Assembly (NCBI GenBank): GCA_035528575.1
Contig: DATKYK010000044.1
Coordinates: forward strand, 1 to 64,000
Reading direction: 5' to 3'
Source: Dehalococcoidia bacterium
GTDB lineage: Bacteria > Chloroflexota > Dehalococcoidia > E44-bin15
DNA length: 64,000 nt
Shown: one piece after another, positions 1-64,000 of the stretch
Layout of the letters: every line of letters begins with the position of its first letter
How positions within the stretch are numbered: position 1 is the stretch's first letter
Program-made: the position numbers and the translations under genes
The notes under the pieces: generated by a model
The model's database searches: none
Told to the model about the DNA's origin: nothing
The model's input: only the letters and a program-made list of their open reading frames with translations

Positions 1-24
1 GCACGTCCGCTGCCTTACACGAGA

Positions 25-53
25 TTGACAAAACGCCTTTCTTGTGATATATT
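25..53 (+). promoter_or_regulatory. Sigma-70-type promoter for the first surface protein
   Basis: TTGACA at 25-30 and TATATT at 48-53 are separated by 17 bases, a near-consensus vegetative promoter. Transcription would begin near 60 and give a leader of about 240 nt before the ATG at 301. Start site not proven. Confidence 0.6.
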
Positions 54-192
54 TTTATATAGAGATAGAGCGTCGTGCTAGCACCGGCCGGCGGCTGAAG
101 ATAGCCACAATCGCATACGGGGAAGACGAGGATTCACACCAACAGAATATAGGATTAGGAGGTGTGGCGATATCGTTTGCCCCAAGAGAAGG

Positions 193-235
193 ACCTTCGC
201 TCGGGGTGGAGAACCCTGGCGGCGAAGGTTTTTTT
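193..235 (+). terminator. Intrinsic terminator inside the leader (candidate attenuator)
   Basis: ACCTTCGC at 193-200 pairs with GCGAAGGT at 222-229, with a smaller GGGT/ACCC hairpin inside, followed by a run of T to 235. It lies between the promoter at 25-53 and the gene at 301, so it either ends an upstream transcript or attenuates this one. CCCC at 180-183 could pair instead with GGGG at 203-206 and enclose the 5' arm, which would be an antiterminator. I recognise no known riboswitch class. Confidence 0.6.
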
Positions 236-300
236 AGTCTCCAGACTCTTTATGGGACATCAATACTCTGTCAACTTCAAACCAATGCGAGATTAAAGAA

Positions 301-1536
301 ATGAAAGCCAAAGCATTAGTAATCCTTACGACTATGGCCATCTGCCTTTCCTTTGTAGCTGCAGTTTCTCCACCTGCGGCAGGCCCGGTTTTGTCAGACA
401 CATGGTATACAAGTCCAGGCGATAGCGTTCAATACGCTATTGACACAGCAGGCCCCAGAGATAGCACTACGCCCAGCATACAGCTGGCGGTACTCCTGGA
501 TGGGTCGGGCTCTATGAGCTTAGCAGAGTGGAACACCCAGATAAACGGGCTGCACCTTGCTATCATTGACCCATATTGCATACCCGATCACTATGTGGAG
601 CTTACGGTTATTCAATTCTCTGAGAACTTGGAAGGCGGTGCTCGTACGGAAATTGGTCCCATTGTCGTAACTTATATCAATCGCAATGATGTCGCTGCTG
701 ACGTCTCGAAGATCATCCACGCTGAAGGGACAACAACTATCGAAGCCGGTATAGACCTGGCCTTATATGAAATCCGCAACTCTACAAACTTCGCCTCTGC
801 CGCAAAGCAGATCATTAACATAAGTAGCGACATTGGACTGTATGTAGTTAATTTCAATTTAACGAAGTGGGCACGTAATAACGCTATACTTTATGGAATT
901 GATGAGATCAGCGCAGAGGGAATCGGAGATATCCGTCGACCAACGGACATAAATTGGTTACGGGACGAAATTGTATGGCCCCGACCTGGTACTATAGCCC
1001 CACCATTCACACCCGGGTGGGTGTATGATGTTGGACTTAATGCTGGCTTGTTCAAGGAAGCCATCTGCCATAAGATTTGGTTTACACTTGCTCCGATACC
1101 TACGCCTACACCCACGCCTACACCTACACCCACGCCTACTTCTACACCTACACCTACACCTACACCAACGCCAGGCTCTACTCCTACACCAACGCCAGGC
1201 TCTACACCTACACCAACAACTACGCCCACACCCACACCAACAACTACGCCCACACCCACACCAACCCCTGACTACCCTACGGTAAAATGCTTCATCGCCA
1301 CCGCAGCCTATGGCACATCGAGCGCTGCGGAAATCGACACTCTCAGAGCGTTCAGGGATGAGGTGCTGCTGGAAAGCACACTCGGCTCTCAACTTGTGGA
1401 GTGGTACTACCAGACCAGCCCCCCGGTAGCGGACTTTATATCGGACCATGAGGGGTTAAGGACGTTGGTGAGGGAGTTCTTGGTTGATCCCGTTGCTTGG
1501 GTAGTCGAAGCAACGGGGTCTCTATGGCGAGATTGA
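301..1536 (+). CDS. Secreted von Willebrand A-like (DUF1194-type) protein with Thr-Pro stalk and CFI-box C-terminus
   Basis: The 411-residue protein starts with a signal peptide (hydrophobic core about residues 5-22). A vWA-like domain follows (about 60-235) with the metal-site motif DGSGSMS near residue 67, resembling DUF1194 proteins. Residues about 265-325 are a low-complexity Thr-Pro stalk coded by a CCTACAC-type repeat. The last 80 residues start with [10 protein letters not shown], a domain also found at the end of the protein at 8059-9255 and known as the CFI-box C-terminal domain. A cell-surface adhesive or binding role is inferred; the ligand is unknown. The Shine-Dalgarno before the ATG is weak (AAAGAA). 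A terminator follows at 1580. Confidence 0.8.
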
Positions 1537-1579
1537 AGCGCCAGCCTTCCACAGCCTGTATTTAGGTCTAGTATCTCTT

Positions 1580-1612
1580 GGGGTGGACAGCAACGTCCGC
1601 CCCTTCTTTTTA
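1580..1612 (+). terminator. Intrinsic terminator after the vWA-like gene
   Basis: GGGGTGGAC at 1580-1588 pairs with GTCCGCCCC at 1595-1603 (one G-T pair, six-base loop), followed by TTCTTTTT. Confidence 0.75.
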
Positions 1613-1883
1613 ACCAACAGCCTGCTGTGGCCAGCAGTGAAGCACTTGCATAAATACTACTTGCGACAACCCATTTTAGCTACTATTTAGCTACGGAGCT
1701 TGCCAAGGGGGGGGCTTATGTCAAGCCATGTCTGTCTAGGATAGGATAGTAGCTGTGGAATTTTTAGGGGGGTCTATTATATCGCCTTCACACCTTAACC
1801 CTAAAGCCCAGCCGGGCGGATTATGTGGGACTACTCGAGAATGGGTTGCCCCCTACGTTATAGCCCACAGTGGTTAAGGAATC
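1613..1883. other. Intergenic stretch with hairpin repeat, copy A
   Basis: No gene is seen. At about 1808-1870 lies a degenerate copy of a roughly 60 bp repeat whose core is the hairpin GGGACTACTC-GAGAAT-GGGTTGCCCC (1827-1853). Better copies lie at 2795-2819 and 9277-9303. Confidence 0.5.
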
Positions 1884-2336
1884 CTAACCTTTTTTAAATA
1901 GCCTGCGTTTGATTGCTTTGTTGCCTGTAGGGGATGGGCTTTTCACAGCCTCGTCGGTAGGGGACGGGCTTTTCACAGCCTCAATAGTTGACCTCCACAT
2001 CTCTTGTGCGTTTGAATGTTGCCACCGGATCAGCGCAATAGCCAAATCTGGATTCTCCTTCGCCCACTCTACCTGTTTGGGCGCTGGCGTGGCATCTAAC
2101 TGGATAAGCGTAGCTGCCATAGAAACATCCAATCTTCGTCTTTTACCGGAACCAGCCCTTGTAAACTGAGAGCAGTCGCACATTATGCAACTTCCCTGCC
2201 CTTCCTCAAAACAGTCCTCACCGCTCTTCGAAATATAGCCGGTATACTTTGCACGATGATCCGACTTGAAATGGTGACACTTGCATAATTCATCGTCAAC
2301 CAGTTCGTCAGTCTGTTTTATCTCACCATCTGTCAT
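1884..2336 (-). CDS. Hypothetical Cys/His-rich protein
   Basis: 150 residues, not recognised. The N-terminal half has CKCHHF, a later H, and CIMCDC (about residues 18-56), which suggests a small metal-binding module. The middle (about 65-115) is amphipathic helix-like. The C-terminus has the peptide EAVKSPSPT twice in tandem, coded by a near-exact 27 bp direct repeat (about 1927-1981), then a basic tail. The start is supported by AAGGAG eight bases upstream of the ATG at 2336. It stands alone on the minus strand. Confidence 0.6.
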   Translation of the reverse strand: MTDGEIKQTDELVDDELCKCHHFKSDHRAKYTGYISKSGEDCFEEGQGSCIMCDCSQFTRAGSGKRRRLDVSMAATLIQLDATPAPKQVEWAKENPDLAIALIRWQHSNAQEMWRSTIEAVKSPSPTDEAVKSPSPTGNKAIKRRLFKKG

Positions 2337-2894
2337 CTACTCTGCTCCTTACGATGTTTTTATAGAACTTCCTTTTTATTGTGTATTCCCTAAGGTCTCT
2401 ATCTGCGGCGGTCACACATTCGATTTTTTCGTTGATATTAAAAATTTCTCTCTTGCCGCCACTTTGTTATCCTCTTGCCCTTGTATGAAGATTATCCTGC
2501 TATACCTAAAAATGCAGCAAAACACCTCCCGATATTCATTCCACCCCTTCTTATGTTTTTTGCAGTGTCTTCAGCTTCTTATAGCTCCTCGCTTTTCTAC
2601 CATCTGAATCCCTTATAGTGTCCAGCTTCATACCGAGTTTCTATATAACGCCCTTTGCCATTATATAGCCTTTCTTCCCTTAACAACCATGAAAATACCT
2701 CTAATATCTCTGTTTGTCAAGTAAAAACAATATGGATTAAATAAAATCTGGCGGTGATAGCGCCTTTGGCTTTAGTACGTGTGATATGAGAGAAGAGCTA
2801 CCCGAGAATGGGTGGCCCCTTATCTTACCAGCATAACCGCACGTTCTAATTTTATAACGAAATCTCGCACGCCCATGGGTTCATGGCGACCAAA
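2337..2894. other. AT-rich intergenic stretch with hairpin repeat, copy B
   Basis: No convincing gene. A hairpin GAGCTACCC-GAGAAT-GGGTGGCCC at 2795-2819 is copy B of the family seen at 1827 and 9277. A small GGCG/CGCC hairpin lies near 2750-2770. The stretch separates the convergent ends of neighbours and may be decayed sequence. Confidence 0.5.
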
Positions 2895-4049
2895 TCATTT
2901 CAGCGGGAAAAAGATCCTGCCCAACAGCGGATTATCTATGGCTACCGCTCCCTCGGGACACGATTCCTGGCAGCAGTAACAGCGAATACAGCGGCCATAT
3001 CTGTGCATGGGTGGCTTGGTTTTATCACCCTTATGCCAATCGACGGCTTTGGGATCCACAGGGCACATCTTAACGCATGTCCCGCAATTGGTACATTTTG
3101 TGGCATCGATAGCCGGTCTCGGGCATATCCGATTTTTTATAAACGTCTTCACACGCCCGCCGCTAGACCGGACAGGAGGAGTTCGAATCACCTCAAAATT
3201 CACATCGATGAACGACTCTATGTTTTCTCCAACTACTTCAATGTTTCCATGATAGTATACTCCGAGGCCTGCCCTTTCACCAGGTTTCGATGTTGGCACC
3301 GCTTCGGGGTCAAGATCAATAATTCTACAAGCTATAGAATCGATGGCGATCGGATCGCTGGAGAGCAGTAGAACGCCCAGATTCTTAGGCTTTCCGCTTC
3401 TTGGACCGTTGCCCTCCATGGCCATAATACCATCCATAATAGATAGACGGGGTCTTATTAGAGTATTTAAATCAACGAGCATAGTGGCAAAATCATACGG
3501 GTCAGGCAGCTTCACGTGATACTGGCTTTTCAAGAGACCAGGAATACATCCGAATTGATTCTTAACGGCCCCGGTAAATCGGGTAAGCGGATGTGTTTTC
3601 AGTTTCGGTAGACTTACGAGTCCGTCTGAATCCAAAACCCCATTAGCAATGACAAAGCTCTTGATTAATAATGCCTCCTTGTGACTAACAGACCTCCCGT
3701 TGTCAAAATCAGCTAGTCGGATCCCCAGTTGGTCTGCCTCCTGCTTCAAATTAGCCCTTTTCATATTCCATTCACATTTACCAAAGCTTGGAGAATCGCC
3801 ATAGTACACTTTGGCACCGGCATTTTGAAGCAATCTCCCGGCAGCTTTGAACACAGACGGATGTGTGGTAACGCACTTTTGAGGATTTGTACCAACCAGC
3901 ACGTTCGGCTTGAGTACGATTCTTTCCTCTGACCCTACAAAATTAGAGATTCCATCAAGAAGGTCAACCCCTGCCTTTAAGGCCTCGTATACTTGCTCCT
4001 CATCATATGTGTTGCACCTTACTAAAGCTACTCTTGATTTATTCATCAT
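2895..4049 (-). CDS. DUF362 domain protein with C-terminal 2[4Fe-4S] ferredoxin
   Basis: 384 residues. The N-terminal 290 residues match the DUF362 family (KPNVL near residue 50, then LPKLKTH and the GAVKNQFGCIPG region). The C-terminus holds two cluster motifs, CTNCGTCVKMCP and CIRCYCCQESCP (about residues 317-367). DUF362 proteins are probable iron-sulfur redox proteins of anaerobes; the substrate is unknown. No signal peptide, so cytoplasmic. The start at the double Met is plausible; the second Met is an alternative. Monocistronic on the minus strand. Confidence 0.85.
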   Translation of the reverse strand: MMNKSRVALVRCNTYDEEQVYEALKAGVDLLDGISNFVGSEERIVLKPNVLVGTNPQKCVTTHPSVFKAAGRLLQNAGAKVYYGDSPSFGKCEWNMKRANLKQEADQLGIRLADFDNGRSVSHKEALLIKSFVIANGVLDSDGLVSLPKLKTHPLTRFTGAVKNQFGCIPGLLKSQYHVKLPDPYDFATMLVDLNTLIRPRLSIMDGIMAMEGNGPRSGKPKNLGVLLLSSDPIAIDSIACRIIDLDPEAVPTSKPGERAGLGVYYHGNIEVVGENIESFIDVNFEVIRTPPVRSSGGRVKTFIKNRICPRPAIDATKCTNCGTCVKMCPVDPKAVDWHKGDKTKPPMHRYGRCIRCYCCQESCPEGAVAIDNPLLGRIFFPLK

Positions 4050-4309
4050 TCTTCATCCTAAATATACGTCGCCGTTGACAGTAAGTCTGGTTGCATCCCA
4101 TAACTGGTGGAAATATATCTGAGACATATCCTAACCCTGTTCCTCATAGTAATCAACCCTCTTAGACAACCAGAGCTTCCTTCGGGAACCGCAATTTGCC
4201 TGGCTCCTGCTCCAATATCTTTAGCTGTTTCCTCTATCTAGGTAATATCATCAGCTCTCATACTGACTTTCTGCCACTTCAATCCCTCTTCCTCCTACTG
4301 CCTTGGGCA

Positions 4310-4338
4310 TTGACAGGCCAGTACCCCAGGGGTATGCT
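4310..4338 (+). promoter_or_regulatory. Promoter for the pilin-like stalk protein
   Basis: TTGACA at 4310-4315, a 17-base spacer, then TATGCT at 4333-4338. The predicted start lies about 20 bases before the ATG at 4367. Confidence 0.55.
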
Positions 4339-4366
4339 CATTACCATACGAGAGCGTAAGTAGACA

Positions 4367-4942
4367 ATGAAAATTGCACTTATAGTAATAATAGCTATCC
4401 TCCTAATCACTTTAATAACGGTTGCCGTAGTTGGTATCACAGGCGGGTTTAATACAGAAGCGACGGCTACACCTACACCCTCGCCTACCCCAGTGACCAC
4501 CTATACTCCTACGCCTACCCCTACTCCCACGCTTACGCCTACTCCCACCCCTACCCCTACGCCTACCTCTACCTATACTCCTACGCCTACGCTTACGCCC
4601 ACGCCTACACCTACTCCTATTCCCACTCCTACTCCCACCCCTAGCCCCACTCCTACGCCTACGCCTACTCCTACTCCTACCCCCACTCCCACGCCGACGC
4701 CTACTCCGCTGCCAATTATTCCGATGACGTGCACGGAGGCCAGGGATGCCATTCAGGATGCCCTTGGTGCTTACAATACCGAGTACGGTGAGTGGCCTAC
4801 CGCTGACGGCCAGCCAGGAGACATAGAGTGGACAAAGCTTGTTCCCGACTTTATGGATGGTATCCCATCCAACGATAGCGAGTGCGATTGGTGGGTGAAC
4901 AGCAACCCTGAGGGAGATGTCTGCCTGCAGAATATGTGCTGA
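4367..4942 (+). CDS. Membrane-anchored Thr-Pro stalk protein with pseudopilin-like head
   Basis: 191 residues. One N-terminal transmembrane helix (about 2-25, very Ile/Val/Leu-rich) is followed by about 85 residues of Thr-Pro repeats (about 35-118). The globular C-terminus (about 122-191) has the pattern [20 protein letters not shown] then [11 protein letters not shown]. This is the usual shape of the soluble part of type II pseudopilins and type IV pilins. Four cysteines in the head could form disulfides. There is no prepilin peptidase site, so it would be a head on a stalk rather than a filament subunit (inference). Neighbouring genes give no pathway. Confidence 0.65.
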
Positions 4943-5274
4943 GCTTGTTCTTGTGGCACGTTGTGCTCACAAAATTAAAACACCGGATAAAACTGATTTA
5001 GCAGGCGGGCTCTCACTCGAAGAGCGAAACCCTGTCTTTAAGGCTTTGTTTTGCCCCTTACCAGCACAACCTCACGCTGCAATCGTGTAACTACCTCATG
5101 AACCCCTACCATCTCCCCACACAACCAACCTCAATGCCACCTTGGCTACAAAAAGCATACCAGGCACCTTGTGACAGGCATACACGAGCATGATGTAACA
5201 GATTCCCACATTATGGTAAAATCAAAACGTCGGTTGTGCTTGAACTCTAGACCTATCAGATTCTGAGTGTTATC
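4943..5274. other. Intergenic stretch, nothing recognised
   Basis: I see no open frame with coding character, no RNA gene and no clear repeat here. Confidence 0.4.
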
Positions 5275-5379
5275 ATGCGTATTCTAGCTCTGTGTCAGGG
5301 TCCTTATGGTAAGAGAATTGTCGAGCATACTAAGAAATCCAGGCCACAGGATTGCACAATCGAGGTTTTCAGTCCCCCA
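5275..5379 (+). pseudogene. N-terminal fragment resembling DUF166
   Basis: About 35 codons starting MRILALCQGPYGKRIVEH resemble the beginning of DUF166 proteins (Gly-x-Tyr-Gly-x-Arg-Ile-Val-Glu). The frame then runs straight into transposase-like sequence, so the gene is truncated. The match is by memory of the family and is short; moderate confidence only. Confidence 0.4.
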
Positions 5380-5577
5380 GGTCCATTGCGCCGATTCTAT
5401 CATAAGGTAGAGAGAAGGAAGGGAGGTAAGGTAGCCAAGGTAGCTACTACGAGGAAGCTACTGTAGTGGATGTATCATATACTGAAAGACGGTAAGAGGT
5501 ATAAAGAGGTAGAGAAGCTGGCTGAGTTTATAATTTGTGGTGAGCCCGCGAAAAGTCCTGGTCCTAATGACCTTTAG
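5380..5577 (+). mobile_element. Remnant of an IS110-family transposase (3' end)
   Basis: In the same frame as the preceding fragment the translation reads GPLRRFYHKVERRKGGKVAK, then VATTRKLL, a TAG stop at 5464-5466, and in-frame WMYHILKDGKRYKEVEKLAE up to TAG at 5575. This resembles the C-terminal end of IS110/IS116 transposases (arginine/lysine-rich stretch, ARKLL, then a YxMLKDG motif). The stop and the missing catalytic domains show it is dead. No terminal repeats were found. Confidence 0.55.
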
Positions 5578-5732
5578 AATGATCGGGCAGCCTCGACCTG
5601 AACGACATAGTGTGGCGTTCTGCTACGAAGGGATGAGCAGGCAGATCCTGTCAGTTATTAACAAGGTCAGCGTTTTCAGGGATGGACTTTTTGCAACATT
5701 AAAAGGCAGGGCCAGCGTTAATATATACGTCG

Positions 5733-5761
5733 TTGACTGGAATTATTACAAATACATAATA
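5733..5761 (+). promoter_or_regulatory. Promoter before the epoxide-hydrolase-like gene
   Basis: TTGACT at 5733-5738 and ATAATA at 5756-5761 with a 17-base spacer. It would start transcription about ten bases before the GTG at 5777, giving a nearly leaderless mRNA. Confidence 0.4.
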
Positions 5762-5776
5762 AGAACGGGTATTTAA

Positions 5777-6649
5777 GTGGCTGATCATCGGCTTCTCGAA
5801 ATTGAAACAAATGGAATGACCTTTCGTGGCAGGGGCGCTGGTCTGGACAATGTTTCCGGCGAGCCAGTCATTTTGCTGCATGGCTTTCCCGAGACTTCGA
5901 TCATGTGGGTAGGCCCTATGGAACGTTTAGCGGATGAGGGATACCGTTGCTTTGCACCCGACCAGAGAGGTTACAGCCCCAATGCCCGTCCCGAGGGAAT
6001 CGAAAAGTACACCTACCATGAGTTAACCTCTGATATTGTTGCTCTGGCTGATGCGCTCGGTTTTAAGCGTTTTCACCTCGTGGGACATGATTGGGGGTCT
6101 GCCATCGGGTGGATCCTACTATCTCTATATCCCGAGCGCGTGCATAGTTGGATTGCCATGTCTGTACCCCATATAGATGCGTTTAGGTCAGCACTTGCTG
6201 ACGATCCCGACCAAAAGCAACGTAGCCAATATATGTCCTTCTTTAGATTGCCAGAGAAGCCAGAGAAAACTCTTACCGCGAATAATCTAGAACCATTGCG
6301 TGCAATCTGGTCATCAATACCGGAAGAACAAGTAGAAGAGTATATTACCGTCTTTACTCAGCCAGGTGCGCTCACTGCTGCACTCAACTGGTATCGTGCT
6401 AACTCCTTTATATTAGACCAGGGCTATCGAGGAGCAATGTTCGGGCCGGTCTGGTATCCAACACTACTGATCTGGGGCAACCAGGATACTGCAATCGGTC
6501 GTGTGGCAGTAGAACGGGCGGGGCAATACATGAAAGGTTCATACCGGCTTGTCGAGTTAAATGCCGGCCATTGGTTGATCCAGGAAGAACCCGAGCGCGT
6601 ATATAGTGAAATCTTAATGCATCTTAAATCAAATCGCATAAAGCCTTAG
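5777..6649 (+). CDS. Alpha/beta hydrolase, epoxide hydrolase / haloalkane dehalogenase type
   Basis: 290 residues. Visible motifs: oxyanion-hole HGFPE (about residue 35), DQRGYSPN, nucleophile elbow GHDWGS with an aspartate as nucleophile (about residue 106), the acid in WGNQDT, and the catalytic His in NAGHW near the end. An Asp nucleophile followed by Trp is typical of epoxide hydrolases and haloalkane dehalogenases rather than esterases. RGYS favours epoxide hydrolase, but the substrate cannot be told. Start is GTG with no clear Shine-Dalgarno, directly after a TAA. Cytoplasmic and probably monocistronic. Confidence 0.8.
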   Translation: MADHRLLEIETNGMTFRGRGAGLDNVSGEPVILLHGFPETSIMWVGPMERLADEGYRCFAPDQRGYSPNARPEGIEKYTYHELTSDIVALADALGFKRFHLVGHDWGSAIGWILLSLYPERVHSWIAMSVPHIDAFRSALADDPDQKQRSQYMSFFRLPEKPEKTLTANNLEPLRAIWSSIPEEQVEEYITVFTQPGALTAALNWYRANSFILDQGYRGAMFGPVWYPTLLIWGNQDTAIGRVAVERAGQYMKGSYRLVELNAGHWLIQEEPERVYSEILMHLKSNRIKP

Positions 6650-6670
6650 GCTATTAAAAGAACTGACTGA

Positions 6671-6868
6671 GCAAGCATATCGCTGCACCATCGCCGTGCT
6701 TGCGTTAGGATTATCAATGGGCTGATACGACAAGGCGCCGAGGGAATTGTGCTCGGATGCACCGAACTCCCCTTGCTTCTTCGCCCCAGTGACGTAGATG
6801 TTCCGTTACTGGATACTACTCGGCTTCATGCGCAAGCAGCAGTAAATCTAGCACTCACTAAAAGATAG
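6671..6868 (+). pseudogene. 3' remnant of an aspartate/glutamate racemase gene
   Basis: The frame ending at TAG 6866-6868 reads RIINGLIRQGAEGIVLGCTE and continues ELPLLLRPSDVDVPLLDTT then RLHAQAAVNLAL. This is the C-terminal third of Asp/Glu/hydantoin racemases, including the second catalytic cysteine in GCTE. The frame opens just after a TGA at 6668-6670. The first two thirds, with the first catalytic cysteine, are missing, so it is a non-functional fragment. It lies between two intact genes. Confidence 0.75.
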
Positions 6869-6975
6869 GGATTTACTCCTTTTGATAATTGGTTGCACTT
6901 GATCCTAGGAATCTAGAAACAAGGGCGTTTTGTTAGCTTGACTCCGGTTCACGGGGGTCGAAAGGGTGGAATGAA

Positions 6976-7521
6976 ATGAAAGTCGTCGGTATTTGCGGTT
7001 CTCCCAGAAAAGGCAACACAGAGTGGATGCTCAGAAAGCTATTGGAAGGGGCTGCCAGAGATGGGGTAGACTCTGAGCTGATTTTGCTCAGGGAGAAGGA
7101 CATCAGAACGTGCGATGGCTGCTTAAGCTGCGAAGCGGGGGGGGGACAACGGAAGGTGATCTGTAGGATTCAGGATGACATGCAGGAGATTTACCCCAAG
7201 CTGGTTGAGGCCGATGGGCTAGCCCTTGGCACGCCGGTCTATTTTGAAATGCTTTCCGGCCTGCTCAAGAATTTTATAGACAGAACTTGTCCTATCTGGC
7301 CAAGGCTAGAGTTAAAGCCGATAGTCGGCATAGCAGTGGCAGAAGAAAGCATTGGAAAGGCGGTCGAGAACCTGAGGACCTACTCCTCTGTCTGTGGCAT
7401 GAGATGGGTCGGCGATGTCACAGCTTTAGCTAAAACCCCTGAGCAGATATCCAAAGATATGGATGTCGAGAGGCGACTTGAGCGCTTGGGGAGAAGGCTT
7501 TTCCTGACCCTGCGGGTCTGA
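6976..7521 (+). CDS. NAD(P)H-dependent FMN reductase / iron-sulfur flavoprotein family
   Basis: 181 residues with a flavodoxin-like fold: GSPRKGNTE phosphate loop for FMN at the N-terminus, CDGCLSCE (about residues 46-53), and GTPVYFEMLSG with FIDR for the flavin. The Cys motif is the site that holds a cluster in iron-sulfur flavoproteins of anaerobes, though only three of the usual cysteines are obvious. Likely an electron carrier or reductase in the cytoplasm. A three-codon ATG-AAA-TGA overlaps just upstream of the chosen ATG. A flavoprotein remnant follows directly. Confidence 0.8.
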   Translation: MKVVGICGSPRKGNTEWMLRKLLEGAARDGVDSELILLREKDIRTCDGCLSCEAGGGQRKVICRIQDDMQEIYPKLVEADGLALGTPVYFEMLSGLLKNFIDRTCPIWPRLELKPIVGIAVAEESIGKAVENLRTYSSVCGMRWVGDVTALAKTPEQISKDMDVERRLERLGRRLFLTLRV

Positions 7522-7719
7522 GAATGCACCATTGTCCATGCCAAGGCCGAACAGGGGGGATGGTATAGTATGGTGCCCAGAAGTAGAGAATACCGTTCAA
7601 GACTAATAGTAGGCGCTGACGGAGTGAACAGCATAGTGCGCAGGACGATTATCGGCCCTATACCGAAAGAAAACGTGGCTGCCTGTGTTGGCTACTTCGC
7701 AGGTGACACTCCAGTGTAA
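7522..7719 (+). pseudogene. Fragment of a geranylgeranyl-reductase-like FAD protein
   Basis: In the frame right after the TGA of the previous gene, the translation includes RLIVGADGVNSIVRRTIIGP followed by IPKENVAACVGYFAGDTPV and TAA at 7717-7719. GADGVNSxVRR is the second FAD motif of geranylgeranyl reductase / PHBH-type flavoproteins. The N-terminal dinucleotide-binding motif and the C-terminal half are missing, so this is a decayed piece. Confidence 0.65.
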
Positions 7720-7866
7720 CCTAACGTACCCCCGTCCTCCGCCAGGTTGATGAAATTGTCAATCAGGAATTAATCCCCGCTTCGATTTTGCACAGCACCA
7801 AGACCTGCGCCCGCCTATTCCATAGTATTATGTAGGAATAGTTAGCTTTTGTGAGGATAAGATAGA

Positions 7867-7895
7867 TTGACAGGCTTTATACACTGTGGTATAAA
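7867..7895 (+). promoter_or_regulatory. Strong promoter before the beta-helix surface protein
   Basis: TTGACA at 7867-7872, a 17-base spacer, TATAAA at 7890-7895. This leaves a leader of about 155 nt before the GTG at 8059; no terminator hairpin is seen in it. Confidence 0.6.
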
Positions 7896-8058
7896 CTCGA
7901 TTGCAGGCCCCGTGCGCAAAATAAAAGCGTAGGGGGTTAGTGCCGTTTTAATTTCAAACCAAGAAGCAGGGAGGGGAGCGACTTGACAGTTGTGAATAAG
8001 TATACCATCGCGACGCTCTCATCGTTGCCTTCGGTTAATGCTGAAAGGGGGTGAAAAA

Positions 8059-9255
8059 GTGAAAGCAAAGATAGTATATGTGGCATTAGCACTCGTGCTA
8101 GCCTTCTCGCTGGCGGCGGTGATAGTGCCGGCTAGTCCTGCGCAGGCAGCTACTTTATGTGTTAATCCAAGTGGGACGGGTGGTTGTTACAGTTCCATTC
8201 AGGCTGCAATCGATGCTGCTAATCCTGCAGGTGGCGATACAATCGTCGTAGCAGCGGGGACATATAATGAGAATGTAATCGTCAGCGTAGCGAACCTGAC
8301 CCTACGAGGTGCCAATGAAGGAAAATCTGCTGGCGCCAATCCTGAAACCAGAGGGTCCGAGTCGATCATCATCGGAGGTATTACGATTCAATTCAACGAT
8401 GTGGTTATCGATGGTTTTCGGATCGATAGTACTGGATCTTCAGGCATCTATATCAATGGTGGTACCAGTGGGCACACTATCTCCAACAACGTAGTATATG
8501 GACCCGGGATTGGCGTTAACGCACGTGGTATCGAATTCAGTTCCAGCACATCCAACATCGTTGTCAGCGATAACGAGTTCACAAACTGGATGAGTGGTAT
8601 TTACGTGGGTCCGTCCAGCAACAACGACCTTGAGGTTACAGGTAATGACTTCCACGACAACCTTGTCGGTATTGGTTCAGATGGATTGAACAATGTGAGC
8701 ATCCAGAACAACGACTTCAGCGGCAACACGGCGGAAGGATTTGGGTGTTCGAACGTTGGCACCAATGTCCAGGCACACAACAATAACTTCTATCTCAGCA
8801 ATAACGCTGGGATTAACAACTACTTCAGCGACCCCTCCGCTCAAATAATCGATGCCACGGACAACTGGTGGGGACATGCCACAGGACCTTATGATGGCTC
8901 AGATGACATAGGTGGCTGGTACAACCCCCTTGGTCAGGGCGTCCCAGTCAGCGACAAGGTGAAGTACGAGCCATACCGAGTCGAAGAAGTTGATGGCGGG
9001 GGTGGCTGCTTCATCGCCACCGCTGCCTACGGCACAGCGAGCGCTGCGGAAATCGACGTGTTGCGGGCCTTCAGGGATGAGGTGCTGCTGGAAAGCACAG
9101 TGGGCTCTCAACTCGTGGATTTCTATTATGAGGTTAGCCCTCCAGTGGCGGATTTCATATCAGAGAATGATGTGTTAAGGACTTTGGTCAGGGAGCTCCT
9201 GGTTGACCCCATTGCTTCGTTAGTGGAAGCCACGGAGACTCTCTGGCAAGATTAA
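8059..9255 (+). CDS. Secreted right-handed beta-helix protein with CFI-box C-terminus
   Basis: About 398 residues. A signal peptide (hydrophobic core, then PASPAQA-A cleavage-like site) leads into a segment with CVNPSGTGGCYSSIQAAIDA, typical of NosD/pectate-lyase-like repeats. Many parallel beta-helix rungs follow (about 60-290, periodic ISNNxV, VSDNEF, VTGNDF, IQNNDF). The last 80 residues carry the CFI-box domain ([10 protein letters not shown]) nearly identical to that ending at 1536. I chose the GTG at 8059 because AAAGGGGG stands eight bases before it; an in-frame ATG at 8038 is an alternative without a Shine-Dalgarno. Likely a surface carbohydrate-binding or modifying protein; no catalytic residues identified. 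Confidence 0.8.
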   Translation: MKAKIVYVALALVLAFSLAAVIVPASPAQAATLCVNPSGTGGCYSSIQAAIDAANPAGGDTIVVAAGTYNENVIVSVANLTLRGANEGKSAGANPETRGSESIIIGGITIQFNDVVIDGFRIDSTGSSGIYINGGTSGHTISNNVVYGPGIGVNARGIEFSSSTSNIVVSDNEFTNWMSGIYVGPSSNNDLEVTGNDFHDNLVGIGSDGLNNVSIQNNDFSGNTAEGFGCSNVGTNVQAHNNNFYLSNNAGINNYFSDPSAQIIDATDNWWGHATGPYDGSDDIGGWYNPLGQGVPVSDKVKYEPYRVEEVDGGGGCFIATAAYGTASAAEIDVLRAFRDEVLLESTVGSQLVDFYYEVSPPVADFISENDVLRTLVRELLVDPIASLVEATETLWQD

Positions 9256-9276
9256 AGCACCAGCCAAGCGAATTAT

Positions 9277-9312
9277 GGGGGGCTACCCGAGACGGGTGGC
9301 CCCTTTGTTATA
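9277..9312 (+). terminator. Terminator hairpin, repeat copy C
   Basis: GGGGGGCTACCCG pairs with CGGGTGGCCCC around an AGA loop (9277-9303), followed by TTTGTTAT. It ends the beta-helix gene and is the best-formed copy of the hairpin repeat seen at 1827 and 2795. Confidence 0.7.
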
Positions 9313-9518
9313 TAGCCTTTGGCATTGAAAGATTATTTCCACAGGAGTATCCTTGCCACATGAAACTCGATTTCGACTCCACCTACGTGTAGAAATAGGG
9401 AAATGATTAGTCAAAATGTATTTCAAGCCGATTGATGAAATGTCTTTACGCCATCTATTCTCTTCTCCTTGGGGAGAAAAGACATTGAAAATGTCGTATT
9501 GATGAGGGGGATCCAGGT

Positions 9519-10205
9519 ATGAAGCTGATTTTTATTCATGGCTCAGGCGGCTGCAAGGAAGCCTGGCACTACCAGACGAGTCACTTTCCCGCTGCCGATG
9601 TTATCGATCTCCCCGGCCACCCCGAGGGCGAGCCGCGCACCAGCGTTGAGGGCTATGTGGAGTGGCTGCGGGGATACATTCAGGATTTTGGCTATAGCGA
9701 TGTCGTGCTGGCAGGCCACTCGCTGGGCAGTGCCATAGCTCAGCTTTATGCCCTGAAATATCCTGAAGATTTGAAGGGGCTCATTCTCATCGGCAGCGGC
9801 GCCAGGCTCCGCGTCCATCCCCTGTACCTCAAGATGCTGGAGAAGGCTAAAGACGAACCCGGTATGCTCGAGGCTTTCTTCGAAATGTCACAGGGGCCTA
9901 TCAACCCTGAACTCATGGAGGTGCTCCGGAGGAGGGCTCTGGAGAATGGCCCTGCCGTTTTCCTCAACGATATGCTCTGCTGCGACAAGTTCGACATCAT
10001 GGATCGGGTTCATGACATCAGGCTGCCGACCCTGGCTCTGTGTGGCAGCGAGGACACAATGACCCCACCGAAATACACCAAATACCTCGCCGATAAGATC
10101 GGGGGAGCCAGGGAGGTAATTATCGACGGGGGCACCCATATGGTCTTTGCTGAAAAGCCCAGAGAGGTCAATCAGGCTATCGATAACTTCCTGAGTAGCC
10201 TTTGA
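9519..10205 (+). CDS. Alpha/beta hydrolase (serine nucleophile)
   Basis: 228 residues. HGSGG oxyanion segment near residue 7, nucleophile elbow GHSLGS (Ser about residue 67), acid in GSEDTMTPP and catalytic His in GGTHMV near the C-terminus. No lid domain beyond about 60 residues between strands 6 and 7, and no signal peptide, so a small cytoplasmic esterase, thioesterase or C-C hydrolase; substrate unknown. The ATG follows GGGGATCC at a suitable distance. Monocistronic. Confidence 0.8.
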   Translation: MKLIFIHGSGGCKEAWHYQTSHFPAADVIDLPGHPEGEPRTSVEGYVEWLRGYIQDFGYSDVVLAGHSLGSAIAQLYALKYPEDLKGLILIGSGARLRVHPLYLKMLEKAKDEPGMLEAFFEMSQGPINPELMEVLRRRALENGPAVFLNDMLCCDKFDIMDRVHDIRLPTLALCGSEDTMTPPKYTKYLADKIGGAREVIIDGGTHMVFAEKPREVNQAIDNFLSSL

Positions 10206-10567
10206 GAAATGATTTAGGTCTGGCTATCAAACCAAAGGCATCCGAGTTCTGGAGGATAGCACGGTTCTGAGTAACACATCTCCCGGCATTGGGGAGCTAG
10301 ATGACAACCATACAAAGCCCCTGCGTTTCAGGTGGGACTTTATCCTATAAGCTTTGTTAATTGACCTAACCAACTATCCGCGCTTCCCCGATAAGTATCC
10401 AAAAAGATCGCCCCCCCAAGGATCCCCCCATATTCCCTATTCCAACATCCTTATCTCGACCTACATTCTCTCTATATGATGGCTACTACTATCGCCGGGG
10501 TGGGATTTATGCAGGATGGGTAAGGTTGGCCCTGAAAGTCTCTCGGCAGAGACGGAGAGTTAGGAGG
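10206..10567. other. Intergenic stretch, no gene seen
   Basis: Only a CTCCC/GGGGAG hairpin at about 10280-10300 without a T-run stands out. No coding frame. Confidence 0.4.
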
Positions 10568-10597
10568 TTGACAGAGTGCAACCCGACAGGGTATAAC
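10568..10597 (+). promoter_or_regulatory. Promoter for the Cys-rich membrane protein
   Basis: TTGACA at 10568-10573 and TATAAC at 10592-10597, spacer 18. The start codon at 10629 is about 30 bases downstream. Confidence 0.55.
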
Positions 10598-10628
10598 CAA
10601 TTCTGCCAACTGGCAAGAAAAGGGAGAC

Positions 10629-11327
10629 ATGGAAGCGGAGAGAATTAAGGGCAAGAATCCATATAATATCTGCACCTGGGACGAAGGTGCAGATTGCGCC
10701 AACTGCATCAATCATAATGTATTGCACTGCAAATGGGACAGGAAAGCTCTAACCAGATTTCTCATCCTCGCCCTAATCTTCATGATCATGGCCTTTTTCG
10801 GGCTGACAGTCACCGCAATCTTGACCGGGGCGTGGTGGCCGCTGATAGCATACGGGGTATTCTATGTCGTTTTCTTCCTGTTCTTTGAAATACGAATACT
10901 CTGCTGCCACTGCCCCTTTTATGGCGAAGGAGGCAAGATCCTGCATTGCATCGGTAATCACGGAGCGCCCAAGATATGGCATTACCGTCCCCAACCAATG
11001 AACCAGTTCGAAAGGGTAAGCCTGATAATAGGTTTCATCTTCTTCGGCGGATTCCCCATCGCGGTTGAAGGCTGCGGCATCGGGTTCATAACCTACAACT
11101 ACGGAGAGTACGGTCAGCTCGCCCTCCTGGGAATGATCGGGGTCGTGCTGGCAACTTTATTGACATTGATCGCCTTCGGCTCGATTCTGATACTTTTCGT
11201 GTGTCCCAGCTGCATAAATTTCTCCTGCCCCCTTAACAGGACCCCCAGAGAGAATATAGATGAATACCTCAACCGGAATCCCTTCCTGAAGAAGGCATGG
11301 GAGGAAAATGGGCCAAGGGGGGCTTGA
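10629..11327 (+). CDS. Cys-rich four-helix membrane protein, unknown function
   Basis: 232 residues. Two hydrophobic pairs (about 40-90 and 130-195) are flanked by cysteine motifs: CTWDEGADCANC near the N-terminus, CCHCPFYG after helix 2, and CPSCINFSCPLN after helix 4. The pattern suggests several metal or Fe-S sites on the cytoplasmic face of a membrane protein (inference). I recognise no named family. AGGGAGA lies before the ATG. A dodecin gene follows with its own promoter overlapping the stop codon. Confidence 0.65.
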   Translation: MEAERIKGKNPYNICTWDEGADCANCINHNVLHCKWDRKALTRFLILALIFMIMAFFGLTVTAILTGAWWPLIAYGVFYVVFFLFFEIRILCCHCPFYGEGGKILHCIGNHGAPKIWHYRPQPMNQFERVSLIIGFIFFGGFPIAVEGCGIGFITYNYGEYGQLALLGMIGVVLATLLTLIAFGSILILFVCPSCINFSCPLNRTPRENIDEYLNRNPFLKKAWEENGPRGA

Positions 11328-11353
11328 CAGGACAGTATATTGTGGTGTATAAG
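11324..11353 (+). promoter_or_regulatory. Promoter for dodecin
   Basis: TTGACA at 11324-11329 overlaps the TGA of the preceding gene; TATAAG at 11348-11353, spacer 18. Confidence 0.55.
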
Positions 11354-11388
11354 TTAGTCTCATAAATTGCCATGAAAGGAGGAAAGTT

Positions 11389-11604
11389 ATGGCAGAGAGT
11401 GTCTACAAGATCATTACACTGGTGGGGACAAGCCCCGAGTCATGGGAGAAGGCTGCCGCCAATGCAGTGGCTACGGCTGCAAAGTCCCTGCGCGACCTTC
11501 GTATCGCCGAGATCGACGAGCTTGATATGCAGATCGAGAACGGCAAGGTGACCAGCTACCGTGCCAAGGTAAGGATCTCCTTCAAGTACCAGGGCGGCGA
11601 CTAA
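11389..11604 (+). CDS. Dodecin family flavin-binding protein
   Basis: 71 residues, the usual dodecin length. VYKIITLVGTSPESWEKAAA at the start, then a helix and two strands ending in the AKVRISFKY segment, is the characteristic dodecin layout. Dodecins form hollow dodecamers that store flavin (or CoA in some members). The Trp at about residue 19 sits where flavin-stacking Trp occurs later in archaeal members, so ligand choice is uncertain. A strong AAAGGAGGAAAG precedes the ATG. Confidence 0.88.
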   Translation: MAESVYKIITLVGTSPESWEKAAANAVATAAKSLRDLRIAEIDELDMQIENGKVTSYRAKVRISFKYQGGD

Positions 11605-11701
11605 GCTGTTCCACCGGCGGTAAAGCCGCAGAGCCAGACACCATCACCACTGATGGAAAAAGGCCCTGAACAGGTAGTTTTGCCCATTGCTACCCGCCGA
11701 G

Positions 11702-11738
11702 GCAAAAAGAAAAGAGGGGACAATTACAATCCCCTCTT
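11702..11738 (-). terminator. Intrinsic terminator of the zinc-ribbon gene
   Basis: AAGAGGGGA (11712-11720) pairs with TCCCCTCTT (11730-11738). On the minus strand the hairpin is followed by TCTTTTT (11702-11711). On the plus strand TTCCTTT follows, so it may act weakly in both directions for the converging dodecin transcript. Confidence 0.65.
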
Positions 11739-11755
11739 CCTTTATGTTGCCCTGC

Positions 11756-12064
11756 TTAACTTCGGGTCTGCAGCCTGACCTTGGCGTAGCACTCGTTGCA
11801 ATACACCGGTCTTCCCTGTCGGGGCTCGAAGGGTACCTTCGTGTCTTTACCACACTCGGCGCATGTAGCAGAATGCATTTCCCTCTGCCTCTGATAGCCA
11901 TAGCCATCCCCATCGCGCTGTTGTCTCCTGGCCGATCGGCATTCAGGACAACGCTTGGGCTCATTGGTAAATCCCCTGGAAGCAAATAGCTCCTGTTCAT
12001 CTGCGCTAAAAGTGAAACTGACGCCACAATCCGCGCATTCGAGGGTCTTCTCTACGTAGTCCAT
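11756..12064 (-). CDS. Small zinc-ribbon protein (two CxxC pairs, twice)
   Basis: About 102 residues with two zinc-ribbon modules. The first has CADCG and CPECR (about residues 10-40); the second has CAECG and CNECY (about 68-92), separated by a Gln/Arg-rich linker. This matches the small CxxC-CxxC zinc-ribbon proteins common in Chloroflexi and other anaerobes; role unknown, perhaps nucleic-acid or ribosome-related. I chose the ATG at 12064 because AAAGGAGG sits six bases before it; the TTG at 12070 would abut the Shine-Dalgarno. Confidence 0.75.
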   Translation of the reverse strand: MDYVEKTLECADCGVSFTFSADEQELFASRGFTNEPKRCPECRSARRQQRDGDGYGYQRQREMHSATCAECGKDTKVPFEPRQGRPVYCNECYAKVRLQTRS

Positions 12065-12190
12065 GGACAACCTCCTTTCCTTTATGACTTGGTCTCAGCT
12101 TGGTCATCCATGGCCCTGGGGAACTCGCGAGGAATCACACAGGTTGGGAAAAACCTACTTTGAACCAGATGTTTCAGCATATCATAAAAT

Positions 12191-12329
12191 TGAACATTCT
12201 GTCAAGTTGTTGCTGTGCGATGTCCAGGACATACTATACACTTTTCATTCTATGGATGCAGTGAGTATATTGATTTTCCTAAACATGTAATGTATCATCA
12301 AACCCACAATACAAATGGGAGGTGACAGG
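12191..12329 (+). promoter_or_regulatory. Repeated Usp promoter cassette, copy 1
   Basis: This stretch up to the start codon is about 90 percent identical to 17191-17331, upstream of the other tandem-Usp gene, and partly to 15618-15692. It holds TTGCTG (12210-12215), the palindrome TGTCC-A-GGACA (12221-12231), and TACTAT (12232-12237). The palindrome thus fills the spacer of a possible promoter, ideal for an operator. The regulator is unknown. Confidence 0.6.
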
Positions 12330-13232
12330 ATGTACAAGAGAATACTTGTTCCACTTGACGGTTCGTATTTGGCTGAGATCGCCTTACCCTACGCGGAAGA
12401 GATCGCATGCTACCTAAATTCTGATGTGACTCTCATACGTGTTGCTGAGTCAGAAGATGATACCTACGACCACATGCATCGAGTATATATAGATAAAATG
12501 GTTGAGGTTACTAGACAGAATCTCCAGAAATTTCACGAGAAAATAGGGGGGGAACCGATTAATGTGAACTCAGTCTTTTTAGCAGGCAATGTCGCTGAAG
12601 AGATTGTGGACTATGCTGAGAATCAACAGAGTGGTTTAATCATAATGGCTACTCACGGTCGTTCTGGTATAAGACGCTGGTTATTGGGAAGCGTGGCATC
12701 CAAGGTAGTGAGTGCGACAGAACAACCTGTATTGCTTATCAGGGCTAAGAAAAAGGATGCTATCCCCAAAGGGCACAAGAAGCGCCTCATAAAGAAGATA
12801 CTGGTGCCATTGGATGGATCAAAGGTGAGTGAAGCAGTTATTCCCTATATAATGGAGCTAGCATCAAGGCTTAAAGCAGAAGTAACCTTCTTTCACGTGA
12901 TTGCGCCGGTCTACTTCTTTTACAGCATTCCAGGAGAAGCTGTAAATCGGTCCTATAGCCCAGAGGATATGATCAATTTAATGACGAGGAATGAGACGTA
13001 TTTGGATACGGTGGGAGTAGAATTTAAGGACAAAGGAATAAAGACGAAGTCTAAGGTTGTAGTTGGGGTTCCAGCTGATGAAATTATCAGGACAGCTGAT
13101 GAAACACGGGCAGATGTCGTTGCCATGTCAACGCATGGTTATTCCGGCATCAATCGTTGGACATTGGGAAGCACTGCAGATAAAGTTCTCCATGCAGGGA
13201 ACACTCCACTCCTACTGGTGAGGCCACACTAA
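12330..13232 (+). CDS. Tandem universal stress protein (two UspA domains)
   Basis: About 300 residues: domain 1 about 1-145, domain 2 about 155-300. Each starts with a KRILVPLDGS-like strand and ends with the ATP-binding pattern G-x2-G-x9-G-S/T (ATHGRSGIRRWLLGS and STHGYSGINRWTLGS). Tandem Usp proteins bind ATP and respond to oxygen, redox or energy stress in related organisms; cytoplasmic. I chose ATG 12330, eight bases after GGAGGTGA; the upstream ATG at 12315 overlaps the Shine-Dalgarno and is absent in the paralog at 17332. Confidence 0.88.
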   Translation: MYKRILVPLDGSYLAEIALPYAEEIACYLNSDVTLIRVAESEDDTYDHMHRVYIDKMVEVTRQNLQKFHEKIGGEPINVNSVFLAGNVAEEIVDYAENQQSGLIIMATHGRSGIRRWLLGSVASKVVSATEQPVLLIRAKKKDAIPKGHKKRLIKKILVPLDGSKVSEAVIPYIMELASRLKAEVTFFHVIAPVYFFYSIPGEAVNRSYSPEDMINLMTRNETYLDTVGVEFKDKGIKTKSKVVVGVPADEIIRTADETRADVVAMSTHGYSGINRWTLGSTADKVLHAGNTPLLLVRPH

Positions 13233-13283
13233 AACTTAAATAGAATCTGGGTCAACAAATTAGAGCTAAGGAGTAAAGGGTTG

Positions 13284-13931
13284 ATGAATGATATAAAATG
13301 CCACGAGCTACTTTTTCCTCGCATGACTGTAGGGGTAATGGGGTCAGCTGGCGGAACGCTGCCGGATGAAGTACGGCAGTCGTTGCGTCACCTTGGTGCC
13401 GAAATAGCCAGAAGGGGTTACGTCCTCGTGACCGGGGCCTGCCCTGGATTGCCGCACGAAGCTGTTAAGGGTGCCAAAGCAGAAGGAGGGGTTGTGGTAG
13501 GGGTTTCTCCTGCCCTGAACTTGGAAGAGCATGTAATCAAGTATTATTCGCCTACCTTCGGCTATGATGCCATCATTTACACGGGAAGTGGCCTCATGGG
13601 GCGGGAAATAGATAATATTAGAAGCTGTGATGTAGTCATCTTTGCCGGGGGTCGCTCCGGGACGCTGGGGGAGTTTGCCATCGCCTACGATGAGGGAAAA
13701 GTCATTGGGATTATGGAAAGCACGGGAGGAATAACGAAGCACTTAAGGAATATAGTCGCAATGGTTAAGAAGGACACCGGAGCGATCATATGCTCCGATA
13801 GTGATCCCGAGCGTCTCTTAGACCAACTGGAGAACGTTTACAAGGAACAAATTTTTCCACGATACTTGAAAATCATGAATGGTCATGACCCTGATGGCCT
13901 GCTTGAGCCTAGCCCTGCCGGTCTTATTTGA
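13284..13931 (+). CDS. LOG / TIGR00725-like Rossmann nucleotide-binding protein
   Basis: About 215 residues. GVMGSAGG near the N-terminus and GGRSGTLGEFAIA (about residue 120) are the two SLOG/LOG nucleotide-binding motifs; in true Lonely-Guy phosphoribohydrolases the second is PGGxGTxxE. It may therefore hydrolyse nucleoside monophosphates or only bind a nucleotide. A shorter paralog is at 36283-36765. Start ATG 13284 with AAGGAG ten bases upstream; a TTG codon immediately before is the alternative. It follows the tandem Usp gene by about 50 bp and may be cotranscribed. Confidence 0.75.
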   Translation: MNDIKCHELLFPRMTVGVMGSAGGTLPDEVRQSLRHLGAEIARRGYVLVTGACPGLPHEAVKGAKAEGGVVVGVSPALNLEEHVIKYYSPTFGYDAIIYTGSGLMGREIDNIRSCDVVIFAGGRSGTLGEFAIAYDEGKVIGIMESTGGITKHLRNIVAMVKKDTGAIICSDSDPERLLDQLENVYKEQIFPRYLKIMNGHDPDGLLEPSPAGLI

Positions 13932-14018
13932 AGTAATTACTTGGTGACCACCGAGTTACGTGAGAATGGACTGTGCAAACATTATTACTGATGAACTACT
14001 AATCACGTCTTTTGAGTT

Positions 14019-15425
14019 ATGCATAACAAGCTACATTTTCTAGGCGCGGCACAAAATGTTACTGGCTCGCGGTATCTAATCAAGGCCAACAACGTCAGGT
14101 TTCTGGTAGACTGCGGGCTTTACCAGGAGAGGAAGTACATATATAGAAACTGGGACCCGTTTCCTATTCCTCCAAACACCCTCGATGCTGTGCTTCTTAC
14201 CCACGCTCACCTCGACCATTGCGGCCTTTTACCCAAGCTGGTACGCGAAGGATTTCGCGGTCGTATTGTCAGTACAGCTGCAACTGCCGACATTACTCAA
14301 ATCATGCTTATGGATTCTGCAAAGATCCAAGAAGAAGATGCAGAGCACAAGATAAAAAGGCATGAGCGAGAGAGAAGAAAAGGTCTCTATCCGGAGGTAC
14401 CGCTTTACACACCGGCTGATGCGAAGGCTTGTTGCTCTCTTCTCTCTCCGGTTCGTTACGGTGAGCCCGTACTTATAGGTAACAGTGTTTCTGCTACTTT
14501 CCACGATGCTGGCCACGTCCTAGGATCATCGATGATATTGGTCAATATAGGCCAAAATGGAGAAAAGAGAAGTGTACTATTCTCCGGAGACGTTGGGCGT
14601 TGGAATAAACCTATACTCCGAGATCCGACACTATTTAACGAAGCTGACTATGTACTTATTGAATCCACCTACGGCGACAGATTACACGAGGACTCTGAGA
14701 GCGTAACCAATCAGTTGGCGGAGGTTATTAACTCGACCGTACAAGCCCGAGGGAATATAGTAGTCCCTAGTTTCGCTCTCGAGCGGTCTCAGGAAGTTCT
14801 CTACTACCTGAATAAACTGCTTATGGAGAGGCGTATACCTCATCTAATGGTTTTCCTCGATAGCCCAATGGCTGTGGGCATCACGGATATCTTCGAAAAA
14901 CATCCTGAATTATATGACAGTGATATGCTGGAATTAATCCGAAAGGGAAGTTCACCGTTCGACTTCCCCGGTCTCACAATGGTTAGGGAGACAGATCAGT
15001 CAAAGGCGATAAACAACATAACTGGAAGTACAATGATAATAGCTGGCTCTGGCATGTGCACTGGAGGCAGGGTAAAGCATCACCTTGTGACAAACATCTC
15101 ACGGCCAGAGTGCACGATTCTGTTTATTGGGTATCAAGCTATAGGAACTCTGGGAAGACTTATCGTAGACGGTGCTCGGAAAGTTAGGATATTGGGAAAG
15201 GAATACCCGATTAGAGCGAAAATAGCTCAGATAAACGGTTTCTCTGCCCACGCTGACAGGGACGAACTGTTCCAGTGGTTGTCGAGTTTAAATAGGCCGC
15301 CTACGCAAATATTCGTTGTCCATGGCGAGCCAGAAACGGCGTTGCAGTTTGCTGATTTTCTCACGGAAAGAACTGGATGGAATATATCAGTCCCAGAGTA
15401 CGGGAATGAGTCAATTCTAGACTAG
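14019..15425 (+). CDS. MBL-fold / beta-CASP exoribonuclease-like protein
   Basis: 468 residues. MBL motif THAHLDHCG (about residue 68), later metal ligands in DAGHVLGS and SGDVGRW, and the beta-CASP part with STYGDR, SFALERSQE, a SGMCTGG segment and the C-terminal GFSAHAD. This is the short form without KH domains, akin to bacterial homologues of CPSF73 that process or degrade RNA. The zinc ligands all appear present. Weak Shine-Dalgarno before the ATG. Confidence 0.88.
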   Translation: MHNKLHFLGAAQNVTGSRYLIKANNVRFLVDCGLYQERKYIYRNWDPFPIPPNTLDAVLLTHAHLDHCGLLPKLVREGFRGRIVSTAATADITQIMLMDSAKIQEEDAEHKIKRHERERRKGLYPEVPLYTPADAKACCSLLSPVRYGEPVLIGNSVSATFHDAGHVLGSSMILVNIGQNGEKRSVLFSGDVGRWNKPILRDPTLFNEADYVLIESTYGDRLHEDSESVTNQLAEVINSTVQARGNIVVPSFALERSQEVLYYLNKLLMERRIPHLMVFLDSPMAVGITDIFEKHPELYDSDMLELIRKGSSPFDFPGLTMVRETDQSKAINNITGSTMIIAGSGMCTGGRVKHHLVTNISRPECTILFIGYQAIGTLGRLIVDGARKVRILGKEYPIRAKIAQINGFSAHADRDELFQWLSSLNRPPTQIFVVHGEPETALQFADFLTERTGWNISVPEYGNESILD

Positions 15426-15617
15426 TATGTAGCACGGGAATACGTTTCCAAGTTCGAGATTGTGACACCATGATCAGAAGTAAAGGAGTCTGAGTTTTGT
15501 ATCTACAGAGGGTCTAAAACGCGATATCGACACCTCAACTCGTGGAGAATCAAGAGGATTCCACTTCAGGAACCCCCGTTTTCGAGCATAACTGGGCAAA
15601 ATGGCAGGAGCAACAAA

Positions 15618-15692
15618 ATGTCAAGTTGTTGCTGTGCAGTGTCCAGGACATACTATACACTTTGCATTCCATGTATACAGTGAGTATATTAA
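15618..15692 (+). repeat. Repeated Usp promoter cassette, copy 2 (orphan)
   Basis: About 75 bp matching the core of the copies at 12191 and 17191, including TGTCC-A-GGACA at 15640-15650 and TACTATACAC. No Usp gene follows; the homology ends at about 15692 and an intrinsic terminator lies at 15730. It could drive a short transcript, be the scar of a lost Usp gene, or belong to the oxidoreductase gene about 320 bp away. Confidence 0.6.
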
Positions 15693-15729
15693 GAGAGACT
15701 GCTGAAATAGTCTCAATCAACCCCCTAAT

Positions 15730-15754
15730 CCCCCAATCTTGGGGGACTTTTTAA
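15730..15754 (+). terminator. Intrinsic terminator
   Basis: CCCCCA-ATCT-TGGGGG (15730-15745) followed by ACTTTTT. A second palindrome CCCCGATACATCGGGG follows at about 15760-15775. The next roughly 230 bp to the start at 16011 hold no gene that I recognise. Confidence 0.65.
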
Positions 15755-16010
15755 AGCTGCCCCGATACATCGGGGAGACCCCCGGCAGGAAGTATCCTGC
15801 ACCTCTTTTTTAGCGGTCTCTAAGAATACCCTGGAGTCACTGGGGATTAACCGAGACCAAATGGAGTGGAAGAAGTATGAGACCTGGACCCCGTATAAAA
15901 GTCGCTGGACAGTCTAGAAGCTTCGCCTTAACATCCGGTTGTGTTATCATTATTACGCTTATCTGGCTGCCACTCTTATGGTGCTACCTGCTATCATTAT
16001 GGAAACTGTC

Positions 16011-17159
16011 ATGGCTGGAAGAGAAGGTTCGATAGCGTTTCAAACGGGGGAAATCGGGGGCATGAAGCTCAAGAACCGCCTGGTGCGCTCCGCGACCTTC
16101 GAAGCCATGGCCACCGATGATGGCAAGGTCACGAACGCTCAGGTGGAACTCTACCGTACCCTGGCCGAAGGTGGCGTGGGCCTCATAATCACCGGGCATG
16201 CGGCTGTGCATCTTGGCTGGTCAGCCGGGCGGCACATGACCCGAATATCAGATGATTCTTTCATACCTTTGGTCAGGAAGATTGCCAGAGCTGTGCACGA
16301 AGTCGGCAACAACTGCAGGGTCGTTCTACAATTAACTCAGTTTGGAAGGCAATGCGGAATACAATGCCTCAAACCCCTGGTGGAACCAGTCGCGCCATCA
16401 GCGGTCTACGATACGCTATTCAAGCGCACGCCGAGGGAGCTTACTTCGGAGGAGATAGACGAGATTATCGAGTGCTTTTCCCAGGCAATACTGAGAGCCA
16501 GGCAGGCTGAGTTCGACGGCGTGCAACTGCACGCTGCCCATGGCTACCTCTTATCCTCTTTCCTATCACCACATACCAACCGGAGGGAGGACGAATACGG
16601 CGGAAGCACTCAAGGGCACGCCATGATTATGAAAGAGATATATGAGCGCGCTACCCGAAAGGTCGGGGATGACTTCCCCATACTGGTCAAGATAAATAGC
16701 GATGACCTTTTCCCCGGGGGAATCGACGCAAATGAGGCGACGAGAATAGCAGAAGAACTTGCCAGGATAGGGTACACGGCCATAGAGGTCAGCGGTGGAA
16801 CCTGGGAAGCCATTACCAGAAGCAAAGAGGAACTGGGGTGGAAGCCCGTACTGCTTCCCGAGTCGAAGGTTGGTATAAAAACCAAGGAACAGGAGGCTTA
16901 TTTCTGGGAAGCCGCCAAAAGGATTAAGAAAAAGGTAGCTATCCCGATCATCCTTGTAGGAGGGATTAAGTCTATCGACAAAATCGAGGAAATATTAAAA
17001 GAGGGCAGTGTGGACTTCTGCTCAATGGCGAGGTCTCTGATTAGAGAGCCGGATCTGCCCAATCGCTGGCTCCAGGGAATGGGGAGCGAGACAGCTAAAT
17101 GCAAGTCATGCAACGCTTGCATCCCGATAGACGAGCCCTTGAAATGCAAAGGTAATTGA
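16011..17159 (+). CDS. Old Yellow Enzyme-type NADH:flavin oxidoreductase
   Basis: About 382 residues forming a FMN-binding TIM barrel: LKNRLVRSATFE at the N-terminus, the barrel motif HAAHGYLLSSFLSPHTN with active-site His (about residue 180), NRREDEYGG, and the phosphate site VGGI near the end. The C-terminus has CKSCNACI and a later Cys, reminiscent of the cluster ligands in 2,4-dienoyl-CoA reductase, but the protein lacks the FAD/NAD domain of those enzymes. The ATG at 16011 gives the normal family start. The longest frame begins at a TTG at 15939 and ATG 15999 is also possible; none has a good Shine-Dalgarno. Confidence 0.82.
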   Translation: MAGREGSIAFQTGEIGGMKLKNRLVRSATFEAMATDDGKVTNAQVELYRTLAEGGVGLIITGHAAVHLGWSAGRHMTRISDDSFIPLVRKIARAVHEVGNNCRVVLQLTQFGRQCGIQCLKPLVEPVAPSAVYDTLFKRTPRELTSEEIDEIIECFSQAILRARQAEFDGVQLHAAHGYLLSSFLSPHTNRREDEYGGSTQGHAMIMKEIYERATRKVGDDFPILVKINSDDLFPGGIDANEATRIAEELARIGYTAIEVSGGTWEAITRSKEELGWKPVLLPESKVGIKTKEQEAYFWEAAKRIKKKVAIPIILVGGIKSIDKIEEILKEGSVDFCSMARSLIREPDLPNRWLQGMGSETAKCKSCNACIPIDEPLKCKGN

Positions 17160-17190
17160 ACTTAGAAGGGACATAAGAGCATAACCTTGA

Positions 17191-17331
17191 ATTGAACATG
17201 CTGTCAAGTTGTTGCTGTGCGGTGTCCGGGACATACTATACACTTTTCATTATATGGATACAGTGAGTATATTGATTTTTCTAAACATGTAATGTATCAT
17301 CAAGCCCACAATACAAATAGGAGGTGACAGG
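17191..17331 (+). promoter_or_regulatory. Repeated Usp promoter cassette, copy 3
   Basis: Near-identical to 12191-12329 over its whole length, up to the Shine-Dalgarno. The palindrome TGTCC-G-GGACA is at 17223-17233; the central base differs from the other copies but the dyad is kept. The spacing to the downstream start codon is conserved too. Confidence 0.6.
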
Positions 17332-18258
17332 ATGTACAAGAGGATGCTCGTTCCATTGGACGGTTCAGAGCTAGCCGAACTGGTCTTCGGTTACGCAAAA
17401 GAACTTGCGGGGAGGTTAGATCTAGATTTAATTCTGCTTCATGTCTCTGGATCCAGTGAACACGACTTGCTCCCAATACATCGAGCCTATATCGAGCGGG
17501 CAGCTGAGATTCTGAGGCGTCAGTCAGCAGAGGTTCAGGAAAAGACAAGAAGTAAACCCGGGGGTAAAGCAGTAGAAGCACAAGGTGAATTAGTGGTGGG
17601 CCACCCTGCTGAAGAGATTCTTCGTTATGCCGGTGAGAATAATATCGACCTGATACTCATGGCGACCCATGGTCGGTCCGGGGTTAAGCGCTGGGCTTTG
17701 GGGAGCGTAGCTGACAAGGTGCTCCGCGCATCAAAGGTACCTGTTTGGCTTGTCAGAGCCGGTATCCCGGGAGAAGTCGTCCACGACAAATGGCCAAGGA
17801 GAACGCTGCTGGTTCCCCTTGATGGCTCAAAGCTCGCTGAATCTGTACTCCCCCATGTTGAAGCGCTGGCAAAACAGCGGGGTACAGAGTTGGTGGATGT
17901 GGTTCTGCTCCGAGTTTGTGAACTTCCCGTTATTTCGGCTGATTACCCAGAGGCGATCATGGAATTGAGCTGGGAAGAGCATGTGGAGCAGGAAAAGGCA
18001 TGGCATAAGCGGGCAGCTGAGAGGTACCTGGCTGAAGTTGAGAAGCGGCTTAGTGATGCTGGCCTAAAGGTACGGTCAGAAATATTACTGGGAAGACCAA
18101 TCGATGAAATCATTGAGTACGCGAATAAAAATCCGTTCAATCTCATTGTTCTATCAACCCACGGGCGCACTGGAGTAATACGGTGGGCTTATGGCCAAGT
18201 TGCTGATAAGGTACTGCAAAGAAGCACCAGCCCCATATTCCTGGTAAGGCCACACTAA
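17332..18258 (+). CDS. Tandem universal stress protein (two UspA domains)
   Basis: 308 residues and a paralog of the protein at 12330. Two UspA domains (about 1-145 and 158-308) carry ATP-binding ends ATHGRSGVKRWALGS and STHGRTGVIRWAYGQ. In the second domain the usual G-S/T after the nine-residue gap is G-Q, so ATP binding there may be weakened. AGGAGGTGACAGG precedes the ATG. Its promoter region duplicates that of the paralog, which suggests joint regulation. Confidence 0.88.
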   Translation: MYKRMLVPLDGSELAELVFGYAKELAGRLDLDLILLHVSGSSEHDLLPIHRAYIERAAEILRRQSAEVQEKTRSKPGGKAVEAQGELVVGHPAEEILRYAGENNIDLILMATHGRSGVKRWALGSVADKVLRASKVPVWLVRAGIPGEVVHDKWPRRTLLVPLDGSKLAESVLPHVEALAKQRGTELVDVVLLRVCELPVISADYPEAIMELSWEEHVEQEKAWHKRAAERYLAEVEKRLSDAGLKVRSEILLGRPIDEIIEYANKNPFNLIVLSTHGRTGVIRWAYGQVADKVLQRSTSPIFLVRPH

Positions 18259-18471
18259 AACCCAAATACAATCTGGGTCAGGCCTAAGATAGGGGTTGCG
18301 TGTGTTACGTTGTACATTCAATTCCGAGGAGCTCATCGCTGCACATGTAGAAATAATGCGGGGAAGGCAAAGTCATATGGCATCAAATTCTCCCAGGATT
18401 GGTTTAGAGAAATATAAAACAAGAGATAGAAAACCTGATTCCAGGATGGCCGGTGGAGTGAGAGAGATAAG

Positions 18472-19299
18472 ATGAGTAGAGGGATGCTTGACGATTCTGA
18501 TTGGGAAAAAGTTGACCAGAAAATCCCTGATTTAGATAATCTTCAAGACATGACAAATATTTGCTTTCCCGATTCTTTATCCATAGCTTTCTCGCACCAA
18601 AGCAATGTTCCTATAGCGTCAGTTTGCTTACGAGAAGCGGCAGACACCCTCTTAGACGCTCGATATGCGCTAAGAGAAATCTTTGCCCATAGGATATGGT
18701 ACTTGGAGAAGACGAAGCCGCCAGACAATATATCCGCAAATTCCTTCGGACTATACTACGCAGATGATGCGGTATTGCGGCTATATTCAGCCGGAGAGCA
18801 CCTTGCAAGCGGAATCATTATGATGCTGGATATTACTGACGAAGACTTGAAGCCCTTTAAGCGTAAAGGAAAGCAAGGGAATGAGAAAAGCAGCAAGCAA
18901 ATATATGTTGGACACTATCTCCGCGATAAAATGAAGGATCACCCAATCACAAAAGCAATAATTAAGCTTGCAGACTCAAAAGATTGGGAAAAGACACGAA
19001 ATCACAGGGATAAGTGGGTACACGAGCAACCACCTACAGTAAAAGAGCTGGGAAGATTTTACGAGCGATTGATAAGATGGGAATCTTCACCGACAGGAAA
19101 AGGCTATACACTCCGTGGTGGCAGAGATGAACCGGAATACTCTATTGATGAGATTTTAGGATTTATACAATCGGCCATGTTTAAGTTTACGGATACATTG
19201 ACCTTTGTCTTTAATTTCTATATAGACTTGCTCAGGTCTAGGGGATTAAACTTAACATTCGACAAAACTTCCAGCACCATAGGCGTAAAGATATTCTAG
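18472..19299 (+). CDS. Hypothetical protein, possible HEPN-like (Cthe_2314-type) helical protein
   Basis: 275 residues, mostly alpha-helical by composition. The segment RNHRDKWVHEQ (about residues 181-191) contains an R-x4-H arrangement like the catalytic motif of HEPN RNases, and the helical layout with a long C-terminal helix recalls Cthe_2314-like HEPN proteins. That assignment is tentative. Codon and base use is AT-richer than the genes to the right. The purine-rich stretch before the ATG is a weak Shine-Dalgarno. An unrecognised gene follows in the same direction. Confidence 0.55.
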   Translation: MSRGMLDDSDWEKVDQKIPDLDNLQDMTNICFPDSLSIAFSHQSNVPIASVCLREAADTLLDARYALREIFAHRIWYLEKTKPPDNISANSFGLYYADDAVLRLYSAGEHLASGIIMMLDITDEDLKPFKRKGKQGNEKSSKQIYVGHYLRDKMKDHPITKAIIKLADSKDWEKTRNHRDKWVHEQPPTVKELGRFYERLIRWESSPTGKGYTLRGGRDEPEYSIDEILGFIQSAMFKFTDTLTFVFNFYIDLLRSRGLNLTFDKTSSTIGVKIF

Positions 19300-19521
19300 C
19301 AACCAACATTGTCTTAGCGGATGCTATCGGATATTATGCACATGGGTAATTCTTAAAAAGAAACTTTAAGCCTTGAAAATAAATGTTCCAAATGCGAGTT
19401 TGAAAAATAAAAACAGTCTTTATAGCCACCGCCGCTGCGGGACAGTAACCGGGCTGTGGAGTACGCTGAGAATATAGCCGATTCCGTTAAGAATGGCAGT
19501 AAAATATATAAGGATGAATGT

Positions 19522-19971
19522 ATGGAACTCGGAGAATTAGAGGTAAGTCTTGACAGTTCGGCTTCGGCTGAGGATGTAGCTGCCGTCAGAGAAGCGTTCA
19601 ATGATGCCGGGTTAATGGCCACAGTGCGTCCTTCATTCGAACGCAAAGGTATTGGTGATTTTCCGTGGATTGTGCTGTTCACAGCTCCGCTCACAGCTTT
19701 CCTTATGGCATTTGCTGCCGCAGCCGGCAAGGATTCTTACGAGGGACTGAAGAAGCTCGTACACACAATATGGGCCAAACGCACAAAAACCTCTGGCCCG
19801 TCAGGTAGTTTCACCATCATAGATAGTACATCGGGAGTCTGGGTATTGCTCGACCCAGGTATCACTGACGATGCCTATAGTGCTCTTACCAAGCTTGATT
19901 TGGATTCACTGCAGGGACCAGGCGTTCTTAAGTACGATAAGGACGAGAAGCGATGGATACAATTGCCTTGA
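19522..19971 (+). CDS. Hypothetical protein with one membrane segment
   Basis: About 149 residues. The first half (ELEVSLDSSASAEDVAAVRE, then FNDAGL) looks like a small ferredoxin-like alpha/beta module. A hydrophobic stretch rich in Ala and Leu (about residues 53-72) follows, then a C-terminal beta-rich part (FTIIDSTSGVWVLLDPG). Start ATG 19522 is chosen because AAGGA stands seven bases before it; an upstream GTG at 19456 would add 22 residues without a Shine-Dalgarno. Similar modules occur next to effector domains in conflict systems, but I cannot name the family. Confidence 0.5.
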   Translation: MELGELEVSLDSSASAEDVAAVREAFNDAGLMATVRPSFERKGIGDFPWIVLFTAPLTAFLMAFAAAAGKDSYEGLKKLVHTIWAKRTKTSGPSGSFTIIDSTSGVWVLLDPGITDDAYSALTKLDLDSLQGPGVLKYDKDEKRWIQLP

Positions 19972-20296
19972 TTGGTCGCTCTGGCAGCTTAAATCACTTG
20001 TGAATATAACACGCCCATTTGTCTTGTTAATCACTACTGCACGTTCCGTCAGTTTGTGTAGCTGTCTGCCTCCATCTTCCAATCCGCCTGACCATTGCCA
20101 AAACTGCTGCTCTCTGAAGAAGGAATGTACATCGACGGCTCCAAGGCAAAGAGGGATCTGGGGTAGGAACCGAAGGTTTCGTTAGAGGAGGTTACCGGGT
20201 TCTATGTCAAGCAGCGAAGGTCGCAGGGTAAGAGATAATCCGGTGATCACTATCCATTTATGCGGTCTGATTGGAGAGGAAGCGGTAATCAGTCTA
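19972..20296. other. Intergenic stretch between converging genes
   Basis: No gene seen. Minus-strand translations give short broken pieces around 20060-20160 that could be a decayed gene, but nothing nameable. Confidence 0.35.
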
Positions 20297-20788
20297 CTAA
20301 AAGGTCTTTAGCTCGACCGTTATTCCTTCCCCCTCTACCGCCAAGATTCCTGCAGAGGCGGGTGTTTTAAAGGATGGATAGGCCTGCCCTGGGTTGAGGA
20401 AAACCACGCTCCCTATCGTCTCATGGCTGACATCGTGGGTGTGGCCGAAGAGGATGATGTCCACCGCTTCGAACTCCCTGGCAATATCCCCCTCGATCCC
20501 CCAGGGCGGGCCACCCCAGAGCTGGTGGATAACCCCGACTCGCTTCGCGCCGACCTTAAAAACCGTCTTATCGGGAAGCTCATCTCGAATCTCCTTTGGG
20601 TCCATATTGCCGCATACGCCGATGAAACTTTTCGCCAGTTGGCGCAATTCCTTGAGCAACGCTATGCTGATATAGTCCCCGCAATGAACAACCAGGTCAG
20701 CCGCGGCCAGCTCCGCCAGCAGCTCTCGAGGCATCACGTCAATGCTCCTGGCGTGGGTATCGGAGATCACTACAATCCTGTTTTTCAC
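20297..20788 (-). CDS. YfcE/MJ0936-family metallophosphoesterase
   Basis: 163 residues, usual size. Metal motifs: SDTHAR at the N-terminus, HCGDYIS, GNMDP and GHTHDVSHE near the end, plus NPGQAYPSF. These small calcineurin-like enzymes hydrolyse phosphodiesters in vitro; the natural substrate is usually unknown. It follows the Smr gene with a four-base ATGA overlap, so the two are translationally coupled. Confidence 0.85.
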   Translation of the reverse strand: MKNRIVVISDTHARSIDVMPRELLAELAAADLVVHCGDYISIALLKELRQLAKSFIGVCGNMDPKEIRDELPDKTVFKVGAKRVGVIHQLWGGPPWGIEGDIAREFEAVDIILFGHTHDVSHETIGSVVFLNPGQAYPSFKTPASAGILAVEGEGITVELKTF

Positions 20789-21075
20789 TGATTTGCCAGT
20801 TCCACTATGGTGGCGCCATTACCACCCTCTTCCAGCCCGGCAGGCCTGAATGATTTGACCATGGGGCTGCTCCCCAGCTCCTCACGCACAGCATGACGAA
20901 GCGTCCCCGTTCCCTTGCCATGGATCACCCTTACCCAGGGCATACCGGCGATGAAGGCATCGTTGAGATAGCGGTCGAGCCTCCATAGCGCCTCATCCAC
21001 GGTTAGGCGGCGAAGGTGAATCTCCTCCGCTGGCGCGCTTGGAAGTTCCTTTGACGGGCGGTCTTGCCTACTCAA
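20785..21075 (-). CDS. Small Smr-domain protein
   Basis: 96 residues consisting of an Smr domain: EIHLRRLTVDEAL, a helix, then VRVIHGKGTGTLR and a C-terminal GGNGATIVEL strand. It matches the C-terminal endonuclease domain of MutS2 without the MutS ATPase. A role in nucleic-acid cleavage or ribosome rescue is possible. Start is TTG with AAAGG six bases upstream; no better start exists in frame. Confidence 0.8.
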   Translation of the reverse strand: MSRQDRPSKELPSAPAEEIHLRRLTVDEALWRLDRYLNDAFIAGMPWVRVIHGKGTGTLRHAVREELGSSPMVKSFRPAGLEEGGNGATIVELANQ

Positions 21076-21258
21076 GGTTTACCTTTCACCATCATTATAG
21101 CAGCAGTTAAGGAGTCATGCTACGAAAATACAGGTTGTGGCGACTTCAGGATTACCTTATAACCTGGGCGTCCGATTCGATAAATGGCTCTCCGGATGGT
21201 CACTATGCTATCGCCCTGTTCAAAGAAATTAATTCAAAACTTATATTAGAAGTGATGA

Positions 21259-21477
21259 ACAAACTCCACTACCGTTCAACACATCCCCATTTTTATCCCC
21301 GGTGGTGCCGCTGGCAAGCTACATGCTGGATTGCCAGCGAATCTACACGGTGGTATACTTTATGCTATTCAGAAAGGGTTCAAAACGCTCAATCGGGAAG
21401 GGCCTATGGTCGCTGTCCTGACCATTGGTGGAGGATTTTTCGCCCCTTTTCATTACCAGTCATCCCAAACGGAGTGA
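21259..21477 (+). pseudogene. Unidentified protein-like remnant
   Basis: One frame, opening after a TGA at 21256-21258, reads VQHIPIFIPGGAAGKLHAGL, then PANLHGGILYAIQKGFKTLN and a [10 protein letters not shown] segment, before stopping at 21475-21477. The Gly-rich, regular pattern looks like a conserved protein rather than random sequence, yet there is no start codon with a Shine-Dalgarno and I do not recognise the family. Probably the end of a decayed gene; the stop lies 10 bases before the RNase PH start. Confidence 0.4.
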
Positions 21478-21487
21478 GGTGACACAA

Positions 21488-22210
21488 TTGCTCAGGTTAG
21501 ATGGTCGTTCCAACGACGAGCTTCGCCCTATTAGGATCATACCCGGCTTTCAACCCCATGCCGAAGGGTCTGCGCTCATTGAGCTGGGGCAGACAAAGGT
21601 GATCTGCGCCGTAACCGTAAAGGATCGTGTTCCCGCCTTTCTCAGGGGGGAGCGAAGAGGCTGGATCACCGCCGAGTACGCCATGCTCCCGCGTTCCACC
21701 AACACCAGGACGCCGCGGGAGGAGAGTCGCTCAGGTGGAAGAACACACGAGATTCAGCGTCTCATCGGGCGCTCCCTGAGAGCAGTGGTCGATCTCGATA
21801 CCCTCGGCGAGCGGACGCTCCTCTTTGACTGTGACGTGCTCCAGGCCGATGGAGGCACCAGGACGGCGGCGATCACAGGCTCCTATGTGGCCCTGGTTCA
21901 AACCCTGAATACCCTGCTAGCAAAGGGACTCATACCTTCCCTCCCCATAAGAAGTGCGGTGGCGGCAACCAGCGTGGGTATCGTGGGCGGGGAACAGCTC
22001 CTCGACCTCTGCTATGATGAGGACTCCTGGGCTGAGGTTGACTTCAATGTGGTAATGACCGGCAAGGGGACATTTGTGGAGATTCAGGGGACTGCTGAAG
22101 CGAGTCCCTTCTCCAAAGAGGCCATCGACGCCCTGCTCGCCCTGGCTCAAGGGGGCATGGCGAAGCTTTTCCAGGCTCAGAAAGATGCGCTGGATATCCT
22201 GAAGGGCTAG
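21488..22210 (+). CDS. rph: Ribonuclease PH
   Basis: 240 residues from a TTG start, the normal RNase PH length. Motifs: [13 protein letters not shown] at the start, [41 protein letters not shown] and [16 protein letters not shown]. It trims tRNA 3' ends phosphorolytically in the cytoplasm. The TTG at 21488 is chosen because GAGGTGA precedes it by five bases and the protein then starts exactly at the family N-terminus; the frame stays open further upstream without support. One base separates it from the CoA-transferase gene, suggesting an operon. Confidence 0.93.
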
Positions 22211-22211
22211 G

Positions 22212-23408
22212 ATGAAAATGCCCCATCACGCGTTATTCGGTCTGCTGGTCTTAGACCTCTCCCAGAATATCTCCGGCCCATACTCTACCAAACTGCTCGC
22301 CGATTACGGGGCAGAGGTAATCAAGATAGAAAAGCCACCCCTCGGCGACACAGGCCGCAGGGTGGGACCCTTCCACAGCGACCATCCTGACATTGAGAAA
22401 AGCGGGCTTTTTCTATTTCTTAACACCAGCAAGAAAGGCATTACCCTTAACCTGGATTGTGAAAGTGGCCTTCAGATATTCAGGATGCTGGTAGAGAGGG
22501 CGGATATACTGGTGGAGAACTTTCGTCCCGGGGTGATGGCCAGCATGGGGCTCGATTATGATAAGCTGGCGGAGATAAACCCCGAGCTGATAATGACCTC
22601 CATATCCTGTTTTGGGCAGTGGGGACCATATCGGGAGTGGGATGGCTCGGATATTGTAGCCCAGGCAATGGGCGGATTGATGGGGCTTACCGGGGAGGCT
22701 GACGGCACGCCGCTGAAGCTCCCCCTATCTCAGGCGGAGTATCAGGCAGGGCTCAATGCAGCGGTGGCAACCCTCTGCGCCCTCTATTTTCGAGACGAGA
22801 CCCGTAAGGGGCAACACATCGATGTCTCCCTTCAGGAGGCGGTCGCCTCCATCCTCGAAGCCTCGGTAACCATGTATAGCTACAGCGGCTTCGTCAGGGG
22901 GCGCACTGGCTCGCGCCACCACCTTCAGTGCCCTTCAAGGGTGATGCCCACCAGGGATGGCTATATCCATGTTCAGGCGGGGGCAAACTGGGACCATTTC
23001 TCCACCTTTCTGGATACCCCTCAGCTCATGCAGCCCCGTTTCGCATCTCCCCTGCGCTACCAATATGCCGATGAGGTCGAGAGCTTGATACAGCCCTGGA
23101 TTGAAAACCGTGATAAACGGGAGATCTTCACTACTGCACAGGAGTGGCGGATTCCCTTCGCTCCGGTGCTCGGGATCGATGAGCTGATGGGGGACCCTCA
23201 ATATGAAGCAAGGGGCTTCTTTCACGAAATAGGACACCCCCAGGCCGGTACCCTTACCTACCCGGGAGCCCCCTTCAGGATGAGCGAGACCCCCGCCGAG
23301 GTGCGGCGGGCGCCGCTCCTCGGTGAGCATAACGATGAGGTTTATAGTGAGGCATTGGGCTTAAGCCAGGACCACCTTATAGAGCTGAAGGAGCAAGGGG
23401 TTATCTAG
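22212..23408 (+). CDS. CaiB/BaiF family III CoA transferase (catalytic Asp replaced by Glu)
   Basis: 398 residues. Family motifs are present: LDLSQNISGPYSTKLLADYG, GAEVIKIE, FRPGVM, SCFGQWGPYREW, GQHIDVSLQEA and the C-terminal HPQAG...YPGAPFRMS region. At the position where the family has the catalytic Asp (usual pattern A-D-x3-G) this protein reads QAEYQAG, a Glu. It may be a non-catalytic partner or an unusual enzyme. The second CoA transferase downstream keeps Asp, so the two may form a heteromer (inference). Substrate unknown. Confidence 0.85.
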   Translation: MKMPHHALFGLLVLDLSQNISGPYSTKLLADYGAEVIKIEKPPLGDTGRRVGPFHSDHPDIEKSGLFLFLNTSKKGITLNLDCESGLQIFRMLVERADILVENFRPGVMASMGLDYDKLAEINPELIMTSISCFGQWGPYREWDGSDIVAQAMGGLMGLTGEADGTPLKLPLSQAEYQAGLNAAVATLCALYFRDETRKGQHIDVSLQEAVASILEASVTMYSYSGFVRGRTGSRHHLQCPSRVMPTRDGYIHVQAGANWDHFSTFLDTPQLMQPRFASPLRYQYADEVESLIQPWIENRDKREIFTTAQEWRIPFAPVLGIDELMGDPQYEARGFFHEIGHPQAGTLTYPGAPFRMSETPAEVRRAPLLGEHNDEVYSEALGLSQDHLIELKEQGVI

Positions 23409-23842
23409 GGAGAAGGGGAGTTATCGTCACTTAATCGAAGATAAGAAAGCAAGTCACAGGAAGAACAATGCTAACTAAGTATCAAAAATCCGATATTCTA
23501 ATAGTCGAGATTTACAACTGGATACCGATCCTTCGCCTTGTCGCAGGTGACCCGCCTTGGCGAGTGAGAAGTCTCGAACCTATATTAAATAAATGTGTTC
23601 CCGCTATCACAGCAAAATTCTTTGCACCCATCTGCCAATATCTAAGAAGAATGGTGCCGAGCAACTAACGGGTTGTATTTGGAATAGAGAGAGCCAAGTG
23701 CCCGGAGGTGCCGTTTTTTAGGAGGCCAACATACCAGAAGTTTAGCTCGCCAAGATATAAAACGACACATACAAGAAATAGAGCAGGAGCCTTACTAGGA
23801 ATACTGGCAGTAAAAGAGAGACCAACCGCAGTGGAACAGAAG
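23409..23842. other. Intergenic stretch before the second CoA transferase
   Basis: AT-rich, without a convincing gene. The reading frame of the next gene stays open back to a GTG at 23708, but the extra residues do not resemble the family. An AGGAGG at 23720-23725 is not followed by a usable start. Confidence 0.4.
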
Positions 23843-25192
23843 ATGAGGGATGAAGCAGCGCAAGCCTTAACCAGTTTGAGGGTGATCGACCTCTCACAGA
23901 TTTTCGCCGGCCCCTATGCCACCAAGCTTCTGGCGGACATGGGGGCGGAGATTATCCGGGTTGAGTGCGCCGCCCGCTCGGGGAGGGGAGGGGCGCTCCC
24001 CAGGATTAAGCCCGGCGGTGCCTTCGGCGCTTCCTTCCCCGATGGCGACACCGGGGAAAGCTCCTACAATCGTTTCGCCTACTACAACGAGGTGAACCGA
24101 AACAAGTATGCTATAACCATCGACCTGGCAAAGCCCCTCGGGGTTAATGTTTTTAAAAGTCTGGTAAAGGTGAGCGATGTGGTGGTGGAGAATTTCACCC
24201 CCAGGGTGATGAAGAACTTTGGCCTGGACTATCACGTTCTCAGGGAGACCAACCCCCAGATTATCATGATCTCCCTCTCCGGGTATGGCCAGGACGGCCC
24301 TTATAGAGACTATGTTACATATGGTGAGGGAATCGAAGCCATGGTCGGTCTCTCAGAGCTCACCGCCTATCCCGATGGAGAGCCGCTCAAGCCCGGGGTG
24401 GCGTACGCCGATGCCACCAGCGGGCTTCACGCTGCCTTCGCTATTCTGGCGGCGCTACGCTATCGCCGCCTTAGCGGCCGTGGGCAGCACATCGATCTCG
24501 CCATGCGTGAAGCGGTCACGCCGCTCCTCGGGGAGGCGATTATGGATTATACCATGAACCAAAGAGCGGCAAAACCCGTGGGAAATCGCCACTCCACGAT
24601 GGCACCCCACGGTTGCTACCGCGCACAGGGGTGGGGTGTTAAGGTTGGAGAGAACCAAGAAGGGCATAGAAGGAGTGGGGAGAACGAAAAAGGGGATGCG
24701 TGGATTGCCATCGCCATCTCCTCCGATGATGAGTGGCGTTCCCTTTGCTATGCTATGGGCGACCCACCCTGGACCAGGGAAGAGCAATTCGCCAGCCCCT
24801 CCGGTAGACTGGCAAATCGAGAGGAGCTGGACCGGCTTATCGGGGAGTGGACCTCGGCGCATGACCACATTGAGCTGATGACCATGCTCCAGGGTTCCGG
24901 TGTTAAGGCGGGGGCAGTACTCAATATCGCTGAACTTGCTCACGACCCTAATCTCAATGAGCGGGGATTCTTTGAGGAGCTTTCACACCCCGAGGCAGGG
25001 ACCCATCGTTACCCGGGGGTATCCTGGCGGATGAGCCGGACGCCGGGGAGGCTTCGACTGCCCGCCCCCTGCTTCGGTGAGCACAATCACTATGTTTTCG
25101 GAGAGCTTTTAGGAATGTCTGACGAGGAGATATGGCAACTGGCTGATGAAGGGGTGAGCGCCAGCGAGCCGCTCTCATACCTGGAGGCCTGA
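23843..25192 (+). CDS. CaiB/BaiF family III CoA transferase
   Basis: About 449 residues. LSQIFAGPYATKLLADMGAE, FTPRVM, SLSGYGQDGPY and the catalytic-Asp segment AYADATSGLHAA are all present, with the C-terminal HPEAGTHRYPGVSWRMS. It moves CoA between carboxylic acids; substrate unknown. Residues about 262-286 hold an insertion (nt about 24630-24700) with two imperfect GEN-x-x-G units that family members lack. Start ATG 23843 fits the family N-terminus; GTG 23831 and GTG 23708 are alternatives, all with weak Shine-Dalgarno sites. Confidence 0.85.
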   Translation: MRDEAAQALTSLRVIDLSQIFAGPYATKLLADMGAEIIRVECAARSGRGGALPRIKPGGAFGASFPDGDTGESSYNRFAYYNEVNRNKYAITIDLAKPLGVNVFKSLVKVSDVVVENFTPRVMKNFGLDYHVLRETNPQIIMISLSGYGQDGPYRDYVTYGEGIEAMVGLSELTAYPDGEPLKPGVAYADATSGLHAAFAILAALRYRRLSGRGQHIDLAMREAVTPLLGEAIMDYTMNQRAAKPVGNRHSTMAPHGCYRAQGWGVKVGENQEGHRRSGENEKGDAWIAIAISSDDEWRSLCYAMGDPPWTREEQFASPSGRLANREELDRLIGEWTSAHDHIELMTMLQGSGVKAGAVLNIAELAHDPNLNERGFFEELSHPEAGTHRYPGVSWRMSRTPGRLRLPAPCFGEHNHYVFGELLGMSDEEIWQLADEGVSASEPLSYLEA

Positions 25193-25196
25193 TACC

Positions 25197-26000
25197 ATGG
25201 AAGAAAAGAAGGAAGAGCAGCCGCAAGCGGAGCCAATTCCCTGGACCGTGATGGACATGGTCAAGGGGATCGGATTGATAATAGGTTTGACAATTATTCT
25301 TTCCGCTGGCCTGGGAATTGCCACATCTCTGCTTATTGGCCCGGATGCCTATCTCGAGATCGACCTCCAATACACTAATATAAACCAACTCGTCGAGGAG
25401 TTCTTTGATCTACTTGCCTCCGAGGGCCTGCTTCAGCAGTGGCTGCTAATAGCGTTCGCGGGAATGGCAGTTGGTGAAGGGGCAATGGTCTACGGGGCAT
25501 GGCGGTTCAGCGCTTTCAAGTACCGCCTTGGCTGGCGTGCCCTAGGGTTTCGCTCCTTCAATGTGAGGAGAGGCCTCACATTAGCCACCATTGTAGTACT
25601 GGGAGGCCTGTTAATCAGCATCCTCTACGATATGTTGATGACCTCATTATGGGAAGAGCCCACTTCCTCGGTGACACTCGAGTTCACTAATAGCGGTCTC
25701 GGCCTGGCGACCATTGCTGTGCTCGCAGTCGTGGTCGCCCCGGTTGCCGAGGAGGTCTTTTTCCGCGGCTTTCTATTCAGCGGCATCGGCAAACGCTATG
25801 GGTACGGCTGGGGTGCTATTGTTAGCGCCCTGCTGTTCTCGGCGGCACACATTATGCAACCGGGAGCTTTCCTTCCCATTTTCCTCTTGGGTCTCTTACT
25901 TGCCTGGCTTTACATGAGGACTGGCTCAATATGGGCCTGTATCTTCACCCATTTCGCCTATAATTCCATTGCCCTGTTATTTATGATATTATATCAGTAG
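25197..26000 (+). CDS. CPBP-family (CAAX-type) intramembrane metalloprotease
   Basis: 267 residues, with about seven hydrophobic segments. The catalytic motifs EEVFFRG (about residue 183), a later FSAAH, and a final HFAYN are those of type II CAAX / Abi proteases. Substrate unknown; bacterial members are linked to membrane-protein maturation or self-immunity. GGAGG lies nine bases upstream of the ATG, inside the end of the preceding gene, so it is probably cotranscribed. Confidence 0.85.
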   Translation: MEEKKEEQPQAEPIPWTVMDMVKGIGLIIGLTIILSAGLGIATSLLIGPDAYLEIDLQYTNINQLVEEFFDLLASEGLLQQWLLIAFAGMAVGEGAMVYGAWRFSAFKYRLGWRALGFRSFNVRRGLTLATIVVLGGLLISILYDMLMTSLWEEPTSSVTLEFTNSGLGLATIAVLAVVVAPVAEEVFFRGFLFSGIGKRYGYGWGAIVSALLFSAAHIMQPGAFLPIFLLGLLLAWLYMRTGSIWACIFTHFAYNSIALLFMILYQ

Positions 26001-26009
26001 TGAGAGCAA

Positions 26010-26393
26010 ATGAGGTGTCGTGGCATTCGTGGGGCAACTACGGTCGATGACAATACCAGGGAAGACACCCTGGCAGCGGCCAAGGAGTTACTACAGGAGA
26101 TGGTCCAGACCAATGGGGTTCAGGAAGAGGAGGTAACCTGTATCTTCTTCACTACCACCCCTGACATTAACCGCACGTTCCCCGCGGCGGCAGCCAGGGA
26201 GCTGGGTCTTTCCCAGGTACCCATGCTGTGCGGGCATGAGATGAACGTCCCCGGCAGCCTGCCCATGTGCCTGCGTATCCTGATTCTCTTCAATACGGAA
26301 AAGGGCGCAGAGGAGATCGTCCATATTTATACTAAGGGAGCCAGGGAGTTGAGATCCGGGAGCGATAACCAAGAAGGGAGTCTGGAGGTATAA
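26010..26393 (+). CDS. aroH: Chorismate mutase, AroH class
   Basis: 127 residues, the size of monofunctional AroH. RGIRGATTV carries the N-terminal active-site Arg. CGHEMNVPGSLPMCLRIL carries the Glu and second Arg, with His in place of the Gln common in Bacillus AroH. It converts chorismate to prephenate for Phe/Tyr. The DAHP synthase gene follows after three bases, a natural aromatic-pathway pair; prephenate dehydratase is elsewhere at 45669. Confidence 0.88.
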   Translation: MRCRGIRGATTVDDNTREDTLAAAKELLQEMVQTNGVQEEEVTCIFFTTTPDINRTFPAAAARELGLSQVPMLCGHEMNVPGSLPMCLRILILFNTEKGAEEIVHIYTKGARELRSGSDNQEGSLEV

Positions 26394-26396
26394 TAA

Positions 26397-27413
26397 ATGT
26401 TTATCGTAATGCATCAAGGGCATACCGAAAAGGAACTGACGGACATTCTGGAGCGGCTGACCCAAATGGGATTCACCGGTCATGTATCCCAGGGAGTGGA
26501 GCGAACGGTGGTCGGCGTGGTAGGGCGAACCAACCCCGAACTGAAGGAGACGCTTGAGCTGTGGCCCGGAGTGGACGACGTTGTGCCCATCAGCCGGCCA
26601 CATAAGCTTGCCGGTCGTGAGTTTCAGTCCGAGGATAGCGTAATCAAGGTGGGAGATGTGACCATCGGCGGTGAGGCGCTGGTAGTGATAGCTGGCCCCT
26701 GCGCCGTGGAGACCGAGGAGCAGCTCCTGCAGTCGGCGCGTGCGGTGAAGGCAGCAGGTGCCAATATCCTGCGCGGAGGTGCCTTCAAACCATCAACCTC
26801 CCCCTATAGCTTTCGCGGGCTGGGCAAGGATGGGCTCGAGCTCCTGGCGCAGGCACGCCGGGAGACCGGAATGCCCGTTATCACCGAGGTGATGGCCCCT
26901 CACGATGTAGAGTTAGTCTTACGCTATGCCGATATCCTCCAGGTAGGGGCGCGCAACATGCAGAACTTCACCCTCCTGGATGAGGTGGGCAAGTCACAAA
27001 TGCCGGTTATGCTCAAAAGGGGGCTCTCGGCAACCATTCAGGAGTGGCTGCTCTCTGCAGAATACATCCTGGCCCAGGGCAACCGCCAGGTCATGCTCTG
27101 TGAGCGGGGGATCAGGACCTTCGAAACATACACCAGAAATACAATGGATATAAGTGCCATCCCCGTTATCAAGAAGCTGAGCCACCTGCCCATCATCGCC
27201 GACCCCAGCCATGGCACCGGCAAATGGCACCTGGTTACCCCCGTCTCCCTGGCCGCAGTGGCTGCCGGAGCTGACGGACTGATGGTCGAGGTTCACCCCA
27301 ATCCGGAACATGCCCTCAAGGATGGCGCTCAGTCGCTCACCTTCGAAAACTTCCAGCAACTCATGGCGCAGGTCGTGCCGGTGGCGGCCTCGGTGGGACG
27401 CAAAATGGCCTGA
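26397..27413 (+). CDS. aroF: 3-deoxy-7-phosphoheptulonate (DAHP) synthase, AroF type
   Basis: 338 residues. An N-terminal ferredoxin-like domain (about 1-70) precedes the KDO8P-synthase-like barrel: [64 protein letters not shown] and EVHPNPE. It makes the first intermediate of the shikimate pathway from PEP and erythrose 4-phosphate. The N-terminal domain is the usual allosteric site for Tyr/Phe-type inhibitors. GGAGGT before the ATG. Confidence 0.93.
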
Positions 27414-27467
27414 TGGCGATGAGACCCTAAGGTTATACGGGCATTTCTGCGCATCATTGGTCACCAA

Positions 27468-27583
27468 GCTAGTACCAGGTTGTAAAAGTAAACGTCTAAT
27501 CGCCTTGTTCGAGAATGCGATTTCCCAGCCCTAGCACCCCCGACTACGGGATAGTTAAGAAGAGATGATGGGGATTTCCGCAT
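27468..27583 (+). repeat. Intergenic repeat, copy 1
   Basis: The segment beginning GCTAGTACC-A-GGTTG through AAAGTAAACGTCTAATC to GAGAATGCGATTTCCCA (27468-27528), and a later GGATTTCCGCA (about 27572-27582), recur at 49220-49331. Both copies lie in intergenic DNA on the plus strand. The function is unknown. Confidence 0.6.
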
Positions 27584-27601
27584 AAGTACTTGAGGGAAAA
27601 T

Positions 27602-28594
27602 ATGCTCGTTGAGGAAGAGCTATCCAGAGCGGTGCCAGAAGGGGACACGGCGTTTACCATCGGGGTTTTCGATGGGGTTCACCTGGGGCACCGGTTTCTT
27701 ATCGAGAAGCTTAAAGAGAAGGCCGCTTCTGAGGGCCTTATGAGCGGGGTGATAACCTTCAAGCACCATCCCCGCTTGTTGTTTTCGCCACGCTCCCAGA
27801 TTACCTGCCTGACCACCCTCGAGGAACGGATTAGACTTCTGGAAAGCCTCGGTGTGGCGCATGTCGTTACCCTCTCCTTCACCCCTGAACTATCTCAGCT
27901 CAGTGCCCGGGAATTCATCACGCTGCTGAAGCGCTACCTCAGGATGCGGGGGCTGGTTATCGGGCCCGACTTCGCCCTAGGCAGTGGTAGAGAGGGAGAT
28001 GCCCGTGCCCTTAAGTCGCTGGGTGAGGAGCTTGATTTCTCTGTCGAGGTGGTTCCGCCCAGGTTATTGCAGGGTAAGGTGGTGAGCAGCACGGCGGTCC
28101 GCGGGGCGCTCTCCCGGGGTAATGTGAAGGAGGTAGGCGAACTCCTGGGGCGATACTTCACCCTAACGGGACAGGTATCACATGGGGATGCGCGAGGTAA
28201 AAGCCTGGGATTTCCGACAGCAAACCTCATCCCGGAACGGGAGCAAGCCCTGCCTGCCGATGGGGTCTATGCTGCTCAGGCCTTCTTCTCCGAACGAAAT
28301 ATTGGAGTCCGCCCCGCTGCACGAGGGCGGTCTCGTAAAACGGCACACAAGGCAGACAGCGAAACGGCTTATCAGGCGGTAATAAATATCGGCCTTCGCC
28401 CCACCTTCGATGGCAGCAAGCGCATAGTGGAGGCTCACCTCCTCGATTTCGCCGGTGATCTCTATGGGCAGAAGCTCAAGCTCGAGCTGGTGGAGCGGCT
28501 GCGCGGTGAGGAGAGGTTCTCAAGTGCCCAGGAGCTGAAGGCTCAGATAGCAAGAGACATGGAGCAGGCGAGGTCGCTGCTCAAGCGCCCCTAA
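27602..28594 (+). CDS. ribF: Bifunctional riboflavin kinase / FAD synthetase
   Basis: About 330 residues. The FAD-synthetase half has IGVFDGVHLGHRFL (nucleotide motif) and the SSTAVRGALSRGNV region; the kinase half has GDARGKSLGFPTAN, ADGVYA and EAHLLDF. It makes FMN and FAD. Residues about 228-256 (nt about 28288-28375) are an Arg/Lys-rich insertion between two copies of an NIG-x-RP peptide that normally occurs once. Start ATG 27602 follows GAGGG by five bases; an in-frame TTG at 27590 is the alternative. Confidence 0.9.
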   Translation: MLVEEELSRAVPEGDTAFTIGVFDGVHLGHRFLIEKLKEKAASEGLMSGVITFKHHPRLLFSPRSQITCLTTLEERIRLLESLGVAHVVTLSFTPELSQLSAREFITLLKRYLRMRGLVIGPDFALGSGREGDARALKSLGEELDFSVEVVPPRLLQGKVVSSTAVRGALSRGNVKEVGELLGRYFTLTGQVSHGDARGKSLGFPTANLIPEREQALPADGVYAAQAFFSERNIGVRPAARGRSRKTAHKADSETAYQAVINIGLRPTFDGSKRIVEAHLLDFAGDLYGQKLKLELVERLRGEERFSSAQELKAQIARDMEQARSLLKRP

Positions 28595-28666
28595 GCAGAT
28601 AGACGCTTAAACGTTTAAACGCTTAAAACGCTAGAACGCTTTAAGGGGAGATTAAAAGAACAAGCA

Positions 28667-29887
28667 ATGGGGAAGACAAACGATAGTGAGCACTTCAGGC
28701 ATCTCCTGAAAAGAGGGGTTGCCGAGATCATCATCGAAGAGGAGCTGGAAAGGCTCCTGGAGTCGGGGCGAAAGCTCCGCCTAAAGCAGGGCTTCGACCC
28801 CAGCTGTCCCGACATCCACCTGGGGCATGTAGTTGGGCTCAGGAAGCTGCGCCAGTTTCAGGAGCTGGGGCACCAGGTCATCCTCATCGTCGGTGACTGG
28901 ACCGCGCGTATCGGCGACCCCAGCGGCGAATCGCAGACCCGCCCCATGCTATCCCCCGATGAGGTGCGCGCCAATGCCGAGACGTATTTGAAGCAGTTCT
29001 TCAAGGTGGTCGCTAGGGAAAAGACCAGGGTGGTCTGGCAGAGCGAGTGGTTTGGCAAGTTCAGCCTCTCAGATGTCATTGGACTTGCCAGCAAGTTTAC
29101 CGTGGCCCAGATGCTGCAGCGGGACGACTTCTCCAAAAGGTACGCCTCAGGCCGCCCCATCGCCATCACCGAGTTTCTCTACCCCTTGCTTCAGGCCTAT
29201 GACTCCGTAGAAATCGAGGCCGATGTTGAGTTCGGGGGCACCGACCAGACCTTCAACTGCCTGGTAGGGCGGGAGCTTCAGCAGATGATGGGGCAACCCC
29301 CGCAGCAGGTCTTCCTGGTGCCTCTGCTTGTGGGCACCGACGGCAGCATGAAGATGTCGAAAAGCCTGGGGAACTACATCGCCATCGATGAGCCCCCAAA
29401 TGACATGTATGGCAAGGTGATGAGCATTCCCGACGGCCTCATGATGGACTACTTCGAGCTCCTTACCGATGTCACTGATGAAGAGCTTGCCCAGTACCGC
29501 AAGGATATTGCTAGCGGTTCGGTGAACCCGATGGTCTTGAAGAAGAGATTAGCCCATGAGCTGGTGGAGCAGTTCCACGACCCTAAGGCTGCTCAGGATG
29601 CGGAGGTGGAGTTCGAGAAGGTGGTTCAGAAAAAAGAAATGCCAGAGGAGATACCTAAAGCTCGCATTTCAGTCGGAGCCGGAACCGTTCATCAAACCTC
29701 CGGTCTAATTGTCGTGACCGGGCTTGCCAAAAGCAACAGCGAGGCAAAGCGCCTTTTAGCCCAAGGGGCCATTGAGATTGACGGTAAGCGAGTTACCAGC
29801 GAGAAAGTAATAATCAAAGACGGCAGCATCATCAAGGTGGGCAAGCGCCGCTTTGTTAGAATCGTTGATGCCGATAAGCAAACCTGA
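28667..29887 (+). CDS. tyrS: Tyrosyl-tRNA synthetase
   Basis: 406 residues, the TyrRS form with HLGH (class I HIGH-like, about residue 48), KMSKSLGN (about 228) and a C-terminal S4 RNA-binding domain (about 340-400). It charges tRNA-Tyr. The upstream spacer (28595-28666) contains repeated AACGCTT-like units and the palindrome TTAAACGTTTAA at 28607-28618. No T-box is seen. GGGGAG is rather far from the ATG. Confidence 0.93.
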   Translation: MGKTNDSEHFRHLLKRGVAEIIIEEELERLLESGRKLRLKQGFDPSCPDIHLGHVVGLRKLRQFQELGHQVILIVGDWTARIGDPSGESQTRPMLSPDEVRANAETYLKQFFKVVAREKTRVVWQSEWFGKFSLSDVIGLASKFTVAQMLQRDDFSKRYASGRPIAITEFLYPLLQAYDSVEIEADVEFGGTDQTFNCLVGRELQQMMGQPPQQVFLVPLLVGTDGSMKMSKSLGNYIAIDEPPNDMYGKVMSIPDGLMMDYFELLTDVTDEELAQYRKDIASGSVNPMVLKKRLAHELVEQFHDPKAAQDAEVEFEKVVQKKEMPEEIPKARISVGAGTVHQTSGLIVVTGLAKSNSEAKRLLAQGAIEIDGKRVTSEKVIIKDGSIIKVGKRRFVRIVDADKQT

Positions 29888-29944
29888 GCTTCCCACTTAC
29901 CCACCCCCTTTGCCCACACCAGACTAGGCAAACATGTTTCCTAC

Positions 29945-29973
29945 TTCACTATGTTAGCGATTCAGGGTATAAT
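29945..29973 (+). promoter_or_regulatory. Promoter for the serine-pathway genes
   Basis: TATAAT at 29968-29973 with TTCACT 17 bases upstream (29945-29950); the start codon follows at 30005. Confidence 0.45.
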
Positions 29974-30004
29974 GTCTAAAAATCGCTAATTACGGAGGCA
30001 GAGC

Positions 30005-31090
30005 ATGCAGTTACGCATTCCCGGACCCACCCCGCTACCCGATGAAATCCTGCAGACGATGACCAGGCAGATGATCAATCATCGCGGGCCCCAGTTTGCC
30101 GAGATAATCCATAAGGTAACCGACATCCTCAAAGCCATGTTTCAGACCGAGGGGGACGTATTTCTCCTCACCTGCTCCGGAACCGGAGGCATGGAGGCAG
30201 CCATCGTGAACACCCTCTCGCCAGGGGACAAGGTGCTGGTAGTGGCCAACGGAGCCTTTGGCGACCGCTTTGCCGATATCGCCGAGATATTCGGCGCTCA
30301 TGTTGAGCGGCTCAGCTTTGAGTGGGGCACCGCCGTCGACCCCCAGGAGGTGCGCCGGGCGCTTTCCAATGACGCCGGCATAAAAGCAGTGCTGGTGACT
30401 CATAATGAAACATCCACTGCTGTAACCAATGATTTAGCTGCTATAAGCGCTGTGGTTCAAGAGTACGAAAAGCTCCTTATAGTGGACGCCATCAGCAGTC
30501 TAGGCTGCATTGACCTGCCCACCGACAAGTGGGGGTGCGATGTGGTGATTACCGGCTCGCAGAAGGGGTGGATGGCCCCTCCCGGGCTGGCGATGGTCAG
30601 CGTCAGCGACCGCGCATGGCAGGCGCAGGCTCAAGCCAAGATGCCCAAATACTACTGGGACTTCGCCAAAGCCAAGAAATTTCTAGAGAAAGGGCAGACC
30701 CCCTGGACCCCGGCTGTTTCTACGTTCTACGCCCTCGATGCTGCCCTAGAGCTGCTTCAGCGAGAGGGGCTCAAAAACATCTTTGCACGCCATGCCCGCA
30801 TAGCGGCGAAGGCGAGGGAGGCGGTGAAATCGCTGGGGCTCTCCCTATTTGCTGATGAAAGCTGCGCTTCAAACACGATCACGGCGGTTAAGGCGACTAA
30901 AGGTCTCGACTCTAAGAAGCTTCTCAAGATCCTGCGGGAGGAGTATGATACTGTACTCGCCGGAGGGCAGCAGCGGCTGGACGGTAAGATCTTTCGCATC
31001 GGTCACCTCGGCTATGTAAACGAGGGGGACATCGATGCCGTGATCGAGGCGCTGAAGGCGGCCCTGCCCCAGGCAGGCTTCTCCGGGTGA
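30005..31090 (+). CDS. Class V PLP aminotransferase (serine/alanine-glyoxylate type)
   Basis: 361 residues. PGPTPLP at the start, the substrate region CSGTGGMEAAI, THNETSTAV, DAISSLG, and the PLP lysine in TGSQKGWMAPPG match alanine/serine-glyoxylate aminotransferases. Upstream of serA it may act as the phosphoserine/serine aminotransferase of serine synthesis, as such enzymes do in some archaea and anaerobes (inference from context). A small gene with a strong Shine-Dalgarno lies between it and serA. Confidence 0.88.
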   Translation: MQLRIPGPTPLPDEILQTMTRQMINHRGPQFAEIIHKVTDILKAMFQTEGDVFLLTCSGTGGMEAAIVNTLSPGDKVLVVANGAFGDRFADIAEIFGAHVERLSFEWGTAVDPQEVRRALSNDAGIKAVLVTHNETSTAVTNDLAAISAVVQEYEKLLIVDAISSLGCIDLPTDKWGCDVVITGSQKGWMAPPGLAMVSVSDRAWQAQAQAKMPKYYWDFAKAKKFLEKGQTPWTPAVSTFYALDAALELLQREGLKNIFARHARIAAKAREAVKSLGLSLFADESCASNTITAVKATKGLDSKKLLKILREEYDTVLAGGQQRLDGKIFRIGHLGYVNEGDIDAVIEALKAALPQAGFSG

Positions 31091-31111
31091 GATTACCAGG
31101 AGGTGATTACA

Positions 31112-31363
31112 ATGGAGATCGAGGAGATCGGGGTCGTGTCCCGGTTGGGAATGCGAGGGTTAAAGAATAGGGGTCTCATTGAAATATCCCAGGACCCCAG
31201 GAGCGGGGATTTCGTCCTCGTTATCAGCAAAGGCATCCGTGAGAAATGGTACCGCAAGTGGCTAAAGATCAACCTCCCCCAGGGGATGTGGCGGGTGAAG
31301 TGCTCCAAGGAGGAGGTATCTGAGGCAGTTAATAAATTCCTATCCGATAAAATTTTACCGTAG
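31112..31363 (+). CDS. Small hypothetical protein in the serine operon
   Basis: 83 residues, charged, without Cys motifs or membrane segments. MRGLKNRGLIEISQDPRSGD in the first third suggests a beta-hairpin; a KWYRKWLK basic patch follows. ATG 31112 is chosen because AGGAGGTGA ends six bases upstream; a GTG at 31103 overlaps that site. Not recognised. Its place between the aminotransferase and serA suggests a regulatory or accessory role (inference only). Confidence 0.65.
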   Translation: MEIEEIGVVSRLGMRGLKNRGLIEISQDPRSGDFVLVISKGIREKWYRKWLKINLPQGMWRVKCSKEEVSEAVNKFLSDKILP

Positions 31364-31421
31364 ATGCGAGTAATCGATTAAAGGCAGGTTAAACTAGGAA
31401 AGGTACGCGAAGGGCGAAAAA

Positions 31422-35494
<4,073 letters not shown>

Positions 35495-35637
35495 AATATA
35501 TGTACCGACATTCTTTAGTATATTTGGACTGGATGAGCCTAAGCCTGTAAAAGCGGTCCTCGCGGGTTTTTAAGCAACCGGTAGAATCAGGCAAAGGGGT
35601 GCGCATCAGCTTCAAGGAGTAAAGCTCTAGTTAAGCT

Positions 35638-36204
35638 ATGAAACTGATTGTCGGGCTAGGAAATCCAGGGAAGAGCTATGCCGGTAACCGCCATAACGTG
35701 GGGTTCCAGTGTCTCGACCACTTCGCTACTCAGCACCGCATACCTATAAAAGAGCGAAGGTTAAGGCTCAAAACACTAAAGGCCAAATACGGGACGGGCG
35801 AGGTTGCCGGTACGCCGCTGATACTGGCCAAGCCCCGAACATACATGAACCACAGCGGGGCGGCGGTGGTCCAGCTAGTGCGCCGCTTCGAGATATCGCT
35901 GGATAACCTCATTGTGATCCACGACGACCTGGACCTGCCCCTAGGCAAACTGCGCATCCGCCAGCGTGGCGGTGCAGCGGGGCATAAGGGCGTAGCATCC
36001 ATCATAACCTCCCTGGGAAGCGAGGAGTTCTACAGAATTCGCGTCGGCATCAGCCGCCCCGATGGCGATGAGGTCTCCTACGTGCTGAGCGATTTCAGCT
36101 CTGAGGAAAAGGAAATCGCAGGGGAAGCCTTTGCCCGGGTCGCCGATGCCATCCTTTGCATACTAACTGAGGGGATCGAGGCGGCGATGAATCGCTTTAA
36201 CTAA
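35638..36204 (+). CDS. pth: Peptidyl-tRNA hydrolase
   Basis: 188 residues, the usual length. GLGNPGKSYAGNRHNVGF includes the catalytic His; KPRTYMNHSG, DDLDLPLGKLRIR and GGAAGHKG follow. It recycles peptidyl-tRNA released from stalled ribosomes. No clear Shine-Dalgarno stands at the ATG. Confidence 0.94.
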   Translation: MKLIVGLGNPGKSYAGNRHNVGFQCLDHFATQHRIPIKERRLRLKTLKAKYGTGEVAGTPLILAKPRTYMNHSGAAVVQLVRRFEISLDNLIVIHDDLDLPLGKLRIRQRGGAAGHKGVASIITSLGSEEFYRIRVGISRPDGDEVSYVLSDFSSEEKEIAGEAFARVADAILCILTEGIEAAMNRFN

Positions 36205-36221
36205 AGTAGCCCTCCTCTCAG

Positions 36222-36251
36222 TTGCGGCAATTCAACTCAGGGTGCTATAAT
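36222..36251 (+). promoter_or_regulatory. Promoter before the LOG-like gene
   Basis: TTGCGG at 36222-36227, spacer 18, TATAAT at 36246-36251; the ATG follows at 36283. Confidence 0.45.
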
Positions 36252-36282
36252 CCCCTTTAGCCTATTGTAAGAGGTTTTCTAG

Positions 36283-36765
36283 ATGGAACCAGGGTTATTC
36301 ATTACCGTAATAGGCGCAAGCGATTGCTCCGCAGAAGAGACCAAGCTCGCCGAGGAGGTGGGGCGGGAGCTGGCAAGGCGCGGCGCCACCCTGATCTGCG
36401 GCGGTCTCGAGGGGGTGATGGAGGCAGCATGTCGGGGAGCCTACTCCCAAGGTGGTATTACTATTGGTATCCTACCCGGGAACAGCCGCAAAGATGCCAA
36501 TCCCTATGTTCGAATCCCCATCGTCACCGGCATGGGCTATACCAGAAATGCTATCGTCGCCAAATCGGGTCAGGCAGTGATCGCCATCGGCGGCAGCTAT
36601 GGGACCCTTTCCGAGATCGCCTATGCACTGCAAAGTGACATCCCGGTTATCGGACTGGGCACCTGGTCACTGGCACGGGGAGGTGTGGCGGATAAATCCA
36701 TAATCGTGGCTCAAAATCCTATGGATGCCGTGGAAAAGGCCATTGGCGTAATAAGGAAGGGCTAG
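36283..36765 (+). CDS. TIGR00725/LOG-like nucleotide-binding protein
   Basis: 160 residues. IGASDCS at the N-terminus, GGLEGVMEAACRGA and the GGSYGTLSEIAYA motif (about residue 105) place it in the short SLOG family with TIGR00725. Probable nucleotide-binding or phosphoribohydrolase protein of unknown substrate. GAGG stands eight bases upstream. A longer paralog is at 13284. Enolase follows after about 90 bp. Confidence 0.82.
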   Translation: MEPGLFITVIGASDCSAEETKLAEEVGRELARRGATLICGGLEGVMEAACRGAYSQGGITIGILPGNSRKDANPYVRIPIVTGMGYTRNAIVAKSGQAVIAIGGSYGTLSEIAYALQSDIPVIGLGTWSLARGGVADKSIIVAQNPMDAVEKAIGVIRKG

Positions 36766-36829
36766 CACTCTCAACTAATAGGATGGCTAAATATGATAAA
36801 GGGCCGGAGAGTGATATCCTATACCTTAG

Positions 36830-39267
<2,438 letters not shown>

Positions 39268-39316
39268 CTAATCACGGAACTGTTAGGAAATAAAAAAGGT
39301 AGAAAAGGAGGACTAA

Positions 39317-40330
39317 ATGACAACAAGGATCGGCATAAACGGCTTTGGCAGAATCGGGAGGCAGATACTCAGGGCGGTCAATGAAAACCATACCGGAAAG
39401 CTTGAGGTGGTCGCCCTCAATGACCTGACGGACACCAGGACCAACGCCCATCTTCTAAGGCATGACTCTACCTACGGTGCATACCCCGGCAAGGTGGAGG
39501 CAACCGAGGATGCCATCGTCGTCGATGGCAAGCCGGTGAAGGTGCTTTCCGAGCGCGACCCCAGTAAGATTGCCTGGGCTGAATACGGGATCGAGGTGGT
39601 GGTGGAGTCCACCGGGCTCTTTACCGATGCAGCCAGGGCTGCCGCCCACCTGGAGGGCGGGGCCAAGAAGGTCATCATCTCCGCCCCGGCGAAGGGGGAG
39701 GATGTGACCATCGTCCTGGGGGTCAATGAAAGCCACTATGACCCCAAAAAGCATCGCGTCATATCAAATGCCTCCTGCACCACCAACTGCATCGCCCCCG
39801 TGGCCAAGGTACTTCACCAGTCCTTTGGCATCGAAATGGGACTCATGTCCACCATCCACGCCTACACCAACGACCAGCGGATACTGGACCAGTTCCATAC
39901 GGACCTGAGGCGAGCGCGGTCAGCGGCAATGAACATCATTCCCACCACCACCGGCGCGGCAAAGGCGGTCACCTTGGTCATCCCCGAGCTGGCGGGCAGG
40001 ATTCACGGCATGGCCTACCGCGTGCCCGTCCCCACCGTATCCGTGGTGGACTTCGTCGCCACGCTCAGTAAAGGAGCAACTGCAGATGAGATTAATGAGG
40101 CATTCAAAAAGGCTGCTGCAGGCCCGTTGAAGGGTATCCTCGAGTTCTGCAATGAGGAACTGGTGAGCATGGACTTCAAGGGAAACCCTTCAAGCGCCAT
40201 CTTCGATGCGCCGGCAACGATAGTGATCGGTGGTAGCATGGTGAAGGTGCTCGCATGGTATGACAATGAATGGGCCTATAGCTGCCGCGTCGCCGACCTG
40301 GTAGCCTTTATCGCAAAGCAGGGGCTTTAG
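39317..40330 (+). CDS. gap: Glyceraldehyde-3-phosphate dehydrogenase, type I
   Basis: 337 residues. NAD fold [10 protein letters not shown], catalytic SNASCTTNC (Cys about residue 154), HAYTNDQ with the catalytic His, [13 protein letters not shown] and the C-terminal [18 protein letters not shown] precedes the ATG. With enolase it forms part of lower glycolysis/gluconeogenesis at this locus. Confidence 0.96.
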
Positions 40331-40632
40331 CTATCGGCGCCATTTCATAAAAAAAGGTTGCCCGTTAACGAGGCCTGAAATAGAAACTCAAGTCCAATAT
40401 CCAAATAAAACCTAAAAAAGTAACGATGATTACCCCTTATGAAGCCCATTGGCTTTAATGTAAGGCTACAGGGGGAAGCTATTTGAAAAATACCAATGCG
40501 GAAAGTTTCCCCAGTTTAAAAATGTAAAAGACTGGGATCCCTATTGACAAAAATGCGACTCACTATTTGCCATGTAGCGTTAATTACTCACGCTCTTCTG
40601 AAGCATCTAACATGCTGAGTTTCCCCATCCTA
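40331..40632. other. Intergenic stretch after gap
   Basis: No gene. A TTGACA at about 40544 without a good -10 box and short AT tracts are all that stand out; no clear terminator hairpin for gap was found. Confidence 0.4.
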
Positions 40633-40660
40633 TTGACAAGGGTGACCCCGATGGTATGAT
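40633..40660 (+). promoter_or_regulatory. Promoter for the membrane protein
   Basis: TTGACA at 40633-40638 and TATGAT at 40655-40660 with a 16-base spacer. Confidence 0.5.
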
Positions 40661-40701
40661 AATTATGGGCATATGTTCATAATTCATACGGAATTTAGGG
40701 A

Positions 40702-41352
40702 ATGGAGCTTAAAGTGCCAAGGTTGAGTAAATGGAGGCTAATAGCCAAAGAGCTGGCAGCCCATATTCCCTTCACCGCTTTTGGAGCTCTGAGCGGGCTT
40801 TTATTCACGGTCATAATAATCTGGGGCGGTTTTCTGAACCCGATTTCAAACACTTCAGAGACAGTCTTTTACGTCCTCCATCCCACCCACGTCTTCCTCA
40901 GCGCCCTGGTAACTACCGCTATATATAGGGTACATGGAAAGGGTAAAATATGGGCAGCCATCCTGATCGGTTATACCGGTGCTATCGGCATCGCTACCCT
41001 GAGCGATTCAATCGTTCCCTACTTGGGAGAATCGCTGGCGGTTCTGCCGGGCAGGGAGCTCCATATTGGCTTCATAGAAGAACCGTGGCTTACCAACCCG
41101 CCGGCACTCCTGGGCATTGCAATCGGTTACTGGAGACCGATTACCAAGTTCCCCCACGCCGGTCATGTACTAATCAGCACCTGGGCCTCACTATTCCACA
41201 TCATTATGGCAGTTGGGGAGTCAGTAAACTGGATTCAACTTCTTTCCATCTTCTCGTTCCTGTTTATAGCCGTTTGGATTCCCTGCTGTCTGAGCGATAT
41301 CATATACCCCCTGCTATTTGTAAGAGGGGCCAGAAGCCATAACCACCATTAA
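40702..41352 (+). CDS. Conserved integral membrane protein, His-containing
   Basis: 216 residues, with about five to six hydrophobic helices (about 20-45, 55-75, 85-105, 130-150, 158-178, 185-205). Histidines recur at helix ends: HPTHVF, HIGFIEE, HAGH, SLFHI and a HNHH tail, and Asp/Glu sit within membrane segments. This hints at metal or proton binding, but I do not recognise the family. The ATG follows TAGGGA. Confidence 0.65.
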   Translation: MELKVPRLSKWRLIAKELAAHIPFTAFGALSGLLFTVIIIWGGFLNPISNTSETVFYVLHPTHVFLSALVTTAIYRVHGKGKIWAAILIGYTGAIGIATLSDSIVPYLGESLAVLPGRELHIGFIEEPWLTNPPALLGIAIGYWRPITKFPHAGHVLISTWASLFHIIMAVGESVNWIQLLSIFSFLFIAVWIPCCLSDIIYPLLFVRGARSHNHH

Positions 41353-41422
41353 GGGAAATCTGGCCAAACGTGTTGATTTAATATATAATCGAGACACATT
41401 CATCAAGCGAGGAGGAATTCCC

Positions 41423-42985
41423 ATGCGCGTACTGCTTATGAGTACTCCCTATCCCCTTGAAGAGAACCCCATCCCACCGCTCTCCCTGAGCTACCTCGCC
41501 GCAATGCTCCAGAGTGAAGGTATTGAGGTCCAGATCCTGGACCTTCTAGTGTCCCAGCATTCAGCCCGCAAGATCAGGGATAAGCTTGAGGAATATCAGC
41601 CCGGGATGGTCGGCGCTACATGCGTAACCCTGAATTCACCCATCGCCTCCCGAAACCTGAAGGTATGCAAGGATTTTGACCCCAGCATCGTAACCATGCT
41701 CGGTGGTCCCCATGCCAGCTTCGCCCTCAAGGAGACCCTCCTCCGGGCCCGCTGGATCGATGTGATAGTAATAGGGGAGGGAGAGCGAACGCTGGTCGAG
41801 CTAGTGAGGGCCCTGGAGAAAGGCAAGGACATCCGGCAGGTGGCGGGGATCGCCTTCCGTGAGGATAATAGGGTGGTAAAAACCGAGCCCCGTCCCCTTA
41901 TCGAGAACCTGGATGAACTCCCCCCCCCAGCGCGCCATCTCTTGCCCCTCTCCAAGTACCGCGCCATCGACTCTCCCTGCACTGTAATCACCAGCAGGGG
42001 TTGTCCCTACCGCTGCATCTTCTGCTCCGGGCCCCGGCTCTTCGGGCGCCGTGTCCGCTTCCGCGACCCCAGGCTGGTGGTCGATGAGATAGAGCAGCTC
42101 CATAAAGGGTTCGGTTTTGAGAAGTTAAACATCGTCGATGATACCTTCACCCTCAACCACCGCCACGCCCAAGAGGTCTGTGATGAAATCATGAGGCGCA
42201 ACCTCAAGTTTCAGTGGAATGTCTTCGCCCGCGCCGATACTGTAACCGCGGAGCTACTTAACAGGATGAGAAAGGCTGGCTGCTCCTGGCTGCTCTACGG
42301 CGCTGAGTCAGCATCCCCCGAGATCTTGAAGACCATTAAGAAAGGGACCACCCCCGACGATATAAGGCAGGGAACCAGGCTCGCCACCGAGGCTGGGATC
42401 GGGGTGTTCAACTCCTTCATCTTCGGTCTGCCCGGTGAAAGCCCGGAGACCGCCTGCCTGTCGCTGGCTTTTGCCCATGAGCTTAACCGGGATTACGATG
42501 CCAAATATGGTTTCCACCTGCTATCCCCGCTGCCGGGAACCGAGCTGTATGAGAAGCCCAAAGACTATGGCCTGCGCATCCTTTCCCGAAACTGGGCCAA
42601 GTATAACGCCAATGAACCGATTACCGAGACTGCTACTATGAGCCCGCAACAGGTCCTTCAGCACATGGCCGACTACGACCGGATAATTGCCTATGTCTGG
42701 CAGCAGATAAAGGATAAGGCGGCGGAGGGGGATCCCGTCTGTGCGGAAGAGGTGAGACAAAAAGCGAGCATAGAGTTCATCTGGAAGATTCTCAAGGGCG
42801 ATGTCATTGAGCGGCTGGATCATATGAAGGATGGCGGCGATCCAGTGGGACAGCTTGCTCAGCGCATATCGCGCAAGATGGATGTCCCGTTGGATGTGGC
42901 CGAGCGGGAGATGGGGAGACTGGTGCAGATGGGGCTTATCCAGCGCGAATCGGCGAACGGAAGATCAATATGGCAGTGGGTCTAG
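41423..42985 (+). CDS. B12-binding domain radical SAM protein
   Basis: 520 residues. The N-terminal cobalamin-binding-like domain (about 1-140; PLSLSYLAAML, GGPHASF, GEGE) precedes a radical SAM barrel with CPYRCIFC (about 196-203). The C-terminal 130 residues include a winged-helix-like segment. The cobalamin His of the DxHxxG motif is not visible in the usual place, as in many BchE-type relatives. Substrate unknown. GAGGAGG before the ATG. It overlaps the Mrp gene by 16 bases. Confidence 0.85.
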   Translation: MRVLLMSTPYPLEENPIPPLSLSYLAAMLQSEGIEVQILDLLVSQHSARKIRDKLEEYQPGMVGATCVTLNSPIASRNLKVCKDFDPSIVTMLGGPHASFALKETLLRARWIDVIVIGEGERTLVELVRALEKGKDIRQVAGIAFREDNRVVKTEPRPLIENLDELPPPARHLLPLSKYRAIDSPCTVITSRGCPYRCIFCSGPRLFGRRVRFRDPRLVVDEIEQLHKGFGFEKLNIVDDTFTLNHRHAQEVCDEIMRRNLKFQWNVFARADTVTAELLNRMRKAGCSWLLYGAESASPEILKTIKKGTTPDDIRQGTRLATEAGIGVFNSFIFGLPGESPETACLSLAFAHELNRDYDAKYGFHLLSPLPGTELYEKPKDYGLRILSRNWAKYNANEPITETATMSPQQVLQHMADYDRIIAYVWQQIKDKAAEGDPVCAEEVRQKASIEFIWKILKGDVIERLDHMKDGGDPVGQLAQRISRKMDVPLDVAEREMGRLVQMGLIQRESANGRSIWQWV

Positions 42986-44001
42986 AGGATATCGAAACTG
43001 CGCTGAGTGGAATACTCCTCCCTCAACCCAAGCGAAGCCTTACACAGCTTAACATGGTTAGGGACATCGGGGTATCTGAGGGAAGTGTGAAGCTCACCCT
43101 TGCCCTGACTGTCCTGAGTGCTGCTGAGAGGGAGCGGGTTCAGGAAAGGGTACGCGCTGCCATTGAGGCTATCCCCGGGGTGAAAGAGCTAGCCATCGAG
43201 CTTGTGGAGCAGCCGCTCCAGGAGCTTAACCAGTTCGACCGCGTTATAGCAGTTATGAGCGGTAAGGGCGGCGTGGGGAAATCGCTGGTCACCGCCCTGC
43301 TCGCCATCGCCCTCACCCGTCACGGGCATCAGGTGGGCATCCTGGATGCGGATATAACCGGACCCAGCATACCCAAGATGTTTGGCCTGAAGGCTCGTCC
43401 CACTGGGAGTGAGAACGGCATCCTGCCGGTAGAGACGAGGTCCGGGATATCGGTCATGTCCCTCAACCTGCTCTTGCCTCACGAGGACGACGCCGTTATC
43501 TGGAGAGGGCCCTTGCTTGCCAAGGCTATCACCCAGTTCTGGCAGGAGGTACTCTGGGGCAAGCTCGATTGCCTATTAGTTGACCTGCCCCCGGGCACCG
43601 CCGATATCCCCCTCACCGTGATGCAATCGCTCCCCCTTTCAGGCGTCGTTATCGTCTCCACACCTCAGGACCTGGCAAACATGGTGGTGCGCAAGGCGGT
43701 TCACATGGCGCACAAGCTAAACGTCCACATCTCAGGGGTGGTGGAGAATATGAGCTACCTGGTTAGCCCGGAGACGGGAAAGAGGATCGAGCTCTTTGGT
43801 CGGAGCAGGGGGGAGGAGATGGCAAGTGAGGCCGAGGCCCCCCTCCTGGGGCAAATCCCGGTAGACCCGGAACTCGCCGCGCTCTGCGACAGCGGCGATA
43901 TCGAGCGCTACAACTCCGAGCCCTTCACTTCACTATCATCAGCCTTCATCCAGGCGCTGCCAGCCTCGTCCCGTCCCGCTGAGGACCAGACTGGTAAATA
44001 G
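42970..44001 (+). CDS. Mrp/ApbC-type P-loop ATPase, Fe-S carrier family
   Basis: 343 residues. N-terminal MIP18/DUF59 domain (about 1-85), then deviant Walker A GKGGVGKS (about residue 97), DADITGPS, and DLPPGTAD. In Mrp/Ind1 proteins ENMSYF is normally followed by a CPxC pair that bridges the cluster; here the segment reads ENMSYLVSPETGKR with no cysteine. The ATPase core looks intact but cluster binding may be lost. It is translationally coupled to the radical SAM gene. Confidence 0.85.
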   Translation: MAVGLEDIETALSGILLPQPKRSLTQLNMVRDIGVSEGSVKLTLALTVLSAAERERVQERVRAAIEAIPGVKELAIELVEQPLQELNQFDRVIAVMSGKGGVGKSLVTALLAIALTRHGHQVGILDADITGPSIPKMFGLKARPTGSENGILPVETRSGISVMSLNLLLPHEDDAVIWRGPLLAKAITQFWQEVLWGKLDCLLVDLPPGTADIPLTVMQSLPLSGVVIVSTPQDLANMVVRKAVHMAHKLNVHISGVVENMSYLVSPETGKRIELFGRSRGEEMASEAEAPLLGQIPVDPELAALCDSGDIERYNSEPFTSLSSAFIQALPASSRPAEDQTGK

Positions 44002-44101
44002 GGCATTAAACAAATACTCGACCAAGAATTGACTCATTTTGCCGATATAATGCCGGATTCTTTGCCACAGGCTGGGGAAATTCGCCTGAAGGAGGTTTAA
44101 A

Positions 44102-44932
44102 ATGCCGCTCCGCATAACCACCCTCAGCGAGAATACGGCGGGCAGAGCTGGACTGCTTGCTGAATGGGGCCTGAGCGTCCTGGTAGAAACGGGTGACATC
44201 AAGATACTCCTCGATACGTGCGCCAGCATCTCAGTGCCCCATAATGCTTCAATATTAGGGGTAGATCTGTCAGCGATCGATAAGATCGTGTTGAGCCATG
44301 GCCACTACGACCATACCGGTGGGCTCAAGGAGGTGCTTGCTAAGACAGGGTCAGTTGAGATAATTGCCCATCCCGATGTATGGGCTAAAAAATACATCCG
44401 GTTCGGCGAGCGTGATGTTTACATCGGCATTCCCTTCTCAAGGGGGGAACTCGAGGGCCTAGGTGCTTCCTTCACCCTGAGCCCGGAGCCGGTCTGGATC
44501 ACGGATGAAATTGTGACCAGTGGCGAGATCCCGATGGTAGAGGAGTATGAAGTGATCGAGCCTAACTTCTATGTTAAGAAAACGGGCGAGATGCGCCCTG
44601 ACCCCTTCTTGGACGACCGTGCACTCATCATCGTGACCGATGAGGGACTGGTGGTCATCCTGGGCTGTGCCCACCGCGGAGCGGTAAATACCCTGCGCCA
44701 CGCCCAGCAGATAACCGGTGTAGAGCTGATTCACACAGTCATTGGCGGCACCCATCTTATCAGTGCCTCCGAGGAGCGTGTCCTGCGCACCGCTTCAGCC
44801 TTCCAGGAGCTTGGGGTACAGCGGGTCGGCGTTTCGCACTGCACCGGGCTGCCAGCTTCGGTGCTCCTCGCCCAGCAGCTCGGGGGATCCTTCTTCTTCA
44901 ATAACACCGGCACCATCATAACCGTCCCGTAA
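44102..44932 (+). CDS. MBL-fold metallohydrolase (MJ0937/RFA-P synthase-like)
   Basis: 276 residues. SHGHYDHTGG (about residue 65) and the later GCAHRGAVN and GGTHLISASEERV match the MBL subgroup related to the methanogenic dihydropterin/ribofuranosylaminobenzene phosphate synthase and to sulfur- or phosphate-ester hydrolases. N-terminal TLSENTAG is typical. Function uncertain. AAGGAGG before the ATG. Confidence 0.85.
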   Translation: MPLRITTLSENTAGRAGLLAEWGLSVLVETGDIKILLDTCASISVPHNASILGVDLSAIDKIVLSHGHYDHTGGLKEVLAKTGSVEIIAHPDVWAKKYIRFGERDVYIGIPFSRGELEGLGASFTLSPEPVWITDEIVTSGEIPMVEEYEVIEPNFYVKKTGEMRPDPFLDDRALIIVTDEGLVVILGCAHRGAVNTLRHAQQITGVELIHTVIGGTHLISASEERVLRTASAFQELGVQRVGVSHCTGLPASVLLAQQLGGSFFFNNTGTIITVP

Positions 44933-44941
44933 TAGCTTCAT

Positions 44942-44970
44942 TTGCCTTTATTTAAATACCGTAGTATAAT
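44942..44970 (+). promoter_or_regulatory. Promoter for the small membrane protein pair
   Basis: TTGCCT at 44942-44947, 17-base spacer, TATAAT at 44965-44970; ATG at 44988, so the leader is very short. Confidence 0.55.
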
Positions 44971-44987
44971 CATTTTCGGGGTGAGGT

Positions 44988-45269
44988 ATGTCTCTGGCAG
45001 AATTACGTGACCTCTTTATAATCATCTTTGCCGTACTGGGTATTGGGGCCACGGTATTCCTTACCGTTATCGCCTTTCTGATCCTCCGCAGGGTTCTTGC
45101 CATCCTCAATTCGGGGAGAATGATAGCAGGGAATATCCGGAGCATCACCTCCGCAGTTTCCCAGGACCTGGTAAAGCCACTGGCCAGCATCGCCAGCGTG
45201 GCGCAAGGTGTCGCTAAGGTCCTGGAATTCTTCTCTGATAGGAGAAAGGAGAGGAGGAAAGGTGACTGA
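44988..45269 (+). CDS. Small single-pass membrane protein
   Basis: 93 residues with one transmembrane helix (about 10-33), then an amphipathic helix (about 40-80) and a basic tail RRKERRKGD. It resembles DUF948-like small envelope proteins in layout, but no firm family match. It overlaps the following gene by eight bases, so the two are coupled. Confidence 0.65.
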   Translation: MSLAELRDLFIIIFAVLGIGATVFLTVIAFLILRRVLAILNSGRMIAGNIRSITSAVSQDLVKPLASIASVAQGVAKVLEFFSDRRKERRKGD

Positions 45270-45543
45270 GGAAAATAAGGGACACGGCTTTCTAACCGGC
45301 CTCCTCATTGGAGGGGTCATCGGCGCGGCACTCACTTTCTGGCTTGTAGAGCGGACGGGCCAGCGAGGGCGGCAGGGTTTGGGCGTCGGTAGCAAGGCGA
45401 GTGACCTTGCCAGTTATATTAAGGATGAGGTCTCAAGCAAAGTGAAGGAGCTAATCAGGCGGACTATCGAGGAGGGAAGCGAGACCGCCCGCAGGACCCG
45501 CGACGACATCGAGGAGAGGTTGAGGGAGGAAAGCGAAGAATAA
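45262..45543 (+). CDS. YtxH-like small membrane protein
   Basis: 93 residues. A Gly-rich helix FLTGLLIGGVIGAALTFWLV (about 9-28) is followed by a charged coiled-coil-prone region (about 45-93), the YtxH/gas-vesicle-like arrangement often tied to stress. Start GTG 45262 has GGAGAGGAGG upstream; the frame is open further but unsupported. Coupled to the preceding membrane protein. Confidence 0.7.
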   Translation: MTEENKGHGFLTGLLIGGVIGAALTFWLVERTGQRGRQGLGVGSKASDLASYIKDEVSSKVKELIRRTIEEGSETARRTRDDIEERLREESEE

Positions 45544-45646
45544 CTGCTGGGACAGTTCAAAAATTGGTCGATTTCTACTCAACTTGGAGGATTGATTCAG
45601 TCAGATAGGTATTATCGAGCTTAATAGTAAAAGAGAAATAGAGGAA

Positions 45647-45675
45647 CGGGGAGGCAATGCCTCTCCGTTTATTTT
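45647..45675. terminator. Terminator between converging genes
   Basis: CGGGGAGGC (45647-45655) pairs with GCCTCTCCG (45659-45667) with one G-T pair and an AAT loop, followed on the plus strand by TTTATTTT. It ends the YtxH-like transcript and touches the pheA stop codon; the minus side has only a weak T-tract. Confidence 0.65.
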
Positions 45676-46499
45676 ACACCGTATCTCGGGTAGGAGCCAA
45701 ATAGCTTGAAGAGGGAGGTTTCCTGTCGCACCTGCTCAAGCGCCTCGCTCACGGCAGGGTCATCGTGGTGACCCTCCAGGTCGATAAGGAAGATATACCT
45801 TCCCAGGCTCTCCTTGGAGGGACGGGATTCCACCTTTGTCAGGTTGATACTTCGCTGGGCGAACTTTTGTAGCACCTCACAGAGCACCCCCGGACTATCA
45901 TCGGCGAAGGAGAAACAGAGGGATGTCTTGTCAAAGCCGGTTGGCAGGTGATCTGTAGGGGCCAGGACCACGAAGCGGGTAACATTGGATTCCCGATCCT
46001 GAATCCCAGTGGCCAGGACCTCTGCTCCATAAAGCTCGGCCGCCCGCCTGTTGCCGATGGCGGCAGCAGGGTGAGTCGAGGCCATCATATCCTCCACTGC
46101 GCCGGCGGTGGAGAGGGCTGCCACCACCTCAACCCTGGGAAAGCAGCGCTCAATGACCTGGCGGCACTGCCCCAGTGCCTGAGGATGGGAGAAGAGCACC
46201 TTCACCTCACTCGCCTGGGTCCCCGGTTTGACCAGGAGGTGGTGCTCAATGGGCAGCACCAGCTCCTTTCTAATGAGCACACCCGACTCGTGGATTAATA
46301 GGTCAAGGGTATCGGTAACCGAACCCTCGATGCTGTTCTCTATGGCCACTACCCCCTCCTCCGCCATCCCCGAAGCGACCGCAACCGCCACCGCAGGGAT
46401 GCTGGGGAAGGGGATTAGCTGGGCGGTCTTATCATGAAGAAGCGCCGCCTCCTCGGTGAAGGTCCCCGGCGGACCAAGATATGCAATCCTCTTTGCCAT
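45669..46499 (-). CDS. pheA: Prephenate dehydratase
   Basis: 276 residues. YLGPPGTFTEEAA at the start, ENSIEGSV, SHPQALGQCR, the catalytic SNVTRF, and a C-terminal ACT domain with ESRPS for Phe binding. It converts prephenate to phenylpyruvate and is likely Phe-regulated. It is the last gene of the minus-strand run that begins with the channel gene; only three bases separate it from the TrkA-like gene. Confidence 0.94.
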   Translation of the reverse strand: MAKRIAYLGPPGTFTEEAALLHDKTAQLIPFPSIPAVAVAVASGMAEEGVVAIENSIEGSVTDTLDLLIHESGVLIRKELVLPIEHHLLVKPGTQASEVKVLFSHPQALGQCRQVIERCFPRVEVVAALSTAGAVEDMMASTHPAAAIGNRRAAELYGAEVLATGIQDRESNVTRFVVLAPTDHLPTGFDKTSLCFSFADDSPGVLCEVLQKFAQRSINLTKVESRPSKESLGRYIFLIDLEGHHDDPAVSEALEQVRQETSLFKLFGSYPRYGVK

Positions 46500-46501
46500 A
46501 C

Positions 46502-47161
46502 TTATCCTGTGAGCGCTACCCTCAGTGCCCCCTCCGCCTCAGGCTTGGTTACCGCAACTATCTGAGCATCTGCCTCCAAAATGGTATCGTCCGTCGGCAC
46601 ATGGGCACCCGACTTCCCGGTTATGAGACAGATCACGCTATCGGGAGGGAAGTCGATCTCGCTCATCCTCTTTCCTACCACCGAGGAACTTGGGGGGATA
46701 TTTACCTCGACGACCTCTAGATCTCCCCCCTTTAAGGTGAGTAGGTGGACCAGGGGATGTATGGGCACCTCCTCCTCGATATGCTCCAGGATGATATTGG
46801 TGCTGCTTATAGTGACATCTATGCCCAGCTTCTTAAATAGCGCTTCATTTTTTGGGTTGTTGATGCGCGCTATGGTGCGTGGCACCTTGAACTTGTGCTT
46901 TGCTACCTGGCAGGCGACCAGATTATCCTCATCCTCGTCGGTAACCGCAATGAGCATATCCGCCCGCTCCGTCCCCGCATCGCCGAGGGTTCGCGCCTCG
47001 CATCCATCGCCGCGCACCACCACGCTCCCCAGTTGCTCGCAGATTGCACCACACCTCGCCGGGTCCTTCTCCAGAATCAATACCTCATGCCCCTCGCTCA
47101 ACAGGGCCTGGGAGAGGTAGTATCCTACCTTACCACCACCGACTATAATAAAATACATCAA
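46502..47161 (-). CDS. TrkA/KtrA-type NAD-binding potassium regulator (N + C domains)
   Basis: 219 residues. Rossmann motif GGGKVGYYL, GDGCEARTL, AVTDEDEDN (TrkA-N, about 1-135), then a TrkA-C domain (about 140-219). Such RCK proteins bind NAD(H) or nucleotides and gate K+ transporters or channels. Here no TrkH/KtrB lies nearby; the candidate partner is the channel-like protein of the same operon. Confidence 0.88.
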   Translation of the reverse strand: MMYFIIVGGGKVGYYLSQALLSEGHEVLILEKDPARCGAICEQLGSVVVRGDGCEARTLGDAGTERADMLIAVTDEDEDNLVACQVAKHKFKVPRTIARINNPKNEALFKKLGIDVTISSTNIILEHIEEEVPIHPLVHLLTLKGGDLEVVEVNIPPSSSVVGKRMSEIDFPPDSVICLITGKSGAHVPTDDTILEADAQIVAVTKPEAEGALRVALTG

Positions 47162-47169
47162 AGCCCCCC

Positions 47170-47568
47170 TTAGCCCACTACCTTATCCCGCAGCAGTTGC
47201 GCCCCTACCTTGGTCGGGCTGATCGTCTCCAGCCCCAGGGTATGATAGAGCTCTTCACGGAGGGGATCATAGATGCGACAAACCACCTTGGGAACATTAA
47301 ATACGTCTTTTGCTATCTGAGCAGCCATCACGTTGCGATTATCTCCCTGGGTTACAGCAACGAAGGCATCGGCCTCCTCGATCCCCGCCTTCTTAAGGGA
47401 TTCCTCATCGGTGCCGTCGCCCACCAATGGTGTGCCTTTAAAGGCTGAAGGAAGCCAGCGAAAGCTGTATGTATCCCTATCTAGAATGGTAACCTTATGT
47501 CCATCTTCTTCCAACAGTGCAGCCAGCTGGGCACCTACCCTACCGCACCCCATGATCACCACATTCAC
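47170..47568 (-). CDS. TrkA-N domain protein (single domain)
   Basis: 132 residues: Rossmann motif MGCGRVGAQL, GDGTDEESL and AVTQGDNRN, with no TrkA-C domain. It is probably a partner of the longer TrkA-like protein next door. Its ATG overlaps the stop of the upstream UspA gene by four bases. Confidence 0.87.
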   Translation of the reverse strand: MNVVIMGCGRVGAQLAALLEEDGHKVTILDRDTYSFRWLPSAFKGTPLVGDGTDEESLKKAGIEEADAFVAVTQGDNRNVMAAQIAKDVFNVPKVVCRIYDPLREELYHTLGLETISPTKVGAQLLRDKVVG

Positions 47569-47999
47569 TCTTCAGCCTCCTCCATCGGTCCCCTCCAGAG
47601 CAACACCCGGCACGGGGCATTCCGCAGAATATAGGGAACGGTGTCCCCCATGTCGAACTCACCGAAGGGCTTCTTGTATTCCAGTCCCATGATGATCATG
47701 TCCACCCCCCGCTCCACTGCCTCATCCACTATGGCAGGACCGGTCTCCCGCGCCTGAAGTATCTCCGTTTCCACCTGGCTATCCATCATATCAGCGATCT
47801 TCTCGGCATTGGCAAGCACGCTCTCCCCGCTCTGGGTCTCCGGCTGAACCTCCGCATCCAATGGAAGGACGCGGCTCACCTGAATCACATGGACTACGTA
47901 GACCTTCCCCTTGCTCCTCCGGGCGAGGACGCAGGCGGTCCTGACTATATCGTCATCCGCCTTCTTCCCGGTTACCGGCACCAGAAACTTGGTAAACAT
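47565..47999 (-). CDS. UspA universal stress protein (single domain)
   Basis: 144 residues. FLVPVTGKKADDD at the start, and MIIMGLEYKKPFGEFDMGDT then VPYILRNAPCRVLLWR at the end. The usual G-x2-G-x9-G-S/T ATP motif is changed (GLEYKKPFGEFDMGDT), so it may not bind ATP in the normal way. Placed between channel and TrkA subunits, it may sense a ligand for channel control (inference). Confidence 0.8.
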   Translation of the reverse strand: MFTKFLVPVTGKKADDDIVRTACVLARRSKGKVYVVHVIQVSRVLPLDAEVQPETQSGESVLANAEKIADMMDSQVETEILQARETGPAIVDEAVERGVDMIIMGLEYKKPFGEFDMGDTVPYILRNAPCRVLLWRGPMEEAEE

Positions 48000-48086
48000 C
48001 GCGCTCTCACCCCCCTATACCATTACCCAAATGGCTTATTATAATCGCTGCATCAAAATGATGCAATACTGTCTCCCCATAGATTA

Positions 48087-48656
48087 TCAACCCTCCCCTT
48101 TACGCCGCATGATCTGGCCATCGATGAGCCTATCGGCGGTCTCCTTGAGAAGCTCCAGCTCCTCCAGTGACAGGTCGTCCAGCCGCTCCAGGTTATACTC
48201 CACGGTGGAGATGATCTGTTTCACCGTACCCTCCCTGCGCCGGGTAAAGTAGACAGTGATACTGGCGATTATCGTCCCCCAAAAGAGCATGGTCCCCAGG
48301 ATCGCCCATATGCCACCGACTATATGGCCCGCCGTAGTTAACGGTTTAAAGGGCGTCCCCATCGTCTCCACCGCCGCCAGGCTCCACCACAAAGCCTGCC
48401 CATAAGAGTATACATGTTCCGGATTGGCATCATGCTCGGCAAAGTAGAAGCCGGCGGAGAAAAGCAGCCATAGGACAGTGAGCAGCGTGAACATGGGCAG
48501 AAAAGGGGTCTGGGTGACAATGACCCTGAGGAATCTAACGAACCCGGGGACATTGGGCGCAATCCTCAGCCTTCTCCTGGGCTCCCTCCTTCTCCTGAGC
48601 ACCTCATCCCCGGGCCGAATCCTGGAAACCGGCTCGAAAGGCTTTTCTTCTCCCAT
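48087..48656 (-). CDS. Two-TM ion-channel-like protein with unusual filter
   Basis: 189 residues. Basic N-terminus (about 1-45), TM1 (about 52-72), pore helix and loop ALWWSLAAVETMGTPFKP (about 87-104), TM2 (about 110-135), then a charged helix (about 145-185). The layout is that of a K+ channel pore domain, but the filter reads VETMGTPF where TVGYGD is expected. Ion selectivity is therefore open. First gene of a minus-strand operon with UspA and two TrkA-type subunits. Confidence 0.75.
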   Translation of the reverse strand: MGEEKPFEPVSRIRPGDEVLRRRREPRRRLRIAPNVPGFVRFLRVIVTQTPFLPMFTLLTVLWLLFSAGFYFAEHDANPEHVYSYGQALWWSLAAVETMGTPFKPLTTAGHIVGGIWAILGTMLFWGTIIASITVYFTRRREGTVKQIISTVEYNLERLDDLSLEELELLKETADRLIDGQIMRRKGEG

Positions 48657-49219
48657 TCCTGAACACCCCGCTCTCTATGATCATTGGGCGGAATTTTACT
48701 CTTGTCGCTGCTAGTTGTCAATGGCCTCGTCTAGAGGTTGAAGGATTCCAGTGCGGTTAATGATAGCTGCTTCCCCTTTATAACTATCCAAAACTTAAAC
48801 CAGAATTTATCCGCTTCAGATAGATAGGTTGCAGCCCGCTGTAACTATGAGGCACTTTGTCAATTGTAGCTGCCCTTGTTCTGCTTAGCCGAATAATACA
48901 ACTCGTCGTTGCCACGAAAATACAGTCTGGGGTAGTTCGATTGTTATATTGTAACCCATGCGTTCAATTTAATATACAGCCTTTCGGATTGTAAACAGGC
49001 GAGCGCACTAATCAAAGTGCTTACCTCCGACTCGTGGCACCACCTATGAACTAACCCCTTCACCAGTCGTTAAACACCCATTTCCCACCTCAGTATTACC
49101 CTTAGCAACGGCATGTTGGATTGCGATCAGAGCCGAAGCTCCGCTCAGAAGGCGAAGAGCAAGAAATCCCACCATGAAATGCATGCCTATCTACATGCCT
49201 GCTATCGCAGCCACAATGG
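48657..49219. other. Intergenic stretch, no gene recognised
   Basis: About 560 bp between divergent operons. Several short frames are present but none has a Shine-Dalgarno or a recognisable motif. The second half runs into the intergenic repeat at 49220. Confidence 0.4.
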
Positions 49220-49331
49220 GCTAGTACCTGGTTGCAAAAGTAAACGTCTAATCACCTCTTCCGAGAATGCGATTTCCCAAGCTCATCATCCCCCTCTCTG
49301 AGGTAATTAAAAAATTGCGTGGATTTCCGCA
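49220..49331 (+). repeat. Intergenic repeat, copy 2
   Basis: Matches 27468-27583: GCTAGTACC, AAAGTAAACGTCTAATC and GAGAATGCGATTTCCCA in the same order and spacing, then GGATTTCCGCA near 49321-49331. Confidence 0.6.
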
Positions 49332-49378
49332 AGGAAGTGCTAGCGGCGATGTTTCACCCTGTACAAAGTACGAGAAAC

Positions 49379-49407
49379 TTGCTAAATATAGGGAGCGATA
49401 GTAGAAT
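49379..49407 (+). promoter_or_regulatory. Promoter for pdxST
   Basis: TTGCTA at 49379-49384, 17-base spacer, TAGAAT at 49402-49407. Confidence 0.45.
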
Positions 49408-49436
49408 ATTTATGCGAATAACTATTGGAGGGCGGC

Positions 49437-50318
49437 ATGGATAAGGGGACATGGACGGTAAAGGCGGGGCTTGCCCAGATGCTAAAGGGCGGCGTGATCA
49501 TGGACGTGGTCACCCCGGAGCAAGCCAGGATCGCTGAGGAGGCAGGGGCCTGCGCCGTGATGGCACTGGAGCGTGTCCCCGCGGATATTCGCGCTGCGGG
49601 AGGGGTCGCCCGCATGGCAGACCCCAGCATGATTTCAGCCATAATGGAGACGGTCTCCATCCCGGTAATGGCCAAGTGCCGTATCGGTCACTTTGTGGAG
49701 GCTCAGGTCCTGGAGAGCCTCGGGGTAGACTTCGTCGATGAATCTGAGGTATTGACCCCTGCCGATGAAAGCCATCATATCTGGAAGCACGACTTCAAGG
49801 TTCCCTTCGTCTGTGGCTGCCGTGACCTGGGCGAGGCGCTGCGGCGGATCTCCGAGGGAGCGGCGATGATAAGGACCAAGGGGGAGGCAGGCACAGGGAA
49901 TATCGTGGAGGCGGTGAGGCATATGAGGGCAGTTATGGACGAAATCCGCAAGCTGGGGAGCATGACCACCGATGAGTTGGTAGCTGAGGCTAAAGCCCTG
50001 GGTGCCCCCCTGGAGCTGGTTACCAAGGTACAAAAAACGGGAGGGCTGCCGGTGGTGAACTTCGCCGCTGGCGGCATTGCCACCCCGGCGGATGCGGCAT
50101 TGATGATGCAACTGGGTGCGGAGGGCGTGTTCGTCGGCTCCGGGATCTTCAAGTCCAGCAACCCGGAGGTAAGGGCCAAAGCCATCGTTAAGGCCACCAC
50201 CCACTACCGCGACCCGGAGATTATCGCCGAGGCTTCCAAGGGGCTAGGGGTGGCGATGCCAGGTCTTGACATAAAGACCATAGCCGAGGAGAATCTACTC
50301 TCCTCCAGGGGCTGGTAA
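49437..50318 (+). CDS. pdxS: Pyridoxal 5'-phosphate synthase subunit PdxS
   Basis: 293 residues, family length. [57 protein letters not shown] and the [11 protein letters not shown] loop are present. It builds PLP from ribose 5-phosphate, glyceraldehyde 3-phosphate and ammonia. TTGGAGGG precedes ATG 49437; the frame is open a few codons further up without meaning. pdxT follows after about 40 bp. Confidence 0.96.
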
Positions 50319-50359
50319 GAGGGGTAAAGGCGCTGAGATGGATAGAGTCAGGAGGTAGC

Positions 50360-50947
50360 GTGAAGAAAATCGGCGTCCTAGCCCTTCAGGGGGACTTTGC
50401 TGAGCACATTGCTCTCTTACTCCGCCTTGATGCAGAGGCTTTTCCCATTCGACTGCCCCGGGAACTTGAGGGCCTGGACGGGCTCGTTATCCCCGGTGGG
50501 GAGAGCACCACCATATCCAAATTAATGGGGGAGTATGATTTTATGACGCCCCTCAGCAGGCTTTGCAATGAGGGCTTCCCCATAATGGGCACCTGTGCCG
50601 GCATGATCCTGCTGTCGAGAAAAATGGTGGATTTAGGTGTTGAGCCTCTGGGAGCTATGGACATAGAGGTGAGGCGTAACGCCTTTGGCCGGCAGGTGGA
50701 TAGCTTTGAGGCCGACCTTGAGATACCCGCTATCGGTGAGCCTCGCTTTCACGGCGTGTTTATTCGGGCACCCTTTATCCAGCGGGCGGGGGACGGCGTA
50801 GCAGTGCTGGCACGGCTTCCGGACGGCTCCGTCGTAGCGGCGAGGCAGGGCTATATGCTCGCTCTGGCCTTCCATCCTGAACTGACCGATGACCTAAGGC
50901 TCCACTCCTATTTCCTGAGCATGGTCAACGGTGACATGAAGCGATGA
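50360..50947 (+). CDS. pdxT: PLP synthase glutaminase subunit PdxT
   Basis: 195 residues. LALQGDFAEH, IPGGESTTISKLM, the nucleophile region GTCAGMILLS (Cys about residue 80), and the C-terminal FHPELTDD with the catalytic His and Glu. It supplies ammonia to PdxS. GTG start with AGGAGG upstream. The stop overlaps the GNAT gene (ATGA). Confidence 0.95.
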   Translation: MKKIGVLALQGDFAEHIALLLRLDAEAFPIRLPRELEGLDGLVIPGGESTTISKLMGEYDFMTPLSRLCNEGFPIMGTCAGMILLSRKMVDLGVEPLGAMDIEVRRNAFGRQVDSFEADLEIPAIGEPRFHGVFIRAPFIQRAGDGVAVLARLPDGSVVAARQGYMLALAFHPELTDDLRLHSYFLSMVNGDMKR

Positions 50948-51867
50948 TTCGATCCCTTTATCCCACTGACCTGCTATCATATCTTTTCCTTTCACGGAGG
51001 GAGCTTCCCAACCAGGCTATCGCCCGTAATAGCCTTCTTAGAAGAAGCCCTTTCTCTCCAGAGGTCTTCCTGGAGCACTGGCTCCACTTGAGAGGAAGAC
51101 GGCACACCCTGGTATCAGTGGAGGGTAGTCGCCTGAGCAGCGTAGTTTCGTTTAAGCGATGTGTCGCGCCCACTGCCTGGCAGGTCGATTATCTCAAGGC
51201 CGATGATGAGGAGCACTGCATTGCCCTTCTGGACCGACTCAGCGCCGCAGCAGCGGAGTGGGGAGTACGAAAACTCTTCCTGCGCCTCCCCGCTACTACC
51301 CCCCTCGCCGATGGGGCGAGGCGTGCCGGCTTCTCATGCTACACTAAGGATTACCTCTACCGCCATGTTGATGAATCAAGACATAATATAACTGCACCAC
51401 CTGAGCCCTACCAGATCCGCACCAGAGACCGCAGTGATGAGCACGGACTCTTCAAGCTATATATTGCTGCTGTTCCCCTCCCGGTGCGCACCGCCGAGGG
51501 GATGACCCTGGAGGAGTGGCAGGGAAGCAGGGAGCAGGGCTCCTGGTTTGATGAGCGCAGGGAATTTGTACTCCAGGGGCGAGGTAGCCTGGCCGGCTGG
51601 CTGCAAATCACCGCCACCAAGGGAAAGGGCTGCTTTAACATTGTGTCTCATCAATTGGGGGTGGATGAGCTTGGGTGGTTGGTGAACTATGCTCTTATGT
51701 TCCTCGACGGTAAGTCTCCTATATACTGCGTTGTTCCTGCCTTTCAAGGACAACTAACCGGTATTCTGGAAAGTAACGGCTTTGAGCAGGTAACGGAGTG
51801 CGACACCATGCTGAAGGAGGTCGCCTTAAGGGTTAGGGAAGCGCAGGCGATACCGATTAGAGCCTGA
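50944..51867 (+). CDS. GNAT-family N-acetyltransferase-like protein
   Basis: 307 residues, arranged as two GNAT-like halves (about 1-145 and 155-300). The acetyl-CoA loop (R/Q-x2-G-x-G/A) is not clear in either half, so it may be a degenerate or two-domain acyltransferase. Coupled to pdxT by a four-base overlap and followed after eight bases by the ATPase gene. Substrate unknown. Confidence 0.65.
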   Translation: MIRSLYPTDLLSYLFLSRRELPNQAIARNSLLRRSPFSPEVFLEHWLHLRGRRHTLVSVEGSRLSSVVSFKRCVAPTAWQVDYLKADDEEHCIALLDRLSAAAAEWGVRKLFLRLPATTPLADGARRAGFSCYTKDYLYRHVDESRHNITAPPEPYQIRTRDRSDEHGLFKLYIAAVPLPVRTAEGMTLEEWQGSREQGSWFDERREFVLQGRGSLAGWLQITATKGKGCFNIVSHQLGVDELGWLVNYALMFLDGKSPIYCVVPAFQGQLTGILESNGFEQVTECDTMLKEVALRVREAQAIPIRA

Positions 51868-51875
51868 GGTAAGCG

Positions 51876-53396
51876 ATGTTTAAGAGAATTACTGACGATC
51901 TCGATGCACTGCTAGAGCGGCTGCCTCCCCACATTGCGCAGCCGCTCCGGGAGCGGGAGAACAGCAGCGAGCTCCTGGAGGTTATATTGGACCTGGGTCG
52001 CCCACCCGAGGCCCGTTATCCTGACCGCGAGATAGTGCTCAGCAATAAGGAGGTCTCCCAGGAGGATATCGAATATATTGTTTCCCGTATCGCCCCCTTC
52101 AGCGATGACAATCGGGCCGGCATCGAGCGCACCCTGCACCGCATCTCCGCAATCAGAAACCGCGAGGGGCGCATCGTGGGGCTAACCTGCCGCGTCGGTA
52201 GAGCGGTATACGGCACCCTCGGTCTAATTGCCGACCTGGTTGAGTCGGGCAAGAGTATCCTGCTGCTGGGCGGGCCCGGTGTAGGTAAGACTACCATGCT
52301 TCGCGAGGTGGCCCGCGTGCTTGCCGACGACCTGAAGAAGCGCGTGGTGATTGTTGATACCTCCAACGAGATCGCCGGCGATGGCGACATCCCCCATCCC
52401 GCCATCGGGCACGCACGGAGGATGCAGGTGACCACCCCAAAGCTCCAGCACGCCGTAATGATCGAGGCGGTGGAGAACCACATGCCCGAGGTTATCGTCA
52501 TCGATGAGATCGGCACCGAGCTTGAGGCCCAGGCATCGCGCACCATCGCCGAGCGTGGGGTGCAGCTTATCGCCACCGCACATGGAAACACCCTGGGTAA
52601 CCTGATCATGAACCCCACCCTTTCCGATCTCATCGGCGGCATCCAGACGGTGACACTGGGCGATGAGGAGGCTAAAAGGCGGCGCACTCAGAAGTCCATT
52701 CTGGAGAGAAAGGTACCGCCCACCTTCGACATCGTGGTCGAGATTCAAGACTGGTATCACGTGGCGGTTCACTCCGATGTCGCTGAGATAGTCGATTCAA
52801 TGCTGCGCGGGTGTCCCATCCCTCCGGAGGTTCGCTGGATGGACGAGACCGCCGAGGTGAGAAGAGAGCAGATGAAACCTGCAGATGAGCCCTCGGCAAG
52901 AAAAGCGCTTGCCGGCACCACCACCAGAATCTACCCCTTTGGCATCAATCGCAGTCGTCTTGAGCAGGCGGTGAAGCGCCTGGAGCTACCGGCGAAGCTT
53001 GCTATCGACGTAAGTGGGGCCAATCTGCTGATGACCTCCAAGAGCTATTACCGAATGAAGCCGCAGCCCATTCGCGATGCCGAGGCCGCAGGCATCCCCA
53101 TCTACGTGCTTAAGAACAACAAGGCATCGCATATGGAGCGTTCCCTATTCAATATATTCGACATGGAAGCTACCGAAGAACCCATTAGCCTGGCAACGAA
53201 GGAGGCAGAGGAGGCCATCGCCCAGGTAATCGAGGGGCAAAAGACAGTGGAGCTCAGCCCGCAGAACTCCTACCTGCGTATGCTACAGCACCAGCTCGCC
53301 GAGCGCTACAAACTTTCCTCGAAGAGCACCGGCCGCGAGCCACGGAGACGCGTTCGCATTTTTCACACAGGCGATGTTGCGAAAGATGATAGGTAA
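51876..53396 (+). CDS. Ycf45/SpoIIIAA-like AAA ATPase with R3H domain
   Basis: 506 residues. Walker [10 protein letters not shown] (about residue 132), Walker B VIVIDEIG, and the RNase-like helical N-terminus form the SpoIIIAA/Ycf45 ATPase (about 1-320). A middle domain (about 350-430) and a C-terminal R3H domain ([15 protein letters not shown] with R-x3-H, about 465-500) follow. R3H binds single-stranded nucleic acid. Widely conserved in cyanobacteria, plastids and Chloroflexi; function poorly known. Its TAA overlaps the next ATG by one base. Confidence 0.88.
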
Positions 53397-53914
53397 TGGA
53401 AGGGTCTATCTATACAATAGGTCATAGCAATCATCCGTCTGAGACATTCGTACGGTTGCTGACTCAAACCGAAATAGAGGTTCTTGTCGACATACGGAGC
53501 AATCCTGGCAGCCAATGGGCCTCATACGCAAACCCGTGCGATTTGGAGCAGATTCTTAGGGCAGTTGGTATCCAGTATATCTATTTGGGCGATATGTTGG
53601 GAGGTCAGCCTGATGACCCAGACTGCTACAACCCACAAACAGGTAAAGCAGACTATAAAGAAATGCAAAAAAAAGAGTTCTTTAAACGAGGAATCAACCG
53701 ACTTTTAGAAGCCATGAAAACGTATCATATCTGCGTGATGTGTGCCGAAGAAAATCCTTCCTCTTGCCATCGCAACCTTCTAGTCAGCGAGAGCTTGCGG
53801 CGAGAAGATGTCAAAATCTTACATATCCGTGGAACAGGGCAGATTCAAACCGATGAAGAGCTTTGGAAAGAAAATGCAGGAGTAGGAAAAAATCAACTTC
53901 CACTTCCAATGTGA
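53396..53914 (+). CDS. DUF488 protein 1
   Basis: 172 residues. YTIGHSNHPSETF, VDIRSNPGSQWA, YIYLGDMLGGQP and the signature CAEENPSSCHR match DUF488. The conserved Cys/His/Asp set suggests an enzyme, but the reaction is unknown. Start ATG overlaps the preceding stop by one base. The base composition drops to clearly AT-rich from here to about 55335, unlike both flanks, which suggests an acquired cassette. Confidence 0.85.
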   Translation: MEGSIYTIGHSNHPSETFVRLLTQTEIEVLVDIRSNPGSQWASYANPCDLEQILRAVGIQYIYLGDMLGGQPDDPDCYNPQTGKADYKEMQKKEFFKRGINRLLEAMKTYHICVMCAEENPSSCHRNLLVSESLRREDVKILHIRGTGQIQTDEELWKENAGVGKNQLPLPM

Positions 53915-53922
53915 GGTTCTTG

Positions 53923-54360
53923 GTGACTATATACACAATTGGTTTTACCAAGAAATCCGCTCAAGAATTCTTTGAGACTCTACATAATAGTGGAGCGAAG
54001 CACCTCTTCGATATTCGTCTTCACAATAAATCGCAGTTGGCAGGTTTTGCAAAGGGCGACGATCTACGTTATTTTCTTGAACAAATCGTTGATATGGAAT
54101 ACCACGAAGTACCAATACTAGCACCCGAAGACTCACTTATAACTGAATACCGAAAAACAGGAGATTGGGCCAAATATGAGCAAAGCTACCTAGAGCTAAT
54201 TGGTCAACGACAAGTCGAACGCTATATAGACCTAACGTTATTTAAAGATGGCGTTGTCCTGCTTTGTAGCGAGGCTGAACCCCATCACTGCCACCGACGG
54301 CTGGCAGCAGAATATTTAGCAAGGTCAATACTAGTAGGTGCTAATATCAAACATCTATAA
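53923..54360 (+). CDS. DUF488 protein 2
   Basis: About 145 residues, a divergent second DUF488 copy: IYTIGFTKKSAQEFF, FDIRLHNKSQLAGFAK, and CSEAEPHHCHRRLAAEYL. I chose GTG 53923 with GAGG six bases upstream; GTG 53911 would overlap the previous stop (GTGA) but has no Shine-Dalgarno. Tandem unequal DUF488 proteins suggest a heteromer. AT-rich like its neighbours. Confidence 0.82.
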   Translation: MTIYTIGFTKKSAQEFFETLHNSGAKHLFDIRLHNKSQLAGFAKGDDLRYFLEQIVDMEYHEVPILAPEDSLITEYRKTGDWAKYEQSYLELIGQRQVERYIDLTLFKDGVVLLCSEAEPHHCHRRLAAEYLARSILVGANIKHL

Positions 54361-54372
54361 AATGGAATATTA

Positions 54373-55335
54373 ATGCATAAAACAATCGTGATAAGTGATC
54401 TGACAAAGATGGGGGGAGAAGGTGTTTGTATTGTTGGCATTGACCAAAATTACCAGAGTATCCGCCCCGTTTTGCCGCCACCTGGCGTCCTAAGAAAGCA
54501 TCTTTTCAAGGGAATAATTAGAAAGCGATTGGTTATTCGCCCAAAAGCTAAAATTACATTTGACTTCCACAAAGTCCCAATTGAACCTCCACATATTGAA
54601 GACTTGGGCTTTAATCCAAAGTCAATCGTTTATGAAGGTTTATGCACTGATGCTGAGTGGGAGAAATTGATAAAAGCAATTTCCTTTCGCTCTGTTCAGG
54701 ATATATATGATGACTATCTTAAAGAAGATCGTTGGGTGGAACCTGGAACGAATACCAGGTCTTTAGGAACAGTGTCACAGATACAAGTAATTAGTGTTAA
54801 TCTCCAAGAGAGGTCTGGCGAACGACGATACAGACTCTACTTCACTGACCAGACAGGCCACCAATATGACAATGTCACTATTTCTGACTTGGCATTTCGC
54901 GCACTCTGTGACGCGGAGCTAAATCGCCGTAGTTCCCTTCTGTCTGCTTCACAATGGATTACAGACCAACTTAAAAGCGTTGATCTCCTGTATCTCAATT
55001 TTGGCTTGGCTCGCCCCTGGGCGCCAAGTGATGGTAGCTTTGGCCCCCGCTGCTGGATGCAGGTTACTGGAATCTACACCTTTCCTGATTATTTGGGAGG
55101 AAAGTCATTTGCAGACTTTGAAACAACAATGCAACCCAGTAAAACGAAAGCGTATGATGTTGAGGAAATTCGGGCGGAACACCCAAAGGCATATACAAAA
55201 TGGACTGAAGAAGAGGATAACATTTTAAGAAACGAGTATTTTCGAGGCAAAACTGTTGAGGAATTAGCAAGTAAGTTACAAAGGAAACCAGGCGCTATTC
55301 GCTCTCGTTTGATAAGATTAGGTTTATTGAAGTAA
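54373..55335 (+). CDS. Dual OB-domain-like protein with C-terminal SANT/Myb-like helix-turn-helix
   Basis: 320 residues. The N-terminal 235 residues (VISDLTKMGGEGVCIVGID, SIRPVLPP, then LNFGLARPWAP and CWMQVTGIYTFPDYL) resemble the dual OB-containing domain found beside DUF488 genes. The last 50 residues (TKWTEEEDNILRNEYFRGKT and ELASKLQRKPGAIRSRLIRLG) are a SANT/Myb-like DNA-binding helix-turn-helix. A nucleic-acid-binding role in a DUF488-centred system is inferred. Weak GGAA Shine-Dalgarno. AT-rich. Confidence 0.7.
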   Translation: MHKTIVISDLTKMGGEGVCIVGIDQNYQSIRPVLPPPGVLRKHLFKGIIRKRLVIRPKAKITFDFHKVPIEPPHIEDLGFNPKSIVYEGLCTDAEWEKLIKAISFRSVQDIYDDYLKEDRWVEPGTNTRSLGTVSQIQVISVNLQERSGERRYRLYFTDQTGHQYDNVTISDLAFRALCDAELNRRSSLLSASQWITDQLKSVDLLYLNFGLARPWAPSDGSFGPRCWMQVTGIYTFPDYLGGKSFADFETTMQPSKTKAYDVEEIRAEHPKAYTKWTEEEDNILRNEYFRGKTVEELASKLQRKPGAIRSRLIRLGLLK

Positions 55336-55369
55336 CACCATGCAAAATAGCAATGAGCTGAGGTAACCA

Positions 55370-56014
55370 TTGTCATTATTCATCACATTTGAAGGCGGGG
55401 AGGGAGCGGGGAAGTCCACACAGGCGAGGGCGCTTCACCAGCGCCTTTCCAGTAAGGGCATCCCCGCACTGCTTACCCACGAGCCCGGGGGTACCCCTCT
55501 GGGCAGAGAGATCAGGCGCTGGCTCAAGGGGGAGAGGAACAACGAAACGGGGGATGTCGACCCACTCGCCGAGCTCTTGCTCTTCAATGCATCGCGTGCC
55601 GAGCTCGTCTCCAATGTGATTCAACCCGCCTTGAAGAGCGGGATCACCGTTATCTGCGACCGTTTCTACCACTCCACCGTCGCCTATCAGGGCTATGGCC
55701 GGGGCCTTTCCATCGACCTCATCGAGGCCGTCAATAACATCGCCACCGGCGGGCTGAAACCCGATCTTACTGTATTCCTAGACCTTACAATAGAACACGG
55801 TCTATCACGAAAAAAGCCAAGAGATCGCTTTGAGCGGGAGGAGCCTGACTTCCATAAGCGGGTGAGGCAGGGCTATCTGATGATAGTGAAGAAGGACCCC
55901 GAGCGCTGGCTGGTGATCGATGGCTCCCTGCCCAAAAAGGAGATCGAAAGCCTCATATTAGAGAGGATAGGGCAATTTCTTCCCAAAGTCGTAAAAAGGG
56001 TTGAAAAAAAGTAA
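55370..56014 (+). CDS. tmk: Thymidylate kinase
   Basis: 214 residues. P-loop FEGGEGAGKSTQA, EPGGTPLGR, CDRFYHSTVAYQGYGRG (DRY-like), and the lid LSRKKPRDRFE. It makes dTDP from dTMP. TTG start with GAGGT six bases upstream. The GC-rich composition resumes here. Promoter for the pyr leader overlaps its 3' end. Confidence 0.94.
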   Translation: MSLFITFEGGEGAGKSTQARALHQRLSSKGIPALLTHEPGGTPLGREIRRWLKGERNNETGDVDPLAELLLFNASRAELVSNVIQPALKSGITVICDRFYHSTVAYQGYGRGLSIDLIEAVNNIATGGLKPDLTVFLDLTIEHGLSRKKPRDRFEREEPDFHKRVRQGYLMIVKKDPERWLVIDGSLPKKEIESLILERIGQFLPKVVKRVEKK

Positions 56015-56029
56015 GGAAAGTGGTATAAT
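56001..56029 (+). promoter_or_regulatory. Promoter of the pyr leader
   Basis: TTGAAA at 56001-56006, 17-base spacer, perfect TATAAT at 56024-56029. It overlaps the tmk stop codon and drives the leader that carries the small Cys-rich gene and the PyrR attenuator. Confidence 0.75.
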
Positions 56030-56064
56030 AGCCCGCTAGAAAAATGAAGGAGTGAGATTAGCTA

Positions 56065-56235
56065 ATGAGTGATACGAAGATGAAGACGATCAGCCTATGT
56101 GGTTCATGTTCTTCTTGTCCTGTGGTGAAGATAGGCGACGAACACGTTGAGATCGGAGAGGATGGTAACCTCTGCATTCTCACCAAGAGCCAGTGGGAGA
56201 CCCTGAAGCAAAAGGTATTGAACGGAGAGGCGTAG
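56065..56235 (+). CDS. 56-residue Cys-rich protein encoded in the pyr leader
   Basis: ATG at 56065 to TAG at 56233-56235. The sequence has LCGSCSSCPVVK (C-x2-C-x2-C, residues 12-18) and a later Cys in the segment GNLCILTKSQWETLKQK. AAGGAG lies 11 bases before the ATG. The strand/turn/helix pattern and good codon use suggest a real gene, possibly a metal-binding microprotein. It lies downstream of the promoter but upstream of the attenuator, so it would be expressed whether or not pyrR is attenuated (inference). Confidence 0.65.
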   Translation: MSDTKMKTISLCGSCSSCPVVKIGDEHVEIGEDGNLCILTKSQWETLKQKVLNGEA

Positions 56236-56262
56236 GCCGCATATCTTAGTCACCGGTTGAAC

Positions 56263-56294
56263 CTTTAAATCCAGTCCGGCGAGGCTGGCAAGGG
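56263..56294 (+). promoter_or_regulatory. PyrR-binding anti-antiterminator of the pyr operon
   Basis: The RNA CUUUAAAUCCAGUCC, then GGCGAGGCUGGCAAGG closely follows the known PyrR binding-loop pattern: CCAG (56271-56274) pairs with CUGG (56285-56288) around UCCGGCGAGG. PyrR bound with UMP would stabilise this hairpin. Its 3' part, GCTGGCAAGGG (56284-56294), is fully complementary to CCCTTGCCAGC at 56335-56345, which overlaps the 5' arm of the terminator, so the two states exclude each other. Classical uridine-nucleotide-controlled attenuation. Confidence 0.85.
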
Positions 56295-56333
56295 TAAGCA
56301 GCAGTACAAGTTAATAGGACAGAATACCAAAAT

Positions 56334-56366
56334 CCCCTTGCCAGCAAATAGGCGAGGGGTTTTTTT
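56334..56366 (+). terminator. pyr attenuator terminator containing the pyrR Shine-Dalgarno
   Basis: CCCCTTGCC (56334-56342) pairs with GGCGAGGGG (56351-56359) around AGCAAATA, then seven T (56360-56366) directly abut the pyrR ATG. GAGGGG (56354-56359) is the only Shine-Dalgarno for pyrR, seven bases before the ATG, so the hairpin would also block translation. Confidence 0.85.
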
Positions 56367-56921
56367 ATGCCTGAGAAAGTGATCCTAGACCAGGAAGATA
56401 TCCGCCGTGCCATAACCCGCATCGCCCATGAGATCGTGGAGCGAAATCACGGTTGCGACGGCATTATTCTTATGGGGGTGCACACCCGTGGCGTACCCCT
56501 AGCGAAGAGGATCGCTGCAAGTATACAGGAGTTCGAACATACCGAAGTCCCCGTTGGCGACCTGGATATCAGCCTTCATCGCGATGACCTTCTCTCTTTC
56601 GAGGTGCAACCCTTCCTCCGTCCTACAAATATCCCCGCCGATATCGAGGGGAAGCGTATCGTCCTGGTCGATGATGTCCTCTATACCGGACGCAGCACTC
56701 GTGCCGCCATGGATGCCCTTATCGACCATGGGCGGCCGCTGTCCATTCAGCTGGTGGTGCTTATTGACCGCGGCCATCGAGAGATACCAATCCGCGCCGA
56801 CTTCGTGGGAAAGAATATGCCCACGTCAAGGGATGAGGAGGTCGAGGTGCGTCTCAAGGAAATCGATGGCAGAGATGAGGTGGCCATTGTAAAAGATGGG
56901 AGTAAGCGGGAGTCAATCTAA
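56367..56921 (+). CDS. pyrR: Bifunctional pyr operon regulator / uracil phosphoribosyltransferase
   Basis: 184 residues. The PRPP loop [18 protein letters not shown] (about residues 97-114), the GIHTRG-like segment [11 protein letters not shown] and the RNA-binding basic surface in R(E)[11 protein letters not shown] are those of PyrR. It binds pyr mRNA in the presence of UMP and has weak UPRTase activity. It controls its own operon through the attenuator immediately upstream. Confidence 0.95.
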
Positions 56922-56961
56922 TAAAAATAGCATTCTTGTTTTGCATATAAGGGGGTTGACC

Positions 56962-58371
56962 ATGAGCCTAGCAAACAGAAGCCTGATCACCATAGACGAC
57001 CTCTCAAATAAAGAGATTGAGGCAGTCTTTTCTCTAGCAGACGGGATGTCTTATTCGATGAATGAGCAATCAAGCGTGTGTCAGGGCAAGATCATGGCCA
57101 GCCTATTTTTCGAGCCCAGCACCAGGACCAGGCTTTCTTTCGAGGCGGCGATGCACCGGCTAGGTGGCAGGGTAATATCCGTGGTGGAGATGGGAAACAC
57201 CTCGCTGGCAAAAGGCGAGAGCATCGCCGATATGGCAAGGGTGGTGGGAAGCTATGCCGATATAATCGTCATCAGGCACCCGTGGGAGGGGGCTGCCAGG
57301 GTGGTCTCCGACTATGCTGGCGTCCCGGTAATAAATGCCGGCGACGGGGGACATGAACACCCCACCCAGACCCTGTGCGACCTCTACACCATCAGGAAGG
57401 AGAGGCATACTCTTGAAGGGCTGAAGATTGCGCTCTGGGGCGACCTCAAATACGGGCGAACCATACATTCCCTAGCCTACGCGCTGGCCAGGTTCGGGGC
57501 AACCATCCATTTTCGTCCCGGCTCGGGCCTTGGTCTACCGGAGCACGTTATAAGGAAGCTGACTACCGAATATGGAGGTATACTGGAAAGATATAACGAT
57601 ACCAAAGGCGTGGATAAGGAGAGGATTTTCCCCCTGGATGCCATATATATGACCCCGAGCAAGCCGCATCAACTGGCAAATATACCCGATGTCAGCATCC
57701 AGATCGAGATGAAGAAGGGCGTTGATGCCCTTTATGTTACCAGACTTCAGAGAGAGAGACTTGATATACCAGCAAAAGGACAGGAATTGGCGAAGGACTA
57801 CCCGGTAGTGGATAAAAAACTCCTGAAAGGAAAACAGTTCAAGCAAACACTTGTTATGCACCCATTACCACGTATCGATGAGCTTGCCTGTGAGATCGAT
57901 GCTGACCCCAGAAGCATGTACTTCAAACAAGCAGCTTGGGGGTTACCGATTAGAATGGCCCTCATGTCCCTCCTGCTCGGAGCTAAACAGTTAGATATCG
58001 ATGAGCAGGAAGGGCAAACCTTCCCCTCAAAGAAAGACTATCCCGTTTACAGGCGCGATTTTGGGGTCAAGTGCCAAAATAAAAGATGCGTGTCCGCCCA
58101 GCAAACGGAAACAAGGTATATTAAGCCTGTATTCAAAATAGTAGCCAACGAGCCTTTAACGCTTAGGTGTATCTATTGCGAGCACGAGACGCAACCGCCC
58201 TATATCGCCAGCTCCAAGTGGCATCAAGGGACTATAGAACACAAGAGATACTACGATGCAGATAGCTTCATGCTTGGACGAATAAAACCGGAGAATCTCA
58301 TTATATTTGATTCAAAAACGGTCGCTCAAGCTGAGGGATTCAAGCCGGGCAGAAAGGCCCTTCGGGAATGA
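56962..58371 (+). CDS. pyrB: Aspartate carbamoyltransferase fused to a PyrI-like zinc domain
   Basis: 470 residues, about 160 more than plain PyrB. The catalytic part has FFEPSTRTRLSFE, GESIADMARV, the carbamoyl-phosphate/aspartate motif GGHEHPTQTLCDL, and HPLPRIDE. The C-terminal part (about 365-410) has CQNKRC and CIYC, i.e. C-x4-C...C-x2-C in the spacing of the zinc domain of PyrI, while the PyrI nucleotide-binding domain is not evident. Start ATG 56962 with GGGGG upstream; the frame is open back to 56896. The zinc part may mediate subunit contact. Confidence 0.92.
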   Translation: MSLANRSLITIDDLSNKEIEAVFSLADGMSYSMNEQSSVCQGKIMASLFFEPSTRTRLSFEAAMHRLGGRVISVVEMGNTSLAKGESIADMARVVGSYADIIVIRHPWEGAARVVSDYAGVPVINAGDGGHEHPTQTLCDLYTIRKERHTLEGLKIALWGDLKYGRTIHSLAYALARFGATIHFRPGSGLGLPEHVIRKLTTEYGGILERYNDTKGVDKERIFPLDAIYMTPSKPHQLANIPDVSIQIEMKKGVDALYVTRLQRERLDIPAKGQELAKDYPVVDKKLLKGKQFKQTLVMHPLPRIDELACEIDADPRSMYFKQAAWGLPIRMALMSLLLGAKQLDIDEQEGQTFPSKKDYPVYRRDFGVKCQNKRCVSAQQTETRYIKPVFKIVANEPLTLRCIYCEHETQPPYIASSKWHQGTIEHKRYYDADSFMLGRIKPENLIIFDSKTVAQAEGFKPGRKALRE

Positions 58372-58389
58372 TCCAGCAATGAGGTGCCA

Positions 58390-59739
58390 TTGATCAAGGA
58401 GCGCCTTGACCGCCAGCCTGAGAGCCTGCTTATCAGCGGTGGTCGTATAATCGACCCCTCGCAGAACTACGATGCCATTGGCGACCTTTTTATCGCCGAT
58501 GGTAAGATCCGCTGGCTCAGCACGGAGAAGAGCGAACCAGCACCTGAGAACTGCCAGATAGTCCATGCCAGGGGGATGGCAGTCTGCCCCGGGTTTATCG
58601 ACATTCACTGCCACCTGCGCCAGCCTGGATTCGAGGAGAAGGAGACCATCTATACAGGTACCCGCGCCGCAGCCAGGGGCGGGTTCACCACCGTTTGCTG
58701 CATGCCTAACACCGAGCCGCCTTTAGATACCGGAGCTACGGTGCAATACATTATGGAGGTAGCTGCCAACGAAGGTGTGGTCCGCGTCCTGCCAGTTGGT
58801 TGTGTTAGCAGAGACAGGGCAGGAAGCGAGCTCGCCGACCTCGGCGAGCTTTCCACATGCGGAGTTATAGGCTTCAGCGACGATGGCAACCCGGTAGCCG
58901 ACCCCTTGCTCATGCGGCGCGCCCTGGAGTACAGCAGGGGCTCCGGTTTACCTGTTATCGATCACTGCGAAGACCTAAACCTCAGCGCGGGGGGGGTGAT
59001 GAACGAGGGCGCAGTGGCGAGCCGACTGGCGCTTAAAGGAACACCACCTGCCGCTGAGGAGGATATGGTCGCCAGGGATATTGAGCTGGCAAGGGCAACC
59101 GGCGGCAGGCTGCACATCGCTCATGTGAGCACCGCCGGCTCGGTTGCGCTCATCCGCCGTGCCAAAGGTGAGGGCGTTTGGGTTACTGCGGAGGTAACCC
59201 CACATCATCTAACCCTGACCGAGGAGGCGGTTGCTGGCTACAACACCAACGCCAAGGTGAACCCTCCGCTCAGAACAGCGCGGGATGTCCAGGCACTCAT
59301 CGAAGGCCTGAAAGAGGGGGTGATCGATGCCATAGCCACCGACCATGCTCCGCACACCGTCGAGGACAAGATGTGCCAGTTCGACCAGGCTCCCTTTGGC
59401 ATCAGCGGATTCGAGACCGCATTGGGCAGCCTAATGGGGCTGGTGCACCAAGGAAGGATCGATCTGGTGACACTTATCTCGAAACTTACGCACGGGCCGG
59501 CATCGTTCCTGAGTCGAGATGACCTGGGTACGCTAAAGGCCGGTGCCACGGCCGATGTCACAATATTCGACCCCGATGCTGAGTGGACGGTTGACCCCTC
59601 AACGTTCGCTTCCAAGGGCAAAAACACCCCCCTTAGCGGCTATGTTCTTAAAGGCAGGGTGATGCTCACAGTGGTCGGGGGGACGGTAGCGTATAGCAAC
59701 AACACGACTCCTATTAACTTGAAGGGCAGAAACAGATAA
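58390..59739 (+). CDS. pyrC: Dihydroorotase, type I
   Basis: About 449 residues. Metal ligands in DIHCHLRQPG, CCMPNTEPP, the His/Asp set near DHCEDLNL, IAHVSTAGS and ATDHAPHTVEDK. It cyclises carbamoyl aspartate. TTG 58390 is chosen because GAGG stands five bases upstream; GTG 58384 (two codons earlier) is the alternative without a Shine-Dalgarno. Lies 18 bp after pyrB, consistent with an operon. Confidence 0.94.
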   Translation: MIKERLDRQPESLLISGGRIIDPSQNYDAIGDLFIADGKIRWLSTEKSEPAPENCQIVHARGMAVCPGFIDIHCHLRQPGFEEKETIYTGTRAAARGGFTTVCCMPNTEPPLDTGATVQYIMEVAANEGVVRVLPVGCVSRDRAGSELADLGELSTCGVIGFSDDGNPVADPLLMRRALEYSRGSGLPVIDHCEDLNLSAGGVMNEGAVASRLALKGTPPAAEEDMVARDIELARATGGRLHIAHVSTAGSVALIRRAKGEGVWVTAEVTPHHLTLTEEAVAGYNTNAKVNPPLRTARDVQALIEGLKEGVIDAIATDHAPHTVEDKMCQFDQAPFGISGFETALGSLMGLVHQGRIDLVTLISKLTHGPASFLSRDDLGTLKAGATADVTIFDPDAEWTVDPSTFASKGKNTPLSGYVLKGRVMLTVVGGTVAYSNNTTPINLKGRNR

Positions 59740-59927
59740 CGGGGTATCCCGGACTAGATAGGGCAGGCTGAACTACATAGGGTAGGCTGGAGCCGATGCT
59801 CCAGTCACGAATGAGGTAGGAATAACAATGTCCAAGCAATCTGAAGCATCCTTCATCGGCTCGTGCCCAATCATAATCGGGCAGGCGGCAGCGCGGTGTT
59901 TATATACAAACGGCGAAGGAGGTTTAT

Positions 59928-62900
59928 TTGCCCAGGCGCAATGATATCAACAAGGTAATGATCATCGGTTCCGGGCCCATCATCATCGGCCAGGCCTGCG
60001 AGTTTGACTATTCGGGCACCCAGGCTTGCAAGGCGCTCAGAAAACTGGGGTATGAGATCGTGCTGGTCAACTCAAACCCCGCCACCATCATGACCGACCC
60101 CGGCATGGCCGACGCGACCTACATCGAACCACTCAACCTGGAGACCCTGACCAGGATTATAGAGAAGGAACGCCCTGACGCCCTGCTTCCGAACCTGGGC
60201 GGACAGTCAGGGCTGAACCTATCCTCGGAACTGGCCAGGGCGGGAGTGCTGGAGAAATACGGGGTAAGGGTAATCGGGGTAAACATCGATGCCATAGAGC
60301 GCGGCGAGGACCGTCAGGTCTTCAAGGATACAATGAATAGCATCGGTCTTGAGATGCCCAAGAGCGAGATCGCCCGCAGCATCGAGGAGATGGAAGTAAT
60401 CGTTGGGAAGCTCGGATTCCCGGTCGTGCTTCGCCCCGCCTACACCATGGGTGGCACCGGAGGCGGGCTGGTCTACAACCTGGAGGAACTGCGCACGGTG
60501 GGCAGTCGCGGCCTGTCGGCTAGCCTGGTGGGACAGGTGCTGGTGGAGGAGTCCGTCCTGGGATGGGAGGAGTTGGAGCTGGAAGTGGTGCGTGATGCCA
60601 GGGGCCAGAAGATCACCGTCTGTTTTATCGAGAATGTCGACGCCATGGGTGTGCACACCGGAGATTCATGCTGCACAGCGCCCATGTTAACTATCGACCC
60701 TGAACTACAGCAACGCCTGCAGAAATACTCCTACGAAATTGTCGATGCCATCGAGGTCACTGGTGGCAGCAACATTCAATTTGCCCATGATCCGGAGACC
60801 GGACGGGTGGTGGTGATCGAGATTAATCCACGCACCTCGCGCTCATCGGCACTGGCATCAAAGGCAACCGGGTTCCCGATTGCGATGGTGTCCTCCATGC
60901 TGGCAGCGGGCCTGACCCTGGACGAGATACCCTACTGGCGGGACGGGACACTGGATAAGTATACCCCCTCCGGTGACTACGTGGTGGTGAAATTTGCCCG
61001 CTGGGCCTTTGAGAAATTCAAGGGCGCCGAAGACAAGCTCGGTACACAGATGCGTGCTGTTGGCGAGGTCATGAGCATTGGGAAGAGCTACAAAGAAGCC
61101 TTTCAAAAGGCCATCCGCTCGCTGGAAAATGGTCGCTACGGCCTGGGCTTCGCCAAGGACTTTCACAACAAGTCGCTGGAGGAACTGATGGATATGCTAC
61201 GCCAGCCCTCCAGCGAACGGCAGTTCATCATGTATGAAGCCCTGCGCAAGGGGGCAGATATAAGCGACCTCTGTAAGCGGACTTTTATAAAATCATGGTT
61301 CATCCAGCAGATGAAGGAGCTGGTGGACCTGGAGGAGCAGTTACTGAAGCACAAAGGCAAGCTGCTGCCGGACGAGCTCCTGGTACAGGCCAAGAAGGAT
61401 GGCTTCGCCGACAGGTATCTGTCCCAAATCCTCGGATTGCCGGAAATGGAGATACGAGCCAGGCGCACCGCCCTCGGCGTCGTTGAGGGATGGGAACCGG
61501 TGCCGGTAAGCGGTGTGGAGGACGCTGCCTATTACTTCTCCACCTACAACGCTCCGGACAAGGTGGGAGTCAGCTCGGCGCGGAAGGTCATGGTGTTGGG
61601 TGGAGGCCCGAACCGTATCGGCCAGGGGATTGAGTTCGACTACTGCTGCGTGCATGCAGCATTCGCCCTGCGTGATGAGGGCATCGAGTCCGTTATGGTG
61701 AACTGCAACCCCGAGACCGTATCCACCGACTATGATACCTCAAACAAGCTGTACTTCGAGCCGCTTACTGTGGAAGACGTTCTGGCCATCTACGAGAAGG
61801 AGAAGCCGGAGGGCATCATCTGCCAGTTCGGAGGCCAGACGCCCCTCGATATCGCAGGCGAACTTGAGGCGGCAGGGGTCAAGATCCTGGGCACAAGCCC
61901 TGAGACCATTGACCTTGCCGAGGACCGCGACCGATTCCGAAAGATCATGAGAGAACTGGGTATCCCCGAGCCTGAGTCCGGCATGGCCAGCAACATGGAC
62001 CAGGCCCTAGCCATTGCCCAGGATATCGGCTACCCACTGATAGTCCGCCCATCCTACGTTCTTGGTGGGCGCGCTATGGAGGTGGTGCATGATGAGGAAA
62101 TGCTGCGGGAGTATGTTGAGGCTGCGGTGGTCATCTCTCCCAAGCGCCCGATTCTGATCGACAAGTTCCTGGATAATGCCATTGAGGCCGAGGCTGATGC
62201 CATCGCCGATGGGACCGATGCCTTCGTGCCGGCTGTCATGGAGCATATCGAGTTCGCCGGAATTCACTCCGGTGACTCCGCCTGCGTGATCCCGCCGGTC
62301 AGCATTCCCCAAAAACATATAGACACCATCGAGGAGTACACCAAGAAGATCGCAGTGGAACTGAATATCGTGGGTCTGATGAACATCCAGTATGCCATCT
62401 ATGAGGATAGGGTGTACATCCTGGAGGCAAACCCACGGGCCAGTCGCACCGTGCCGCTGGTAAGCAAGGTCTGCAGCATACCTATGGCACGCATAGCCAC
62501 CCAGGTGATATTGGGGAAGAAGCTGAGCGAGCTGAACCTGCAGCGCAGGCCAATCCCGCACTTCGGTGTCAAGGAGGCGGTCTTCCCCTTCGACATGTTC
62601 CCCGAGGTAGACCCCGTGCTCGGCCCCGAGATGCGCTCGACGGGAGAGGTGTTGGGCATGGCTGAAAATGCAGGCCTTGCCTATTACAAGGCTCAGGAGG
62701 CGGCCAAACAGCGCCTGCCTATGGAGGGCACTGTCCTCATTACCGTGTCCGAACTCGACCGAACTCGTGCCCTGGAAGTAGCTCGGCGTTTCTCCGAACT
62801 CGGGTTTGCCCTCAAAGCCACGGTGGGGACTCGGAATTACCTGGCTGAGCATGGCATCGATTCAGAGCTTATTCTGAAGAGACATGAGGGCAGTCCTAAC

Positions 62901-63140
62901 ATAACAGACGCAATAGCTAACGGTGAGATTCAGCTCGTCGTCAATACGCCCAGCGGCAAGCTGAGTGTTTGGGACGACTCCTATATCAGAAAGGCAGCGA
63001 TCAAATACAAGGTGCCCTATATCACCACCACCACGGCAGCGGTTTCGGCCGCTAAAGGAATTGCCGCCCTCCGGAAAGGACACGGCGAGGTCAGGAGTCT
63101 TCAGGAATACCATGCAGACATCGGATACGGCCCGCGGTAA
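59928..63140 (+). CDS. carB: Carbamoyl-phosphate synthase large subunit
   Basis: 1070 residues, full length. Two ATP-grasp halves (about 1-400 and 545-935): GSGPIIIGQACEFDYSG and GGGPNRIGQGIEFDYCC mark their starts, an oligomerisation domain lies between, and an MGS-like allosteric domain (about 940-1070) ends it. It makes carbamoyl phosphate for PyrB. TTG start with AAGGAGG five bases upstream. The small subunit gene carA is not in this window although carB is in the operon; the 188 bp before carB hold only a CTGGAGC/GCTCCAG hairpin (about 59790-59805). Confidence 0.96.
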   Translation: MPRRNDINKVMIIGSGPIIIGQACEFDYSGTQACKALRKLGYEIVLVNSNPATIMTDPGMADATYIEPLNLETLTRIIEKERPDALLPNLGGQSGLNLSSELARAGVLEKYGVRVIGVNIDAIERGEDRQVFKDTMNSIGLEMPKSEIARSIEEMEVIVGKLGFPVVLRPAYTMGGTGGGLVYNLEELRTVGSRGLSASLVGQVLVEESVLGWEELELEVVRDARGQKITVCFIENVDAMGVHTGDSCCTAPMLTIDPELQQRLQKYSYEIVDAIEVTGGSNIQFAHDPETGRVVVIEINPRTSRSSALASKATGFPIAMVSSMLAAGLTLDEIPYWRDGTLDKYTPSGDYVVVKFARWAFEKFKGAEDKLGTQMRAVGEVMSIGKSYKEAFQKAIRSLENGRYGLGFAKDFHNKSLEELMDMLRQPSSERQFIMYEALRKGADISDLCKRTFIKSWFIQQMKELVDLEEQLLKHKGKLLPDELLVQAKKDGFADRYLSQILGLPEMEIRARRTALGVVEGWEPVPVSGVEDAAYYFSTYNAPDKVGVSSARKVMVLGGGPNRIGQGIEFDYCCVHAAFALRDEGIESVMVNCNPETVSTDYDTSNKLYFEPLTVEDVLAIYEKEKPEGIICQFGGQTPLDIAGELEAAGVKILGTSPETIDLAEDRDRFRKIMRELGIPEPESGMASNMDQALAIAQDIGYPLIVRPSYVLGGRAMEVVHDEEMLREYVEAAVVISPKRPILIDKFLDNAIEAEADAIADGTDAFVPAVMEHIEFAGIHSGDSACVIPPVSIPQKHIDTIEEYTKKIAVELNIVGLMNIQYAIYEDRVYILEANPRASRTVPLVSKVCSIPMARIATQVILGKKLSELNLQRRPIPHFGVKEAVFPFDMFPEVDPVLGPEMRSTGEVLGMAENAGLAYYKAQEAAKQRLPMEGTVLITVSELDRTRALEVARRFSELGFALKATVGTRNYLAEHGIDSELILKRHEGSPNITDAIANGEIQLVVNTPSGKLSVWDDSYIRKAAIKYKVPYITTTTAAVSAAKGIAALRKGHGEVRSLQEYHADIGYGPR

Positions 63141-63192
63141 AGTATATTGCTTAGATTTGAATAGTCGAGGGAGAAAGATAAAAGGTGTTTAA

Positions 63193-63954
63193 TTGAGGCA
63201 AGTCACCGCACCCGTCCTGTCCAACGATGAGATCATGCCCGGCATCCACCTTCTCTGGGCAGAGGCTCCCCAGATTGTCTCTGATGCTAAGCCAGGGCAG
63301 TTTGTAATGGTGCGCAGCGGTGAAGACCATGACCCACTGCTCCGACGACCGTTTAGCATCCACCGGGTGGGGGAAAGCGGTGCGCTCGGCCTGCTGTTTG
63401 AGGTGGTGGGGCAGGGCACACGCTGGCTCGCCCAGCGCAAGGCAGGGGAATCAGTCGACCTTCTGGGACCACTGGGGCGGGGTTTCGAGGTTCGATCTCA
63501 AATGCTGCTCCTGGTTGCCGGGGGGATCGGGATCGCACCCCTCGTCTTCCTCGCCGAAAGGACCGCAGCCGACGGGCGAAGGGTGACCCTGCTCATAGGA
63601 GCGAAGGCTGCGGACGAGGTCTACCCTCACCACCTTTTGCCGCCTTATATCAAACCTATTATAGTCACCGAGGACGGCTCGATGGGCCAGCGGGGGCTGG
63701 TAACCGACCTCCTGGTCGGCACTGCTGCATTTCACCGGGAGGCAGAGCAAATCATCGCCTGCGGACCGATTTCTATGTATAAGGCGATTTCCCAGCTAAC
63801 TGGACTGGAAGGGAGATCGGTTCTGGTCTCCATGGAGGCGAGGATGGGATGCGGTTTTGGTGGCTGCGCCGGCTGCGCTATCGAAACCAGACGAGGCCTG
63901 AAGCTAGTTTGTCGAGACGGGCCCGTATTTGAGTTAAGCGACCTCATTTGGTAA
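63193..63954 (+). CDS. pyrK: Dihydroorotate dehydrogenase electron-transfer subunit
   Basis: 253 residues. FAD-binding RRPFSIHRV, NAD-binding GGIGIAPLVFLA, and a [2Fe-2S] site with C-x4-C-x2-C (MGCGFGGCAGC) and a later Cys in LVCRDGPVF. It passes electrons from PyrD (type 1B) to NAD. TTG start, AAAGG upstream. Its stop is 26 bp before the next ATG. Confidence 0.93.
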   Translation: MRQVTAPVLSNDEIMPGIHLLWAEAPQIVSDAKPGQFVMVRSGEDHDPLLRRPFSIHRVGESGALGLLFEVVGQGTRWLAQRKAGESVDLLGPLGRGFEVRSQMLLLVAGGIGIAPLVFLAERTAADGRRVTLLIGAKAADEVYPHHLLPPYIKPIIVTEDGSMGQRGLVTDLLVGTAAFHREAEQIIACGPISMYKAISQLTGLEGRSVLVSMEARMGCGFGGCAGCAIETRRGLKLVCRDGPVFELSDLIW

Positions 63955-63980
63955 TTACGGGCTAAAAGGGGGTAAAACAT

Positions 63981-64000
63981 ATGGTGATTACCAGGAAAAT
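63981..64000 (+). CDS. Start of a truncated gene, probably pyrD
   Basis: ATG at 63981 with AAAGGGGGTAA upstream; only six codons (MVITRK) are inside the window. After pyrK the expected gene is dihydroorotate dehydrogenase 1B (pyrD); the product is inferred from context only. Confidence 0.5.

Follow-up and report, generated by a model that had tools for sequence, protein, structure and literature searches.

What are three compact, AT-rich genes doing between two core genes of a Dehalococcoidia genome, where did they come from, and do their products work together? The question is raised by positions 53396-55335 of the 64,000-nucleotide stretch of DNA analysed here (the window), where two DUF488 genes, termed B and C, and a DuOB-like gene follow one another in tight packing and in one direction, separated by 8 and 12 nt. 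An earlier note, made from the letters alone, had taken the three for a cassette of foreign composition that might have been acquired by transfer and might be an undescribed nucleic-acid system, set between an ATPase gene and tmk. The features of the locus are as follows.

51876..53396, + strand: SpoIIIAA/Ycf45-like ATPase with R3H, a host core gene outside the module (profile match; conserved across the family)
53389..53396, + strand: left junction (SpoIIIAA stop, one-base TAATG overlap)
53396..53914, + strand: DUF488 subunit B (172 aa; Pfam PF04343 1.4e-21; PDC-M45B 4e-48; AF2 pLDDT 83)
53923..54360, + strand: DUF488 subunit C (145 aa; PF04343 5.6e-19; PF22751, DUF488-N3a; PDC-M45C 5.6e-57)
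54373..55335, + strand: divergent DuOB protein (320 aa; DuOB residues 1 to ~250 and a C-terminal helical HTH, ~263-316; PDC-M45A slot)
54775..55053, + strand: mosaic segment of DuOB, second OB barrel (residues ~135-227; no blastn similarity to relative G116, 70% DNA and up to 83% aa identity to relative G279)
55159..55332, + strand: C-terminal HTH domain of DuOB (also in RecQ and PIF1-type helicases and in another DuOB-HTH lineage)
55370..56014, + strand: tmk, a host core gene outside the module (profile match; sister-genome comparison)

Composition and Insertion Site of the Cassette

The start of C is the GTG at 53923, in agreement with its homologues; the TTG at 53863, given by a mechanical ORF call, is too early by the same comparison. 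Compared within the window, the cassette has a GC content of 0.427, against 0.532 ± 0.041 for 1.94-kb windows, and is the AT-richest stretch of that length bar one or two overlapping shifts. Third codon positions show the same, with a GC3 of 0.36-0.43 in the cassette genes against 0.60-0.72 in the four surrounding genes. In a search for a promoter or terminator of its own, the counts were near those in shuffles. Elsewhere in the window, positions 1-20000 hold many genes with low GC3 (0.43-0.60, against 0.6-0.75 further on), possibly another region of foreign origin or of lower expression.

Pfam matches identify the flanking genes as the SpoIIIAA/R3H ATPase and tmk, as the earlier note had it. 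A SpoIIIAA-type match is found in 14/14 family genomes, partial or weak in two. The site is empty in the sister genome G087, in which the SpoIIIAA gene meets tmk with about 3 nt between them, and in G182, in which the contig ends inside SpoIIIAA, the last SpoIIIAA residues likewise abut tmk. G116 carries the same B-C-DuOB cassette at the same site, with a different junction that does not keep the one-base overlap. Other sisters hold other cargo here: a methyltransferase (G193), a DUF1848 gene with a methyltransferase-like gene (G019), a trypsin-like protein matching PADLOC PDC-S45 (G072), a PD-(D/E)XK "REase-ARP" nuclease (G150 and G171) or two divergent genes (G102). These alternating states indicate that the SpoIIIAA-tmk interval is an accessory-gene site and SpoIIIAA-R3H a core gene, not a partner. 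The cassette is an insertion between two co-directional core genes. The empty site, the deviant GC and GC3 and a decayed copy in another phylum (described below) together bear out the proposal of acquisition by transfer. The overlap with the SpoIIIAA gene, which had been read as a sign of coexpression, exists as TAATG, but the functional coupling does not hold up, as that gene is present across the family whether the cassette is there or not, its operon received the cassette by insertion, and the junction in G116 differs.

The AGGTA of the left junction is seen again near 55357-55362, at the right junction, and also in the empty site, and is possibly microhomology or a target duplication. No terminal inverted repeats, integrase or tRNA target were found at the cassette ends. 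Some further observations concern this site and its flanks. In locus L089 (G150:C108), and also in L073, what seems to be a second copy of about 35 bp of the tmk 5' end precedes the inserted REase-ARP gene, as though the tmk start had served as the target of that insertion. A T-arm-like sequence (AAGTTCGAATCCYGCTCAGGGA or similar) lies just past the SpoIIIAA stop in L066, L069, L071 and L072, at which ARAGORN finds no tRNA. Residues 351-428 of SpoIIIAA-R3H carry the Pfam label "Phosphotyrosine protein phosphatase" (PF25516, 1.4e-22), which is odd for such a protein.

The DUF488 Pair

DUF488 is a widespread family whose reaction is not settled. We take it to be a member of the rhodanese/phosphatase (RapZ-C/DUF488/DUF4326) clade, and a 2023 paper on rhodanese-phosphatases reportedly predicted that DUF488 proteins process DNA ends in conflict systems, in line with the mechanism preferred below. 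Both B and C belong to the DUF488 family, scoring 77.8 and 69.4 bits against PF04343 (cut-off 22.2), and their mutual identity is only ~24%, so that the "two unequal DUF488 genes" of the earlier note are just that. C also passes the cut-off of DUF488-N3a (PF22751; 37.7 bits versus 27), which Pfam labels "active", whereas B stays below it. The signature C-x-E..C-H-R that had been noticed in this family is kept by B, by C and by all aligned homologues. In the homologue alignment, the conserved residues of B are T-x-GHS, D-x-R-S, C116-x-E..P..C124-H-R and H143, and those of C are TIG, D-x-R, SQLAGF-x-K and C115-x-E..C123-H-R-R. The fold matches of the B model include the phosphatases 3gxh and 7mpc, all of them weak (E > 0.001), and a sequence search found no PDB chains similar to B or C. 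No activity of any module member is known to us or reported in the literature searched. The window genome (G000) holds a third, solitary DUF488 gene (L064 7388-7891, G000:C6).

The DuOB Protein, Its HTH Tail and a Mosaic Second Barrel

In a direct profile search, the third protein has no match to a Pfam OB family or to DuOB (PF22557), even at E = 10. Its kinship to DuOB becomes apparent through intermediate proteins (L052, L054-L057): by hhalign, the window DuOB group aligns to the intermediates with a probability of 99.9 and the intermediates to PDC-M45A with 97.6, whereas the direct alignment of the window group to PDC-M45A fails (2.3). L052 and L057 are over the Pfam DuOB cut-off, and the motifs C-x-x-G...IRPV and PPH-x-ED are common to the window protein and the Pfam family, in keeping with the dual-OB-like character first ascribed to this gene. 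In the AF2 model, of mediocre confidence (pLDDT 67), the second β-barrel is well formed (strands 132-235), the first barrel is poor and a helical domain occupies residues 263-316. The closest folds are dual-OB binders of single-stranded DNA (Teb1, LEF-3, CST, SSB, RPA), all weak, at E 0.0065 or worse.

The C-terminal domain had been labelled SANT/Myb, which could not be established: no SANT/Myb profile matches it, its only family matches are weak ones to sigma-70 region 4, and the model shows a helical HTH. In a PDB sequence search, the window DuOB gave a single weak match (E = 0.15), which falls on its HTH. The same HTH is carried by a RecQ protein of G279. In a second lineage (G191, G230), DuOB, HTH and a sigma-70-like tail are joined within complete B-C-DuOB loci. 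A PIF1-like helicase, read as such from its sequence (L030 1498-2958, G178:C17), also ends in this HTH, indicating that the domain is shared among DNA helicases.

The nearest relative of B, C and the two ends of DuOB is G116 (80-82% aa identity for B and C). For DuOB residues ~135-227, blastn detects no similarity to this same-site cassette, and the position of the segment is that of the second OB barrel of the model. G279, in contrast, matches the whole window cassette except the HTH at 70% DNA identity, and has 83% aa identity to it over DuOB residues ~121-165. The mosaic is supported by a permutation scan of site patterns (p = 0.001); the amino-acid tree test is borderline and merely suggestive (AU p 0.054), so that the scan is the stronger of the two. 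The simplest reading of these alignments is that a DuOB domain was exchanged. Rapid divergence confined to G116 is less likely, since the identity between the window genome and G279 is higher in the segment than in B (62%) or C (70%). A more far-reaching idea, which we regard as doubtful, is that the second barrel is an exchangeable recognition domain, comparable to a specificity subunit and swapped by recombination between otherwise stable cassettes; it would determine the DNA structure or invader against which the DUF488 heterodimer is directed, and the C-terminal HTH would be a lineage-specific docking part.

Co-Location, Fusions and Relation to PDC-M45

Tabulated neighbourhoods bear out the idea of a three-gene cassette. 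Across the phylum, 24/30 DuOB loci have a DUF488 gene within their 1.5-kb flanks, and 22 of the 30 have two. Among the best 30 C loci in the class, 20 hold B and 18 hold both B and DuOB, with no C locus that has DuOB without B; C occurs without B in the other 10, indicating that it can act alone. Gene order varies (A-B-C, B-C-A). With only three DUF488 genes in a genome of 2.3 Mb, chance adjacency would be negligible. That B and C form a pair, as had been proposed, is further supported by a viral contig of IMG/VR (L185), in which B and C are fused into one protein of 377 residues, followed by an overlapping DuOB gene of the window type; this fusion is the best evidence that the two work together.

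A role in nucleic-acid transactions, also suggested before, gains support from several links to RecQ. G618 joins DuOB and an entire RecQ helicase (DEAD, Helicase_C, RQC, HRDC) in one protein, with a DUF488 gene upstream. In G086, a fragment of B and C are followed by a RecQ gene, and a REase-like gene lies upstream. The RecQ of G279 is PsyrT-like and, with a DprA-family gene, is found ~2-3 kb upstream of B-C-DuOB. The cassette shares this helicase link and, through G279, the HTH with PsyrTA/RqlH-type RecQ systems; unlike them, the window cassette itself has no helicase.

The notion of an "undescribed" system did not survive comparison with current libraries, as PADLOC PDC-M45, Pfam DuOB and DUF488-N3a already list its parts. 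PDC-M45 is a phage-defence candidate of PADLOC, and the literature searched held no anti-phage experiment on it. B and C match its PDC-M45B and PDC-M45C models in adjacent genes (E-values listed above), and the PDC-M45A proteins of this class belong to Pfam DuOB, which is the family of the third gene of the window as well. The PDC-M45A model itself has no match to the window DuOB at E <= 1. The window cassette further differs in its order (B-C-A) and its C-terminal HTH, and its A protein lies below the detection of Pfam as well. The B and C matches and the chain of intermediates make the cassette a divergent variant of a catalogued candidate and not an undescribed kind, and on these profile comparisons it is filed as a PDC-M45 variant, not a plain member. 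As far as can be told, what is new here is the DuOB-HTH variant, the insertion site and the mosaic second OB domain.

Mobility and Genomic Context

Complete modules are present on proteobacterial plasmids of Agrobacterium, Allochromatium and Rhodovastum. That of Agrobacterium adjoins CBASS genes, with an integrase nearby, and that of Allochromatium lies inside a type III CRISPR region; such neighbours support the defence or repair flavour that had been sensed in the cassette, as a candidate function. On two further plasmids, of Citrobacter and Acinetobacter, an mSLOG-DUF4326 protein occupies the position of B, a likeness to the rhodanese-phosphatase superfamily. A Syntrophaceae MAG contains a decayed copy, 79% identical in DNA over its best stretch, in which B is frameshifted, C internally deleted and DuOB fragmented, indicating transfer across phyla unless the MAG was wrongly binned. 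The window DuOB had no direct match among phage or plasmid records, and close DuOB alignment gave no viral contig; viral relatives came from the search with B instead.

Most of the 91 proteins that neighbour the Chloroflexota copies are metabolic; strong defence matches number roughly three, a figure read from tables that count families, not proteins. An association with defence islands in Chloroflexota was dropped for this reason. On an IncC plasmid of K. pneumoniae, pKp55 (L200 5001-5432), a lone PDC-M45C-type DUF488 gene adjoins a UvrA gene inside a formaldehyde-detoxification region, which is a lead for a role in DNA damage.

A Putative DNA-Processing Module and Its Alternatives

The cassette is inserted between core genes, its gene set is conserved, the motif residues of B and C are all kept, and DuOB is a separate partner. 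The reading that we prefer, at a probability of about 0.45, is a DNA-processing module of the PDC-M45 type, made of three components and gained by horizontal transfer, in which a B-C enzyme and DuOB are directed against invading DNA. B and C would pair into a single heterodimeric enzyme of the rhodanese/phosphatase clade, whose motif cysteine would act on a phosphorylated sugar or a terminal group. DuOB would bind single-stranded DNA through both of its OB barrels and bring B-C to exposed DNA ends, or to single strands opened by a RecQ-type helicase. The HTH of the window variant may provide the docking to duplex DNA that is done elsewhere by fused or neighbouring helicase domains. Processing of the ends would then block replication or repair of the invading phage or plasmid DNA and so act as defence.

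The DNA-processing part of this reading is supported by the DuOB-RecQ fusion, the locus of B-C with RecQ and a REase-like gene, the HTH of G279 and the weak folds of dual-OB binders. The phosphatases among the weak fold matches of B support the enzyme fold; the CBASS genes with integrase, the type III CRISPR region and DUF4326-mSLOG in place of B support a role in conflict; and GC, GC3, the empty site and the Syntrophaceae copy support transfer. Counted against it are the metabolic neighbours in Chloroflexota, the fold matches at E > 0.001, the DuOB pLDDT of 67 and the occurrence of C without B. The substrate may be RNA instead of DNA.

Defence is a plausible role of the module; protection of the cell's own DNA is a close alternative, and of defence and repair, defence is the more likely. 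A DNA-repair or damage accessory module, in which the DUF488 enzymes would clean blocked or modified ends after RecQ unwinding while DuOB holds the single strand, is possible, if on the unlikely side. It would account for the RecQ fusion and neighbour, for the lone C beside UvrA and formaldehyde genes and for the mostly housekeeping neighbours in Chloroflexota, but the patchy presence, the carriage by plasmids and viruses, the CBASS and CRISPR neighbours and the mosaic OB domain fit conflict better. It is improbable that the cassette is a system modifying bases or sugars of RNA or DNA, with B-C transferring a group and DuOB/HTH recognising the target: the rhodanese/phosphatase-like fold with its conserved cysteines and the layout of two enzymes and a binder suit such a system, yet none of the genes conserved alongside encodes a methylase, a nuclease or a sulfur-relay protein, and the site has no tRNA gene.

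The compact, mobile cassette, often without defence neighbours, could also call to mind a toxin-antitoxin-like or addiction module, persisting by harm to cells that lose it. We consider this very improbable, as none of its genes is an obvious toxin, C is found alone and a decayed copy persists. Hardly credible is a host-encoded operon partner of SpoIIIAA-R3H, to which the overlap in the window genome might point, given that SpoIIIAA is conserved without the cassette, that the site is empty or otherwise filled in sisters and that G116 has another junction.

The locus bears on the DUF488 family as a whole. It is a compact natural B-C-DuOB unit in which every conserved residue of the motifs is kept, with the empty site of a sister genome as a control and a natural B-C fusion in a relative, and the link to helicases narrows the likely substrate to DNA. 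Diverged DuOB genes are missed by current libraries, and the module is probably commoner than annotated. If the role in defence is true, a new enzymology would join anti-phage immunity.
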